A stretch of DNA of 46,500 nt from Ruminococcus sp. (GTDB lineage: Bacteria > Bacillota > Clostridia > Oscillospirales > Ruminococcaceae). The notes under the pieces were generated by a model that worked only from the letters and a program-made list of their open reading frames with translations, searched no databases and was not told where the DNA came from. The stretch is from the NCBI GenBank assembly GCA_017543335.1, contig JAFYGE010000028.1, positions 1 through 46,500 of the forward strand, read 5' to 3'. Position numbers and translations under genes: made by a program. This document shows positions 1-46,500 of the stretch, one piece after another; within the stretch, counting starts at the first letter, position 1, and each line of letters opens with the position of its first letter.

Positions 1-1472
1 GAGATTTCACGGCTTCTGATCGTGGCGATCAGTTTCTCGAATTGCGGAATTTCACCGATATTTGCAAACTCATCTAACAAACAGCGTACATGATTTTTTA
101 GCTTTCCGCCTGGGGAATTATCTGCTTTCGTGCAAAGCAGATTAAAAAGCTGGGAATACATGATAGCAACAAGGAAGTTGAAAGTCGCATCTGTATCGGA
201 GATGATTATGAACAATGCACTTAACTCGTCACCGAGGCGGTCGAGCTGAAGCTCATCGTAGGAGGTGATCTCCAAGACCTCATCTATTGCGAAAGGCGCA
301 AGTCGTGTGCTACAACTAATAAGAATAGACTTAGCCGTTTTTCCTGCAGCGAGCTTATACGCCTTGAATTGTTTGAGAGCGAAAGAGCCTAACCGTCTTT
401 GTTCGGCTTCGGGCGTAGTCTCAAACAAGTCCTGATATTCCTCGATTACTTCGGGATCGTCAGGTCTGGTGTCATTCAGCCAGTGTTCAAGAACCTCAAA
501 CTCAAGGTCGATAGCGTTCTTGAACTCCTCGTCATCCTCACGGCACTCAGAAGCGTTAATCATGTCGATCAGCGTCTCAAAGTTCCATTCTTCTTCGGGA
601 TACACGGCAAAGATAAAGGCAATATACGCAGTATAGAGCAGTTTCTCTGCTTTCACCCAAAAGTCATCGCCGGACGGCTGCTGAGATGATGATGTGTTTT
701 TGATAAGTACTTCCACAAAACGTAGAATGTCTTTTTCACGGTTTTTCTCCGAGATATAGGCGAAAGGGTTATAATGCATACTCTTTGCAAAGTCGATAGT
801 ATTAAAGACCTTGATCTTGTACGGCTGATAGATTGGCTGTTTTTTGCCGTTCTTGTCCGTCGTATACATCACTTTGCCGCTTTCGTCACGCATAGGGCGG
901 CCCCGCTCAAGCATCTTTCCGCACTCCACAAGCACCGTACCTTTCGGATCGGTAACAACGTAGCTGCTGTGCATCTGCATCAGGTTCGGTTTTACGAAAA
1001 ATCTGGTCTTACCTGATCCGGAACCACCGATTATAAGGCAGTTCTTGTTGCGGGCGTACTTCGGAGCGGATGGTTTGCCCATAGTCAGGTATTCCGTCTG
1101 AGTCAGGATCACATTGTTTTCAAAGCAGGAAGAATACATATATGGTTCTATGTCCTTTGCCGTACCCCATACGGCAGAGCCGTATTCTTCGCCCTGACGG
1201 AATTTCTTTCGGTTCTTCGACTTGACATAGATAACAAGTCTCATAATCCCTGCAACAATCAAGCCGAAAAGAAGATCATAGGGGTGTAAGCTGGGAAAGA
1301 CCTTTGCAAAAGCCGTTCCGAGGTTGCTCATGAAGGGCATCAGCTTTTCCTGAAAGCCATTGCCCTCAGCCGTTCGATACGCATAGCCGATCAGGTTACC
1401 GACATAAGAGAAAGCTACATAGGGAATCGCCTTGATGATCAGCTTTTTGAGCTTCTTCGAGTTGATCTGCAA
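1..1472 (-). CDS. VirD4/TraG-type conjugal coupling ATPase (C-terminus cut by window edge)
   Basis: This is the type IV coupling protein that links the relaxosome to the conjugation channel at the membrane. Reading the minus strand, the N-terminus is a hydrophobic membrane stretch (starting MQINSKKLKKLIIKAIPYV). A Walker A motif GGSGSGKT is read near 1010-1050, followed by VVTDPKGT. The Walker B region LDEFANIGEIPQFEKL is read at about 20-80. The rest lies beyond position 1. I chose the TTG at 1470-1472 because AAAGGGA lies 8 nt upstream and the membrane segment follows at once; no ATG fits in that frame nearby. It lies directly downstream of a PcfB-like gene, the usual order in Tn1549/CTn elements. 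Family assignment is confident; the start is less so. Confidence 0.88.
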   Translation of the reverse strand, partial: MQINSKKLKKLIIKAIPYVAFSYVGNLIGYAYRTAEGNGFQEKLMPFMSNLGTAFAKVFPSLHPYDLLFGLIVAGIMRLVIYVKSKNRKKFRQGEEYGSAVWGTAKDIEPYMYSSCFENNVILTQTEYLTMGKPSAPKYARNKNCLIIGGSGSGKTRFFVKPNLMQMHSSYVVTDPKGTVLVECGKMLERGRPMRDESGKVMYTTDKNGKKQPIYQPYKIKVFNTIDFAKSMHYNPFAYISEKNREKDILRFVEVLIKNTSSSQQPSGDDFWVKAEKLLYTAYIAFIFAVYPEEEWNFETLIDMINASECREDDEEFKNAIDLEFEVLEHWLNDTRPDDPEVIEEYQDLFETTPEAEQRRLGSFALKQFKAYKLAAGKTAKSILISCSTRLAPFAIDEVLEITSYDELQLDRLGDELSALFIIISDTDATFNFLVAIMYSQLFNLLCTKADNSPGGKLKNHVRCLLDEFANIGEIPQFEKLIATIRSREI

Positions 1473-1579
1473 TGATGCAGTCCCTTTCTGTCAGTATCGG
1501 CATAAAGAAAAGCCGTAAAAGTATCGTCAGCCCTTGCCCGTGGAACGGGGGCAGACTTAAAGGAATCGTAACCTCTCAT
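1439..1579 (-). CDS. Small 46-residue ORF coupled to the PcfB-like gene (doubtful)
   Basis: The start ATG overlaps the PcfB-like stop codon in an ATGA arrangement, and the frame runs 46 codons into the start of the VirD4 gene. The peptide begins MRGYDSFKSAP, is rich in Arg and Ser and matches no family I recognise. It may be a translational coupler that delivers ribosomes to the TTG start of virD4, or simply a chance frame. The ATGA overlap is the only positive evidence. Confidence 0.3.
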   Translation of the reverse strand: MRGYDSFKSAPVPRARADDTFTAFLYADTDRKGLHHCRSTRRSSKS

Positions 1580-2052
1580 CTTCTGTTCTCCCTTGTTTTC
1601 TCTCTCTGTTTCTGTTTGCGAGGCTTGCTTGACACACGAGCTGCTTCTTTGTGCATCTGCTCACGGGTGATCTCGCCGCGCTTCTTGGTCTTGTCCTGCC
1701 CCTTGCCGGCATACTCGGTAAATGCTTTCTTGAACTCCTCTGTCTTAGCAGCGGAAAAGAAAACATGATAAGTAGGCGGCTCGGTCTTTTTATCTGTTTT
1801 CAGGGCAAAATCAATGTCGTACTTCCTTGCGGTTTTCAGGAAATCACCGATATTCTCGTCTGATACCTCAATGCTGTCGAGCTTAGAAACGGACTTCTCC
1901 TGCAACTGCTTGTAGGTCATACGTCCTGTTTTCTCTGCCTTGCCGGACAAAAACTCCTGCAAGGCAGTTTTCAGCACATCAGCCGTGATCTTCTCAGCCT
2001 TGAATGAAATATCTATGGTTTTCCTTGCACCGCTCTCAAAATCCGAAGGCAT
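1576..2052 (-). CDS. PcfB-like DUF3801 conjugation accessory protein
   Basis: A 158-residue protein. It is preceded by the stop of the upstream gene in a TGATG one-base overlap and followed by virD4. The pattern of a first half with repeated Leu/Phe/Lys helices and a very basic, Arg/Lys-rich tail (KPRKQKQREKTRENRR) fits the DUF3801/PcfB family, which in Gram-positive conjugative systems helps the coupling protein contact the relaxosome. There is no signal peptide or membrane segment. Gene order (small protein, DUF3801, VirD4) is that of Tn1549-type elements. The molecular role is known only by family. Confidence 0.8.
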   Translation of the reverse strand: MPSDFESGARKTIDISFKAEKITADVLKTALQEFLSGKAEKTGRMTYKQLQEKSVSKLDSIEVSDENIGDFLKTARKYDIDFALKTDKKTEPPTYHVFFSAAKTEEFKKAFTEYAGKGQDKTKKRGEITREQMHKEAARVSSKPRKQKQREKTRENRR

Positions 2053-2330
2053 CAGGCGTCACCGCCTTTGCCTGCTTGAGACATCTCGAATGTGGAGAAT
2101 GCTTCACTCTGGAGCCATCTGATCAGCTCCGCCTTTGCATTCATAGCGGAAGCCTCGTCATCGAAGCTGCCGAGCAGAATAGCATCGTTCTTCTCGTCCA
2201 TACTCGTCACGCCGACAAGGTTATAGCCGAGAACATTCTCATCATCATCGAGTTCATCATCGACGAAAACAGCAAGCAGATTGCTGTAGTTGACGATAAT
2301 ACCGTCCTGGGTAATGATAGACTTAGCCAT
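2052..2330 (-). CDS. Small acidic conjugative-element protein, unknown function
   Basis: About 92 residues starting MAKSIITQDG. An in-frame ATG four codons further upstream (2342) sits directly on the AGAAAGG ribosome site, so I prefer the internal ATG at 2330, which has GGTGAAG spacing behind it. The protein is acidic, with a cluster DDELDDDE in the middle and an alternating beta/alpha feel. No domain is recognised. It ends one base into the DUF3801 gene and so is in the same transcript. Small proteins at this place are common in Tn1549-like elements, where their roles are mostly undefined. Confidence 0.7.
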   Translation of the reverse strand: MAKSIITQDGIIVNYSNLLAVFVDDELDDDENVLGYNLVGVTSMDEKNDAILLGSFDDEASAMNAKAELIRWLQSEAFSTFEMSQAGKGGDA

Positions 2331-2397
2331 GATCTTCACCATCCTTTCTGTTATGCTCTATGAGCTGGGGTAGGGTTTTGTAGCCTGGGATTGGTTG

Positions 2398-2640
2398 TTA
2401 GTCTTCCGGCTTCGGATTGAAATAGCCGAGCTTATCCCAGACCAGCTTGTCAGGACAGAAATAGCTGTATCTTGTGCCGTTATCAGCTTTCAGAGCATAT
2501 CCGAAGTCGAATACACCTTCACGCAGACCGCGCTTAAGATAATCCTCACTTCTGCCTGTAGCCTTTGCAATTTCGCTGATAGGAACATCACGGCACGTAA
2601 AGACCGGATCAGCTCTTGCAGGCTTTTGGGTTGCAGCCAT
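2398..2640 (-). CDS. Small DNA-binding-like protein of the conjugative element
   Basis: About 80 residues from MAATQKPARADP. The start at 2640 is set by GGAGGTGTACCT just upstream; an ATG six codons earlier overlaps that ribosome site and is rejected. The middle segment ISEIAKATGRSEDYLKRGLR reads like a helix-turn-helix of the MerR/excisionase sort, followed by a region with aromatic residues (FGYALKADNGTRYSYF). I infer a DNA-binding accessory protein; an excisionase cannot be claimed without the integrase, which is outside the window. It sits just downstream of the replication initiator gene. Confidence 0.65.
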   Translation of the reverse strand: MAATQKPARADPVFTCRDVPISEIAKATGRSEDYLKRGLREGVFDFGYALKADNGTRYSYFCPDKLVWDKLGYFNPKPED

Positions 2641-2663
2641 AGGTACACCTCCTTCCATAGCGG

Positions 2664-3611
2664 TCAGTCATTGTGACCGCCAAAGTCTCTCTTGACGGCA
2701 TATTCCGCCCATCTTGACTCAGCATTGTCCCTGAATCGCTTGCTGTTGGCTTCATTGAACAGGGTGCTGACAAGGTAACTCTCAAAGTTGTGGACATTGT
2801 CGATACGTTCCATCTGCTCGATAGCATTCTGAAGAACCTCAATATCGACCTTCAGCATTGCCGACTTAACGACCTCCCTGGGAAATTCCTGACCACAGAT
2901 ACGTTCCGTGGGTTTACGGGAACAGATTTGTCTGACGATCATCTGTACGATCTCCTCAGCCTCAGATTCATCTTTAAGCCATTCAGCGAAGTCAAAGAAG
3001 TCGATGTTCTGCTTAACAACGTCTGTATAAACAGCCTTTTCGCTTACATATCCGTCCATCTGTCTGTCATTTGCCGAATTATCAACAGTCCGCTGTGCGG
3101 CAGGTGCAGATGGATAGATTGATTCTTCTTCCATTGATTTTTCTTTTTTTGATTCTTCTTTGATTGTTATTTTATAAGCGTCCTGATTTTCAAGATGTGA
3201 TTGACCTTGATTTAGGTTTTCCGTATCAAGTAATTCCGTATCTTGCAAATCAGCGTCTTGCGAGGGTATAAAAATGGGACTGTCAACATTATCACAGGAC
3301 TGGTCCTCATCAGGGGCTTCATAAGGCTCATCATAGATGAGGTATTCCCAATCCACGATCCTGCCCTTCTCATAGACACGCTCCCTTTTGAGATACTTAG
3401 TTTCTTCGAGCTTTTTCAGAGCATTTGCAATCTTGGTAACACCTTCACCCATAACGGCTGCAAGCCCTCTGATCGTGAAGTTCCAGCCGTCAGACATGGA
3501 TACCATTGTGCAGTAAACTCCACGGGGGGAGCTTCCGACTCTCTTGTCCCTGAGAATCGTGTTGTAGATGATCGTAAAATCCTGCGTAAATTCCTTTCTC
3601 AGCTTTGGCAT
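2664..3611 (-). CDS. Replication-initiator-like protein (winged helix plus DUF6017-like C-terminus)
   Basis: About 315 residues from MPKLRKEF, with AGGAGGACGATATT ahead of the ATG at 3611; longer upstream frames lack a ribosome site. Residues about 15-95 form a winged-helix domain (SPRGVYCTMVSMSDGWNF, then GEGVTKIANALKKLEE) as in RepA_N/DnaD-type initiators of conjugative elements. A low-complexity acidic linker follows, and the last 100 residues match the DUF6017 pattern (DIEVLQNAIEQMERIDNVHN, then YLVSTLFNEAN). Such proteins likely allow the excised circle to replicate. It is the first gene of the leftward transcript, and the upstream DNA carries hairpins and a divergent promoter that could control it. 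Confidence 0.78.
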   Translation of the reverse strand: MPKLRKEFTQDFTIIYNTILRDKRVGSSPRGVYCTMVSMSDGWNFTIRGLAAVMGEGVTKIANALKKLEETKYLKRERVYEKGRIVDWEYLIYDEPYEAPDEDQSCDNVDSPIFIPSQDADLQDTELLDTENLNQGQSHLENQDAYKITIKEESKKEKSMEEESIYPSAPAAQRTVDNSANDRQMDGYVSEKAVYTDVVKQNIDFFDFAEWLKDESEAEEIVQMIVRQICSRKPTERICGQEFPREVVKSAMLKVDIEVLQNAIEQMERIDNVHNFESYLVSTLFNEANSKRFRDNAESRWAEYAVKRDFGGHND

Positions 3612-3716
3612 AATATCGTCCTCCTGCATTTTTGCTGTCAGATGTTCTTCATTCCGGGAATACATTCTCAAGCATAGAAAAAACCATCTTGAATTTGTTT
3701 ATTTTTACCAGAACGC

Positions 3717-3745
3717 TTGACAAAAGCAAATAGCCATGATATAAT
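3717..3745 (+). promoter_or_regulatory. Strong sigma-70 promoter with no ORF downstream
   Basis: A perfect TTGACA (3717-3722) and a perfect TATAAT (3740-3745) are separated by 17 bp. It faces away from the initiator gene toward the att site. The next 600 bases on this strand hold no plausible coding frame, so the product is probably an RNA. Confidence 0.75.
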
Positions 3746-3751
3746 AGGTAA

Positions 3752-3925
3752 AGTTGAATATATAGTCATTTGAACAGAATTGTGGGACAAATGACTATGA
3801 AACCACAAACGTGAAAGCTGTGCCGCCACGTTTGCAAGCCGGCTATGAATTGGCTTAGCAGAGCGTTTTAAGTTTTAGCAATAAAAAAGCCCCTCATTTC
3901 TGAGGAGCATTGCTGATCTATTTTG
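3752..3925 (+). ncRNA. Candidate structured or antisense RNA of the conjugative element
   Basis: Starting just after the orphan promoter, four hairpins follow one another. ATAGTCATTTG at 3762-3772 pairs with 3788-3798. CAAACGTG at 3806-3813 pairs with 3827-3834. AAGCC at 3836-3840 pairs with 3852-3856. A two-part stem runs from AGCAAT (3877) and CCTCA/TGAGG to ATTGCT (3914). All four stems are perfect inverted repeats. The position, upstream of and divergent from the initiator gene, is where antisense copy-number RNAs lie in plasmids and conjugative elements. This is inference; the RNA class is not recognised. Confidence 0.45.
3884..3914 (-). terminator. Minus-strand terminator/attenuator ahead of the initiator gene
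   Basis: On the minus strand CCTCAGAAATGAGG is followed by GGCTTTTTT, a standard intrinsic terminator. It sits between a possible minus-strand TTGACA (about 4010) and the initiator start at 3611, so it could act as a transcriptional attenuator in the leader. A 31-codon mini-ORF (MFHIMERCPLF...) on the same strand runs through it from 3970. The ORF has a poor ribosome site. Confidence 0.5.
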
Positions 3926-3941
3926 TTTTAGGCATAAAAAT

Positions 3942-3978
3942 AGCGGACAACGCTCCATGATATGGAACATCATCCGCT
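3942..3978. repeat. Long imperfect inverted repeat
   Basis: AGCGGA at 3942 pairs with TCCGCT ending at 3978, and CTCCAT pairs with ATGGAA around a GAT loop. The middle 5 bases are mismatched. It lies in the presumed leader of the initiator gene and could be an anti-terminator stem or a protein-binding site. Confidence 0.5.
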
Positions 3979-4190
3979 TATTGTTATGTATTTTGAGTTT
4001 ACTCTGAGAGTGTCAACAGCTCAGGCTTTACCGCAGATTTTGTGATTCTACCATTTCTACCGAGTAACAAGTCTGCCTATTGTCTACCGTGGGCTTCTAC
4101 CAAAACCGTCATTTTTCCCGTTTTTCAGAGATCGCGCAAATTCGGGAAATCTCGATTCTGCGCGCTTTGAAAGCTCGTAATTTCGGGAAC

Positions 4191-4230
4191 AAAACGGACT
4201 TAAAGGGACTCTAACGGACTAAAACGGAAC
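4191..4230. repeat. Four 10-bp tandem repeats next to the att site
   Basis: Successive 10-mers are AAAACGGACT, TAAAGGGACT, CTAACGGACT and AAAACGGAAC, consensus NNAACGGACT. The 10-bp period places each unit on the same helix face. They end 14 bp before the tRNA-derived core, a suitable position for integrase or excisionase arm sites. Confidence 0.65.
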
Positions 4231-4243
4231 AGAATTCTTAAAA

Positions 4244-4298
4244 CTTAAAATCCCTCGGAGTAAAATCCGTACCGGTTCAAGTCCGGTCAGCGGCACCA
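4244..4298 (+). other. Truncated 3' half of tRNA-Leu(UAA): att site and chromosomal boundary
   Basis: From an anticodon-loop CTTAAAA the sequence reads as the 3' half of a tRNA-Leu. It has the anticodon-stem 3' strand TCCCT, a long variable arm (CGGA-GTAAAA-TCCG), a T arm (ACCGG-TTCAAGT-CCGGT), an acceptor strand CAGCGGC, discriminator A and encoded CCA ending at 4298. The bases upstream give no anticodon 5' strand, D arm or acceptor 5' strand, so the gene is cut at the anticodon. This fits integration of the element into tRNA-Leu, with the intact, regenerated gene expected at the other element end beyond the left edge. It is not a functional tRNA here. Confidence 0.82.
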
Positions 4299-4307
4299 AT
4301 CAGCATG

Positions 4308-4332
4308 AACCGCACTTTCTGTGCGGTTTTTT
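4308..4332 (+). terminator. Terminator of the displaced tRNA-Leu gene
   Basis: AACCGCAC pairs with GTGCGGTT around TTTCT and is followed by six T. It lies 10 bases after the tRNA CCA end and was presumably the original tRNA terminator. Confidence 0.85.
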
Positions 4333-4349
4333 ATTTATCATATTGCCTA

Positions 4350-4378
4350 TAGACAAATTTTATGAAATGTGATATACT
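4350..4378 (+). promoter_or_regulatory. Sigma-70-type promoter for the membrane protein and dockerin genes
   Basis: TAGACA (4350-4355), a 17-bp spacer and TATACT (4373-4378) lie 27 bp ahead of the GTG start at 4406. Confidence 0.6.
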
Positions 4379-4405
4379 CTATGTAAAAGAAAAGGAGAGT
4401 TTTTC

Positions 4406-4645
4406 GTGTCTGATAAACTTAAAATATTGATCTCTGCCGCAATTTCATCAATTTTTACTTTATTTCCTTTAGAACTTCTCAGCTCCTTTGCTGCTGATGA
4501 CAGCTCGCACTCTCCTTCAAAAGGGGTAACTATTTTAATAGTTCTTCTTATTTTTACTGTTTCATCGGTCATTTCCGCATTTATAACATTCAGGTTCCGC
4601 AGGAAAAGGTCAAATGAAAAAGATAAAAATAAGCTCGACCGCTAA
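4406..4645 (+). CDS. Small two-helix membrane protein, unknown function
   Basis: 79 residues with a GTG start at 4406 preceded by AAAGGAGAG. Residues about 5-28 (ILISAAISSIFTLFPLELLS) and 41-63 (VTILIVLLIFTVSSVISAF) are hydrophobic segments joined by a short Ser-rich loop. The tail is strongly charged (RFRRKRSNEKDKNKLDR) and probably cytosolic. No family is recognised. It lies 37 bp upstream of a secreted dockerin protein and likely shares its transcript. It is the first chromosomal gene after the conjugative element. Confidence 0.7.
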   Translation: MSDKLKILISAAISSIFTLFPLELLSSFAADDSSHSPSKGVTILIVLLIFTVSSVISAFITFRFRRKRSNEKDKNKLDR

Positions 4646-4682
4646 TATGACTTTTTGTCACCATTATCAGGAGGTTAAATTA

Positions 4683-5564
4683 ATGAAGATCAAACCGCTA
4701 ATAGCTTTATTGACAGCGTCCGCAATGTGGACAGCATCTGCTCCGATGCAGACTCTGGCACTCGGCAAACTGACATCTAATGTCTCTCAGACTGACCCAC
4801 AGAAGCCTGTTACATATACCCTCACCTGTCTTGATTTCAACGGAAATGTCTTCACTAAAGTGACGGTTTCTAAAAATGAGATAATTGACTACTCTAAGAT
4901 CGATACGTCCACTATGAAAGAACACGTCGATGTGAATACTGAACGTGCTTTCGCTGCTTGGGACAAAACTCCCATGACAATTACTCAGAATACCACCATA
5001 AAAGCTCTTTCACGTACTGCTGTTATTTCATTAAAACAGTACCCTACAATAAAAACATATCTCGCTGATAAAGGAAAAATCTTTTCAAACGGTCTTAAAG
5101 TCGTCATAACAATTACTACTCAGACCAATACTCTCGATAAGGACGGCAAATACAAGGAAACTGTTTCTGCGACAGATATCACTTCTACCTGCACAATTCA
5201 GCCTAATACACTTGACGATGCTTTCAAAAACAGCGATAAGGCTACTATTTCAGTTTATCCAATCGGACAGAATAAGTCCATAGGTTCTTATGAGATCAAT
5301 TATGTGCCAAATATCGGTGACGTTGATGATAGCGGAGATATAGACGGCTCTGATGCAGGTCTTATCCTCAGTCACTATGCTAACAACGGAAGTGTTGAAG
5401 GGTATGTTCCTAATGAGCTCGTTGTCAAAAACGGCGATATAAATTTTGACGGCTCCGTTGACGGCTCTGATGCGTCACTTGCTTTGAGCTTTTACGCACT
5501 TCGCTCAAATAACCCCGATATGACTCTCGATACCTTCCTTATAGACTGCGGCTTGCATCCATGA
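4683..5564 (+). CDS. Secreted dockerin-containing protein, no catalytic domain recognised
   Basis: About 293 residues starting MKIKPLIALL, with AGGAGGTTAAATTA before the ATG at 4683; an in-frame ATG 23 codons earlier falls inside the upstream gene. Residues 1-28 are a signal peptide. The middle is beta-rich with a WDKTPMTITQNTTI segment like bacterial repeat/Ig-like modules. The C-terminus is a type I dockerin with two calcium-loop repeats, DVDDSGDIDGSDAGLILSHY and DINFDGSVDGSDASLALSFY. It should attach to a cohesin-bearing scaffoldin at the cell surface. Its dockerin differs from that of the GH9 enzyme at 40712, so the two may bind different cohesins. The functional target is unknown. Confidence 0.85.
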   Translation: MKIKPLIALLTASAMWTASAPMQTLALGKLTSNVSQTDPQKPVTYTLTCLDFNGNVFTKVTVSKNEIIDYSKIDTSTMKEHVDVNTERAFAAWDKTPMTITQNTTIKALSRTAVISLKQYPTIKTYLADKGKIFSNGLKVVITITTQTNTLDKDGKYKETVSATDITSTCTIQPNTLDDAFKNSDKATISVYPIGQNKSIGSYEINYVPNIGDVDDSGDIDGSDAGLILSHYANNGSVEGYVPNELVVKNGDINFDGSVDGSDASLALSFYALRSNNPDMTLDTFLIDCGLHP

Positions 5565-5608
5565 TTTTGTCAGTCTGATGCTTTTTTAAAGTTTTTTCAC
5601 TTTACCTA

Positions 5609-5637
5609 TTGAAATTTATGCGGTTTTATTGTATAAT
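5609..5637 (+). promoter_or_regulatory. glyA promoter
   Basis: TTGAAA (5609-5614), 17 bp and TATAAT (5632-5637) give a start point about 50 bp before glyA. The short leader leaves no room for a riboswitch. Confidence 0.75.
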
Positions 5638-5696
5638 TATATGGTAAATATTCGTATAAGTTTATTTCTTAAATATTTTTCAAAGGAGTGCTTAAA

Positions 5697-6953
5697 ATGT
5701 ACAACGATCTTATGGATTCAATCGGTTTCGTTAAAAGCTATGACCCTGCTGTTGGCGAAGCTATGGACAAGGAACTCGCTCGTCAGCAGAGAAACCTCGA
5801 ACTTATCGCAAGTGAGAATATCGTTTCCCCTGCTGTAATGGCTGCTATGGGCAGTGTTCTTACTAATAAATATGCTGAGGGTTATCCTGGTAAACGTTAC
5901 TACGGCGGATGTCAGTGCGTTGATGAGGTAGAGACTATCGCTATTGAAAGAGCTTGCAAACTCTTCGGTGCTAAGTACGCTAACGTTCAGCCTCATTCAG
6001 GTGCTCAGGCTAACACTGCTGTTTACTTCGCTCTTCTCCAGCCTGGCGATACTGTTCTCGGTATGAGCCTTGCAGACGGCGGTCACCTCACTCACGGTTC
6101 ACCTGTTAATATCTCCGGTAAGTTCTTCAACTTCGTTTCTTACGGCCTTGATGACGAGACTGAGACAATAAATTATGATGAGGTCTACAAGCTCGCAAAC
6201 AAGAATAAGCCTAAGCTTATCGTTGCAGGTGCTTCTGCTTATCCTCGTGCTCTCGATTTTAAGCGTCTCTCAGAGATTGCAAGAGCTGTCGGTGCTCTCC
6301 TTATGGTTGATATGGCTCATATCGCTGGTCTCGTTGCTGCCGGCTGCCACGAGTCACCTGTTCCTTATGCTGACATCGTTACAACTACAACTCACAAGAC
6401 ACTCCGTGGACCAAGAGGCGGTCTCATCCTCACAAATAACGAGTTCCTCGCTAAGAAGATCAATTCCGCTATATTCCCAGGTACTCAGGGCGGTCCTCTT
6501 ATGCATACTATCGCTGCTAAGGCTGTTTGCTTCGGTGAGGCTCTCAAGCCTGAGTTCAAGGATTATCAGCAGAGAATAGTCGCTAACGCTAAGGCTCTCG
6601 CTGACGGTCTCCTCAAGAGAGGCTTTAACCTCGTTTCCGGCGGTACTGATAACCACCTTATGCTCGTTGACCTCCGTCCTTTCAATATCACCGGTAAGGA
6701 GCTTGAGCACAGACTCGATGAGGTCTATATCACTGTTAATAAAAACGCTATTCACAATGACCCTGAAAAGCCTTTCGTAACAAGCGGTATCAGAATCGGT
6801 ACTCCTGCTGTTACTACAAGAGGTCTCGGCGTTGAGGAAATGGAAAAGATCGCTGAGTATATTTACCTCTGTGCTACTGATTTCGAAAACAAGGCTGACG
6901 AGATCCGTGCCGGCGTTAACGCTATCTGCGAGAAGTTCCCACTTTATAAGTAA
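5697..6953 (+). CDS. glyA: Serine hydroxymethyltransferase
   Basis: This PLP enzyme converts serine and tetrahydrofolate to glycine and methylene-THF in the cytosol. The 418-residue protein has the usual length. It carries [20 protein letters not shown] near the N-terminus, the substrate region [15 protein letters not shown], and the PLP-lysine motif [17 protein letters not shown] around residue 225. The ATG at 5697 follows AAAGGAG; a GTG three codons earlier overlaps that site. Codon use is strongly biased to CTC and GCT as in highly expressed genes here. It has its own promoter and terminator, so it is monocistronic. Confidence 0.97.
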
Positions 6954-6966
6954 TTTCTTAATATTT

Positions 6967-6993
6967 AGGGACGGACGTGCTGTCCGTCCCTTT
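6967..6993 (+). terminator. glyA terminator
   Basis: GGGACGGAC pairs with GTCCGTCCC around GTGCT, then TTT and an A/T run. Confidence 0.8.
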
Positions 6994-7016
6994 AAAATTA
7001 TATAATGGAGTAAGTT

Positions 7017-7478
7017 ATGAACAAAATCCGTCAGGCAACAAAATCCGATGCTTCAAGAGTAGCAGAAATTATAGTGACCAATTACCGTGTGAATTTCTAT
7101 CCATTTTTCAAAAACGACCCATTCTATTTCGGAGAACTGAACGTAATGGACACGGCTAATAAATTTCTGAATGATGCCGACATGATAAAAAGGACTTATG
7201 TCTATGATGACGGTATCATTAAAGGAGTCATGCGAGTCAGTGGAAATGAGCTTGAAAAATTATATGTTGAACCACAGTTTCAAAGTCAGGGAATCGGTGC
7301 GAAACTGCTTGAATACGCAGTAAATGAGTGTAATATTTCTTTTCTGTGGGCACTGGAGTATAACACGAGAGGTATTGCTTTTTATAAAAGTCACGGATTC
7401 AAGCTCACAGGCGAAAAAATGATAGAGGACGAATGGGTGCCGCTTTTGAAAATGGATCTCGCTGATAATTTTAAATAA
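7017..7478 (+). CDS. GNAT-family N-acetyltransferase
   Basis: 153 residues starting MNKIRQATKSDASRVAEII, the typical first strand and helix of a GNAT fold. The acetyl-CoA loop is at about residues 85-100: VEPQFQSQGIGAKLLEYAV contains the Q/R-x-x-G-x-G/A signature. The later segment GIAFYKSHGFKLTGEK is the conserved motif B. The acceptor substrate cannot be told. GGAG lies 6 nt before the ATG. It is followed 17 bp later by rarA with which it may be co-transcribed. Confidence 0.88.
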   Translation: MNKIRQATKSDASRVAEIIVTNYRVNFYPFFKNDPFYFGELNVMDTANKFLNDADMIKRTYVYDDGIIKGVMRVSGNELEKLYVEPQFQSQGIGAKLLEYAVNECNISFLWALEYNTRGIAFYKSHGFKLTGEKMIEDEWVPLLKMDLADNFK

Positions 7479-7495
7479 GGTAAAGGAGAAAAACA

Positions 7496-8767
7496 ATGTC
7501 CGCACCATTAGCAGATAAGATCAGACCTAAAACTCTTGCCGACGTAGTTGGTCAGGAGCATATTCTCGGAGCCGGAAAGCCGCTCCGTAAAATAATTGAA
7601 AGCGGTACTGTACCAAACATGATATTTTACGGACCGTCGGGAGTCGGTAAGACTACAGTTGCCCGTATTATCGCTGAAAACTGCGGAATGTCGCTGTATA
7701 AACTCAACGGTACGAACGCATCTATTTCCGACATAAAGGATGTAGTTGCGGAGATAGGTACGTTTGGAAGCGAAAACGGTATTCTTCTTTATCTTGACGA
7801 GATACAGTACCTTAATAAAAAGCAGCAGCAAAGTTTGCTGGAGTACATCGAAAACGGCGACATAACACTGATATCCTCTACAACTGAAAATCCTTATTTT
7901 TCGGTATATAACGCTGTTATAAGCCGAAGTACCGTATTTGAATTCAAACCGGTTTCAGCACAGCAGCTGATTCCGGCTATCCAGCGTGCGTTCAATATTC
8001 TCTCAGAGGAAAACGGATACGAAATAGTCGCTGATGAAGAAATACTGAAAATGATCGCTTTCAGCTGCGGCGGAGATGTAAGAAAAGCAATGAATACTGC
8101 TGAGCTCGCTGTACTTTGCGGTGAACCTTCTGAAGGTAAAGTAACTATAACTGAGGATTCATTAAAGATTCTTGCACAACGCAGCAATATGCGGTACGAT
8201 CGTGACGGCGATCAGCATTATGACATTCTCTCAGCATTCCATAAATCCGTGAGGGGTTCGGACGAAAACGCTGCTTTGCACTATGCAGCAAGACTGATCG
8301 AAGCCGGAGATATTATCTCACTCTGTCGCCGACTGCTTTGCATTGCAAGCGAAGATGTCGGACTCGCCTATCCGCAGGCAATTGTCGTAACCAAAGCTTG
8401 TGTGGACTCCGCACTCCAGCTCGGACTTCCAGAAGCAAAACTCCCGATAGCCGAAGCTACTATCCTGCTTGCGACCGCACCCAAGTCCAACAGTGCTTGC
8501 ATGGCTATAGACGCAGCTTTAGCTGATGTTAAGAGCTGTGATGCACTTGATTTCCCACGCCACCTGCAAAACAAACATTTTGACGGCAGCGGAGCAGCTG
8601 TAGTTGGTCAGCATTATCTTTACCCTCATAATTTTCCATACCATTACGTAAAACAGCAATATCTGCCGGACGCTCTAAAAGACCATATTTACTATGAATT
8701 CGGTGATAATAAGCAGGAGCAGTCCGCACTTTTGTATCGTAAAAATCTTCTTGAAAAAATCAAATAA
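7496..8767 (+). CDS. rarA: Replication-associated recombination protein A (AAA+ ATPase)
   Basis: RarA/MgsA acts at stalled replication forks, with clamp-loader-like ATPase activity. The 423-residue protein has Walker A GPSGVGKTT near residue 46, Walker B ILLYLDEIQYLNKKQQ near 100, sensor region LISSTTENPYFSVY and the C-terminal tetramerisation domain (ASEDVGLAYPQA, then KNKHFDGSG). AAAGGAG precedes the ATG. Length and motifs are standard for the family, and nothing is missing. The hairpin after the stop has its T-run on the opposite strand, so termination of this gene is weak. Confidence 0.95.
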   Translation: MSAPLADKIRPKTLADVVGQEHILGAGKPLRKIIESGTVPNMIFYGPSGVGKTTVARIIAENCGMSLYKLNGTNASISDIKDVVAEIGTFGSENGILLYLDEIQYLNKKQQQSLLEYIENGDITLISSTTENPYFSVYNAVISRSTVFEFKPVSAQQLIPAIQRAFNILSEENGYEIVADEEILKMIAFSCGGDVRKAMNTAELAVLCGEPSEGKVTITEDSLKILAQRSNMRYDRDGDQHYDILSAFHKSVRGSDENAALHYAARLIEAGDIISLCRRLLCIASEDVGLAYPQAIVVTKACVDSALQLGLPEAKLPIAEATILLATAPKSNSACMAIDAALADVKSCDALDFPRHLQNKHFDGSGAAVVGQHYLYPHNFPYHYVKQQYLPDALKDHIYYEFGDNKQEQSALLYRKNLLEKIK

Positions 8768-8770
8768 CAG

Positions 8771-8799
8771 TAAAAAGCCCCGAGAGACCTTCGGGGCTT
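8771..8799 (-). terminator. Terminator of the large minus-strand RNA
   Basis: AAGCCCCGA (8775-8783) pairs with TCGGGGCTT (8791-8799). On the minus strand the stem is followed by TTTTTA; on the plus strand only by CTATTAAT. The orientation favours a minus-strand transcript coming from the 8800-9540 gap. Confidence 0.75.
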
Positions 8800-9537
8800 C
8801 TATTAATATTCAATTGTATTTCATAAATTTTAAGCGACTTTCATCACTTGGCTAAATTACCCTTTGGACTCATTCCTTTCATATCAGAATTCTAATCTGT
8901 ACCTCATTTTCATAGTACATCATCCTTTACGAGTCTATCAGAGCCATTCATTGTACTACACTGCATATCTTGCTGCTGATTGCTACAGCAATTATATTTC
9001 AGATCATGATGCAAAGACAGACCATATTATAAAGTAATTAAGCGATGTAAATTTTTCCCATTGGAATCACCTTTTAATTGTATTTACTCACATTCCCCCC
9101 GAAGCCGTCCGCCCCGGCATGAGCATTGCAATATTTTAAAGTTTTTCCTAAATTCTCATTGGAATCCAACCTTTTCACTAAAATTTTAGCAATATATCTA
9201 AAGACTCATTGTCGAAATTTCAGATAATCCTGTATCCAAATTGAGTTTAGACATGAAGCCGTTTTTCCAATTCAGCAATACGTCAGCTTTATAATCAAAT
9301 CATATTATTTCGTAACTTCAATCGTTGGAACAAGTCTATGTGACCTATATTCCCTCTAATTCGATTCAATTACTCAGCAAGCCCGCCGGCTTCACGCTGC
9401 TGTACTGGAGTTTCTTCCATTGGACTCACTCTCCCTTCCGCATAGAATAATTTACATTGAGGTTTGACCCTCAGTCCAAGTAAATTCAGCTTTGGGAACT
9501 CCCTTGACTTTCGTCCTTAGGTCTTTCCCTTTCCTTG
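8771..9537 (-). ncRNA. Candidate giant structured noncoding RNA (about 770 nt)
   Basis: This stretch between rarA and a DUF1292 gene has no coding frame on either strand but has a minus-strand promoter (9543-9571) and terminator. In the minus-strand RNA I see many perfect stems: GGGAA/TTCCC enclosing a GAC-GAAA-GTC tetraloop hairpin at the 5' end; AATTTAC/GTAAATT enclosing TGAGG/CCTCA; CAGC/GCTG enclosing AAGCC/GGCTT; AATCG/CGATT; TCTAAACTCA with TGAGTCTTTAGA; GTAAAT/ATTTAC enclosing TTCC/GGAA; TAGTACA/TGTACTA; and AAGTGA/TCGCTT. A motif near GAKTCCAAWG recurs four times (minus strand of 9418, 9157, 9059 and 8872). Size and style fit giant ornate RNAs such as ROOL, GOLLD or OLE; which class, if any, I cannot say. 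Confidence 0.6.
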
Positions 9538-9542
9538 ATTAT

Positions 9543-9571
9543 ATATTACCACATCCTTTAGCAAAAGTCAA
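9543..9571 (-). promoter_or_regulatory. Promoter of the large minus-strand RNA
   Basis: On the minus strand TTGACT (9566-9571) is followed after 17 bp by TAATAT (9543-9548), within the longer run TAATATATAAT. Confidence 0.6.
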
Positions 9572-9683
9572 TAGTTATTTTTAAGATTTTGATATATTTT
9601 AGTGTATTTCAGCATTTGTAACAATCAATCGCACCCTCTATAGTGCATAACTGCCAAAGCACTATTGCGTAAATCATTTCCTC

Positions 9684-9712
9684 TTGCTTTTTATTCTATA
9701 ATAGTGTATAAT
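9684..9712 (+). promoter_or_regulatory. Promoter of the DUF1292 gene
   Basis: TTGCTT (9684-9689), 17 bp and TATAAT (9707-9712), 40 bp before the start codon. It diverges from the large RNA promoter about 110 bp away. Confidence 0.65.
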
Positions 9713-9751
9713 AATTACATTACATGGCTTACGCCGGATTGGAGCATATCT

Positions 9752-10045
9752 ATGTCTGAAATGAATGAATATACCCCTGAGCTTTTCGAGCTTATCGATG
9801 ATGAGGGTAACAAAAAGAATTTTGAGCTTATCGATGCTGCTGAGCTTGACGGCGAACAGTACTTTGCTATGGTCCCAGCTATTGAAGATGACGATTTTTT
9901 AAATGCAGACTGTGATCTGATCTTCCTTAAAACGATCGAAGAAAATGGTGAGGAGATACTCGCTTCTATTGACGATGATGATGAGTTTGACCGAGTTTCT
10001 GCCTTTTTCTTGGAGCGTATGCAGGAAGCTTTCGACGAATCATAA
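9752..10045 (+). CDS. DUF1292 family protein
   Basis: 97 residues from MSEMNEYTPELFELIDDEGN, with TTGGAG 8 nt before the ATG at 9752. The longer frame from 9665 would start upstream of the promoter and is rejected. Very acidic, with the DUF1292 pattern: ELIDDEGN...FELIDAAELDGEQYFAMVP and DLIFLKTIEENGEEILASI. Family members are usually encoded near yrrK/mreB-type genes in Firmicutes, and their role is unknown. Here it stands alone between two RNA genes. Confidence 0.85.
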   Translation: MSEMNEYTPELFELIDDEGNKKNFELIDAAELDGEQYFAMVPAIEDDDFLNADCDLIFLKTIEENGEEILASIDDDDEFDRVSAFFLERMQEAFDES

Positions 10046-10084
10046 ATTTTTACCGTTTTTTAATAATTTTCCATAAAAAAAGTA

Positions 10085-10113
10085 TTGATTTTTCACTTTG
10101 TATGTGTTATAAT
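10085..10113 (+). promoter_or_regulatory. Promoter of the 6S-like RNA
   Basis: TTGATT (10085-10090), 17 bp and TATAAT (10108-10113). No coding frame begins for 200 bp. Confidence 0.7.
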
Positions 10114-10120
10114 ATATACA

Positions 10121-10310
10121 ACAAATAAATATTCTGCCTTGTTCGGTGAAGTATAGTTCATTTGATCCAACACATTTTCTAAGGGAATTCAGCTCCGTTT
10201 GCGGACTGCAGACCTCCCCACGGGAAGAAGGGAGCGAGAAACATTCGGGCGTTTACCCACCTGCTGCGTGCGGGTTTCATTCACTATATGACGGCAAGGC
10301 GGATTTTTTT
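10121..10310 (+). ncRNA. ssrS: 6S (SsrS)-like RNA
   Basis: A promoter is followed by a sequence of about 190 nt that folds end to end. CTGCCTTG at 10134-10141 pairs with CAAGGCGG at 10295-10302, which is directly followed by seven T. Next, TATAGT at about 10152 pairs with ACTATA at about 10284. The 5' arm contains TTGTTCGGTG, matching the conserved TGTTCG of 6S RNAs. The middle has CTCCC/GGGAG and TCCG/CGGA hairpins. 6S RNA mimics an open promoter and binds the housekeeping RNA polymerase in stationary phase. I identify it from shape, size and the short motif, so another rod-like RNA is possible. Confidence 0.55.
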
Positions 10311-10330
10311 GCCCTGAAAAAGGTGAGCCT

Positions 10331-10720
10331 ATGAAAAAAACTGTCGTCATTCTTACAATTATCGTTATATTACAAGCTGCTTTAAATACATACTTCCTGT
10401 TCTTCGATCATCGTGACTATACATATGGCGGTGAAGAAAAATGGTTCGTTGAGAACTCTCCATATCCGGAGACTTTTTGTCAGATCACCGCAACCCAGTC
10501 ACAGTCTGAATCAGCTTTAGCTTTGAATGCTCCGACAAAAGTATTTATCTCAGTTCACAGCAAAAAACAATTAGCCAATTTCACGGAAACTATCAATAAC
10601 AAAGGAAAACAATTGGATTCATCGAATTATTCTGTAGAATGGTACAAGGATCATGTCGTTTTAAAACTTTATGACTGCGATGGTTCTTATCATACATACA
10701 GATTTTATTATGATGACTAA
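10331..10720 (+). CDS. Small membrane-anchored protein, unknown function
   Basis: 129 residues starting MKKTVVILTIIVILQAALNT. The first 25 residues form an uncleaved signal anchor, with FLFFDHRDYTYGGEEKWF just outside the membrane and a mixed alpha/beta remainder ending in YHTYRFYYDD. AAGGTGAG is 5 nt before the ATG. No family is recognised. It starts 20 bp after the T-run of the 6S-like RNA and has no promoter of its own that I can see, so it is probably made by read-through of that RNA's terminator. Confidence 0.7.
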   Translation: MKKTVVILTIIVILQAALNTYFLFFDHRDYTYGGEEKWFVENSPYPETFCQITATQSQSESALALNAPTKVFISVHSKKQLANFTETINNKGKQLDSSNYSVEWYKDHVVLKLYDCDGSYHTYRFYYDD

Positions 10721-10736
10721 CTTGATTATAAAAGAA

Positions 10737-10770
10737 AGTCCGGAAGCAATTAAAGCTTCCGGACTTTTTT
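10737..10770. terminator. Bidirectional terminator
   Basis: AAGTCCGGAAGC (10737-10748) pairs with GCTTCCGGACTT (10755-10766), with T-runs on both strands. It ends the membrane protein gene on the plus strand and nrdG on the minus strand; its 3' end overlaps the nrdG stop. Confidence 0.88.
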
Positions 10771-11269
10771 ATGGTTCACATTCTACTGCCCTGCCCTCTT
10801 TTAACGATGCCTGACAGTCTATATATCGCTGATTTGAGCTTCCCCTGAACTTTATCTCCCAGTCCTTTTTAGCAAGTACGAAAGGTCCGTCAATGAGATG
10901 ATCGGTAACTTCAAGAAGCTCGCCCCAGTGCTCTTTGTCACGTTCTGACCAGAGCTTCTCAAAAGTATATCCGGTATAAGTTATGACGTTCATTCCGAGC
11001 TCTTTCACTTTCTTTCCAAGCTCAGCAAGTGCCTCAGCCTGACAGAAAGGCTCTCCGCCACTGAAAGTCACACCGTCAAGGAGCGGATTCCCCTTTATCT
11101 TTTCAAGTAGCTCGTCTGTATCGACTATCTCCCCGCCTTCAAACGAGTGGGTCTGGGGATTATGACAGCCCTCACAGTTGTGAGGGCAGCCTTGTGTGAA
11201 TATTGTAAACCTTATTCCGGGACCGTCTACTATTGAATCATTTACAGTCCCAGCTATCCTGAGTTTCAT
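10769..11269 (-). CDS. nrdG: Anaerobic ribonucleotide reductase activating protein
   Basis: A radical-SAM activase that installs the glycyl radical on NrdD. The 166-residue protein has the cluster motif CPHNCEGCHN (CX3CX2C) near residue 29, followed by the SAM-binding GVTFSGGEPFCQ. The length is normal. AAGGTGATAAA precedes the ATG. It lies 9 bp downstream of nrdD in one transcript that ends at the 10737 hairpin. Confidence 0.97.
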   Translation of the reverse strand: MKLRIAGTVNDSIVDGPGIRFTIFTQGCPHNCEGCHNPQTHSFEGGEIVDTDELLEKIKGNPLLDGVTFSGGEPFCQAEALAELGKKVKELGMNVITYTGYTFEKLWSERDKEHWGELLEVTDHLIDGPFVLAKKDWEIKFRGSSNQRYIDCQASLKEGRAVECEP

Positions 11270-11278
11270 TTTATCACC

Positions 11279-13597
11279 TTATATATTATGTTTTACTCTG
11301 TCCTTTTCTTCCGAACGCTTTCCGTCATTGAAGCGGTCGAGCGTACCTACAAGGTATCCGGTAATACGGCGGATGCGGTCAAAGGCAACGGAGTTATCAT
11401 GCTCCTTACGTCCGCAGCATGGACAGGTATCACCTATTATACCGGTATATCCGCAGCAAGGGTCACGGTCAACAGGGTGATTTATAGCTCCATAGCCTAT
11501 TCCGGACTCCTTCATGCAGCGTACTATCTTCTCGAAAGCAGCAAGATTTTCAAGCGGGTCGCCGTCAAGCTCAATATAGCTTATATGTCCGGCATTTGTA
11601 AGCTCGTGGTACGGAGCTTCTATCTTTATCTTCTCAAAGGCACTTATCGGATAATAAACCGGTACGTGGAATGAGTTTGTATAGTAATCACGATCTGTTA
11701 CACCTTCGATAATGCCGTATTTCTTAGCGTCCATACGAACGAAACGACCGGAAAGACCTTCGGCAGGTGTAGCGAGAAGTGAGAAGTTAAGTCCTGTACG
11801 CTTAGCCTCTTCATCAAGACGTGCTCTCATAGCTGTGACAATCTCGATACCGAGCTCACGAGCTTCTTCACTTTCTCCGTGATGAGCTCCGATAAGAGCT
11901 TTAAGAGCCTCTGCAAGTCCGATAAATCCGACTGACAATGTTCCGTGTTTCAGTACATCGCCGATAGTGTCATCCGGAGAGAGCTTATCGGAGTCTATCC
12001 ATATTCCCTGTCCCATAAGGAATGGGAAGTTTCTTACTCTCTTCTGACACTGTATGCGGAATCTATGCATGAGCTGATCAATAGCGAGGTCCATCATAGC
12101 TTCAAGCTTCTCGAAGAAAAGACCTACGTTATGGTCGGACTTAATAGCAAGTCTCGGAAGATTGATAGATGTGAAGCTGAGGTTTCCTCTGCCTGTTACT
12201 ATCTCTCTTGACGGATCATAGTTATTGCCGATAACTCTTGTACGGCATCCCATGTAAGCTATCTCAGTGTCCGGATCGCCCTCTTTATAGTACTTTAGAT
12301 TGTACGGAGCATCTATAAATGAGAAGTTAGGGAAAAGTCTCTTTGCAGACACACGACAGGCGAGTTTGAACAGGTCATAGTTCGGGTCTGTCGGATTATA
12401 GTTTATGCCTTCCTTGATCTTGAAAATATGGATCGGGAAGATAGGAGTCTCGCCGTTTCCGAGTCCTGCTTCCTGTGCGAGAAGGACGTTCTTTATTACC
12501 ATTCTTCCTTCCGGAGATGTATCAGTACCGTAGTTTATTGAGCTGAACGGTGTCTGAGCACCTGCACGGCTGTTCATTGTATTAAGGTTATGGATAAGAG
12601 CTTCCATAGCCTGATATGTAGCTCTGTCTGCTTCTTTTTCGGCATTTTTCTTTGCAAATGCCTGTATTTTTTCTGCTGTATCTTTATCGACGTAATTCAG
12701 AAGAAGCTCCATTTCCTTCTCCTGATAGCCGTTATCATTTGCAAGAATTGGTCTGAGACCGTATTTTTCGTTGATCTCATCCTTTATCGACTTTGCTGCC
12801 TCAGTTTCATTTTCAACTCCGCCGATGAGAGATAAAGCTCTCGCAACGTTCTGAATATATCTTGAAGCATAAGTCTTTTTTACGCCGTCAGCCATAGCGT
12901 AATCAAATGTAGGTATACTCTGACCGCCGTGCTGATCGTTCTGGTTTGACTGTATCGCAATACAAGCAAGTGCAGAATAGCTTGATATATCATTTGGTTC
13001 ACGGAGATAGCCGTGACCTGTTGAAAAGCCGTTTGTGAAGAGCTTTTTAAGGTCTATCTGACAGCAGGTAGTAGTGAGAGTATAGAAATCGAGGTCATGG
13101 ATATGTATGTCGCCCTCTCTGTGAGCCTTTGCGTGAGCCGGCTCAAGCACATACATCTCGTAGTACTCCTTAGCTGAAACAGAACCGTATTTGAGCATTG
13201 TACCCATTGCGGTATCGCCGTCGATATTAGCGTTTTCACGCTTTATATCGCTGTCTTTTGCCGGACTGAATGTAAGCTCGTTGAGGACACACATGAGGTT
13301 AGTCTTCATCTCACGTGAACGTGTACGTTCATAACGATAGAGAATATAAGCCTTTGCAGTCTGAGCGTGACCTTTTTCAATAAGTATCTTTTCAACGAGG
13401 TCCTGTATTTCTTCTACTGTTGGCACTTTGCCCGGATTCTGCTCCTCATACACTCTGCAAACCTCAACTGCAACGTCCATAGCGACATTAAAGTCTGTAC
13501 CGCCACGAGTCTGAGCTGCTTTAAATATAGCGTTTGCGATTTTTTGTATATTAAAAGGAACTTTTCTTCCGTCTCTTTTAATAATGTATATTATCAT
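11279..13597 (-). CDS. nrdD: Anaerobic (class III) ribonucleoside-triphosphate reductase
   Basis: It reduces NTPs to dNTPs in the absence of oxygen using a glycyl radical. The 772-residue protein begins with an ATP-cone (IIYIIKRDGRKVPFNIQKIA). The C-terminus has the zinc site CCGYTGIIGDTCPCCGRKE and the radical loop RITGYL with Gly at about 747. GGAGG stands 11 nt before the ATG. The promoter (13655-13683) and an NrdR-type box in the 5' leader indicate control by the NrdR repressor. No aerobic reductase is present in the window. Confidence 0.97.
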   Translation of the reverse strand: MIIYIIKRDGRKVPFNIQKIANAIFKAAQTRGGTDFNVAMDVAVEVCRVYEEQNPGKVPTVEEIQDLVEKILIEKGHAQTAKAYILYRYERTRSREMKTNLMCVLNELTFSPAKDSDIKRENANIDGDTAMGTMLKYGSVSAKEYYEMYVLEPAHAKAHREGDIHIHDLDFYTLTTTCCQIDLKKLFTNGFSTGHGYLREPNDISSYSALACIAIQSNQNDQHGGQSIPTFDYAMADGVKKTYASRYIQNVARALSLIGGVENETEAAKSIKDEINEKYGLRPILANDNGYQEKEMELLLNYVDKDTAEKIQAFAKKNAEKEADRATYQAMEALIHNLNTMNSRAGAQTPFSSINYGTDTSPEGRMVIKNVLLAQEAGLGNGETPIFPIHIFKIKEGINYNPTDPNYDLFKLACRVSAKRLFPNFSFIDAPYNLKYYKEGDPDTEIAYMGCRTRVIGNNYDPSREIVTGRGNLSFTSINLPRLAIKSDHNVGLFFEKLEAMMDLAIDQLMHRFRIQCQKRVRNFPFLMGQGIWIDSDKLSPDDTIGDVLKHGTLSVGFIGLAEALKALIGAHHGESEEARELGIEIVTAMRARLDEEAKRTGLNFSLLATPAEGLSGRFVRMDAKKYGIIEGVTDRDYYTNSFHVPVYYPISAFEKIKIEAPYHELTNAGHISYIELDGDPLENLAAFEKIVRCMKESGIGYGAINHPVDRDPCCGYTGIIGDTCPCCGRKEHDNSVAFDRIRRITGYLVGTLDRFNDGKRSEEKDRVKHNI

Positions 13598-13614
13598 TTA
13601 GCACTTTACCTCCA

Positions 13615-13632
13615 ACCACTATATATTGTGTC
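13615..13632. promoter_or_regulatory. NrdR-type box upstream of nrdD
   Basis: ACCACTATATATTGTGTC fits the NrdR consensus (acaCwATATwtwGtGt). It lies about 20 bp ahead of nrdD and just downstream of the promoter. A weaker partner, TTATATATTA at 13646-13655, abuts the -10 element, 27 bp away. Confidence 0.75.
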
Positions 13633-13654
13633 TCTTTCTTTGCCTTTATATATT

Positions 13655-13683
13655 AGTATAATGCATAACGGCATCAAAGTCAA
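13655..13683 (-). promoter_or_regulatory. nrdDG promoter
   Basis: On the minus strand TTGACT (13678-13683), 17 bp, then TATACT (13655-13660). The NrdR-type boxes lie directly downstream, suitable for repression. Confidence 0.75.
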
Positions 13684-13807
13684 TTGTATACAATAACGAA
13701 TCAACTCAACACTTTTCTCCGTTATATATGCGAATACTCACAAATATTTATTAAAAAAATAATTTTTACCTATCATAAAAGATTATAAAACAAACTATAC
13801 GTCAAAA

Positions 13808-13841
13808 AAATGTACACCACTATATATTGTGGTGTACATTT
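13808..13841 (-). terminator. Terminator of the SGNH gene, with an NrdR-box-like loop
   Basis: A perfect palindrome AAATGTACACCAC / GTGGTGTACATTT surrounds TATATATT; on the minus strand it is followed by seven T. Its centre contains CCACTATATATTGTG, identical to 15 bases of the NrdR-type box 201 bp away. Confidence 0.82.
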
Positions 13842-13845
13842 AGTG

Positions 13846-14703
13846 TTATGCTATATGTGTTCTTATATAATCGCTTATAGCCTTGTATGCAGCCTCAGTC
13901 ATTTTTCCTTCTTCAGCTGACCAGTACTCCGGAGCAAGTGTTCCTTCTGCTGATTTCAGAACGACATTTGTATCAATGCAATAAACTCCGGAATTAGTAG
14001 CCATGGCGAGAAGCTTGCTATTATACTCGTCTATACGAGCGTTAGTCACAGTTTCGGTGTCATATGCGACCGGTGGAAGCTGCATAACGTATATCTTAGT
14101 GTCCTTGAGGTAGCTGTGGACGCTGTCTACAAGATCAGTGTATGCCGCTATCATTGCATCTGTCTCAGCTGTACCTATATCGCTGCCAAGCATTATATAA
14201 AGGTTTGCAGGCTTCTTCAGCTGGACAGTCTCTCTTGCTGTTACAACTCCATATGGAGAAGTTATCTGTAAGTTGTTGCAGTTTGAAGCGTTGAGCTCAG
14301 CACTTCCGATAACGTCCTTTAAATTGGTGTAAGATGCTATATCTAAAAGTGTTGAATCGGTTATAATACAGGTATTATCAAAATATGACTCATCGACAGC
14401 TTCCGACTGCGGTACAGGATTTGTTATATTCACCTGAGGAGCCTCTTCTGCTGCTGTATCTGTATCCGATGCAGATGTTGCATCCTGTTTATCCTCGCTG
14501 TCATTACCGACTTCTTGTGTTGAAGAGGACTTTTCGTCATCATCTAAAAAATCATCGTGAGTGTTGGCGGCTAACATATATAAACCGAAACAAGCTCCGA
14601 ATGATATTACAAAAATTATCACCAGCACCCAGAAGTTGAACCTCACCTTCGGACGGCTGCGTTTTTTACTCGATATATGGTGGACTGTTCCTTTTTTACT
14701 CAT
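13846..14703 (-). CDS. Membrane-anchored SGNH-hydrolase-like protein, probably lacking the catalytic His
   Basis: 285 residues. After a basic N-terminus there is one membrane helix (about residues 24-45, FWVLVIIFVISFGACFGLYM), then an acidic Ser/Asp/Glu linker and an extracellular SGNH-like domain from about residue 105. The GDSL position reads ITDSTLLDIASY, the block III position reads LYIMLGSDIG, and YVMQLPPV matches the strand after it. The usual DxxH near the C-terminus is replaced by WSAEEGKMTEAAYK, so catalytic Asp/His appear lost. I infer a binding or degenerate member, perhaps at the cell wall. AAGGAG precedes the ATG. Confidence 0.7.
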   Translation of the reverse strand: MSKKGTVHHISSKKRSRPKVRFNFWVLVIIFVISFGACFGLYMLAANTHDDFLDDDEKSSSTQEVGNDSEDKQDATSASDTDTAAEEAPQVNITNPVPQSEAVDESYFDNTCIITDSTLLDIASYTNLKDVIGSAELNASNCNNLQITSPYGVVTARETVQLKKPANLYIMLGSDIGTAETDAMIAAYTDLVDSVHSYLKDTKIYVMQLPPVAYDTETVTNARIDEYNSKLLAMATNSGVYCIDTNVVLKSAEGTLAPEYWSAEEGKMTEAAYKAISDYIRTHIA

Positions 14704-14828
14704 AAGAACTCCTTATTATTTTTACTTTCGGCACAATGCCATCTTATATATTATAACCCCTCTTACTCATATTTGCAAGAGGTTTTTTATTTTTTGTGCA
14801 GATTTTTATTATGTCAAAATATATACTC

Positions 14829-14857
14829 TTGCATTGCAGTGAAAAATGTTGTATAAT
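14829..14857 (+). promoter_or_regulatory. Promoter of the zinc-ribbon/pyrE pair
   Basis: TTGCAT (14829-14834), 17 bp and TATAAT (14852-14857), 39 bp before the zinc-ribbon start. Confidence 0.65.
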
Positions 14858-14896
14858 ATATATTGTTCAATGTATATCTATGGAGGTGTTATCATT

Positions 14897-15250
14897 ATGA
14901 TATGTGGATTTTGCGGAAATGAAATGATGCAGGGCGAATTCAGAATGGAACAGCACAGCACCGATAAGGGAATATACCGTGCTTATCCTGTTGCTGCATT
15001 TTATAAAAATAACGTACAGTACTGCGAAACGCCTCTTGACAGGACTACAGGCTTTTACTGTCCTGAATGCGGTGCTATGACAGGTATCTTCCGCTTCACT
15101 AAGCCAGTCAATTTTGCCGGAAGCTTCAACAAAGACCTTGATGATGACATCGACAGACTTCCACTGAAAAGCTGTCCGGTCTGCGGATTCGATATGGATA
15201 TAGATTACCCACGCTGTCCGAAATGCGGTTTGGTATTCGTAAAAAAATAA
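14897..15250 (+). CDS. Zinc-ribbon protein (DUF6487-like)
   Basis: 117 residues from MICGFCGNEMMQGEF. The ATG at 14897 has GGAGGTGTT 7 nt upstream; the longer frame to 14846 lies before the promoter's start point. There are four CxxC knuckles: CGFC at the N-terminus, CPEC, CPVC and CPKC near the end, enough for two zinc ribbons. The N-terminal half matches the DUF6487 pattern as I know it. Function is unknown. It is 48 bp upstream of pyrE and probably in the same transcript. Confidence 0.78.
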   Translation: MICGFCGNEMMQGEFRMEQHSTDKGIYRAYPVAAFYKNNVQYCETPLDRTTGFYCPECGAMTGIFRFTKPVNFAGSFNKDLDDDIDRLPLKSCPVCGFDMDIDYPRCPKCGLVFVKK

Positions 15251-15298
15251 GTTTTTTACTGCTTGTGCAGTTTAATTAATCCTAACGGAGGTTGTATT

Positions 15299-15952
15299 AT
15301 GACTTACAAAGAAAGCTTTATCAAATTTATGGTCGACTGCGGCGTACTTACTTTCGGTGAATTCACACTGAAAAGCGGCAGAAAAGCTCCATATTTCATC
15401 AACTGCGGAAATTACAAAACAGGTGCTCAGCTTGCTAAGCTCGGTGAATACTACGCAGAATGCATTCACGAGAACAATATCCCTGTAGACACTCTCTTCG
15501 GACCTGCTTATAAGGGTATTCCTCTTGCTGTTTCAGCTGTTGTTGCTCTCAGCAATAAATTCGGCGTTGACATTTCTTACTGCTTCGACCGTAAAGAAGC
15601 TAAAGACCACGGCGAGGGCGGTATGTTCGTTGGTAAAACTCTTACAGACGGCGAAAAAGTCGTTATCATTGATGACGTTATGACCTCCGGTAAGGCCCTC
15701 CGTGAGTCAATGCCTAAGCTTATGACTGCTGCTGATGTAAATGTTACAGGTATGGTAATTACTGTTGACCGTATGGAAAAAGGTACCGGCGAGCTCTCTG
15801 CTGTTCAGGAAGTTAAACGTGACTTCGGTGTTACTGTTTACCCTATCGTTACTATGGAAGATATTATCGATGCAATTAAGAACGATATTGTTCCGGGTAA
15901 GGAATATCTCGATAAGATGCTCGAATACAGAGAGATTTACGGTGTTAAATAA
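15299..15952 (+). CDS. pyrE: Orotate phosphoribosyltransferase
   Basis: It joins orotate and PRPP to form OMP in pyrimidine synthesis. The 217-residue protein carries the PRPP-binding signature VVIIDDVMTSGKALRES at about residues 120-136 and the orotate/PRPP region FGPAYKGIPLAV. GGAGG lies 7 nt before the ATG at 15299. It is separated from other pyr genes and ends at a strong terminator. Confidence 0.95.
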   Translation: MTYKESFIKFMVDCGVLTFGEFTLKSGRKAPYFINCGNYKTGAQLAKLGEYYAECIHENNIPVDTLFGPAYKGIPLAVSAVVALSNKFGVDISYCFDRKEAKDHGEGGMFVGKTLTDGEKVVIIDDVMTSGKALRESMPKLMTAADVNVTGMVITVDRMEKGTGELSAVQEVKRDFGVTVYPIVTMEDIIDAIKNDIVPGKEYLDKMLEYREIYGVK

Positions 15953-15972
15953 GTTGAACTGAATAATGATAA

Positions 15973-16018
15973 AAGCCCGAAAGCATTTCATAGGATCCGC
16001 TTTCGGGCTTTGTTTTAT
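15973..16018. terminator. pyrE terminator, bidirectional
   Basis: AAGCCCGAAAGC (15973-15984) pairs with GCTTTCGGGCTT (15999-16010), followed by TGTTTTATTTTTT. On the minus strand a short T-run lets it also serve the convergent XRE gene. Confidence 0.85.
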
Positions 16019-16455
16019 TTTTTCCAGTGTGCGAGTTTTGGGAGAAATCCGTCAAGATAAGTCTTTACTTCCTCAGGCTTCCACTGCTCATTTGACATAT
16101 GACCTATCATAAATTCTTTGAGCTGCTCCATACTGCTGTAAGTGAACTTTCCGTCAGTGTAGCACCATTTGCAGTATTCCTCATTAAATTCGCCGTCAGG
16201 CTCTTTGCTTATTGTTGTATCGTCAAGAGGCATACCACAGCACTGACATATCAGTTTTCTCGGCTCTCCGAGCAATGTATTTATCGACACATCAAAAAGC
16301 TTAGAGAGCAGTTTAAGTGTTTCTGTATTAGGTACTGTTTCGCCGTTTTCCCAGCGTGATACTGCTTGTCGGGTGACATATACCTTCTGTGCAAGTTCAT
16401 CCTGTGAGAGTCCTTTTTTTGTTCTTAGATCAAGTATAATTTCTTTAGTATCCAT
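16015..16455 (-). CDS. XRE-family regulator fused to a zinc-ribbon domain
   Basis: 147 residues from MDTKEIILDLR. The XRE helix-turn-helix spans residues about 8-62 (GLSQDELAQKVYVTRQAVSR, then NTETLKLLSKLFDVSINTLL). A C-terminal putative zinc-ribbon domain follows: CQCCGMPLDD, then CKWCYTDGKFTYSSMEQL (four Cys, PF12674-like). GGAGGTGATGATCCTT precedes the chosen ATG at 16455; the ATG four codons upstream is only 2 nt from GGAGG. It is divergent from no gene and convergent with pyrE. The target and ligand are unknown. Confidence 0.85.
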   Translation of the reverse strand: MDTKEIILDLRTKKGLSQDELAQKVYVTRQAVSRWENGETVPNTETLKLLSKLFDVSINTLLGEPRKLICQCCGMPLDDTTISKEPDGEFNEEYCKWCYTDGKFTYSSMEQLKEFMIGHMSNEQWKPEEVKTYLDGFLPKLAHWKK

Positions 16456-16522
16456 AAGGATCATCACCTCCTGAATACATTATACCATTTCTGAGCGAAA
16501 ATGCAAGCAACCTGCTGTTGCG

Positions 16523-18139
16523 TCATGATGCTGGATAATACTTTTCAAGGACTTCTACAAGCATTTCCGGTATGAACTGATAGTGCTCAGAATCAGGATA
16601 TATCTTGCACTCTGCTGTAGTCACGCCGTAACTTTCAAGTCTCTCCATAAGATGCTGGATACCTTCAAGTGTTGAGTCGTTTTCACCGTAGTAAGCATCA
16701 TATACCGGATCTTCGTCAGCACCTCCGCATATGAAGAGCTTCTTGTCAAAGCTGTCATTGCGGTCGAAGTAGCCGTACTCTCTCTTGAATTCGTCACCGT
16801 CAGTATATGGGAGAAATCCCGGTGACCAGAATGCCGGACTTCCTATAATGTAATTGCCAAATGGCTGGTTATCAAACTTATCCGAGTTAAACGCAGCATA
16901 GTGTGCAAAAGTTCCGCCAAGTGAGTGACCAAACAATGTCGAATTACTGTTGTCTATATTATATTCCTCTCCAAGATACGGCATAAGGTCATCTGTGATG
17001 AAGCTGAGAAAATCCTCACAGCGGTCACAGAAATATTTTATCCTGTACTCATCATTTGAGCCGTCTATAGAATAGTCATAGCCGATGCTTACAAGGATAA
17101 CATCATCAGCCTTCCCCTCCTCCATAGCTTTACGCATATCTGCACAGTTATTGAATCGCCATACAGCATCAGTCAGGACGTATGAAGGGTAAGTTTTTTC
17201 CGGATCATAGTCCGGCGGTAGAGTTACGTGAACTACAAAATTTGTGTCAAGCTGTTCATCGTAGATATTATATTCTTTAACATACGGCTCGATAGCCATT
17301 ATTTTTTCGTGATCTATCTCCCAGCCTTTTTCAGAATTTTGTTCTGCTTTCACCAATTTTTGCATCGTACCTGCCGGAAGAGTTTTGTAAGAGTTATTTA
17401 TCACCGCTTCCCATGCCTTCACCGTCTTTTCATAGTTATCCTCCATTTCAGGTGTGGGCATCTGGACATTTTTAGCACCCTTTTCTATTGTTTCATGCAA
17501 ATAAGGCTTTAATTCTTCAAAATTTTTAAAAGTCAGCTCATGTTTCTCAGCATAAAATTCGTCAATGATTTTATTGTATTCCTCCTCAGTTAAGTGATCG
17601 CCATTTTCATCTATATAATCAATATCTCCATTTTCTTCAGTTAAAATGCTTACCGGAGGCTGCTTCTGTATCGTAATTTCTCCGCCGTCATATCCTAACT
17701 GAGGTTCTGCACCGAACGTAAATACCGGTTCACCGCCTATATAAATATTTGTTATCCTATCAGGTGAAGGATTTTCTGAATAATCTTTTAACGCTTCTTC
17801 AATGTCATGATCGGTCATACTTTTATCGTCAGGATAATTTTCTCTGTAGTGCTTATAATACTCTATCCAATCATTTGAACTCCATATTTCAAAGTAGATA
17901 CCGTCATCAGGAACAATTTTTTCATCATTATTCATCTCATGGTCGAATACAGTCAGCTTTCCGACTTTGACCATACTGCGTTCCTTTTCCGTCATATGAT
18001 TAGTGAGTTTAGTCTGCTCTGACGCTTCCACAGATACAAGTGCTGTATCGCTGCTTGATGAACCATTGACCTTAACGTCACACGATACTGCACTGACGAT
18101 ATAAGTCAAAGCAAGAATTAAAGATGATATTTTTTTCAT
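16523..18139 (-). CDS. Lipoprotein esterase of the CE1/Esterase-D type
   Basis: 538 residues. The N-terminus is a lipoprotein signal with Cys at about residue 20 (IVSAVSC). A region of some 260 residues with no clear domain follows; the C-terminal 260 residues form an alpha/beta hydrolase. The nucleophile elbow is FGHSLGGTFAHYAA, preceded by FVVHVTLPPDYDPEKTYPS as in the PF00756 esterase family, and the likely catalytic His is in YPDSEHYQF. This family includes feruloyl and acetyl esterases acting on plant cell wall, which suits a fibre degrader, but the substrate is not defined. GGAGG precedes the ATG. It is monocistronic. Confidence 0.82.
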   Translation of the reverse strand: MKKISSLILALTYIVSAVSCDVKVNGSSSSDTALVSVEASEQTKLTNHMTEKERSMVKVGKLTVFDHEMNNDEKIVPDDGIYFEIWSSNDWIEYYKHYRENYPDDKSMTDHDIEEALKDYSENPSPDRITNIYIGGEPVFTFGAEPQLGYDGGEITIQKQPPVSILTEENGDIDYIDENGDHLTEEEYNKIIDEFYAEKHELTFKNFEELKPYLHETIEKGAKNVQMPTPEMEDNYEKTVKAWEAVINNSYKTLPAGTMQKLVKAEQNSEKGWEIDHEKIMAIEPYVKEYNIYDEQLDTNFVVHVTLPPDYDPEKTYPSYVLTDAVWRFNNCADMRKAMEEGKADDVILVSIGYDYSIDGSNDEYRIKYFCDRCEDFLSFITDDLMPYLGEEYNIDNSNSTLFGHSLGGTFAHYAAFNSDKFDNQPFGNYIIGSPAFWSPGFLPYTDGDEFKREYGYFDRNDSFDKKLFICGGADEDPVYDAYYGENDSTLEGIQHLMERLESYGVTTAECKIYPDSEHYQFIPEMLVEVLEKYYPAS

Positions 18140-18276
18140 TATTTTCTACCTCCATTGTTTTATCAGAACTCTGTGTTCTTTCATAAACAAGTGTTTTTTG
18201 ATTGGCAAAAAAGACGATTAAAGTTACATCTTTGTATAGTTGCACAAATCAGTGCTGATTTTATTATGCATATATA

Positions 18277-18306
18277 ACAAAAGCCGTTCCCGAACAGGAA
18301 CGGCTC
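18277..18306 (-). terminator. Terminator after the AspT-like transporter
   Basis: AGCCGTTCC (18282-18290) pairs with GGAACGGCT (18297-18305). On the minus strand it is followed by TTTTG. It marks the end of the large fumarate/Hdr transcript. Confidence 0.8.
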
Positions 18307-18311
18307 TGAGG

Positions 18312-19553
18312 CTAAAATAGCATTATCAAAAACTGAGATACGAGAACTACTGAGATAAGTGCTACAGGATATGTTGCGGCATATGCTGATGCAACATTTT
18401 CTGTTCCTGCTGTACTGATAAGTGTTCCCAGTGCCGGAGTTGATGTCATGCCTCCGGTAATTGAACCGAGGTTGTTGAGAAGGCTTAGTTTGAGGACGTA
18501 TTTCGCAAAAAGGAATCCAAGCACCATAGGTACTATTGTCATTATTATTCCATATACAAAATAAATAGCCTTGAAATACTCAGCAAACTTGGCTCCGCCG
18601 GACACACCTGCACCTATGAGGAAAAGCATAAGTCCAAGCTCTCTGAAAACCTTGAGAGTTGTGTCTTTTGGCATAATATTGACCTTTCCGATCTTTCCGA
18701 AATGTCCGAACAAAAGTGAAACAAGGAGACATCCTCCTGTTGTTGAAAGCGAGAAATTCTTAAACTTGAATGCTCCGACTATAATTCCGAGAGTTGCTGC
18801 AAGAGCAAATGGCATTATTCCGAAATCATCCATTTCTATAAGTTTGGATTCTTTCTTTTTAGCTTCAGCTTTCTTTGCGGTAACACCAAGCAATTCACGC
18901 TCTTTTGCCATGTTTGCTCCGAGTATTTTTGGAATGATCTGCACAAAGAGAACTACTCCGAGAACTCCGAAAATATAGGCTATACCATATCCTACTGATA
19001 CCGCTCCCTGATAATCCGGAGCTGCATCCTTTGCAGCTGAAAATCCAGGTGTACTTGTAAGAGCTCCTGAAAGGATTCCTGTCATAAGTGCTGTGAATTC
19101 ATCATTGCTGAGGTCGGTGAAGTTTCTGCCTACTGCAATACATCCGGCACAGGCAAGTCCGCCGCTGAAAATGATTATTACTGCAAGAACTACATAAGAT
19201 TTGAAATTCTTCTTGAAATTTCCAAAGAAATTTGGTCCGGCAATAAATCCTACTGCCGTTACAAAAAGTATAAGTCCGATATTATCGACTATTTTCAATG
19301 CTGAATCTACGAATGATACTTTGTCAACTATCGAACCTGTTCCGTCTTTTATGTTTGTCACAAGCTGTCCGGTGAGTTCTTCGTGGAAAATGCAGCCAAA
19401 GAGAAGTGCCACAAGGAAAACTCCTGCTGTTCCAAGAGATATACCCTTTATTGTGACCCTGCCGAGTATATATCCGAGAGCTGCAATTCCAAGCACTGAA
19501 AACATAAGGAATGTTATTCCTTTTACTGCCAGAATACCATTAAATAATTCCAT
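18312..19553 (-). CDS. AspT/YidE-type antiporter, likely dicarboxylate (succinate) exchanger
   Basis: 413 residues with about ten membrane helices in two homologous halves, the layout of the aspartate:alanine exchanger family. Each half has the Gly-rich repeat: LMTGILSGALTSTPGFSAA near residue 155 and LGSITGGMTSTPALGTLIS near 375. Family members usually have two TrkA-C domains between the halves; here there is only a charged loop of about 35 residues (KKAEAKKKESKLIEMD). It is the last gene of the fumarate reductase cluster, 64 bp after frdA, so succinate export or a dicarboxylate exchange is the best inference. The ribosome site is weak. Confidence 0.78.
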   Translation of the reverse strand: MELFNGILAVKGITFLMFSVLGIAALGYILGRVTIKGISLGTAGVFLVALLFGCIFHEELTGQLVTNIKDGTGSIVDKVSFVDSALKIVDNIGLILFVTAVGFIAGPNFFGNFKKNFKSYVVLAVIIIFSGGLACAGCIAVGRNFTDLSNDEFTALMTGILSGALTSTPGFSAAKDAAPDYQGAVSVGYGIAYIFGVLGVVLFVQIIPKILGANMAKERELLGVTAKKAEAKKKESKLIEMDDFGIMPFALAATLGIIVGAFKFKNFSLSTTGGCLLVSLLFGHFGKIGKVNIMPKDTTLKVFRELGLMLFLIGAGVSGGAKFAEYFKAIYFVYGIIMTIVPMVLGFLFAKYVLKLSLLNNLGSITGGMTSTPALGTLISTAGTENVASAYAATYPVALISVVLVSQFLIMLF

Positions 19554-19589
19554 TATTTATCACTCTAACTTTCTTTTTATTACGTAACA

Positions 19590-19611
19590 GCGGGACGCCG
19601 GAGCGTCCCGT
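19590..19611. repeat. Intercistronic hairpin between frdA and the transporter
   Basis: CGGGACG and CGTCCCG form a GC-rich stem around CCGGAG. There is no T-run on the minus strand, so it may stabilise or attenuate the transcript rather than end it. Confidence 0.5.
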
Positions 19612-19617
19612 TTATCA

Positions 19618-21222
19618 TTATTTTGACTTTCTTGCGTAATGTGGAAGCAGCATTGGTGATGCAGTTTCACCTGCTACGCCTGCTTCTGCGAGTTCTTTGT
19701 TGAACTTCTCGATATGGTCAAGAGTAAGTCCCTCCGGTGAAGCTGTATCCTTAGCCTTTGCAGCTGCATAGATACCGGCATTTCTTCCGAATACGATAAC
19801 ATCAAGCAATGAGTTGCCCATAAGTCGGTTTCTTCCGTGGATACCGCCGGCAACCTCACCGGCTGCGTAAAGATTCTCGACACCTGTTGCACAGTCATCA
19901 GTTATGTCAAGTCCGCCGTTCTGATAGTGAAGTGTCGGATAAACAAGGATAGGTTCTTTACGAATATCTATGCCGTATTTACCAAACATTCTCATCATTG
20001 CAGGGATACGCTTCTCGATAGTTCCTTCGCCGTGCTTTAACTCTATCATTGGAGTATCGAGCCATACTGCCTTACCGAGATTTGTCTCGACACCCTTATT
20101 TCTTTCTGTACACTCACGGATGATAGAAGCAGCAGTAACGTCACGGGTCTCAAGCGGATGCATGAAAACATCACCGTCGATATTTACAAGCTTTGCTCCG
20201 AGTGAACGAACCTTCTCAGTTACGAGGGCACCGAATATCTGCTCCGGATAGCCTGTTCCTGTCGGGTGATACTGAAGTGTATCAGCGTATAGAAGCTTTG
20301 CTCCGACTCTGTAGCCGAGGATAAGTCCGTCAGCTGTTGCACCGTAATGGTTTGAAGTCGGGAAGCCCTGATAGTGAAGACGTCCTGCACCGCCTGTTGC
20401 GATGATAACTGTCTTTGCCTTTGCAACGAGCAGCTCCTTAGTCTCCATATTCATAAGCACTGCACCGGCAGCCTTACCGTCTTTATCAAGGATTATCTCT
20501 ATCGCAGCAGTAAAGTCAACAACAGGTATACCTCTGTTGAGCACTTCGTCACGGAGAGTACGCATTATCTCTGCACCGGAATAGTCCTTTGCAGCGTGCA
20601 TTCTCTTGCGTGATGTACCGCCGCCGTGAGTTGTTACCATTGTTCCGTCTGCTTCCTTATCGAACTCAACTCCGAGCTTGTTGAGCCACTGGATAGCCTC
20701 AGGAGCTTTGGTTACGAGCTTCTTTACGAGTTCAGGCTTTGCAGCAAAATGTCCGCCGCCGAAAGCGTCGAGGAAGTGGATAGCAGGAGAATCATTTGGC
20801 TTATCAGCAGCCTGTATTCCGCCTTCTGCCATCATTGTATTTGCGTCACCGATACGAAGCTTTGTTACGATCATAGCCTTAACGCCTGCTTCGTCAGCTT
20901 CGATAGCTGCGGATGCACCTGCTCCGCCGCCGCCGATTATAAGGACATCCGTTTCATAGTCCGGAGTGCTGAGGTCAACATCGGATGCACTGATACGGCT
21001 TTTGCCCTGTAAAAGCTCTGCAAGCTGAGTAGGAACTTTATCGCCCTTATTTACGCCTGCTGAAAGTACTGTGAACTCATCCTGCTTGTAATCCGGATGG
21101 AAGTGAGCAAGAAGGTCATCCTTTTCCTCAGCAGTCATTCTTCTTGGTTCAAGAGGAGTATTTTCTGCTCTCTTAGCTGCAACTACCTTTGCAAGCTCGT
21201 TAAGTTTATCTATCTTATACAT
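19618..21222 (-). CDS. frdA: Fumarate reductase flavoprotein subunit, soluble type
   Basis: 534 residues. Residues 1-85 are a helical extension not usual in SdhA/FrdA. The FAD fold begins DVLIIGGGGAGASAA at about 92. Active-site elements for fumarate are present: LQYHPTGTGY, LVTEKVRSLG, ETRDVTAAS (catalytic Arg), HYQNGG and GIHGRNRLMGNSLLD. In membrane enzymes FAD is bound covalently to the His of SHT(V)xAxGG; here this reads ANTMMAEGG (Asn128), so FAD is presumably noncovalent, as in thiol:fumarate reductase and other soluble relatives. AAGGAGGAGCAGAA precedes the ATG. It pairs with the Fe-S subunit 12 bp upstream. The direction (fumarate reduction) is inferred from the anaerobic context. 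Confidence 0.9.
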   Translation of the reverse strand: MYKIDKLNELAKVVAAKRAENTPLEPRRMTAEEKDDLLAHFHPDYKQDEFTVLSAGVNKGDKVPTQLAELLQGKSRISASDVDLSTPDYETDVLIIGGGGAGASAAIEADEAGVKAMIVTKLRIGDANTMMAEGGIQAADKPNDSPAIHFLDAFGGGHFAAKPELVKKLVTKAPEAIQWLNKLGVEFDKEADGTMVTTHGGGTSRKRMHAAKDYSGAEIMRTLRDEVLNRGIPVVDFTAAIEIILDKDGKAAGAVLMNMETKELLVAKAKTVIIATGGAGRLHYQGFPTSNHYGATADGLILGYRVGAKLLYADTLQYHPTGTGYPEQIFGALVTEKVRSLGAKLVNIDGDVFMHPLETRDVTAASIIRECTERNKGVETNLGKAVWLDTPMIELKHGEGTIEKRIPAMMRMFGKYGIDIRKEPILVYPTLHYQNGGLDITDDCATGVENLYAAGEVAGGIHGRNRLMGNSLLDVIVFGRNAGIYAAAKAKDTASPEGLTLDHIEKFNKELAEAGVAGETASPMLLPHYARKSK

Positions 21223-21234
21223 TTCTGCTCCTCC

Positions 21235-21918
21235 TTACTTTTCTATCTCTCTGTTATTGTACATATCTTTGAGTTCCTGTACGCTGTCGACAGCTTTTGC
21301 CATAAGTTCAGCCATTTTCTCATCGTATATGCCTTCGTTGATCTCGTTTACACGGTCAGCAAGATGCTTGCACTCAGGAGCTATGTACTTACCGTTGAGT
21401 CTTCTTGCAAGCATAGCGACCTGTGGATGTGAGATTCCGGCAGGACAGCGTGATGAACATACTCCGCACATTACGCAGTCGAAGCTCTCCTCTGCACACT
21501 TGTCGTACTCGCCTCTCTGAGCGTATGCGATATACTGCATAACGTTGAGTTCCTGAGTACAAGCCTTAGTACAAGCGTTACATCCTACACAGGCATAGAT
21601 CTCAGGGTAGAGCTGCATCATTACCTGCTGATCCGGTTTGATCTCCTCTATGCTGTATATTTTCTTTTCAAGCGGGAAGAAAGGCAGAGTTGCAACGTAC
21701 ATATTTTCCTGTACCTCTGTCTGACAGGCAAGACATCCGTGGAGTTCAGACTCGCCTTTGATCCTGTATATTGTAGCACAGGCTCCGCAGAAACCGTTTC
21801 TGCATCCGCATCCTCTTACGAGTTCATAACCTGCGTATTCCATTGCTGTCATTATTGTAAGTCCTGCCGGCACCTGATACTTCTTACCGAACAGGTAAAC
21901 ATTAATCATATTATCCAT
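21235..21918 (-). CDS. frdB: Fumarate reductase iron-sulfur subunit
   Basis: 227 residues. The N-terminal ferredoxin domain has [2Fe-2S] ligands GCGCRNGFCGAC and CLAC. The C-terminal alpha-helical ferredoxin domain has two cluster motifs, CVGCNACTKACTQ and CVMCGVCSSRCP. Unlike thiol:fumarate reductase TfrB, it stops at about 227 residues and carries no CCG domain; the CCG protein HdrB is encoded separately in the same cluster. No frdC/frdD membrane anchor is present. I infer that electrons arrive from a soluble partner. AAGGAG precedes the ATG. Confidence 0.9.
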   Translation of the reverse strand: MDNMINVYLFGKKYQVPAGLTIMTAMEYAGYELVRGCGCRNGFCGACATIYRIKGESELHGCLACQTEVQENMYVATLPFFPLEKKIYSIEEIKPDQQVMMQLYPEIYACVGCNACTKACTQELNVMQYIAYAQRGEYDKCAEESFDCVMCGVCSSRCPAGISHPQVAMLARRLNGKYIAPECKHLADRVNEINEGIYDEKMAELMAKAVDSVQELKDMYNNREIEK

Positions 21919-21936
21919 GTTGTTTGCTCCTTATCA

Positions 21937-22767
21937 TCAATATTCATCCGGCAGCTCGTCAAGCTGATCGAAACGGAAAACAGGACCGTCCTTGCACACA
22001 TATTTATTTCCTATGTTGCATCTTCCGCATTTTCCGACGCCGCATTTCATACGAAGTTCCATAGTAGTATACACCTGAGTCTCTGTAAAGCCAAGCTCTT
22101 TAAGACCGGCAAGAGTAAACTTTATCATTATAGGCGGTCCGCAGACGAGAACAGTCTTGCTTGTAGAAGGATTAAGTTCTTTTACATAGTTAGGAACGAA
22201 TCCTACGTGACCGTCCCAGCCTTCCTGCGGATTATCGATAGTGAGGTTTACGTCTATACCCTTGTCGCTCATCCATTCATCGAGTATCTCCTTGTAATCA
22301 ACAAGGTCATCCTTTGAACGTGAGCCGTATACTATCTGAACATCGCCGTAGTTATCTCTGTTATCACGGACGTAATTTATAACCGAACGAAGCGGAGCAA
22401 GTCCGATACCTCCGGCAATAAAGAGAAGGTCTTTTCCCTTGAGCTCTGTTTCAACAGGGAACGCATTGCCGTATGGACCTCTGATAGTTATCATCTGTCC
22501 GACATCCATTGCGTGGAGCCAGTTTGTAAGGCATCCGCACTTCTTGATGCTGAATTCCATGAACTCTTTATTTGTAGGAGATGATGTTATCGAGAACATT
22601 GCCTCACCTACACCGGGGATAGAAAGCATTGCACACTGTCCTGGCATATGCTCAAAGACCTTGCCGCCCTCCGGAGCTTCAACTCGGAATGTTTTTACAT
22701 CGGGAGTGTCGATACGAATATCTGTAACGACGCCGATATATGGGATCAATGTATCGTTACTGTTCAT
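21937..22767 (-). CDS. floxA: FAD/NAD(P)-binding oxidoreductase (FloxA/AsrB-like)
   Basis: 276 residues from MNSNDTLIPYIGV. The ATG overlaps the stop of the upstream gene (TGATG), with TTGGAGG just ahead. The ferredoxin-NADP reductase-like fold has an FAD region (MFSITSSPTN), an NAD loop IAGGIGLAPLRSVI near residue 115 and the C-terminal [2Fe-2S] site CGVGKCGRCNIGNKYVC. It resembles AsrB, sulfhydrogenase gamma and FloxA. In the inferred complex it is the entry point for NADH. The symbol is by analogy with HdrABC-FloxABCD. Confidence 0.85.
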   Translation of the reverse strand: MNSNDTLIPYIGVVTDIRIDTPDVKTFRVEAPEGGKVFEHMPGQCAMLSIPGVGEAMFSITSSPTNKEFMEFSIKKCGCLTNWLHAMDVGQMITIRGPYGNAFPVETELKGKDLLFIAGGIGLAPLRSVINYVRDNRDNYGDVQIVYGSRSKDDLVDYKEILDEWMSDKGIDVNLTIDNPQEGWDGHVGFVPNYVKELNPSTSKTVLVCGPPIMIKFTLAGLKELGFTETQVYTTMELRMKCGVGKCGRCNIGNKYVCKDGPVFRFDQLDELPDEY

Positions 22768-23786
22768 CACTTTACCTCCAATGCTTTCATTACCTTGACT
22801 ATATTCATTGAGATAGGACACTTGGAAAGACATCTTCCGCATCCTACGCAGCCGAATTCTCCCTCATTATTCTTCGGGAAATATACGAGCTTATGCATGA
22901 ATCTCTGACGGAAACGTTCAAGCTGAGTAAGTCTTGGATTTCCGTGAGCCATTTTGGTAAAGTCTGAATACATACATGAATCCCAGCAGCGGAAACGCTT
23001 GATACCGTCGCCTGTGTTGAAGTCCTTGATGTCATAGCACTGACAGGTCGGGCATACAAAAGTGCAGGTACCGCAGCCGAGACAGCTTTCAGAAAGCTCT
23101 CCCCACTTATCGGAATTGAAGTATTCGTTCAGCTTATCTCCTCCGAAATTCTCTGTTGAGAGGTTAGCAAGAGGAAGCTTCGACATTATTGTTTTAGTCT
23201 TTTCTATAGCTTTGTCGAGCTCAGCGGTATCGCCGTCTTCAAGGAGTGAGCTGATAGAATCGATAAATTTCTGACCTTTGTCAGTATTAGCTTTGAAGTA
23301 AAGAAATGAACCGTCGCTCCAGCAAGCTGCGTCCCCTTCAGGAGCAGTAGGGTCGATGCCGAAAGTCTGACAGAAACAAGTCTCGGAAGGTCTTGTGCAA
23401 GCCATAGTAACAACTGTACCGTGGTCACGGCGATTTTTATAGAAGCTGTCGACCGGCTCTACAAGGTAGACTTTATCGAGTATCGTGAAGCTTCTTGCGT
23501 CGCAGGCACGAACTCCAAAGATAACGAAATCTTCAGATTCCTCTCTGATGTCCTTGACTTCTATCTTTTTTCCTTCCATCTTGAACTCTACAAGATTTTC
23601 AGTCTGTGGGAAGAAGAAGTCTTTTGCACTGCGGACTGTATTGAGCTTATCGCTCATTTTCATGCCGCTCTCGTACTTTTTGTACTCAGCTGCACCGTCT
23701 TTGCGGTCAGTAGGGATATAGAGAGCCTGCTGAGAATTTACAGCTTCAAACAATTCGTCGATTTTATCAAGTGATATTCTTAGCAT
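22767..23786 (-). CDS. floxB: 4Fe-4S dicluster electron-transfer subunit (FloxB/AsrA-like)
   Basis: 339 residues. The N-terminal two thirds is the AsrA/sulfhydrogenase-beta fold (DFVIFGVRACDARSFTILDK). The C-terminus has two ferredoxin motifs, CLGCGTCTFVCPTCQC and CVGCGRCLSKCP. It overlaps both neighbours by a base or so (TAATG start, TGATG end), a sign of tight translational coupling. The pairing with the AsrB-like protein matches NAD(P)H-linked electron modules. No catalytic sulfite site is present in the cluster. Confidence 0.83.
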   Translation of the reverse strand: MLRISLDKIDELFEAVNSQQALYIPTDRKDGAAEYKKYESGMKMSDKLNTVRSAKDFFFPQTENLVEFKMEGKKIEVKDIREESEDFVIFGVRACDARSFTILDKVYLVEPVDSFYKNRRDHGTVVTMACTRPSETCFCQTFGIDPTAPEGDAACWSDGSFLYFKANTDKGQKFIDSISSLLEDGDTAELDKAIEKTKTIMSKLPLANLSTENFGGDKLNEYFNSDKWGELSESCLGCGTCTFVCPTCQCYDIKDFNTGDGIKRFRCWDSCMYSDFTKMAHGNPRLTQLERFRQRFMHKLVYFPKNNEGEFGCVGCGRCLSKCPISMNIVKVMKALEVK

Positions 23787-24757
23787 TACTCAACACCCCT
23801 TTCATGAACGATACTTGCTTCGCAGTCATCAAAAGTATAGTCTGTAAGAGGAGCACGGGATGTTGTATCCTCGCCTGCCTGATACTCACCGTAAAGTGAA
23901 TTGATATCCTTGATGAACTTTCTGTTGAGGAGGTGGAGCGGTATATTCTGAGGGCAGACTCTTGAACACTCGCCGCAGTCGGTACATCTTCCGGCAACAT
24001 GGAAAGCACGGATGATGTGGAACATATTCTCCTCAAAGCTGTCTGAAGCAGCCTTATTCTCAACACCTGATTCAGGGTTATCGAATACGCACTTCTCACA
24101 AGTGCAGGCAGGACAGACATTGCGGCACGCATTGCAGCGGATACACTTTGAAAGCTGCTCTCTCCAGAAATTATAGCGTTCTTCAGCTGTCATATTTTCA
24201 AGCTGTTCTACCATATCGAAGCGGTTTGACTCAAGGACTTCTCCGTCCTCACCTATCAGTTCGTCATAAACTACGTGCTTTTTGCTCTTGCATGATGCAC
24301 ATTTATCGAGTATAGCCTCGCTGAACGGCATAGTCTCCTCGCCGTAGATAGTTTCTATTTTCAGAGTATAATTTTCATTCTTTACGCTGAGGATTCCGCT
24401 TATGCCCTTAGCCTTTATCTTTTCAATATCAAGCTTAGGACCGCCCGGTATTCCGACAACATAAACCTTTTCACGGTCAACTCTGTGCTCTTTAGTGAGC
24501 TGATTCAGACTGTATGTATCGCAAGGTTTAAGGAAAACAAGGACCTTTCCCTCTTTCTTAGTCTCTTTGACAAGATACTTTGAAACATTTGCAGATGTAA
24601 AATCATCATACACAAAATCAGCATCTATTTCTTCAGCTGATCCAAAAACTGCCGGGGTTATATCGTAAGCGAACTCTCCCCTTTTCCAGCCGATCACACG
24701 ATCTACAGTGCCGTCAGCCAGAAGCTGTTTTGCTTTATTTATTATTGCTTCCTGCAT
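23786..24757 (-). CDS. floxC: FrhB-like/4Fe-4S electron-transfer subunit (FloxC-like)
   Basis: 323 residues. The N-terminal FrhB-like domain includes LVFLKPCDTYSLNQLTKEH and DKCASCKSKKH. The later ferredoxin part has CIRCNACRNVCPACTCEKC and CTDCGECSRVCPQN. GGAGG is 9 nt before the ATG. It overlaps the MvhD-like gene by 16 nt. In the inferred complex it relays electrons between the NADH-oxidising module and the MvhD/HdrA core. Confidence 0.8.
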   Translation of the reverse strand: MQEAIINKAKQLLADGTVDRVIGWKRGEFAYDITPAVFGSAEEIDADFVYDDFTSANVSKYLVKETKKEGKVLVFLKPCDTYSLNQLTKEHRVDREKVYVVGIPGGPKLDIEKIKAKGISGILSVKNENYTLKIETIYGEETMPFSEAILDKCASCKSKKHVVYDELIGEDGEVLESNRFDMVEQLENMTAEERYNFWREQLSKCIRCNACRNVCPACTCEKCVFDNPESGVENKAASDSFEENMFHIIRAFHVAGRCTDCGECSRVCPQNIPLHLLNRKFIKDINSLYGEYQAGEDTTSRAPLTDYTFDDCEASIVHERGVE

Positions 24758-25188
24758 CGTAAATCCTCCAATCTGCGGTTAGGACCAAGTTTTTTTACTG
24801 CTTCTGTGAATTCATTCATAGTAGCTGCGAACTTAGCACCTTCTGCTGCTGATACCCATTCAACTCTTGTTCTGTCTCTTTCAATTCCGAGAAAATCAAG
24901 CATACTGAAAAGAAGGGTCATTCTTCTTCTTGTGAAATAGTTGCCTGAAGTATAGTGGCAGTCGCCGGGGTGACATCCGCAGAGGATAACTCCGTCTGCA
25001 CCTCTCTGGAAAGCACGCAGGATAAACATAGGGTTAACTCTGCATGAACAAGGAACTCTGATTATCTTTACATTAGTCGGGTAATTAAGTCTGTTTGTAC
25101 CGGAAAGATCTGCTCCTGCATAGGAACACCAGTTGCAGCAGAATGCAACTATCAGCGGCTCAAATTCTTTATTTTCATTCATTTGCAT
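24742..25188 (-). CDS. floxD: MvhD/FloxD-like hydrogenase iron-sulfur subunit
   Basis: 148 residues of the MvhD family, which passes electrons from an upstream dehydrogenase into HdrA. Cys motifs are FCCNWCSYAGAD, VPCSCRVNP and ILCGCHPGDCHY. The first ATG (25188) lies inside the end of hdrA with GGAGG 10 nt upstream; an ATG two codons later overlaps the hdrA stop as ATGA. Either start is possible. It is adjacent to hdrA, as in known Hdr clusters. Confidence 0.88.
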   Translation of the reverse strand: MQMNENKEFEPLIVAFCCNWCSYAGADLSGTNRLNYPTNVKIIRVPCSCRVNPMFILRAFQRGADGVILCGCHPGDCHYTSGNYFTRRRMTLLFSMLDFLGIERDRTRVEWVSAAEGAKFAATMNEFTEAVKKLGPNRRLEDLRCRKQ

Positions 25189-27170
25189 ATTGCATCTACC
25201 TCCGCCATTATCTGACTGTTAGAGAAGCCGTTGAGGTCCATAGCACCTGACGGACAAGCAACAGTACAAGCTCCGCATCCCTGACATACAGCCGGATTGA
25301 CACTTGCAACTCTGCGTATTGCAGTTGTTCTGTCAGGCATTCTGAACTCTTTATCGATATATGTGATCGCACCGTATGGACAAACCTTTTCGCATGATGA
25401 ACAGCCGTTGCACATAAGCTCATTTGAATGAGCAACACACGGATTGCAGGTAATACTGTTCTTGCAGAGAAGTCCGATAGCTTTTGCTGCGGCTGCACTT
25501 GCCTGTGCTACGGTCTCCGGAATGTCCTTTGGACCCTGACAAGCACCGGAAAGGAATATTCCTGCTGTTGCACTCTCTACAGGACGAAGCTTAGGATGTG
25601 CTTCAGTGAAGAAGTCGTTTGTATCCATCTGTGTCGTGAGCATTGTTGCAAGCGGACGTGCAGTTTTGTCCGGTTCAATAGCAGCTGCAAGCACTACCAT
25701 ATCAGCGTCGATATGAAGCTGTTCATTTGAGAGAAGGTCAGAAGCCTGAACTGCAAGTTTTCCGTCGCTCTTAGGAGTTACCTTGCCGACCATGCCCTTT
25801 ATGTAATGTACGTTATACTGCTCTACAGCTCTGCGGTAGAACTCGTCAAAGTTCTTGCCTGGAGTACGAACGTCGATATAGAATACATATACTTCTGTAT
25901 CCGGATATTTCTCACGGATAAGCATTGCGTGCTTAGCTGTATACATACAGCATATCTTTGAGCAATAAGGCTTACCCTTGCTGTCGTCGCATCTTGAACC
26001 AACGCACTGCACAAATACTATCTTGTGCGGATGTGTCTTATCGGAAGGACGAAGAAGTGTACCGCCGTTAGGTCCGGCAGCATTCATAAGTCTTTCAAGC
26101 TCAAGTGATGTAACAACATCAGGTGACTGGTTATATGCGAATTCATCGTATTTATCGAGCTTTATAGGATTGAAACCGGTTGCAACTACGATAGCACCGT
26201 ATTTTTCTTCAATGAATCTGTCCTGCTGTTTATAGTCGATAGCTCCGACTGAACATACCTTTGAGCAAACTCCGCATTTGCCGTTTTTAAGCATCATACA
26301 GTAGTTAGGGTCAATAGTTGCGACCTTTGGTACTGCCTGAGCAAAAGGTATATATACAGCTGTTCTGTTATCAAGTCCCATATTGAACTCATTAGGAACT
26401 TTCTTCATAGGACATTTTTCTGTACAAAGTCCGCATCCGGTACATTTTGTTTCGTCAACAAAACGAGCTTTCTTTTTTATTGTAACAGTGAAGTTACCTA
26501 CGAATCCCTTTACATCTGTTACTTCGCTGAATGAGTGGATATGTATTTTCTCATTCTGTGAAGCTTCAACCATTTTTGGTGTAAGGATACAAGCAGCACA
26601 GTCAAGAGTTGGGAAAGTCTTGTCTATCTGAGCCATTTTACCGCCGATAGTAGGCTGTTTTTCTACGATGTCAACATCGAATCCTGCTTCTGCAATATCA
26701 AGAGCAGTCTGGATACCTGCGATACCTCCGCCGATAACAAGAGCTCTCTTGGCTACAGGACTTTCGCCTGCTATAAGAGGTGCATTGAGATGTACCTTAG
26801 CTATGGCAGCTCTGCCGAGGATTATTGCTTTTTCAGAGGCTGTAGCTATATCCTTGTGTATCCATGAACACTGTTCACGGATATTTGCTATCTCTACGAG
26901 ATATGGGTTAAGTCCGGCAGCAGCTGCTGCTTTTCTGAAAGTGTTCTCATGCATTCTTGGTGAGCATGAACATATTACAACACCGGTAAGGTTGTGTTCT
27001 TTTATAGCGTTCTTTACGAGATTCTGTCCCGATTCAGAACACATATACTGATAGTCCTGGGAGATCACTACTCCCGGCTCGTGACCGAGTGCTTCAGCAA
27101 CAGCCTTAACGTCAACTGTTGCAGCTATATTCGTTCCGCAATGACAGACAAATACACCTATTCTCTGCAT
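25179..27170 (-). CDS. hdrA: HdrA-like flavin-based bifurcation subunit
   Basis: 663 residues. The N-terminal domain begins GVFVCHCGTNIAATVD, followed by a Rossmann FAD domain (VIGGGIAGIQTALDIAEAG near 145 and GGKMAQIDKTFPTLDCA). There is an inserted ferredoxin (CTGCGLCTEKCP), then CGVCSKVCSVGAIDY and two C-terminal [4Fe-4S] sites, CNGCSSCEKVCP and CQGCGACTVACP. In methanogens and in Hdr-Flox complexes, HdrA's FAD splits electron pairs between ferredoxin and HdrB. Full length with all motifs visible. GGAGGAG precedes the ATG. Confidence 0.93.
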   Translation of the reverse strand: MQRIGVFVCHCGTNIAATVDVKAVAEALGHEPGVVISQDYQYMCSESGQNLVKNAIKEHNLTGVVICSCSPRMHENTFRKAAAAAGLNPYLVEIANIREQCSWIHKDIATASEKAIILGRAAIAKVHLNAPLIAGESPVAKRALVIGGGIAGIQTALDIAEAGFDVDIVEKQPTIGGKMAQIDKTFPTLDCAACILTPKMVEASQNEKIHIHSFSEVTDVKGFVGNFTVTIKKKARFVDETKCTGCGLCTEKCPMKKVPNEFNMGLDNRTAVYIPFAQAVPKVATIDPNYCMMLKNGKCGVCSKVCSVGAIDYKQQDRFIEEKYGAIVVATGFNPIKLDKYDEFAYNQSPDVVTSLELERLMNAAGPNGGTLLRPSDKTHPHKIVFVQCVGSRCDDSKGKPYCSKICCMYTAKHAMLIREKYPDTEVYVFYIDVRTPGKNFDEFYRRAVEQYNVHYIKGMVGKVTPKSDGKLAVQASDLLSNEQLHIDADMVVLAAAIEPDKTARPLATMLTTQMDTNDFFTEAHPKLRPVESATAGIFLSGACQGPKDIPETVAQASAAAAKAIGLLCKNSITCNPCVAHSNELMCNGCSSCEKVCPYGAITYIDKEFRMPDRTTAIRRVASVNPAVCQGCGACTVACPSGAMDLNGFSNSQIMAEVDAICK

Positions 27171-27185
27171 AGTAATATCTCCTCC

Positions 27186-27569
27186 TTACTTTACGTATTT
27201 TCTGAATGCAGTTACGATAGCCTGCTGCGGCAGGTCATCATCGAGCATTTCCGGAAGCTGAGCCGGTGACATATGGTTGTTGCCCTGCTGACGTACTGCT
27301 GCAAGTCTTACTGCTTCTACGACCTTTGCAGGCTCAACATTTCTTGGGCATCTCTCCACACAAGCAAAGCAGGTAAGGCATTTATAAAGTGACTTTGAGT
27401 TCAGAAGCGGCTCTATATCGCCTTTCTCTACCATATATACAAACTGATGCGGATGATATTCCATTTCATCGTAGGAGGGACAGGTGCCGGAGCACTTTCC
27501 GCAACGCATACATTTAAGAACATTAACTCCGCTGGCACGAAGGACTTGTTCCTTGAGGTTCTTATTCAT
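27186..27569 (-). CDS. hdrC: HdrC-like ferredoxin subunit
   Basis: 127 residues from MNKNLKEQVLRASGVNVLKC. Two [4Fe-4S] motifs, CMRCGKCSGTCPSY and CLTCFACVERCPRN. It bridges HdrA and HdrB. The ATG lies inside the last codons of hdrB (8-nt overlap) with GGAGG just upstream, which settles the start over a longer frame to 27602. It is 15 bp before hdrA. Confidence 0.92.
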   Translation of the reverse strand: MNKNLKEQVLRASGVNVLKCMRCGKCSGTCPSYDEMEYHPHQFVYMVEKGDIEPLLNSKSLYKCLTCFACVERCPRNVEPAKVVEAVRLAAVRQQGNNHMSPAQLPEMLDDDLPQQAIVTAFRKYVK

Positions 27570-28359
27570 TGTTACCCTCCTTGAGTCCGAGAGCCTCAGC
27601 AAGAAGCTCTGTGAAGTAATATACCGGAAGCTCTGAATCTGAATTCTTCTTCAGATTGTAGAGACACAATGGACAGGCGGTGATGATCATATCAGCCCCC
27701 TGATCTTCAGCTGAAGTCATAACTGCGTTGCTTCTCTTTGATGCCTGAGCCTTGTCCTCCATAGTGATATATCCGCCGCAGCACTCATTTCTCTGGGCGT
27801 ATATTACAGGAGTTCCGCCGATAGCTTTGATGAAATCCTCCATTATTGTAGGATTTTCAGGATCATCCATTGCCAGTGCCTTTGATGGACGGAGAAGAAG
27901 ACATCCGTAGTATGCTGCTATCTTTTTGCCCTTGAATGGGTTTACTACCTTTTGTGCAAGGTTATCGAAACCAACTACATCCCTGAGCATTTCAAGATAG
28001 TGATACACAGTTGTCTCGCCGTTATAAGGCTCTGCGAGCTTCAGATAATTATTTATCTTTGAAGCCATATCCTCATCATTGATAATGTCGTAATTAGTCT
28101 GCTTTATCACGTTGTGACAAGCGGAACAGACTGTGATAAGCGGTCTGTCGAGCTCTTTAGCAGCGTTGAGAGTTCTTACTGCTGAGAGCTTAGTTGCGAT
28201 CTCATCCTTAGCTGTTGTATACGCTCCGCCGCAGCACTGCCAGTCAGCAGGCTCTTCAAGAGCGATACCAAGAGCCTCAGCGGAAGATCTTGCATAAGTA
28301 TCAAGATCTTTAGCCTTGGTCCTGAGCGTACAGCCTGGATAGTATGTGAAAGTATTCAT
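27562..28359 (-). CDS. hdrB: HdrB-like subunit with two CCG domains
   Basis: 265 residues from MNTFTYYPGCTL, with AAAGGAAG before the ATG at 28359. Two complete cysteine-rich CCG sets are visible: YYPGC / WQCCGGAY / CSACH and YYGC / NECCGGY / CPLC, each able to bind a noncubane [4Fe-4S] cluster. In methanogens this subunit reduces CoM-CoB heterodisulfide, which a Firmicute lacks. Here the natural acceptor is inferred to be the FrdAB fumarate reductase encoded in the same transcript. Confidence 0.9.
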   Translation of the reverse strand: MNTFTYYPGCTLRTKAKDLDTYARSSAEALGIALEEPADWQCCGGAYTTAKDEIATKLSAVRTLNAAKELDRPLITVCSACHNVIKQTNYDIINDEDMASKINNYLKLAEPYNGETTVYHYLEMLRDVVGFDNLAQKVVNPFKGKKIAAYYGCLLLRPSKALAMDDPENPTIMEDFIKAIGGTPVIYAQRNECCGGYITMEDKAQASKRSNAVMTSAEDQGADMIITACPLCLYNLKKNSDSELPVYYFTELLAEALGLKEGNNE

Positions 28360-28378
28360 ATGTACGCTTCCTTTCGTG

Positions 28379-28429
28379 TACGGCAACACCGCACAAATAG
28401 CCGTAAGGCGGCGATCATGCGGCATCGCC
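28379..28429 (-). promoter_or_regulatory. Two hairpins in the fumC-hdrB spacer
   Basis: GGCGAT/ATCGCC (28410-28429) and TACGGC/GCCGTA (28379-28405) form successive stems in the 77-bp gap. Neither has a T-run. They may set the ratio of fumarase to Hdr subunits by RNA processing or partial attenuation. Confidence 0.5.
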
Positions 28430-28436
28430 TTATATA

Positions 28437-29813
28437 TTATACCATTTCCTCTGGGTGGAATACCTCGTCGAATTTTTCAGCTGTGAGGAAGCCAAGCTCC
28501 ACACAAGCTTCTTTAAGGGAAATATTGTCCTTAAAAGCTTTCTTTGCTGTTTTTGCAGCATTCTCGTATCCAATGTAAGGATTGAGAGCTGTTACAAGCA
28601 TGAGTGAATTATGCAGGTTATGGTGCATTTTTTCTTTGTTTGCCTTTATTCCTACAGCACAGTTCTTGTTGAAGCTTGTGATAGACTCAGCAAGAAGTCT
28701 TGCGGACTGCAAGAAATTATACGCACAAACCGGCATAAAGACATTAAGTTCAAAGTTGCCCTGTGATGCGGCCATGCCTACGGTCACATCGTTTCCCATT
28801 ACCTGCACAGCGACCATTGTTACCTGTTCGCACTGTGTCGGATTTACTTTTCCCGGCATGATAGATGAACCCGGCTCGTTTTCCGGAATGAATATCTCAC
28901 CAAGACCGTCTCTCGGACCAGATGCAAGCCATCTTACGTCGTTGGCAATCTTCATCATATCAGCTGCAAGAGCTTTAAGAGCACCATGAGCAAATACTAT
29001 CTCGTCTTTGGATGTAAGAGAATGGAATTTGTTTGGTGAAGTTATAAACTTCAAGCCGGTAAGCTCACTTACAGCCTCGGCAGCCTTCTCTGCAAATCCC
29101 TTCGGAGCGTTAAGTCCGGTACCGACTGCTGTTCCGCCGAGAGCGAGTTCTTTAAGCTCCTCACAAGCTGAAAGGAGCATCTTCTTATCCTTTTCGAGAG
29201 AAGCTCTCCAGCCGCTTATCTCCTGAGAGAATTTTATCGGAGTAGCGTCCTGAAGATGAGTACGTCCGCTTTTTACGATGCCCTCATTTTCTGCTTCAAG
29301 CTTTTTGAATGTGCCGATAAGAGTGTCGACAGCAGGAACGACCTTATTCTCTATGGCAAGAACAGCTGCGATATGCATTGCTGTCGGAAATGTATCGTTT
29401 GAGGACTGACTCATATTAATGTCATCATTTGGATGAAGCAGTTTTTTTCCTGCGAGTTCATTGCCTCTGTTGGCTATAACTTCGTTAGCATTCATGTTGG
29501 ACTGCGTACCGCTTCCGGTCTGCCAGACAACAAGCGGAAAATGCTCGTTAAGAGAACCGCTGATAACTTCGTCACAAGCCTGAGATATAACAGAAAGCTT
29601 TTCATCGGTCATTCTTTCCGGCTTCAGTGAATGGTTAGCGATTGCGGCAGCTTTTTTCAGAATACCAAAAGCGTAAGTTATCTCCCTCGGCATTGTTTCA
29701 ATACCCACACCGATAAGAAAATTTTCATGACTGCGTTCTGTCTGAGCAGCCCAGTACTTATCAGCCGGCACTTTCACCTCACCCATTGAATCATGTTCAA
29801 TACGGTAATCCAT
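28437..29813 (-). CDS. fumC: Class II fumarase
   Basis: It interconverts malate and fumarate. The 458-residue protein has the family signature GSSIMPGKVNP near residue 318, GSGTQSNMNANEVIANR near 100 and SGRTHLQDATP near 185. AGAGG lies 8 nt before the ATG at 29813; an ATG two codons earlier is also possible. It is the first gene of the fumarate/Hdr cluster and supplies the substrate of the reductase. Oxygen-stable class II in an anaerobe is common in this group. Confidence 0.95.
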   Translation of the reverse strand: MDYRIEHDSMGEVKVPADKYWAAQTERSHENFLIGVGIETMPREITYAFGILKKAAAIANHSLKPERMTDEKLSVISQACDEVISGSLNEHFPLVVWQTGSGTQSNMNANEVIANRGNELAGKKLLHPNDDINMSQSSNDTFPTAMHIAAVLAIENKVVPAVDTLIGTFKKLEAENEGIVKSGRTHLQDATPIKFSQEISGWRASLEKDKKMLLSACEELKELALGGTAVGTGLNAPKGFAEKAAEAVSELTGLKFITSPNKFHSLTSKDEIVFAHGALKALAADMMKIANDVRWLASGPRDGLGEIFIPENEPGSSIMPGKVNPTQCEQVTMVAVQVMGNDVTVGMAASQGNFELNVFMPVCAYNFLQSARLLAESITSFNKNCAVGIKANKEKMHHNLHNSLMLVTALNPYIGYENAAKTAKKAFKDNISLKEACVELGFLTAEKFDEVFHPEEMV

Positions 29814-29885
29814 ATACATATCCTCTCCCTGGTCTTAAATCTAACGGAACCGCAGATACGGTCACCGAACTCTTTTTATAATAAT

Positions 29886-29914
29886 AGTATATCAGCAAGA
29901 CAGCATAATTTCAA
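29886..29914 (-). promoter_or_regulatory. Promoter of the fumC-hdr-flox-frd operon
   Basis: On the minus strand TTGAAA (29909-29914), 17 bp and TATACT (29886-29891), about 70 bp before fumC. Confidence 0.65.
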
Positions 29915-29944
29915 ATGCAGTTTCAGAATATCGCTATTCAGATA

Positions 29945-29962
29945 TTGATATAAAATTCACAA
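29945..29962. promoter_or_regulatory. Rex-operator-like site upstream of fumC
   Basis: TTGATATAAAATTCACAA resembles the Rex consensus TTGTGA-N6-TCACAA, with a perfect right half and 4 of 6 in the left. It is about 30 bp upstream of the -35 element. A second near-match, TTGATAATTTTTTCACAT, is at 30269-30286. The rex gene is next door. Confidence 0.5.
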
Positions 29963-29963
29963 T

Positions 29964-30268
29964 TGTAAAAACGGTCATTTTTTGTATACGCAATATAAAA
30001 TATATATGGGAATTTATATTTACATACTTGTAACTATATGTATATTGGTATCACAATTGTTTTTTTGTTGCTTTTGTCTTACTAAAAGCTTACAATAGCT
30101 AAAAAGCAAGACATATGTAAAGTTTTTTATATCATATTATGATATTCTGAAACAAAAATCCGTTCCACATATTTTCCATGTAGTATATATTTGTTATAAT
30201 AATCCTAATAATTGACATTTATATTTGGAATACAAAAATATCATTTTTAGAATAATGCACTGCGACGA
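29964..30268. other. AT-rich gap with no gene seen
   Basis: Between the fumC promoter region and the rex terminator. No coding frame, tRNA or clear long hairpin is visible; several TATAAT-like and TTGACA-like words occur but none make a convincing promoter at proper spacing. Confidence 0.5.
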
Positions 30269-30298
30269 TTGATAATTTTTTCACATTTATTTTTCAAA

Positions 30299-30333
30299 TT
30301 TACTGCCGAACTTTTTTCGGATCGGCAGTAAAT
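30299..30333 (-). terminator. rex terminator
   Basis: TTTACTGCCGA pairs with TCGGCAGTAAA around a loop containing AAAAAA on the minus strand. The stem is 11 bp, followed by a short AT run. Confidence 0.65.
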
Positions 30334-30341
30334 TTAATTAA

Positions 30342-30995
30342 CTATTCGTTTTCAGCTTCTTTTTCTTCCATAGAATTCAGACCATACGAAAGTGTCGTCA
30401 AGCTGTCACCGAGATGAACATTTTCAACTGTTATACCCTTTCTGCCGGCTCTCATGTCATAATGAGTGAAGTTCCAGAATGCTTTTATACCATAGCTTAT
30501 AAGCACATCGACCATTTTTTCCGCAGCAGCAGTCGGTACACAGAGTATCGCCGCAACAGGTTTCCTGTCAGTGCAGAAATGTTCAAGTTCGTCGATCCCC
30601 TGAACAGATATTTCACCGATCTTCTTGCCGATCGCACTTGCATTTGTATCAAATGCACCGATCAGATCAAAGCCTTTGTTATGAAAATCTATATGAGAAG
30701 CTATGGCTGTACCGAGATTTCCTGCACCAAGAAGTATCATCGGAGTCAGCTCGTCAAGTCCGAGTATATGTCCTATTTCTCCACGGAGGTCAGTGACATT
30801 ATATCCATATCCCTGCTGTCCGAATTCGCCGAAACAATTGAAATCCTGACGTATCTGAGATGCCGTAAGTCCCATTTTTTCAGAAAGCTCTCTTGAAGAA
30901 ATGCGTACATATCCATTAGCTTCAAGCTCGCCGAGAAAACGGTAATATCTTGGCAAACGTCTAATTACTGAATTTGATATTGCGTTTTTTGACAT
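30342..30995 (-). CDS. rex: Redox-sensing transcriptional repressor Rex
   Basis: 217 residues. The N-terminal winged helix is at residues 8-75 (SNSVIRRLPRYYRFLGEL, then SSRELSEKMGLTASQIRQDF). A Rossmann NAD(H) domain carries LLGAGNLGTAIASHIDF near residue 92. Rex leaves DNA when NADH is high and so switches on fermentation pathways. AAAGAGG precedes the ATG. It is the last gene of the acn-icd run and lies directly upstream of the NADH-linked fumarate cluster, so it is the likely regulator of that cluster. Confidence 0.96.
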   Translation of the reverse strand: MSKNAISNSVIRRLPRYYRFLGELEANGYVRISSRELSEKMGLTASQIRQDFNCFGEFGQQGYGYNVTDLRGEIGHILGLDELTPMILLGAGNLGTAIASHIDFHNKGFDLIGAFDTNASAIGKKIGEISVQGIDELEHFCTDRKPVAAILCVPTAAAEKMVDVLISYGIKAFWNFTHYDMRAGRKGITVENVHLGDSLTTLSYGLNSMEEKEAENE

Positions 30996-31032
30996 TTTAC
31001 GTGCCTCTTTCTCTGCACCGCAGCGAACAAAA

Positions 31033-32244
31033 TTACATTAACTTATCAAGTCTAACCTTTATTTCGTCAAGGAAAGTCTTGGAATCAACCTTTTTCTTAT
31101 TTTCAAGTTTTGAAATAAGGTAAAGGTCACCGGTCATAACGCCGTCCTCGATAGTCTGTATAGTAGCTTTTTCAAGCTTATCTGCGAAATCACAGAGCTC
31201 AGGAGTATTATCGAGCTCGCCTCTCTTGCGGAGTGCACCGCTCCATGCAAAGATAGTTGCAACAGAGTTTGTTGAAGTCTCCTCGCCTTTGAGGTACTTG
31301 TAGTAATGACGCTGAACAGTTCCGTGTGCAGCCTCATATTCGTAGATTCCGTCTGGTGAAACGAGAACAGATGTCATCATTGCAAGACTGCCGTATGCTG
31401 TAGATACCATATCAGACATAACATCGCCGTCGTAGTTCTTGCAAGCCCAGATATATCCGCCGTTTGAACGGATAACTCTTGCTACAGCATCATCAATGAG
31501 AGTATAGAAGTACTCAATGCCGGCTGCCTCATATTTTTCCTTATATTCCTTATCAAATATCTCCTGGAAAATGTCCTTGAAACGGTGGTCATATTTCTTT
31601 GAGATAGTATCTTTTGATGCGAACCAAACGTCCTGCTTGAGGTCAAGACCGTAGTTAAGACAAGCTCTTGCGAAGCCTGCGATAGAGTCATCGAGGTTGT
31701 GAAGTCCCTGAATGATACCGTCGCACTTTGAGAAATCGTGAATGAGTTCACGAGTCTCATTGCCGTTCTCGTCAGTTACAACGAGCTCAGCCTTGCTGCC
31801 CTTATTTACACGCATCTCTGTATTCTTATATACGTCGCCGTAAGCATGACGAGCGATAGTTATAGGCTTTGTCCATGTAGGGATATATGGCTCGATTCCC
31901 TTTACGATGATAGGTGTACGGAATACAGTTCCGTCGAGAGCTGCACGGATAGTACCGTTAGGTGACTTCCACATCTGTGTAAGATTGTACTCAGGCATTC
32001 TTGCAGCATTAGGTGTGATAGTCGCACACTTTACAGCTACTCCGTACTTCTTTGTAGCTTCAGCTGAATCGATAGTTACCTGATCTTTAGTTTCCTCACG
32101 GTGTTTGAGTCCGAGGTCATAGTACTCAGTATTAAGCTCTACATATGGTTCAAGAAGAGTTTCCTTGATCCACTGCCAGAGTATTCTTGTCATCTCATCT
32201 CCGTCCATTTCAACGAGAGGAGTTTTCATTGTGATCTTTGCCAT
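31033..32244 (-). CDS. icd: Isocitrate dehydrogenase (NADP-type, eukaryote-like subfamily)
   Basis: 403 residues. It oxidises isocitrate to 2-oxoglutarate. The start [20 protein letters not shown], the substrate segment [17 protein letters not shown] and the metal/substrate segment [20 protein letters not shown] are those of the dimeric type found in eukaryotes and many Firmicutes. AAGGAGG precedes the ATG. With aconitase in the same transcript it forms the oxidative arm to glutamate; citrate synthase is not in the window. Confidence 0.95.
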
Positions 32245-32285
32245 TGGTATCGTACCTCCTTTTAGAAGTAAACAAGTATTTGGGT

Positions 32286-32999
32286 TTATCGTCTGCTGTC
32301 CGGAACAGCAAATATAACCTGAATGTCATCCGGAACGTATTTGTTTATCATTTCCTCGAACATCGGGAAAACGTCTTTTCTGCGATTTCCGAATATTCCG
32401 CATCCGAATGCACCGAGAATAAGCACATCTGGTTTCTTCATAACAGCGAGTGTTATTATCCGTTTTATTCTTCTTCGCATTATCTTCCTTATTCTTCCGC
32501 CGGACATGATAAATTTTGCGAAAGTACGGTTTACTGCCGGACAAGTTATAAAATCACATTTTAATTGATCCTCCAGCATTTCGCCGTTTTCGTCACGTAT
32601 TACCGGTACATTTTCAGACCATATCATCATATCGGTATAATCCGGAAGGATATGAAGTCTGTTTTTACGGTAATATTTTTTGCAGGTCTTTATTGTATAA
32701 TACAGCATTGAAGCTCTGCACAGGCTTTCCTCCTGTGCATTGCCTCCGAGGACATAGCCTCCGCCTGCATACATTGCGTTTGCAAAATTAAGTGCAGCAA
32801 CACGCTTGTCCGCAGCATATCTGAGGATAGCTCCGATAGTTGTAACATTTTCCGTATTCTCATCTATGGAATACGCTGATTTACGTGCCGCCTCAGAAGG
32901 CTCAGGGAGTTCGTCTATAGCATCAGAGACCATTTCCGGAAAAACGTTCTGTTTATAAAAGCGGTCATTTTCACGTTTTATACCTATATACGACATCAT
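32286..32999 (-). CDS. Microbial PARG-like macro-domain hydrolase (TIGR02452 family)
   Basis: 237 residues. The core is a macro domain: [13 protein letters not shown], then [15 protein letters not shown], and [15 protein letters not shown]. The poly(ADP-ribose) glycohydrolase signature GGG-x7-QEE is intact, including the catalytic Glu pair, so an active ADP-ribose-releasing enzyme is expected. GGAGG lies ahead of the ATG at 32999. It lies 24 bp downstream of aconitase and 41 bp upstream of icd, in one transcript, an unusual place for such a gene. No ADP-ribosyltransferase is seen in the window. Confidence 0.85.
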
Positions 33000-33023
33000 A
33001 AACCTCCTGACACTATATCAGAA

Positions 33024-34961
33024 TCACTTCATTGACTCTCTTGTGAAGTCGAGAAGTCCGCCTGCGAGCATAATATCCTTTGTACGTCCGGAAAGTTCGC
33101 AGAGTACAGGGATCTCCTTGCCATTTGTCTTGTTAACGACTGTAAGCTCAGACTTTCCTTCTTCTACTGCCTTTCTTACATCAGCAAGAACGAGCTCATC
33201 ACCCTGTGCGATAGAATCATAATCAGCTTCGTTTACAAATGTAAGCGGAAGGATTCCGGCATTTATGAGGTTAGCTCTGTGGATTCTTGCGAATGACTTT
33301 ACGAGAACAGCCTTTACTCCGAGGTAAAGCGGAGCAAGTGCAGCGTGCTCACGGGATGAACCCTGACCGTAGTTAGAACCGCCTACGATGATGCTCTTGC
33401 CGAGTGACTTAGCTCTCTCTGGGAAGCTCTCGTCGCAAACAGCGAAGCAGTGCTGTGAGATCTTCGGAATATTTGAACGGAGCGGAAGTATCTTAGCTCC
33501 GGCAGGCATGATGTGGTCAGTAGTGATATTGTCGCCGACCTTGAGTGATACAGGAGCATCAATAGTCTCAAGAAGCGGTGAAGTTTCAGGATATGGCTTG
33601 ATGTTCGGACCACGAAGTATCTCTACGCTGTCCATTTCTTCCTCTGAAGCAGGAGGAACTATCATATTATCGTTTATTGTGAATATCTCAGGGAGTTTGA
33701 ACTCTGGCATATCTCCGAGCTCTCTTGGGTCTGTGAGGTAGCCTGTAAGAGCTGATACAGCAGCCATTTCAGGTGATACAAGGTAGATCTGACCGTCCTT
33801 TGTTCCGGAACGTCCCTCAAAGTTTCTGTTGAAGGTTCTGAGTGAGATACCGCCGGAGTTAGGTGACTGTCCCATACCGATACATGGACCGCACGCACTT
33901 TCAAGTATACGTGCACCAGCTTCGATAAGATCGGAAAGTGCACCGTTCTGTGCGAGCATATTGAGAACCTGCTTTGAACCGGGAGCAATTGCAAGTGATA
34001 CACTTGGGTCAACAGTCTTGCCCTTTAAGATATGTGCAACTTTGAGCATATCAAGAAGTGAAGAGTTTGTGCATGAACCGATACAAACCTGATCGACTTT
34101 AAGTCTGCCGATCTCTTCAACGCTCTTTACGTTATCAGGAGAATGCGGACAGGCAGCAAGCGGAACGAGTTTGCTGAGGTCTATAGTAAGCTCTTCATCA
34201 TATACAGCATCAGCATCAGCAGAAAGAGGAGTCCATACTTCTTCACGCTACTGAGCTTTGAGGAACTGCTTTGTGATCTCGTCTGATGGGAAAATAGATG
34301 TTGTAGCACCAAGCTCTGCACCCATGTTTGTGATAGTAGCTCTCTCAGGAACTGAAAGTGTCTTTACGCCTTCGCCGCAGTACTCGATTACCTTGCCAAC
34401 TCCGCCCTTTACTGAAAGTCTGCGGAGAACTTCAAGGATAACGTCCTTTGCAGCTACCCATGGCTGAAGCTTGCCTGTAAGTTCAACCTTAACAACCTTA
34501 GGGCAAGTTATGTAGTAAGCACCGCCGCCCATTGCAACAGCAACGTCAAGTCCGCCGGCACCTATAGCGATCATACCGATTCCGCCGCCTGTAGGAGTAT
34601 GGCTGTCTGAACCGATGAGAGTCTTTCCAGGGATACCGAATCTCTCAAGGTGTACCTGATGGCAGATACCGTTGCCCGGACGTGAGAAATAGATACCGTG
34701 CTTCTTTGCAACGCTTCCGATGAAGCGGTGGTCATCAGCATTTTCAAAACCGTTCTGAAGTGTATTATGGTCAATATAAGCTACTGAGCGTTCTGTTTTG
34801 ACTCTTGGCACGCCGATAGCCTCGAATTCGAGGTAAGCCATTGTACCTGTAGCGTCCTGAGTAAGTGTCTGATCGATCTTTATACCGATCTCCTGACCCT
34901 TGACGTACTCGCCGTCAACAAGATGTGCTCTGAGAATTTTTTCTGTTAAAGTTAAACCCAT
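33024..34961 (-). pseudogene. acn: Aconitase (Aquifex-type) split by an in-frame TAG
   Basis: Read through one codon, the frame gives a 645-residue aconitase converting citrate to isocitrate. The N-part (from MGLTLTEKILRAHLVDGEYV; AAGGAATTG before the ATG at 34961) has IGSDSHTPTGGGIGM and runs to TKQFLKAQ. The TAG is at 34248-34250. The same frame then continues without any indel: REEVWTPLSADAD, the cluster ligand region VCIGSCTNSSLLDMLK, CGPCIGMGQSP and the swivel domain with GGSNYGQGSSREHAAL. All cluster Cys lie after the stop, so the 240-residue product alone would be inactive. Possible explanations are a recent nonsense mutation, a sequence error, or read-through. Confidence 0.8.
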
Positions 34962-34999
34962 AGAGATCAATTCCTTTCATTACATAAGAATACATTTTA

Positions 35000-35028
35000 A
35001 TTTTACTACATTTCTACATCTTTGTCAA
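35000..35028 (-). promoter_or_regulatory. Promoter of the acn-macro-icd-rex transcript
   Basis: On the minus strand TTGACA (35023-35028), 17 bp and TAAAAT (35000-35005), about 40 bp before acn. The small gaps downstream suggest one transcript through rex. Confidence 0.72.
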
Positions 35029-35053
35029 GAATTAAACAAACTGTTTTATGATT

Positions 35054-35593
35054 TTATTTTATAAGTTCATATTTTTCGGTATCTGAATAATGCCACCATT
35101 CCTCAGAATATCCGATAAAACCTTCTTCTTCCATGATTTTTTCAAGGAGTTTTGCATTGTGTGCAGCTTTTTCTGTTGCATCAGAGTAATCACGGTCAGC
35201 TTTTGATGAAAACTCGTCAAACTCAGAAGGCAGTTCAACGAGTTCGCCGGCAAGAGTAACAAGTCCAACGTCAACTGTATTTCCGAAGCAATGAGCGGTA
35301 AGACCGTTTCTTGGGTCGGCGACATATCGTGGGTCTGGATAGACCTCCCACAGTTTTTTCTGAGCTTCATATGGTCTGTACGCATCCCAGACCAGAAGAC
35401 TTAGTCCGAACTCTTTCAGTCTGTCCTGAACTTTTATAAGCTTCCGGACAGTCCCATAGCACAAATAAGCCTCCGACGAACTGTATATCTTCTGACCTGT
35501 GAAATTATTATCGGTCGCATATCTCAGGTCGATATAAATATCAGGTATATACTTTTTAATAAGTACGAGTTTTCCGTTTTCAATAGTGCTCAT
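35054..35593 (-). CDS. VanX-type D-Ala-D-Ala dipeptidase (M15D)
   Basis: 179 residues. The zinc peptidase motifs are intact: substrate Arg in VWDAYRPYEAQ, zinc ligands in TAHCFGNTVDVGL (SxHxxGxxxD type) and the catalytic Glu/His in EEWWHYSD. It hydrolyses D-Ala-D-Ala. There is no vanH, vanA or vanRS nearby, so this is more likely a wall-recycling or dipeptide-nutrition enzyme than a resistance gene. No signal peptide, so cytosolic. AAGGGAG precedes the ATG and overlaps the lysA terminator. Confidence 0.9.
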   Translation of the reverse strand: MSTIENGKLVLIKKYIPDIYIDLRYATDNNFTGQKIYSSSEAYLCYGTVRKLIKVQDRLKEFGLSLLVWDAYRPYEAQKKLWEVYPDPRYVADPRNGLTAHCFGNTVDVGLVTLAGELVELPSEFDEFSSKADRDYSDATEKAAHNAKLLEKIMEEEGFIGYSEEWWHYSDTEKYELIK

Positions 35594-35604
35594 AATTCTG
35601 CTCC

Positions 35605-35638
35605 CTTAAAAAAGCTGTCCCCTGAAAATCAGGGGACA
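35605..35638 (-). terminator. lysA terminator
   Basis: TGTCCCCTGA pairs with TCAGGGGACA around TTT, then GCTTTTTTA on the minus strand. It stands just ahead of the dipeptidase ribosome site. Confidence 0.85.
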
Positions 35639-35643
35639 AAATA

Positions 35644-36942
35644 TCATACGTCGTTTTTAATAATATCATCAAGTGATTCACGCTTTACAACAATGCGTGA
35701 CTTACCCTCGCTTACCATTACAACTGCCGGCTTCTGGAGTCTGTTGTAGTTTGATGACATGGAGTAATTGTACGCACCTGTAGCAAGAACTGCAATAATA
35801 TCGCCGCTCTCTGCGTGCTGTAAAGGCATATTTTCACCGATGAGATCTCCGCTCTCACAGCATCTTCCGGCGATAGTGACCTTCTCGTTACGCTCCTCAC
35901 CTGCTTTATTAGCAACTACAGCTTCGTACTCAGACTGATAGAGGATATATCTCGGATTATCAGCCATGCCGCCGTCTACAGATACATAAGTTCTGATATC
36001 AGGTATCTCTTTTCTTGCACCTACAGTATACAGTGTTATACCGGCTGATGCGACTATTGAACGGCCCGGTTCGATGTATATATATGGCTGTTCGAGGTTG
36101 AGTTTGCCGCACTCCTCAGCTACTACAGCTGATACTCTTTCCATATACTGCTCGAATGGTACAGGGTCATGCTCTTCGAGGTACTTTATACCGAATCCGC
36201 CGCCGAGGTTGAGTCCCGGAACTGTATATCCGAGTTCATCTCTTATCTTAGCTATAAATTCAAGCATTACCTTTGCAGCTGCTTCAAAAGGTGCTATATC
36301 GAATATCTGTGAACCGATATGGCAGTGAAGTCCCACAAGCTTTACATTCTTGCAGGAAAGAGCCTTCTTTACAGCTTCAAAAGCTTCGCCTGTTTCAAGT
36401 GCAAAGCCGAATTTGCTGTCTATCTGACCGGTCATTACAAACTGATGTGTATGAGCATCAATGCCCGGCTTTATTCTGAACATGATATGTGCTGTCTTAT
36501 TCTTGGAGCTTGCTATCTTTTCAAGACGTTCAAGCTCAGAGATATTGTCAACGATTATGTGTCCGACACCGTTGTCAAGAGCAAAAGCAAGCTCTTCGTC
36601 AGACTTGTTGTTTCCGTGGAAGCCGACTTTCTCCATAGGGAATCCTGCTTTGAGTGCAGTATAGAGTTCGCCTATTGAAACTGCGTCAAGTCCGTCGCCC
36701 TCGCTCGCAACTATACGGCACATTTCCATGCAGGAAAATGCCTTGCTTGCATAGTGGACTTCTCCCCTGCCTCTGTAGCACTTTTTGATGCTTTCGTGGA
36801 ATCTTCTGAGATTTGAACGAATAAGGTCTTCATCCATTACGTAAAGCGGAGTACCGTACTCCTCAGCAAGTGCCACTGTGTCAACACCGCCGATAGTAAG
36901 GTTACCTTTCTCATTGACATTGAGATTTTCGGATACGTACAT
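35644..36942 (-). CDS. lysA: Diaminopimelate decarboxylase
   Basis: This PLP enzyme makes lysine from meso-diaminopimelate. The 432-residue protein has the PLP-lysine motif HYASKAFSCMEMCRI near residue 65, LNLGGGFGI near 245 and the C-terminal GRCCESGDLIGEN. AAAGGA lies 9 nt before the ATG at 36942; a TTG three codons earlier overlaps that site. Standard length. It ends at a strong terminator. Confidence 0.95.
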   Translation of the reverse strand: MYVSENLNVNEKGNLTIGGVDTVALAEEYGTPLYVMDEDLIRSNLRRFHESIKKCYRGRGEVHYASKAFSCMEMCRIVASEGDGLDAVSIGELYTALKAGFPMEKVGFHGNNKSDEELAFALDNGVGHIIVDNISELERLEKIASSKNKTAHIMFRIKPGIDAHTHQFVMTGQIDSKFGFALETGEAFEAVKKALSCKNVKLVGLHCHIGSQIFDIAPFEAAAKVMLEFIAKIRDELGYTVPGLNLGGGFGIKYLEEHDPVPFEQYMERVSAVVAEECGKLNLEQPYIYIEPGRSIVASAGITLYTVGARKEIPDIRTYVSVDGGMADNPRYILYQSEYEAVVANKAGEERNEKVTIAGRCCESGDLIGENMPLQHAESGDIIAVLATGAYNYSMSSNYNRLQKPAVVMVSEGKSRIVVKRESLDDIIKNDV

Positions 36943-37008
36943 ATTCAACAATCCTTTCAGGTTAATATATTATCCAGCAACGCCATTGTTGCTGAAATAA
37001 GCAATGTT

Positions 37009-37626
37009 TCATTCTTCGGTATCCTCTTCCTGCTCTTCATCGGAAGCGATATCCTCTACGATAGACCGCAATTCCTCGACACCCTCGAAAGTCTGTGAAG
37101 AAAACGGTATAACGTGCATTTCATCAAAGTAAGGTATTTCGGTGTTAAAAGCCTCCATACGCTTAGCACGTTCGGTCTTGTTCAGCTTGTCAGCTTTAGT
37201 CAGGACAAGAACGAACGGCATCTCTGTGTCTATAAGATAATTTATCATGTGAAGGTCGTCTTTAGTCGGAGCATGACGCATATCCACAAGCATAAATACC
37301 AGTCGTATATCTCTGTCAGAGCTGAGGTAACCTTCTATCAGTCCAGCCCAGCGTTCTTTTTCAGATTTTGCTACCTTAGCATAACCGTATCCCGGAAGGT
37401 CCACAAAATAGATGTTCTCCAGACCATAGAAGTTTATAGTAGCTGTTTTGCCCGGTACTGAGCTGACTCTTGCAAGATTCTTCCTGTTGAAAAGCTTATT
37501 TATCAATGTCGACTTTCCGACATTTGAATGTCCCGCAAAAGCTATCTCTATCCTCTCCGGAGCAGGTATCTGCGAAAATTTTCCGTAAGCGGCAGTAAAT
37601 TCTGCTTTATTATAATTGAGCTTCAT
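37009..37626 (-). CDS. engB: Ribosome-biogenesis GTPase EngB/YsxC
   Basis: 205 residues. The GTP-binding motifs are GHSNVGKSTLINKL (G1), DLPGYGYAKV (G3) and LTKADKL (G4). It assists 50S assembly. It lies 18 bp downstream of lon, the same order as lon-ysxC in Bacillus and other Firmicutes, so one transcript is likely. Confidence 0.96.
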   Translation of the reverse strand: MKLNYNKAEFTAAYGKFSQIPAPERIEIAFAGHSNVGKSTLINKLFNRKNLARVSSVPGKTATINFYGLENIYFVDLPGYGYAKVAKSEKERWAGLIEGYLSSDRDIRLVFMLVDMRHAPTKDDLHMINYLIDTEMPFVLVLTKADKLNKTERAKRMEAFNTEIPYFDEMHVIPFSSQTFEGVEELRSIVEDIASDEEQEEDTEE

Positions 37627-37644
37627 TTTATCAGCTCCCGTTCT

Positions 37645-39990
37645 TTATTTTTTGATAAGTGCAGTATCGAGTACTGTTTCCAGCTTGTCGGCAGGTATGA
37701 ACTCGATAGCTTCTTTTACAACATCGTCGACTTCATCGAGGTCAGGCTTATTATCGACCGGAATAAGGACTGTCTTGATGCCTGCTTTGTATGCAGCCAT
37801 TGTCTTTTCTCTCAGACCGCCTATAGGGAGTACTCTGCCGTGGAGAGTTATCTCGCCGGTCATGGCTACATCAGAACGCACCGGAAATCCGGAAAGTGCA
37901 GAAACGAGTGCTGTAGTCATGGTAACTCCGGCAGAAGGACCGTCCTTAGGGACTGCTCCCTCCGGTGCGTGTATGTGAAGATCATTGTTCTTGTAGAAAT
38001 CAGGGTCAATACCGTATTTGTCGGCAACGCTTCTTACGTAGCTGACCGCTATCTTCGCACTTTCCTTCATTACATCTCCAAGTGAACCGGTAACTTCAAT
38101 TTTACCTGTTCCCTTCAACACGAGTACTTCAAGCGGCATAAGAACTCCGCCGACAGATGTCCACGCAAGTCCGTTTACAACTCCGACCTGATCTTTTCTC
38201 GATGATATATCTGCAAGATACTTCTTGATACCGAGGTATGACTGGAGATCTTTGCTCTTGATAGTGATACGTTTAGCCTCTCCTGAAGCTATCTTCTTTG
38301 CCGACTTCCTGCAAAGTGATGCGATATTTCTTTCAAGAGTACGCACACCTGCTTCCTTAGTATAGAACTGAATAATATCATGCAAAGTCTCGTCAGCTAT
38401 CTTGAGCTGTGATGCTTTGAGTCCGTGTTCTTTCAGCTGCTTAGGAACAAGATGTTCTTTAGCTATATGGAACTTTTCCTCTGCTGTATAGCTTGGAAGT
38501 TCGATAACTTCCATTCTGTCGAGGAGAGGTCCGGGTATAGCTGAGATATTATTTGCTGTTGTTATGAATACACACTTGCTGAGGTCAAAAGGCACTTCTA
38601 TAAAGTGATCTCTGAAAGCATTGTTCTGTTCACTGTCAAGGACTTCAAGCATAGCAGATGAAGGGTCGCCCTTTATATCGCTGCAAAGCTTATCTATCTC
38701 ATCAAAAAGTATGAGCGGATTTGCTGAGCCAGCCTGCTGTAAAGCAGTAATTATACGTCCGGGCATAGCTCCGACGTAGGTCTTTCTGTGACCTCTTATG
38801 TCTGCTTCATCACGAACTCCGCCGAGTGAAACTCTCGCATACTTCCTGCCCATAGCCTTTGCTATAGACTTAGCAATGGAAGTTTTACCGATACCGGGAG
38901 GGCCTGCAAGACAAATTATCTGTCCCTTTATTTCAGGATTGAGCATATGAACTGCGAGGAATTCAAGGATACGCTCCTTGACTTTTTTAAGTCCATAATG
39001 ATCTTTTTCAAGCACTGCTTCTGCTTTCTCAATAGAAAGCTTTGCCTTTGTATATTTGCCCCAAGGAAGGTCAAGAACAGTATCAAGGTAGTTCTTTATA
39101 ACAAAAGCTTCCTGAGATGACGGAGGCAGTTTTGTGAGCTTATCTGCTTCTTTAAGAAGCTTCTCCTTGCTCTTTTCATCAAGCTTCAGCTCCATAATGT
39201 CATTTATGTAGCCGAAAGCTTCTTCGCCGTCGTCTTCGCCGAGCTGCTCCTGTATTACTCTGAGCTGCTCACGAAGATAGAACTCCTTTTGTCCCTTGTC
39301 GATACTGTTTTTAGTCTGCTCATTGATGAGATTTTCAAGTTCAAGTATCTCGACCTCTGATGTGAGGCAGGCAAAGAGTACTGAAAGCTTATTTATGATA
39401 TTAGATTCTTCAAGAAGAGTCTGCTTGTCTCTGTAATTGAGGTTGCAGTTGAATGTGACTGCCTCAAACAGCTTTATCGGAGAATCCTGTGTCATTACTG
39501 AGGTAAGAAGCTCTTTTGGCATTTTCGGGAAGAATGAGGAATAACGCTCAAATACGTCTTTTACGGAACGCATGAGTGCTTCTGCCTCGACCTCATCGTA
39601 CTTCGCCCTTGAATATGTAGGACTTCTCTTTATCTCAGCTTTGAGTGCTTCTCCGTCGTCTATCAGACGCACAAGATTTGCTTTGTACTCGCCCTCTACA
39701 AGAACTTTCATTATATTATCAGGCAGTTTGAGTACCTGCTTTATCTCGGCAACTACGCCTACTTTATAAAGGTCAGTGGACTTAGGGTCATCAACGTAAG
39801 CTTCATGCTGTGTTACAAGAAAAAGCTTGCCGTCCTCTTTGAGAGCACGTTCTATTGCTTTAACGGATTTATCTCTGGACACATCAAAATGCATCACCAT
39901 TTTCGGAAATGCAACGAGTCCCCTCATTGCTATTGTATAAAAAACATTTCCGGTCTCTGTATTTTTATCACTTTTAATGGTTTGTTCCAT
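37645..39990 (-). CDS. lon: ATP-dependent protease Lon
   Basis: 781 residues. The N-terminal substrate domain starts at about residue 12 (VFYTIAMRGLVAFPKMVMHF). The AAA+ module has GPPGIGKTS and LILFDEIDKL. The protease domain has catalytic Ser686 in PKDGPSAG and Lys729 in GGLREKTMAAYKAG. It degrades misfolded and regulatory proteins. Its promoter and a perfect inverted repeat lie upstream, suggesting specific control; no CIRCE element is visible. Confidence 0.97.
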   Translation of the reverse strand: MEQTIKSDKNTETGNVFYTIAMRGLVAFPKMVMHFDVSRDKSVKAIERALKEDGKLFLVTQHEAYVDDPKSTDLYKVGVVAEIKQVLKLPDNIMKVLVEGEYKANLVRLIDDGEALKAEIKRSPTYSRAKYDEVEAEALMRSVKDVFERYSSFFPKMPKELLTSVMTQDSPIKLFEAVTFNCNLNYRDKQTLLEESNIINKLSVLFACLTSEVEILELENLINEQTKNSIDKGQKEFYLREQLRVIQEQLGEDDGEEAFGYINDIMELKLDEKSKEKLLKEADKLTKLPPSSQEAFVIKNYLDTVLDLPWGKYTKAKLSIEKAEAVLEKDHYGLKKVKERILEFLAVHMLNPEIKGQIICLAGPPGIGKTSIAKSIAKAMGRKYARVSLGGVRDEADIRGHRKTYVGAMPGRIITALQQAGSANPLILFDEIDKLCSDIKGDPSSAMLEVLDSEQNNAFRDHFIEVPFDLSKCVFITTANNISAIPGPLLDRMEVIELPSYTAEEKFHIAKEHLVPKQLKEHGLKASQLKIADETLHDIIQFYTKEAGVRTLERNIASLCRKSAKKIASGEAKRITIKSKDLQSYLGIKKYLADISSRKDQVGVVNGLAWTSVGGVLMPLEVLVLKGTGKIEVTGSLGDVMKESAKIAVSYVRSVADKYGIDPDFYKNNDLHIHAPEGAVPKDGPSAGVTMTTALVSALSGFPVRSDVAMTGEITLHGRVLPIGGLREKTMAAYKAGIKTVLIPVDNKPDLDEVDDVVKEAIEFIPADKLETVLDTALIKK

Positions 39991-40033
39991 TTACTTCACC
40001 ACATTTCTATCGTTATCTTATTTATCCTTTCAC

Positions 40034-40050
40034 TACCGACAAACTCGGTA
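40034..40050. promoter_or_regulatory. Inverted repeat in the lon leader, possible operator
   Basis: TACCGA-N5-TCGGTA, a perfect 6-bp dyad, starts immediately downstream of the lon -10 element. It is not CIRCE or a CtsR direct repeat. The binding protein is unknown. Confidence 0.5.
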
Positions 40051-40055
40051 ATACC

Positions 40056-40084
40056 ATTATACTATAAACTTATATAAATTGCAA
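40056..40084 (-). promoter_or_regulatory. lon promoter
   Basis: On the minus strand TTGCAA (40079-40084), 17 bp and TATAAT (40056-40061), about 65 bp before lon. Confidence 0.75.
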
Positions 40085-40301
40085 GTGGTAATATGCTGGC
40101 ATATTTATATGATTTAAGTATTATTTTAACTTTCCTTTAACCAAACTCAATACATTTTTTGCTCAGATTTGTGGATATCAGCCAATTTTTGCGAACTTTA
40201 CAAAAAATTCTTTACTTTTTGTTTATATTATGTTATCATATACTCATAGGTGTATAGTTGTATACCGATCATAACATTTTAATTTTTGTCCCCAAAACTA
40301 C

Positions 40302-40330
40302 TTTACTTTTGCGAGATAATGTGTTAAAAT
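40302..40330 (+). promoter_or_regulatory. Promoter of the yerC-GH9 pair
   Basis: TTTACT (40302-40307), 17 bp and TAAAAT (40325-40330). A second possible TTTACT/TATACT pair lies near 40210-40245 upstream. Confidence 0.55.
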
Positions 40331-40383
40331 GTAAAGTATGAAATCGTTTAACTTTACGCCTTACGGCAGATTGGAGTATTACT

Positions 40384-40689
40384 ATGATCGACAAGATTAG
40401 ATCAGAAAGTATGGATCTCCTCTTTGAGGCTATCCTTACTCTCGAAAATGTTGATGACTGCTATAAATTCTTTGATGACCTCTGCACAAGCATCGAACTG
40501 AAAGCTTTCGCCCAGAGACTTCAGGTCGCTAAATTGCTCGACGAGCATAGAGTCTATAACAGTATCGTCACCGAAACCGGTGCAAGCACTGCTACTATAA
40601 GCCGTGTCAACCGTTCCCTCAAAGACGGTAATGACGGTTACGAAATGGTCTTTAAACGTCTTGCCGATAAATCTAAATCCAAAAAATAA
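40384..40689 (+). CDS. YerC/YecD (TrpR-superfamily) DNA-binding protein
   Basis: 101 residues, MIDKIRSESMDLLFEAIL. The TrpR-like fold has LCTSIELKAFAQRLQVAKLL and the recognition region VTETGASTATISRVNRSLKD. Family members are all-helical regulators; YerC in Bacillus has no firm regulon. TTGGAG is 8 nt before the ATG. It lies only 22 bp ahead of the GH9 cellulase gene, with no terminator between, so the two are probably one transcript. Confidence 0.92.
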   Translation: MIDKIRSESMDLLFEAILTLENVDDCYKFFDDLCTSIELKAFAQRLQVAKLLDEHRVYNSIVTETGASTATISRVNRSLKDGNDGYEMVFKRLADKSKSKK

Positions 40690-40711
40690 ACCGGGAAAGG
40701 ACAGTATCTGA

Positions 40712-43573
40712 ATGAATAAGACGGGATTTTTCAAAAAAACTGTTGCAGCTCTGTCTACAGCCGCTATGCTCGTGACTAACTGTATACCAGCTACAGGTAA
40801 TGCTGCATATGTAGACCCTGAGAATCCAAACAACTACGATAACTTTGCTGAGGCTCTTCAGCTCGCCCTCTGTTTCTATGATGCCAATAAATGCGGTGAT
40901 GAAGTCGCTGAAGACGGCTACTACTCATGGAGAGGCGATTGCCACATTAAAGACGCAGAGATCCCTCTTCAGCCGATGAATCCTATGCCAAAAGTCAATA
41001 AAGGTAAAACTGACGAAGAACTCGGTGACGGTCAGGGTACCGGTACAGGAGACAGCGGTAAAGCTAAGCCTGAGGACGGTTCTACAGATCCCTCTCTTTA
41101 CGTCGGCGTAAATATGTCCCAGAAGTTCATCGATGCAAATAAAAAATATCTCGATCCTGACGGTAATGGTACTCTCGACCTTACCGGCGGCTGGCACGAT
41201 GCCGGAGACCACGTTAAGTTCGGTCTTCCGGGAAGTTACTCGGCTTCAACTCTTGGTTGGGGTTACTACGAATTCCCGGAAGCTTATAAAGAACTCGGTC
41301 TCGATAAACACGTTGAGGATGAGCTCCGCTGGATAAACGACTACTTCATGAAGGCTACTTTCCTCGATGATGACGGAAAAGTTGTTGCTTACTGTTATCA
41401 GGTCGGCGAAGGTAATAACGACCATAACTACTGGTGCCCTCCTGAGCTTCAGGTCGACGGCACTGTAGTAGCTTCCTCTTCATGCGGTGTTAAGCGTCCT
41501 GCGTACTTCGCTACAACTGAAATGCCTGCTTCCGACCAGTGTGCCGGTGCAGCAGCTTCTCTTGCTGTAAACTACCTCAACTTCAAGGACACTGATAAGG
41601 CTTATGCCGAAAAGTGCCTCAAATACGCAAAGGCACTCTATGAGTTCGCAAGAGAAACTCATATGGAGACATGGACTCCGGGTACAACCCCTAACTGCCT
41701 CAGCCTCGGCTACGACGGCGGTTTCTATACTTCAAGCTATGACTATGATGAGCTCTCATGGGCTGCTGTATGGCTCTACTACTGTACAGAAAATTATGAC
41801 TATATCGATCATATCATCGCTGTAGATGAGTCTGCTCCTAACGATAAGGGTGCTTATCCTTACGTTGGTTACCTCAAGCGTATCATGACTGATACAGGTA
41901 ACTGCTGGCAGAACATCTGGGTACACTGCTGGGATACTGTATGGGGCGGCGTTTTCGCTAAGCTCGCTCCTGTTACAAATACAGCCCGTGACTGGTATAT
42001 CTTCAACTGGAACCTCGAATTCTGGTCAGGTGTAAGCCCTGAAACTGCTGCTGCTGTTGAAGCAGGTGATGCTATCGAACAGAAAGACGAAAAGGGCAAT
42101 GTAACTAAAGTTAAGCCTATGAGAAAGCAGTTCACTGAAGTTACTGGTCATAAGTACTTCGGTATGGACGACTTCCTCTGGAATATGCCTTTCACTTACG
42201 ATAAGATCCCTGACCTCGAAGAAAAACCGGGTAACTATATCGCTAAATCACCTAACGGCTGGGCTGTTGTTGCCGGTTACGGTAGTGCTCGTTATAATAC
42301 TGCTGCCGGTCTTCAGGCTATGGTTTATGCTAAGGAGACAGGCGACCTCAAGTTCGCAAGATGGGCTAAGGATCAGATGGAATACATCCTCGGAGATAAC
42401 CCAATGGGCTATTCTTACGAAGTTGGTTACGAGAACAGCTATGCTACTCTCCCACACCACCGTTCATCTCACTGCTCAGCTAAGCAGAGCATGGATGACC
42501 CTATAGCACAGGTACACACTCTCTGGGGTGCTCTCGTCGGCGGTCCTGACCTCAACGACTACCACCTCGATGAAACTAAGGAGTATATCTACAACGAAGT
42601 TACTGACGACTACAATGCTGCTTTCTGCGGCGACCTCGCTGGTCTCTACTACTTCTACGGTGCTAAGGGCAAGGAGCTCGAAGATAAGAACCACATTATC
42701 CCTGACTTCGATATGTCCAAAAATGCTAAAAATGGCTTTGATCAGGTCGATAAAGACGGTAATCCGCTCCCAGTAGGTCTCTACGTTGCAGGCGGTAAGA
42801 ATCAGGAACAGGACAGCAGCGTTCAGCTTAAATTAGTTGTTTACAACAGAACTATCGATCCTCCAAAGTTTGAAAGCGACATAAGAGCAAGATATTACTT
42901 CAATATCTCTGAGCTCGAAGAACAGGGATACGGCATCGACTATATCGTTCCTCGTATCGACTACGATCAGGAAAAGAGCTATTCAGACGGTAAAAACGAA
43001 GCTAAATTCACAGGTCCTTTCAAGTACGATGATAAGGGTACTTACTACATCGACGTTCAGTGGAAAGACTGCGACTTCTACGGCAGCCGTGTTTACCAGT
43101 TCGCTCTTACTACTAAAATGGATCCTGAAAAGAATATCTATCCTAAGTGGGATTCAAAGAACGACTACAGCTACAATGATCTCGTTTCATTCGCTGATGA
43201 CAACGAAGCAGCTGCTATAACAGACAGAATCACTCTCTACGCTGATAACAAGCTCGTTTGGGGTGTTGAGCCTGACGGTACAACTCCTGATGATGTCAAG
43301 GCTGAGCCGGCTCCAAAGAATGTTGTTTGGGGCGATGCTAACTGCAGCGGCGACGTTAAGATGAACGACTCTGTTCTTATAATGCAGTCACTTGCTAATT
43401 CTGATGAGTTCGGCGAGAATGGTACAGATAAGAATCACTTAACTACTGACGGAAGCTACAATGCTGACGTTTATGAAAACGGAACAAGTGGCATCACTAA
43501 CAGAGATGCTCTCCAGATACAGATGTTCCTTATCAAGGTAGTAAAATCACTTGATCCTAAGGATGCTAAATAA
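40712..43573 (+). CDS. Secreted GH9 endoglucanase with CBM3c-like module and dockerin
   Basis: 953 residues. Signal peptide 1-32, then a Gly/Asp-rich linker near 95-125. The GH9 catalytic domain covers about 45-660: catalytic Asp pair in GGWHDAGDHVKFG (D163, D166), HHRSSHC, and the acid in NEVTDDYNAAF. Residues about 670-850 are CBM3c-like (VGLYVAGGKNQEQDSS, then FKYDDKGTYYIDVQW), the usual partner giving processive action. A dockerin at 874-953 (GDANCSGDVKMNDSVLIMQS, and GTSGITNRDALQIQMFLI) links it to a cellulosome. AAAGGA precedes the ATG. High-expression codon use. The length suits GH9-CBM3c enzymes. Confidence 0.95.
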   Translation: MNKTGFFKKTVAALSTAAMLVTNCIPATGNAAYVDPENPNNYDNFAEALQLALCFYDANKCGDEVAEDGYYSWRGDCHIKDAEIPLQPMNPMPKVNKGKTDEELGDGQGTGTGDSGKAKPEDGSTDPSLYVGVNMSQKFIDANKKYLDPDGNGTLDLTGGWHDAGDHVKFGLPGSYSASTLGWGYYEFPEAYKELGLDKHVEDELRWINDYFMKATFLDDDGKVVAYCYQVGEGNNDHNYWCPPELQVDGTVVASSSCGVKRPAYFATTEMPASDQCAGAAASLAVNYLNFKDTDKAYAEKCLKYAKALYEFARETHMETWTPGTTPNCLSLGYDGGFYTSSYDYDELSWAAVWLYYCTENYDYIDHIIAVDESAPNDKGAYPYVGYLKRIMTDTGNCWQNIWVHCWDTVWGGVFAKLAPVTNTARDWYIFNWNLEFWSGVSPETAAAVEAGDAIEQKDEKGNVTKVKPMRKQFTEVTGHKYFGMDDFLWNMPFTYDKIPDLEEKPGNYIAKSPNGWAVVAGYGSARYNTAAGLQAMVYAKETGDLKFARWAKDQMEYILGDNPMGYSYEVGYENSYATLPHHRSSHCSAKQSMDDPIAQVHTLWGALVGGPDLNDYHLDETKEYIYNEVTDDYNAAFCGDLAGLYYFYGAKGKELEDKNHIIPDFDMSKNAKNGFDQVDKDGNPLPVGLYVAGGKNQEQDSSVQLKLVVYNRTIDPPKFESDIRARYYFNISELEEQGYGIDYIVPRIDYDQEKSYSDGKNEAKFTGPFKYDDKGTYYIDVQWKDCDFYGSRVYQFALTTKMDPEKNIYPKWDSKNDYSYNDLVSFADDNEAAAITDRITLYADNKLVWGVEPDGTTPDDVKAEPAPKNVVWGDANCSGDVKMNDSVLIMQSLANSDEFGENGTDKNHLTTDGSYNADVYENGTSGITNRDALQIQMFLIKVVKSLDPKDAK

Positions 43574-43587
43574 CCATAAAAACTCAA

Positions 43588-43624
43588 AACCCGAAGCACT
43601 TAAAGTGCTTCGGGTCGTTTTTTT
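43588..43624 (+). terminator. GH9 gene terminator
   Basis: ACCCGAAGCACTT pairs with AAGTGCTTCGGGT around a two-base loop, then CGTTTTTTT. Confidence 0.88.
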
Positions 43625-43632
43625 ATATGAGG

Positions 43633-43657
43633 TTATATAATATATATATATATATAA
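43633..43657. repeat. AT dinucleotide microsatellite
   Basis: A run of alternating T and A after the GH9 terminator. No function is inferred. Confidence 0.7.
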
Positions 43658-43693
43658 GAAAGTACTGAAACAAAAAATGTCTCGGTAATCAAA

Positions 43694-44137
43694 TCACTCT
43701 ATTGGATATTTTAGATTTTCATTCCCCGGAACCTGCTTTAATATCTCTATAATTCTATCAATATCGATCCCGACTATATCTTTATCCGGATTTTCAGAGT
43801 ACTGTATTCGCACATCTCCGGTAATACCAATGTTATATGTATACTCTTTTTTATCTGAGATAAAATGTATAATTATGTCGTGTGAAGGACAATCACAGCC
43901 TGTCTCGTAAGATGATCTTGCATTAAAGCAGTCCACAATTTTTTCGATTTGTTCATCATCTTCTATTTCAATTTGAGGTCTTAATGAGAGTAGCTTTGCG
44001 ATTCTTTGATTATATTCCACACGGACTAATGTAATGTCATGCAGCTTTGGTGGATGCGAATTGTGCTTAATTACAATAGCAGCTATTATTGCAATTACTA
44101 TAAATACTACTGCTGCTCCTTTACTTATTTTCTTCAA
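43694..44137 (-). CDS. Membrane-anchored protein, unknown function
   Basis: About 147 residues with a signal anchor (KGAAVVFIVIAIIAAIVIK) followed by a mixed alpha/beta extracellular part containing two Cys (TGCDCPSHD). An ATG at 44146 directly abuts AGGGGGG, too close for use; the TTG three codons later stands 9 nt from that site and is my preferred start. No family recognised. It lies 30 bp downstream of the HAD phosphatase gene. Confidence 0.68.
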   Translation of the reverse strand: MKKISKGAAVVFIVIAIIAAIVIKHNSHPPKLHDITLVRVEYNQRIAKLLSLRPQIEIEDDEQIEKIVDCFNARSSYETGCDCPSHDIIIHFISDKKEYTYNIGITGDVRIQYSENPDKDIVGIDIDRIIEILKQVPGNENLKYPIE

Positions 44138-44166
44138 TTTTCGCATCCCCCCTATTTTTTGAAAAA

Positions 44167-44952
44167 TTAAATCAGTCCAAAATGTTTAAGTGCATTTGCT
44201 ATCCCGTCTTCTTCAATCGGAGTTGTAATGTATGAAACATAAGGATATATTTTCTCAGCTCCGCCCATTGCTATGCTGTTTGGAACTGCTTGCAGCATCG
44301 GCAGATCATTCATACTGTCCCCTATCGCATATGCCTCATCTATTGGAATATTGAGCTTTTTCAATATCTTCTCTATCGCTGTAGCCTTAGAGTATCCATG
44401 AGGTACATTCTCATAGAATCCTCCGCCTCGGTCTATTATCTCAAAGTACGGACTTATCTCTCGTTTAAACATCTCAAAATCAGTCTTATCGTTCACCCAG
44501 ACTACAAACTTATCAAACACAAAGTCATCGTCCTCAACTCGTCCTGATATATCTATACCGCTGTTTACAAACACTTCCATAAAATAACGAAGTCCCTCTG
44601 TCATCACAGCTTCTTCATCAAAGAAATAACCGTCCCTATGCTCGTATACCGGTGTAATATTGCACTTTCTTACTATTTCAGCTACCTTACGGCAAAATGA
44701 CTGTTCAAGTGTACTTGAAAAAATCACTTCTCCGTTGTACTCTATATGAGTTCCGCATCCACATAAATATCCGTCAAAACCAAGCTCTTTGACCTCTGAG
44801 CTTATATTGAATGCAGTCCTTCCACTGTTAACAAAAGTCAGATTCCCTCTGCGTCTTGTCTCAGCTATAGCAGCTCTGGTACTTTCAGGTATTATCGCTC
44901 TTTCGTCCTCAGTTACAAGAGTTCCGTCGATATCAAAAAAAATAACCGCCAT
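44167..44952 (-). CDS. Cof-type HAD phosphatase
   Basis: 261 residues from MAVIFFDIDGTLV. GGAGGTAATAAA fixes the ATG at 44952 against a longer frame. HAD motif I is FFDIDGTL, motif II is FVNSGRT, and motif IV is AIGDSMNDLPML with KATAIEKILKKL before it. The large cap places it in the Cof subfamily (sugar-phosphate or cofactor phosphatases). The substrate is not known. Confidence 0.92.
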   Translation of the reverse strand: MAVIFFDIDGTLVTEDERAIIPESTRAAIAETRRRGNLTFVNSGRTAFNISSEVKELGFDGYLCGCGTHIEYNGEVIFSSTLEQSFCRKVAEIVRKCNITPVYEHRDGYFFDEEAVMTEGLRYFMEVFVNSGIDISGRVEDDDFVFDKFVVWVNDKTDFEMFKREISPYFEIIDRGGGFYENVPHGYSKATAIEKILKKLNIPIDEAYAIGDSMNDLPMLQAVPNSIAMGGAEKIYPYVSYITTPIEEDGIANALKHFGLI

Positions 44953-45082
44953 TTTATTACCTCCGTTCAACACTCATAATTATATAACTTTGTCAGATGA
45001 TTGTCAATATCTAAAATACCTGCTTTTTCAATGTAGACTTTTGAGTAAAAAATAAAAATAATTCTCTGCTCCGCCTCAGCTA

Positions 45083-45111
45083 TTGACTTTTTTTTAAATA
45101 TGGTGTATAAT
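45083..45111 (+). promoter_or_regulatory. tRNA-Pro promoter
   Basis: TTGACT (45083-45088), 17 bp and TATAAT (45106-45111), 11 bp before the tRNA. Confidence 0.8.
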
Positions 45112-45122
45112 AATAAAGCTGT

Positions 45123-45199
45123 CGAGGTGTGGCTCAGTTTGGTAGAGTACTACGTTCGGGACGTAGGGGCCGCAGGTTCGAATCCTGTCACCTCGACCA
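45123..45199 (+). tRNA. tRNA-Pro(CGG)
   Basis: A full cloverleaf. The acceptor CGAGGTG pairs with CACCTCG, then A and encoded CCA. The anticodon stem CTACG/CGTAG holds the loop TTCGGGA with anticodon CGG (codon CCG). The T arm is GCAGG-TTCGAAT-CCTGT. It has its own promoter and terminator. Confidence 0.95.
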
Positions 45200-45246
45200 T
45201 ATTTAGACGTCACAATGGAGATATTTCTCATTTGACGTTAGTGAAA

Positions 45247-45280
45247 AACATCCCTATTTATAGGGATGTTTTTCTTTTTA
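45247..45280 (+). terminator. tRNA-Pro terminator
   Basis: AACATCCCTA pairs with TAGGGATGTT around TTTA, followed by TTTCTTTTT. A second dyad (GACGTCA/TGACGT) lies between it and the tRNA. Confidence 0.85.
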
Positions 45281-45282
45281 TT

Positions 45283-45356
45283 GTAACCGCCCAATAACAT
45301 CCCCCCCTAAATGAAAGAACGTAAACGCCCAATAACATCCCCCTAAATGAAAGAAC
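45283..45356. repeat. Tandem duplicate of an IS66-like outer end
   Basis: Two units, GTAACCGCCCAATAACATCC... (45283-45320) and GTAAACGCCCAATAACATCC... (45321-45356), are nearly identical, differing in one base near the start and in C-run length (7 versus 5). Both continue CTAAATGAAAGAAC. IS66-family ends begin with GTAA(G)CG, so each looks like an IS terminus beside the transposase gene. Confidence 0.6.
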
Positions 45357-45381
45357 CCCCGAGTTTAGGCTCGGGGATTAC

Positions 45382-46500
45382 TCATATCGCTTTACATATT
45401 TTCTGCACAGATTCGTTCCAAGGCAGGAGCTCTTCCAGAATATCCGGATTTGTCAGGAATGTCATACTTGGCAGTACAGTGAGAAGCAGTTCAAAATACT
45501 TGAAAACATCAAGGCGATTTGCCTTGGCAGTTTCTACGATACTGTAGACATCAGCACTTGCTTTAGCACCTTTGGGAGTATCACTGAAAAGCCAGTTTTT
45601 TCTGCCAACTGTAAAAGGTCTGATAGCATTTTCGGCTATGTTATTTGAGATAGCACAATTTCCATTCTCAAAATAATTACCAAGATATTCTCTGCGCTTG
45701 AAAGCGTAATCAAACGCCTTCCCAAGCTGCGTCTTTGAAAGTACTGTCGGATATATTTTTTCAGCCCATGACCAGAAAGCCTCAAACACTTCTTTTTCCT
45801 GTGTCAGACGCTTATTGTATCTTTCTTCACTTGTCAGGCTGTCAAACTCTGCTTCTATTGAAAACAGCTTGTCACAGAAGTCTCTTCCTGTCTTTGCTAT
45901 ACTGTTTTCACTGTCCACGACAATGGCTTCGTGGAACTTGCGTCTCAGATGCGCCCAGCAATTGCAGTGTGTGACCTTTGTGAGTTTGTTGTAGCCTGCA
46001 TATCCGTCTATATGAAGGTATCCGCTGAAGTCTCCAAGTAACTTCTTAGCAACATCTCCTGATCTTGATTTATTGTAATCATAGATCACTATCTGTCTTT
46101 CGGAATGCTTGCCTGTACGGTATACCCACATATACTGCTTACTGTTGGCGGAAACATCTTTTTCCCTGAGAACTTTGACGTATGTTTCATCGCAGTGCAG
46201 AGCATCCTCCGTCAGCATTTCAGTTTTTAATCTGGCAATAAATCTGCTGAAATAGTCTTCACTGCATCGTATCACCCAGTTCGCCATTGTTGTTCTGCTG
46301 AGTGAATATCCCAGCCGTTCCCAGTCCTTTTCCTGACGATACAGCGGCACTGCATTCACATACTTCTGATATATCACCCATGATACTGTGGACGCTGATG
46401 CAAGCGAATGCGGAAGTACGGGTGCAGGCACAAGTCCATGAAGAAATACGGGCATATTCTTTTTCTCGCATTTCTTGCAGCTGTATGTATTGCTGTAATA
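45382..46500 (-). mobile_element. tnpC: IS66-family transposase TnpC, N-terminus beyond window
   Basis: The DDE transposase domain is nearly complete: QKYVNAVPLYRQEKDWERLG, then LHCDETYVKVLREK, GYLHIDGYAGYNKL, CWAHLRRKFHEA and the C-terminal SNNIAENAIRPFTVGRKNWL with VYSIVETAKANRLDVFKYF. The frame stays open to the right edge, where CKKCEKKN shows part of the zinc-finger domain that precedes the catalytic domain in this family. TnpA and TnpB partners would lie outside. It is probably intact, cut only by the window. Confidence 0.93.

Follow-up and report, generated by a model that had tools for sequence, protein, structure and literature searches.

The seven-subunit NADH/Hdr module FlxABCD-HdrABC was reportedly described in Desulfovibrio by Ramos in 2015. 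During the fermentation of pyruvate to succinate by D. alaskensis, Hdr/flox-1 and Rnf were unimportant in one fitness study and important in an earlier one (according to PMC4215793); we count the first of these results against the reading favoured below. In Pseudoclostridium thermosuccinogenes a 'succinate operon' has been described, and NADH-driven fumarate reduction coupled to ferredoxin has been proposed for it (Koendjbiharie et al., 2020, PMC7282089). That paper assumes the coupling 'as proposed previously', citing a 2019 preprint (10.20944/preprints201912.0288.v1). The operon showed an about fourfold rise under CO2 limitation, not significant for every subunit. H2 almost abolished succinate, which its authors consider to fit ferredoxin coupling, and Na2S, which lowers the redox potential, acted in the opposite way, a result they describe as confusing (PMC7282089). 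We count the H2 result for the ferredoxin-coupled reading and the Na2S result against it. A TfrAB/Flx-Hdr complex with direct electron shuttling has been suggested for tubeworm symbionts (PMC6315080). Expression of tfrAB in vent symbionts is reported not to follow the pattern of the Hdr-Flx operon (PMC11636981), which counts against the main reading given below.

NADH-driven, ferredoxin-coupled fumarate reduction by such an operon is not new and has been proposed before. A sequence-only reading of the locus studied here knew of no characterised complex of this sort, but the idea has already been published, both for this operon type (PMC7282089) and for a related cluster (PMC6315080).

Our locus lies in a 46,500-nucleotide stretch of DNA from a rumen Ruminococcus sp. 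(assembly GCA_017543335.1, contig JAFYGE010000028.1, positions 1 to 46,500), referred to as the window. Succinate feeds propionate formation in the rumen. It is made by Ruminococcus flavefaciens (PMC7174568). If fumarate reduction also charges ferredoxin for use by Rnf, the values assumed for ATP yield and hydrogen balance in these fermenters would need revision. The question is a broad one because this type of FrdA is found in 104 of 120 Ruminococcus genomes (63 of the 65 of good quality) and, scattered over many families, in 54 of the 391 genomes from the class Clostridia. The operon, which the named strain R. flavefaciens FD-1 (locus L038) also has, would offer a clean test case for Hdr complexes driving a non-disulfide acceptor.

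The operon and its gene products

From the ORF table and profile matches, one minus-strand run in the window encodes fumC, hdrB, hdrC, hdrA, mvhD, flxC, flxB, flxA, frdB, frdA and an AspT-type transporter in that order (Table 1), confirming every gene of the earlier reading in its stated place. With the starts chosen, neighbours from hdrB to frdA overlap by 1-16 bp or are 12-18 bp apart, which fits the overlaps or short gaps noted before. Wider gaps separate fumC from hdrB (77 bp) and frdA from the transporter gene (64 bp), the latter holding a 10-pair hairpin scored on the plus strand. The earlier statement that no internal terminator lies between hdrB and frdA is fair, not proven, because the minus strand there carries three terminator-like matches, all weak (5-6 pairs each), and the region has more matches (24) than shuffles (11.7). 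The description 'fused by operon' is apt for gene adjacency; there is no protein fusion. Co-transcription alone would not prove a complex.

HdrB probably starts at 28359 rather than 28425, because 112 of 122 distinct alignment rows have gaps where the longer ORF has its first 15 positions. The transporter is a probable dicarboxylate (succinate) exporter or exchanger, a substrate that we infer.

Table 1. Coordinates of the operon genes and neighbouring features in the window
Feature	Position	Strand	Evidence
terminator-like hairpin after transporter gene	18280..18307	-	12-pair stem; strongest on minus strand
AspT/YidE-type (Asp-Al_Ex) transporter	18312..19553	-	PF06826 1.9e-57; TIGR01625 over cut-off
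frdA, fumarate reductase-type flavoprotein	19618..21222	-	PF00890 1.2e-71; best NCBIfam TfrA 343.5 bits, cut-off 718
frdB, 2Fe-2S domain and two CxxCxxCxxxC motifs	21235..21918	-	profile matches and alignment
flxA-like (AsrB-like) FAD/NAD(P)H-binding subunit, DHODB-type Fe-S domain	21937..22767, ORF extends to 22842	-	PF00175, PF00970, PF10418; TIGR02911 3e-59, under cut-off
flxB-like (AsrA/ShyB-like) Fe-S subunit, 339 aa	22767..23786	-	NF040829 4.8e-51, TIGR02910 4.4e-38, both under cut-off
flxC-like Fe-S subunit, 323 aa	23786..24757	-	4Fe-4S domains
mvhD / flxD, FlpD-type Fe-S subunit	24742..25188	-	PF02662 1.8e-55
hdrA, flavin and Fe-S subunit, candidate bifurcation site	25179..27170	-	NF040770 799 bits, under cut-off; 5odc_A E 2.4e-208
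hdrC, two 4Fe-4S motifs	27186..27569, ORF extends to 27602	-	TIGR03290, under cut-off
hdrB, two CCG domains	27562..28359, ORF extends to 28425	-	PF02754; 8rvv_B E 1.7e-35
fumC, class II fumarate hydratase	28437..29819, start at 29813 or 29819	-	TIGR00979 705.7 bits, cut-off 664.75
possible Rex operator TTGTGAATTTTATATCAA	29945..29962, about 130 bp upstream of fumC	-	three mismatches to Rex consensus
rex, NADH/NAD+-sensing repressor	30342..30995	-	NF003990 274.9 bits, cut-off 233

The ligand and catalytic residues of the operon proteins are intact. All seven subunits of FlxABCD-HdrABC are encoded together. In HdrB, all ten ligand Cys of the two CCG domains are present in 122 of 122 distinct rows, which bears out the claim that both CCG sets are intact. 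HdrC, with its two 4Fe-4S motifs, has 8 Cys kept in at least 95% of 123 rows, and the FlxC-like subunit keeps 14 of its 15 Cys in at least 95% of 135 rows. Residues 3-660 of the 663 aa HdrA align with the solved HdrA 5odc, whose flavin domain and 4Fe-4S ligands it matches; K413, a position kept in the solved protein, is invariant (121 of 121 rows). The row counts for HdrC, the FlxC-like subunit and K413 cover sequences that reach at least 80-90% of the length of the window protein.

Aligned to 3p4p_A, FrdA has the fumarate-site residues H319, R339, H432 and R466 (144 of 144 distinct rows), and N128 where the covalent-FAD His sits. Asn occupies this position in 143 of the 144 rows and His in one (L091). 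Flavoproteins without the covalent flavin bond, as known from mutant work, reduce fumarate and oxidise succinate poorly. The absence of the His suggests that FrdA may be a one-way reductase. FrdA also carries an N-terminal extension, about 88 aa long and conserved. The 227 aa FrdB shows no CCG domain in profile matches and no 3Fe-4S signature; its second motif has four Cys at the normal 3Fe-4S site in 138 of 138 distinct rows.

The genome, which is 85.9% complete, encodes a full Rnf gene set to use ferredoxin, and its only other strong PF00890 protein is NadB-like, beside nadC. An L-aspartate oxidase role for FrdA was ruled out by this separate NadB-like protein, by the FrdB partner that FrdA has of its own, and by the N-terminal extension. 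menA, the sole menaquinone gene sought, was not found in the 85.9% complete genome, and no membrane anchor subunit was recognised among ORFs of at least 80 aa between 18312 and 29819. A membrane-anchored quinol:fumarate reductase was rejected on these two results together with the lack of a covalent-FAD His and of a 3Fe-4S signature.

Conservation, linkage and flanking Rex genes

In 62 of 62 loci of named genomes with at least 7.3 kb upstream (from 80, 18 having less), the order of the nine core genes is unchanged, as it is in 12 of 12 Ruminococcaceae loci uncut by a contig end (from 17, five being cut); the two sets have three loci in common. The unnamed- and named-genome sets overlap, with five pairs being the same locus. 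Across the class, the order is found at 19 of 20 loci. FrdA and HdrA are both present in 52 of 391 class genomes, with four exceptions, of which three are contig ends and one is a different Hdr cluster. Given the order kept in all 62 loci and this co-occurrence, the arrangement is not chance. A check set beforehand was whether most close relatives carry frd without hdr or flx; neither the family (12 of 12 loci) nor the class (19 of 20 loci; 52 genomes) does so. FrdA and Hdr are also paired in gene orders other than this one, which fall on separate branches of a tree of FrdA (68 FrdA rows, each at least 480 aa). On that tree, Hdr-Flx linkage needs 5 changes, 4 of them forced by strong branches.

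Elsewhere in the phylum, in classes other than Clostridia, the same FrdAB lies beside other electron-input modules or without Hdr. Loci were taken from 30 of the 38 matching genomes besides that of the window, giving 31 loci, one uninformative (L185). No adjacent Hdr gene was present at 16 of the 30 informative loci, two of which (L181, L182) have less than 3.3 kb upstream. HdrA at E<=1e-50 was absent from 4 of 21 genomes searched in these classes, and the FrdA relatives in these four have 62-66% identity. Because of these loci and genomes, FrdAB has no intrinsic need for Hdr, and other donors can serve it.

Next to the operon lie genes for the redox sensor Rex, which belong to two subfamilies; in 36 of 114 distinct loci (duplicate loci and one NadB locus left out), rex shares the strand of the operon. 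A scan of the window with a Rex operator consensus was at chance (6 matches, 4.1 expected; 26 of 100 shuffles gave as many). The candidate upstream of fumC, TTGTGAATTTTATATCAA, has p 0.075 against simple base shuffles, and further Ruminococcus loci have a sequence like it. Against the same shuffles, a weak control, the best match had p<=0.05 in 13 of 69 upstream regions (median p 0.49); ten of the 13 are from Ruminococcus, two of these being one duplicated locus. A putative Rex operator upstream of fumC is only a suggestion.

Proposed electron route and alternatives

NADH-driven, ferredoxin-coupled fumarate reduction is in our judgement the best reading of the operon, and a probable one. For this mechanism the genes, their order, the conserved ligands, the linkage and the Rnf genes are observed. 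The operon would form the reductive succinate branch of a R. flavefaciens-like fermenter, in which FumC would convert malate to fumarate. Hydride from NADH would reach the FAD of FlxA, and electrons would pass through the Fe-S clusters of FlxB and FlxC to MvhD and the HdrA flavin. At HdrA each electron pair would be split, with one electron going uphill to ferredoxin and its partner going downhill. The downhill electron would travel via HdrC and the noncubane HdrB clusters to FrdB and on to FrdA, and these two would reduce fumarate to succinate. Succinate would leave via the transporter, and Rnf would turn reduced ferredoxin into an ion gradient. The predicted sum is 2 NADH + fumarate + oxidised ferredoxin -> 2 NAD+ + succinate + two-electron-reduced ferredoxin. 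From E0' values of +33 mV and -320 mV (quoted in PMC5861303) and -500 mV for ferredoxin (from a literature abstract), we calculate a value of about -33 kJ per mol. We infer, from the genes, complex formation, ferredoxin coupling, a direct path from HdrB to FrdB, the direction and the exported substrate.

This NADH/ferredoxin/fumarate scheme had been put forward in the sequence-only reading and is partly supported. It is strengthened by the strict linkage within the class, the lack of a second fumarate-type enzyme besides the NadB-like protein in the 85.9% complete genome, the failure to find menA there, the Rnf genes and the adjacent Rex; against it stands the occurrence of FrdAB without Hdr in other classes.

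Hdr-Flx might instead split NADH electrons by bifurcation between ferredoxin and a soluble disulfide (DsrC-like, thioredoxin-like or a small thiol), with FrdAB oxidising the dithiol as a thiol:fumarate reductase and no single complex being formed. The retention of all ten CCG Cys in every HdrB row and the matches of FrdA and FrdB to the TfrA and TfrB models agree with such a carrier, and DsrC has been proposed as the Hdr/flox partner in Desulfovibrio (PMC4215793). Six genomes of two families also have the hdrBCA-mvhD-flx operon and FrdAB on different contigs (one operon being cut before flxA). However, FrdB is without the CCG domain carried by TfrB, and the operon has no disulfide-carrier-like ORF of at least 80 aa. 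At four loci FrdBA is paired with HdrCB alone, which suggests contact, though HdrA is encoded elsewhere in those four genomes. We regard a soluble carrier as rather unlikely.

A plain soluble NADH:fumarate reductase without ferredoxin coupling would still be strongly downhill from NADH (potentials in PMC5861303), and the Rex linkage, which marks NADH as relevant, is silent on ferredoxin. The conserved HdrA Fe-S ligands and K413 position of the solved protein nevertheless make uncoupled flow very improbable, as HdrA would be superfluous for it. Bifurcating enzymes are reversible in principle, but confurcation of succinate and reduced ferredoxin to NADH in vivo deserves hardly any credence with Asn at the covalent-FAD position in all but one FrdA row. 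Succinate is, moreover, a product of R. flavefaciens (PMC7174568).

Beyond NADH-driven, ferredoxin-coupled reduction in this operon, we tentatively raise the possibility, which may well prove wrong, that FrdAB serves generally as a plug-in fumarate reductase. Having an N-terminal extension, a flavin bound non-covalently and an all-4Fe-4S wire, it would dock via HdrB/HdrC on interchangeable input modules (the NADH-oxidising Flx, an HdrA/NfnL-like flavoprotein, or HdrCB alone) or draw on membrane FMN/cytochrome proteins. HdrB would then be a plain relay, not a disulfide reductase, and the succinate step in many gut and rumen Clostridia would be one-way, soluble, energy-conserving and under Rex (NADH) control.

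Relation to known systems

The P. thermosuccinogenes succinate operon, going by the figure legend in PMC7282089, brings together fumarate hydratase, Flx-Hdr, fumarate reductase and a presumed transporter, as does the window. That organism is a different one, a thermophile, and the likeness rests on described gene content rather than on sequence. CRISPRi and transformation have been reported for it (PMC9044749). In tubeworm symbionts and Thioflavicoccus, tfrAB is described as lying within the flxABCD-hdrABC reductive TCA cluster (PMC6315080; PMC11636981), so that the likeness consists of fumarate reductase genes among Flx-Hdr genes. As described, however, that cluster serves carbon fixation by the reductive TCA cycle, with korABCD also interspersed, and not fermentation.

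The FlxABCD-HdrABC of Desulfovibrio is the same seven-subunit NADH/Hdr module as in the window. There and in Bilophila (PMC12125255), DsrC is thought to be the high-potential partner, and the cluster as described has no frd. The TfrA of methanogen TfrAB is the best NCBIfam match of FrdA (Table 1), and parts of the TfrB model match both FrdB and HdrB. In the window, FrdB and HdrB are separate chains, and the presumed donor is NADH instead of the CoM/CoB thiols. The best NCBIfam match of HdrB is the SdhE/8-methylmenaquinol:fumarate reductase CCG subunit, with a score (147.4 bits) far below the cut-off (500). Such systems resemble the window in having a CCG protein as FrdAB partner; they are membrane quinone enzymes, whereas our operon has no quinone or membrane part. 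The Moorella MetVF-MvhD-HdrABC also places Hdr-MvhD beside a substrate-specific reductase, with bifurcation proposed, but it reduces methylene-THF, not fumarate (PMC7325909). To these accounts the present analysis adds FrdAB with other modules or without Hdr outside the class, the flanking Rex genes, a FrdA lacking the covalent-FAD His and the four-Cys motif of FrdB.

Operon layout and genomic setting

The sequence-only reading had placed fumC, Hdr, Flx, Frd and transporter genes in one operon, and this was confirmed, with all genes in order on the minus strand. From hdrB to frdA, neighbouring genes overlap or sit no more than 18 bp apart, with start codons chosen by us from the ORF table. The same strand carries, upstream of the operon, rex and genes for NADP-isocitrate dehydrogenase and a two-part aconitase; the aconitase next to idh, rex and fumC makes a TCA-type cluster. 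Roughly 200 bp separate the two open frames of the aconitase, possibly through a frameshift or assembly error.

Features located in the window
Feature	Position	Strand	Basis or remark
Operon: fumC, hdrB, hdrC, hdrA, mvhD, three Flx-type subunits, frdB, frdA, AspT/YidE-type transporter	29819 down to 18312	minus	ORF table and profile matches
rex	30342-30995	same as operon	profile match
Aconitase, one frame	33024-34049	minus	
Aconitase, other frame	34248-34970	minus	
6S RNA	10128-10309	plus	63.3 bits against a gathering score of 46.4
953-aa secreted protein	40712-43573	plus	resembles family 9 cellulase with C-terminal dockerin-like part; by eye
tRNA-Pro gene	45123-45199		
IS66-like transposase frame	45382-46455	minus	named by eye; near the tRNA-Pro gene

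The window spans all of contig C12, which belongs to a draft genome of 2.45 Mb; at 85.9% completeness, no menA was found in that genome. Ruminococcus flavefaciens is among the named relatives of the window FrdA (strain FD-1 at 92%). The gene rnfC was identified by profile model, and the five other Rnf subunits adjoin it in our reading of the frames. Matches to PF00890 occur in eight places: FrdA, HdrA, a 508-aa protein, one match of 45 bits and four weaker ones. The 508-aa protein adjoins a nadC-like gene and was read as NadB.

Rex adjoins the operon in 36 of 114 distinct loci, always on the same strand, and in 28 of the 70 flanked on each side by 700 bp or more. Identity to the window's Rex is 70-86% in 21 loci and only 27-34% in 15; ten of these 15 divergent genes lie downstream of the operon. 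Three of the 15 were checked and all belong to model NF003994, while the window's Rex fits NF003990 best. The operon-flanking Rex genes fall into two subfamilies, in different genera, upstream or downstream. Since Rex senses NADH/NAD+, its position beside the operon suggests that NADH is the currency that matters here.

Linkage of FrdAB to Hdr-Flx among relatives

Within the class the gene order is strongly conserved. Among named genomes, where the best 80 of at least 559 FrdA-relative stretches were kept and only close relatives are therefore covered, the nine core genes (hdrB to frdA) follow the window order at all 62 loci with at least 7.3 kb upstream. In this set FumC lies upstream in 60 of the 62, and of the 61 loci whose downstream side covers at least 2.5 kb, 47 have the transporter on that side. 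FrdA was found in 104 of 120 genomes of the genus (63 of 65 of good quality) and, at E<=1e-100, in 18 of 148 of the family. Besides the window, 17 family loci were read, and the nine genes are in order in all 12 free of contig-end cuts, three of which are also in the named-genome set. Across 391 genomes of the class, FrdA (E<=1e-80) and HdrA (E<=1e-120) each occur in 54, and both in 52. Among the mismatches, the locus is cut at a contig end in G179 and G505; in G218 flx and frd still adjoin and the contig stops within flxC; the HdrA of G169, at 48% identity, belongs to a different cluster that lacks frd. The window order holds in 19 of the 20 class loci read, the exception (G413) being frdB-frdA-hdrB-hdrC-hdrA-mvhD-flxC-flxB-flxA.

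Beyond the class, partners vary. FrdA (E<=1e-80) occurs in 39 of 398 genomes of the phylum sample, the window's own included, and 31 loci were read from 30 of the 38 others. Five have HdrABC, MvhD and FlxABC all beside frdBA, in two orders differing from the window's: frdBA-hdrBCA-mvhD-flxCBA (four loci) and hdrCBA-mvhD-flxCBA-frdBA (one). At five further loci (L162, L163, L164, L174, L187) frdBA accompanies hdrB, mvhD, a large flavoprotein, a distant FlxC-like protein and either hdrA or an HdrA-like part, with hdrC at four. The two flavoproteins run against Pfam (1069 and 1488 aa) have pyridine-nucleotide and Fe-S domains; this protein, which we label 'NfnL-like', is possibly a different electron input. 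Only hdrC and hdrB stand beside FrdBA, with no adjoining HdrA, at L175, L177, L183 and L184, three of which have frames that, by eye or by size, resemble class I fumarase. At two loci FrdAB adjoins membrane FMN-binding and Fe-S proteins, one also with multihaem-cytochrome-like proteins (by eye). No Hdr gene was within reach at 14 of the 31 loci, and one further locus was cut off; L158 and L173, without Hdr nearby, carry genes resembling class I fumarase and malic enzyme (by eye).

HdrA was sought in 21 genomes without an adjoining full Hdr module: 15 from no-Hdr loci, four HdrCB-only, and two (G821, G662) whose FrdA locus was unread. It was found in 17 and was absent at E<=1e-50 in four. In six of the 17 it lies in a window-like hdrBCA-mvhD-flx operon from which frdA is missing. 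The HdrA genes of G779, G612 and G566 carry one in-frame TGA, possibly selenocysteine. On an FrdA tree (68 rows, quick method, midpoint root), Hdr-Flx linkage needs five changes, four forced by strongly supported branches, and rows without HdrA are interspersed among linked ones. The pairing has therefore been reshuffled or formed anew on more than one occasion. This speaks for function, but FrdAB itself is a module able to work with other donors.

Cofactor sites and proposed coupling

Alignments comprised 144 distinct FrdA, 138 FrdB and 122 HdrB sequences and 121 HdrA rows. The four fumarate-site residues are invariant in FrdA. At the aligned position of the covalent-FAD His of E. coli FrdA, 143 of 144 have Asn (N128) and L091 has His; E. 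coli variants lacking the covalent flavin bond reportedly still reduce fumarate but no longer oxidise succinate. The second motif of FrdB has four cysteines in 138/138, at a position where quinone-linked enzymes carry a 3Fe-4S signature. HdrB keeps all ten ligand cysteines without exception. In HdrA, K413 aligns with K409 of the solved HdrA, a residue with a role near the flavin.

Of the possible readings, the evidence best supports fumarate reduction driven by NADH, with ferredoxin reduction coupled to it at HdrA. The sequences establish gene content, order, ligands, linkage and the presence of Rnf genes. The sequence-only reading had proposed this route; it is plausible, and gene linkage, ligands and Rnf lend it partial support. 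Judging from sequence, the proteins may form a complex, within which ferredoxin reduction would be coupled and electrons would pass from HdrB to FrdB. Literature potentials are +33 mV (fumarate) and -320 mV (NADH; both PMC5861303) and -500 mV (ferredoxin; PMC9304861). By our own arithmetic from these, the fumarate arm releases ~68 and the ferredoxin arm consumes ~35 kJ per mol, leaving near -33 kJ per mol overall, or ~-18 with NADH at -280 mV.

Comparison with proposed systems

The sequence-only reading knew of no characterised complex of this kind, and its claim to novelty fails: PMC7282089 already describes the same gene set in P. thermosuccinogenes, with ferredoxin-coupled fumarate reduction as a proposal. 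A related arrangement is found in tubeworm symbionts, for which a complex joining Flx-Hdr directly to tfrAB and korABCD has been suggested (PMC6315080). PMC11636981 repeats the Flx-Hdr/tfrAB model, but there tfrAB lacks the operon's expression pattern. Literature searches, covering open PMC papers, turned up no report of a purified complex. New evidence here comes from how broadly the linkage extends, from electron-input modules that are interchangeable, from Rex in two subfamilies and from the cofactor signatures of FrdA and FrdB. Because proposals for the same and related gene sets have been published, the operon is a well-populated further case of an already-proposed kind, rather than the discovery of that kind.
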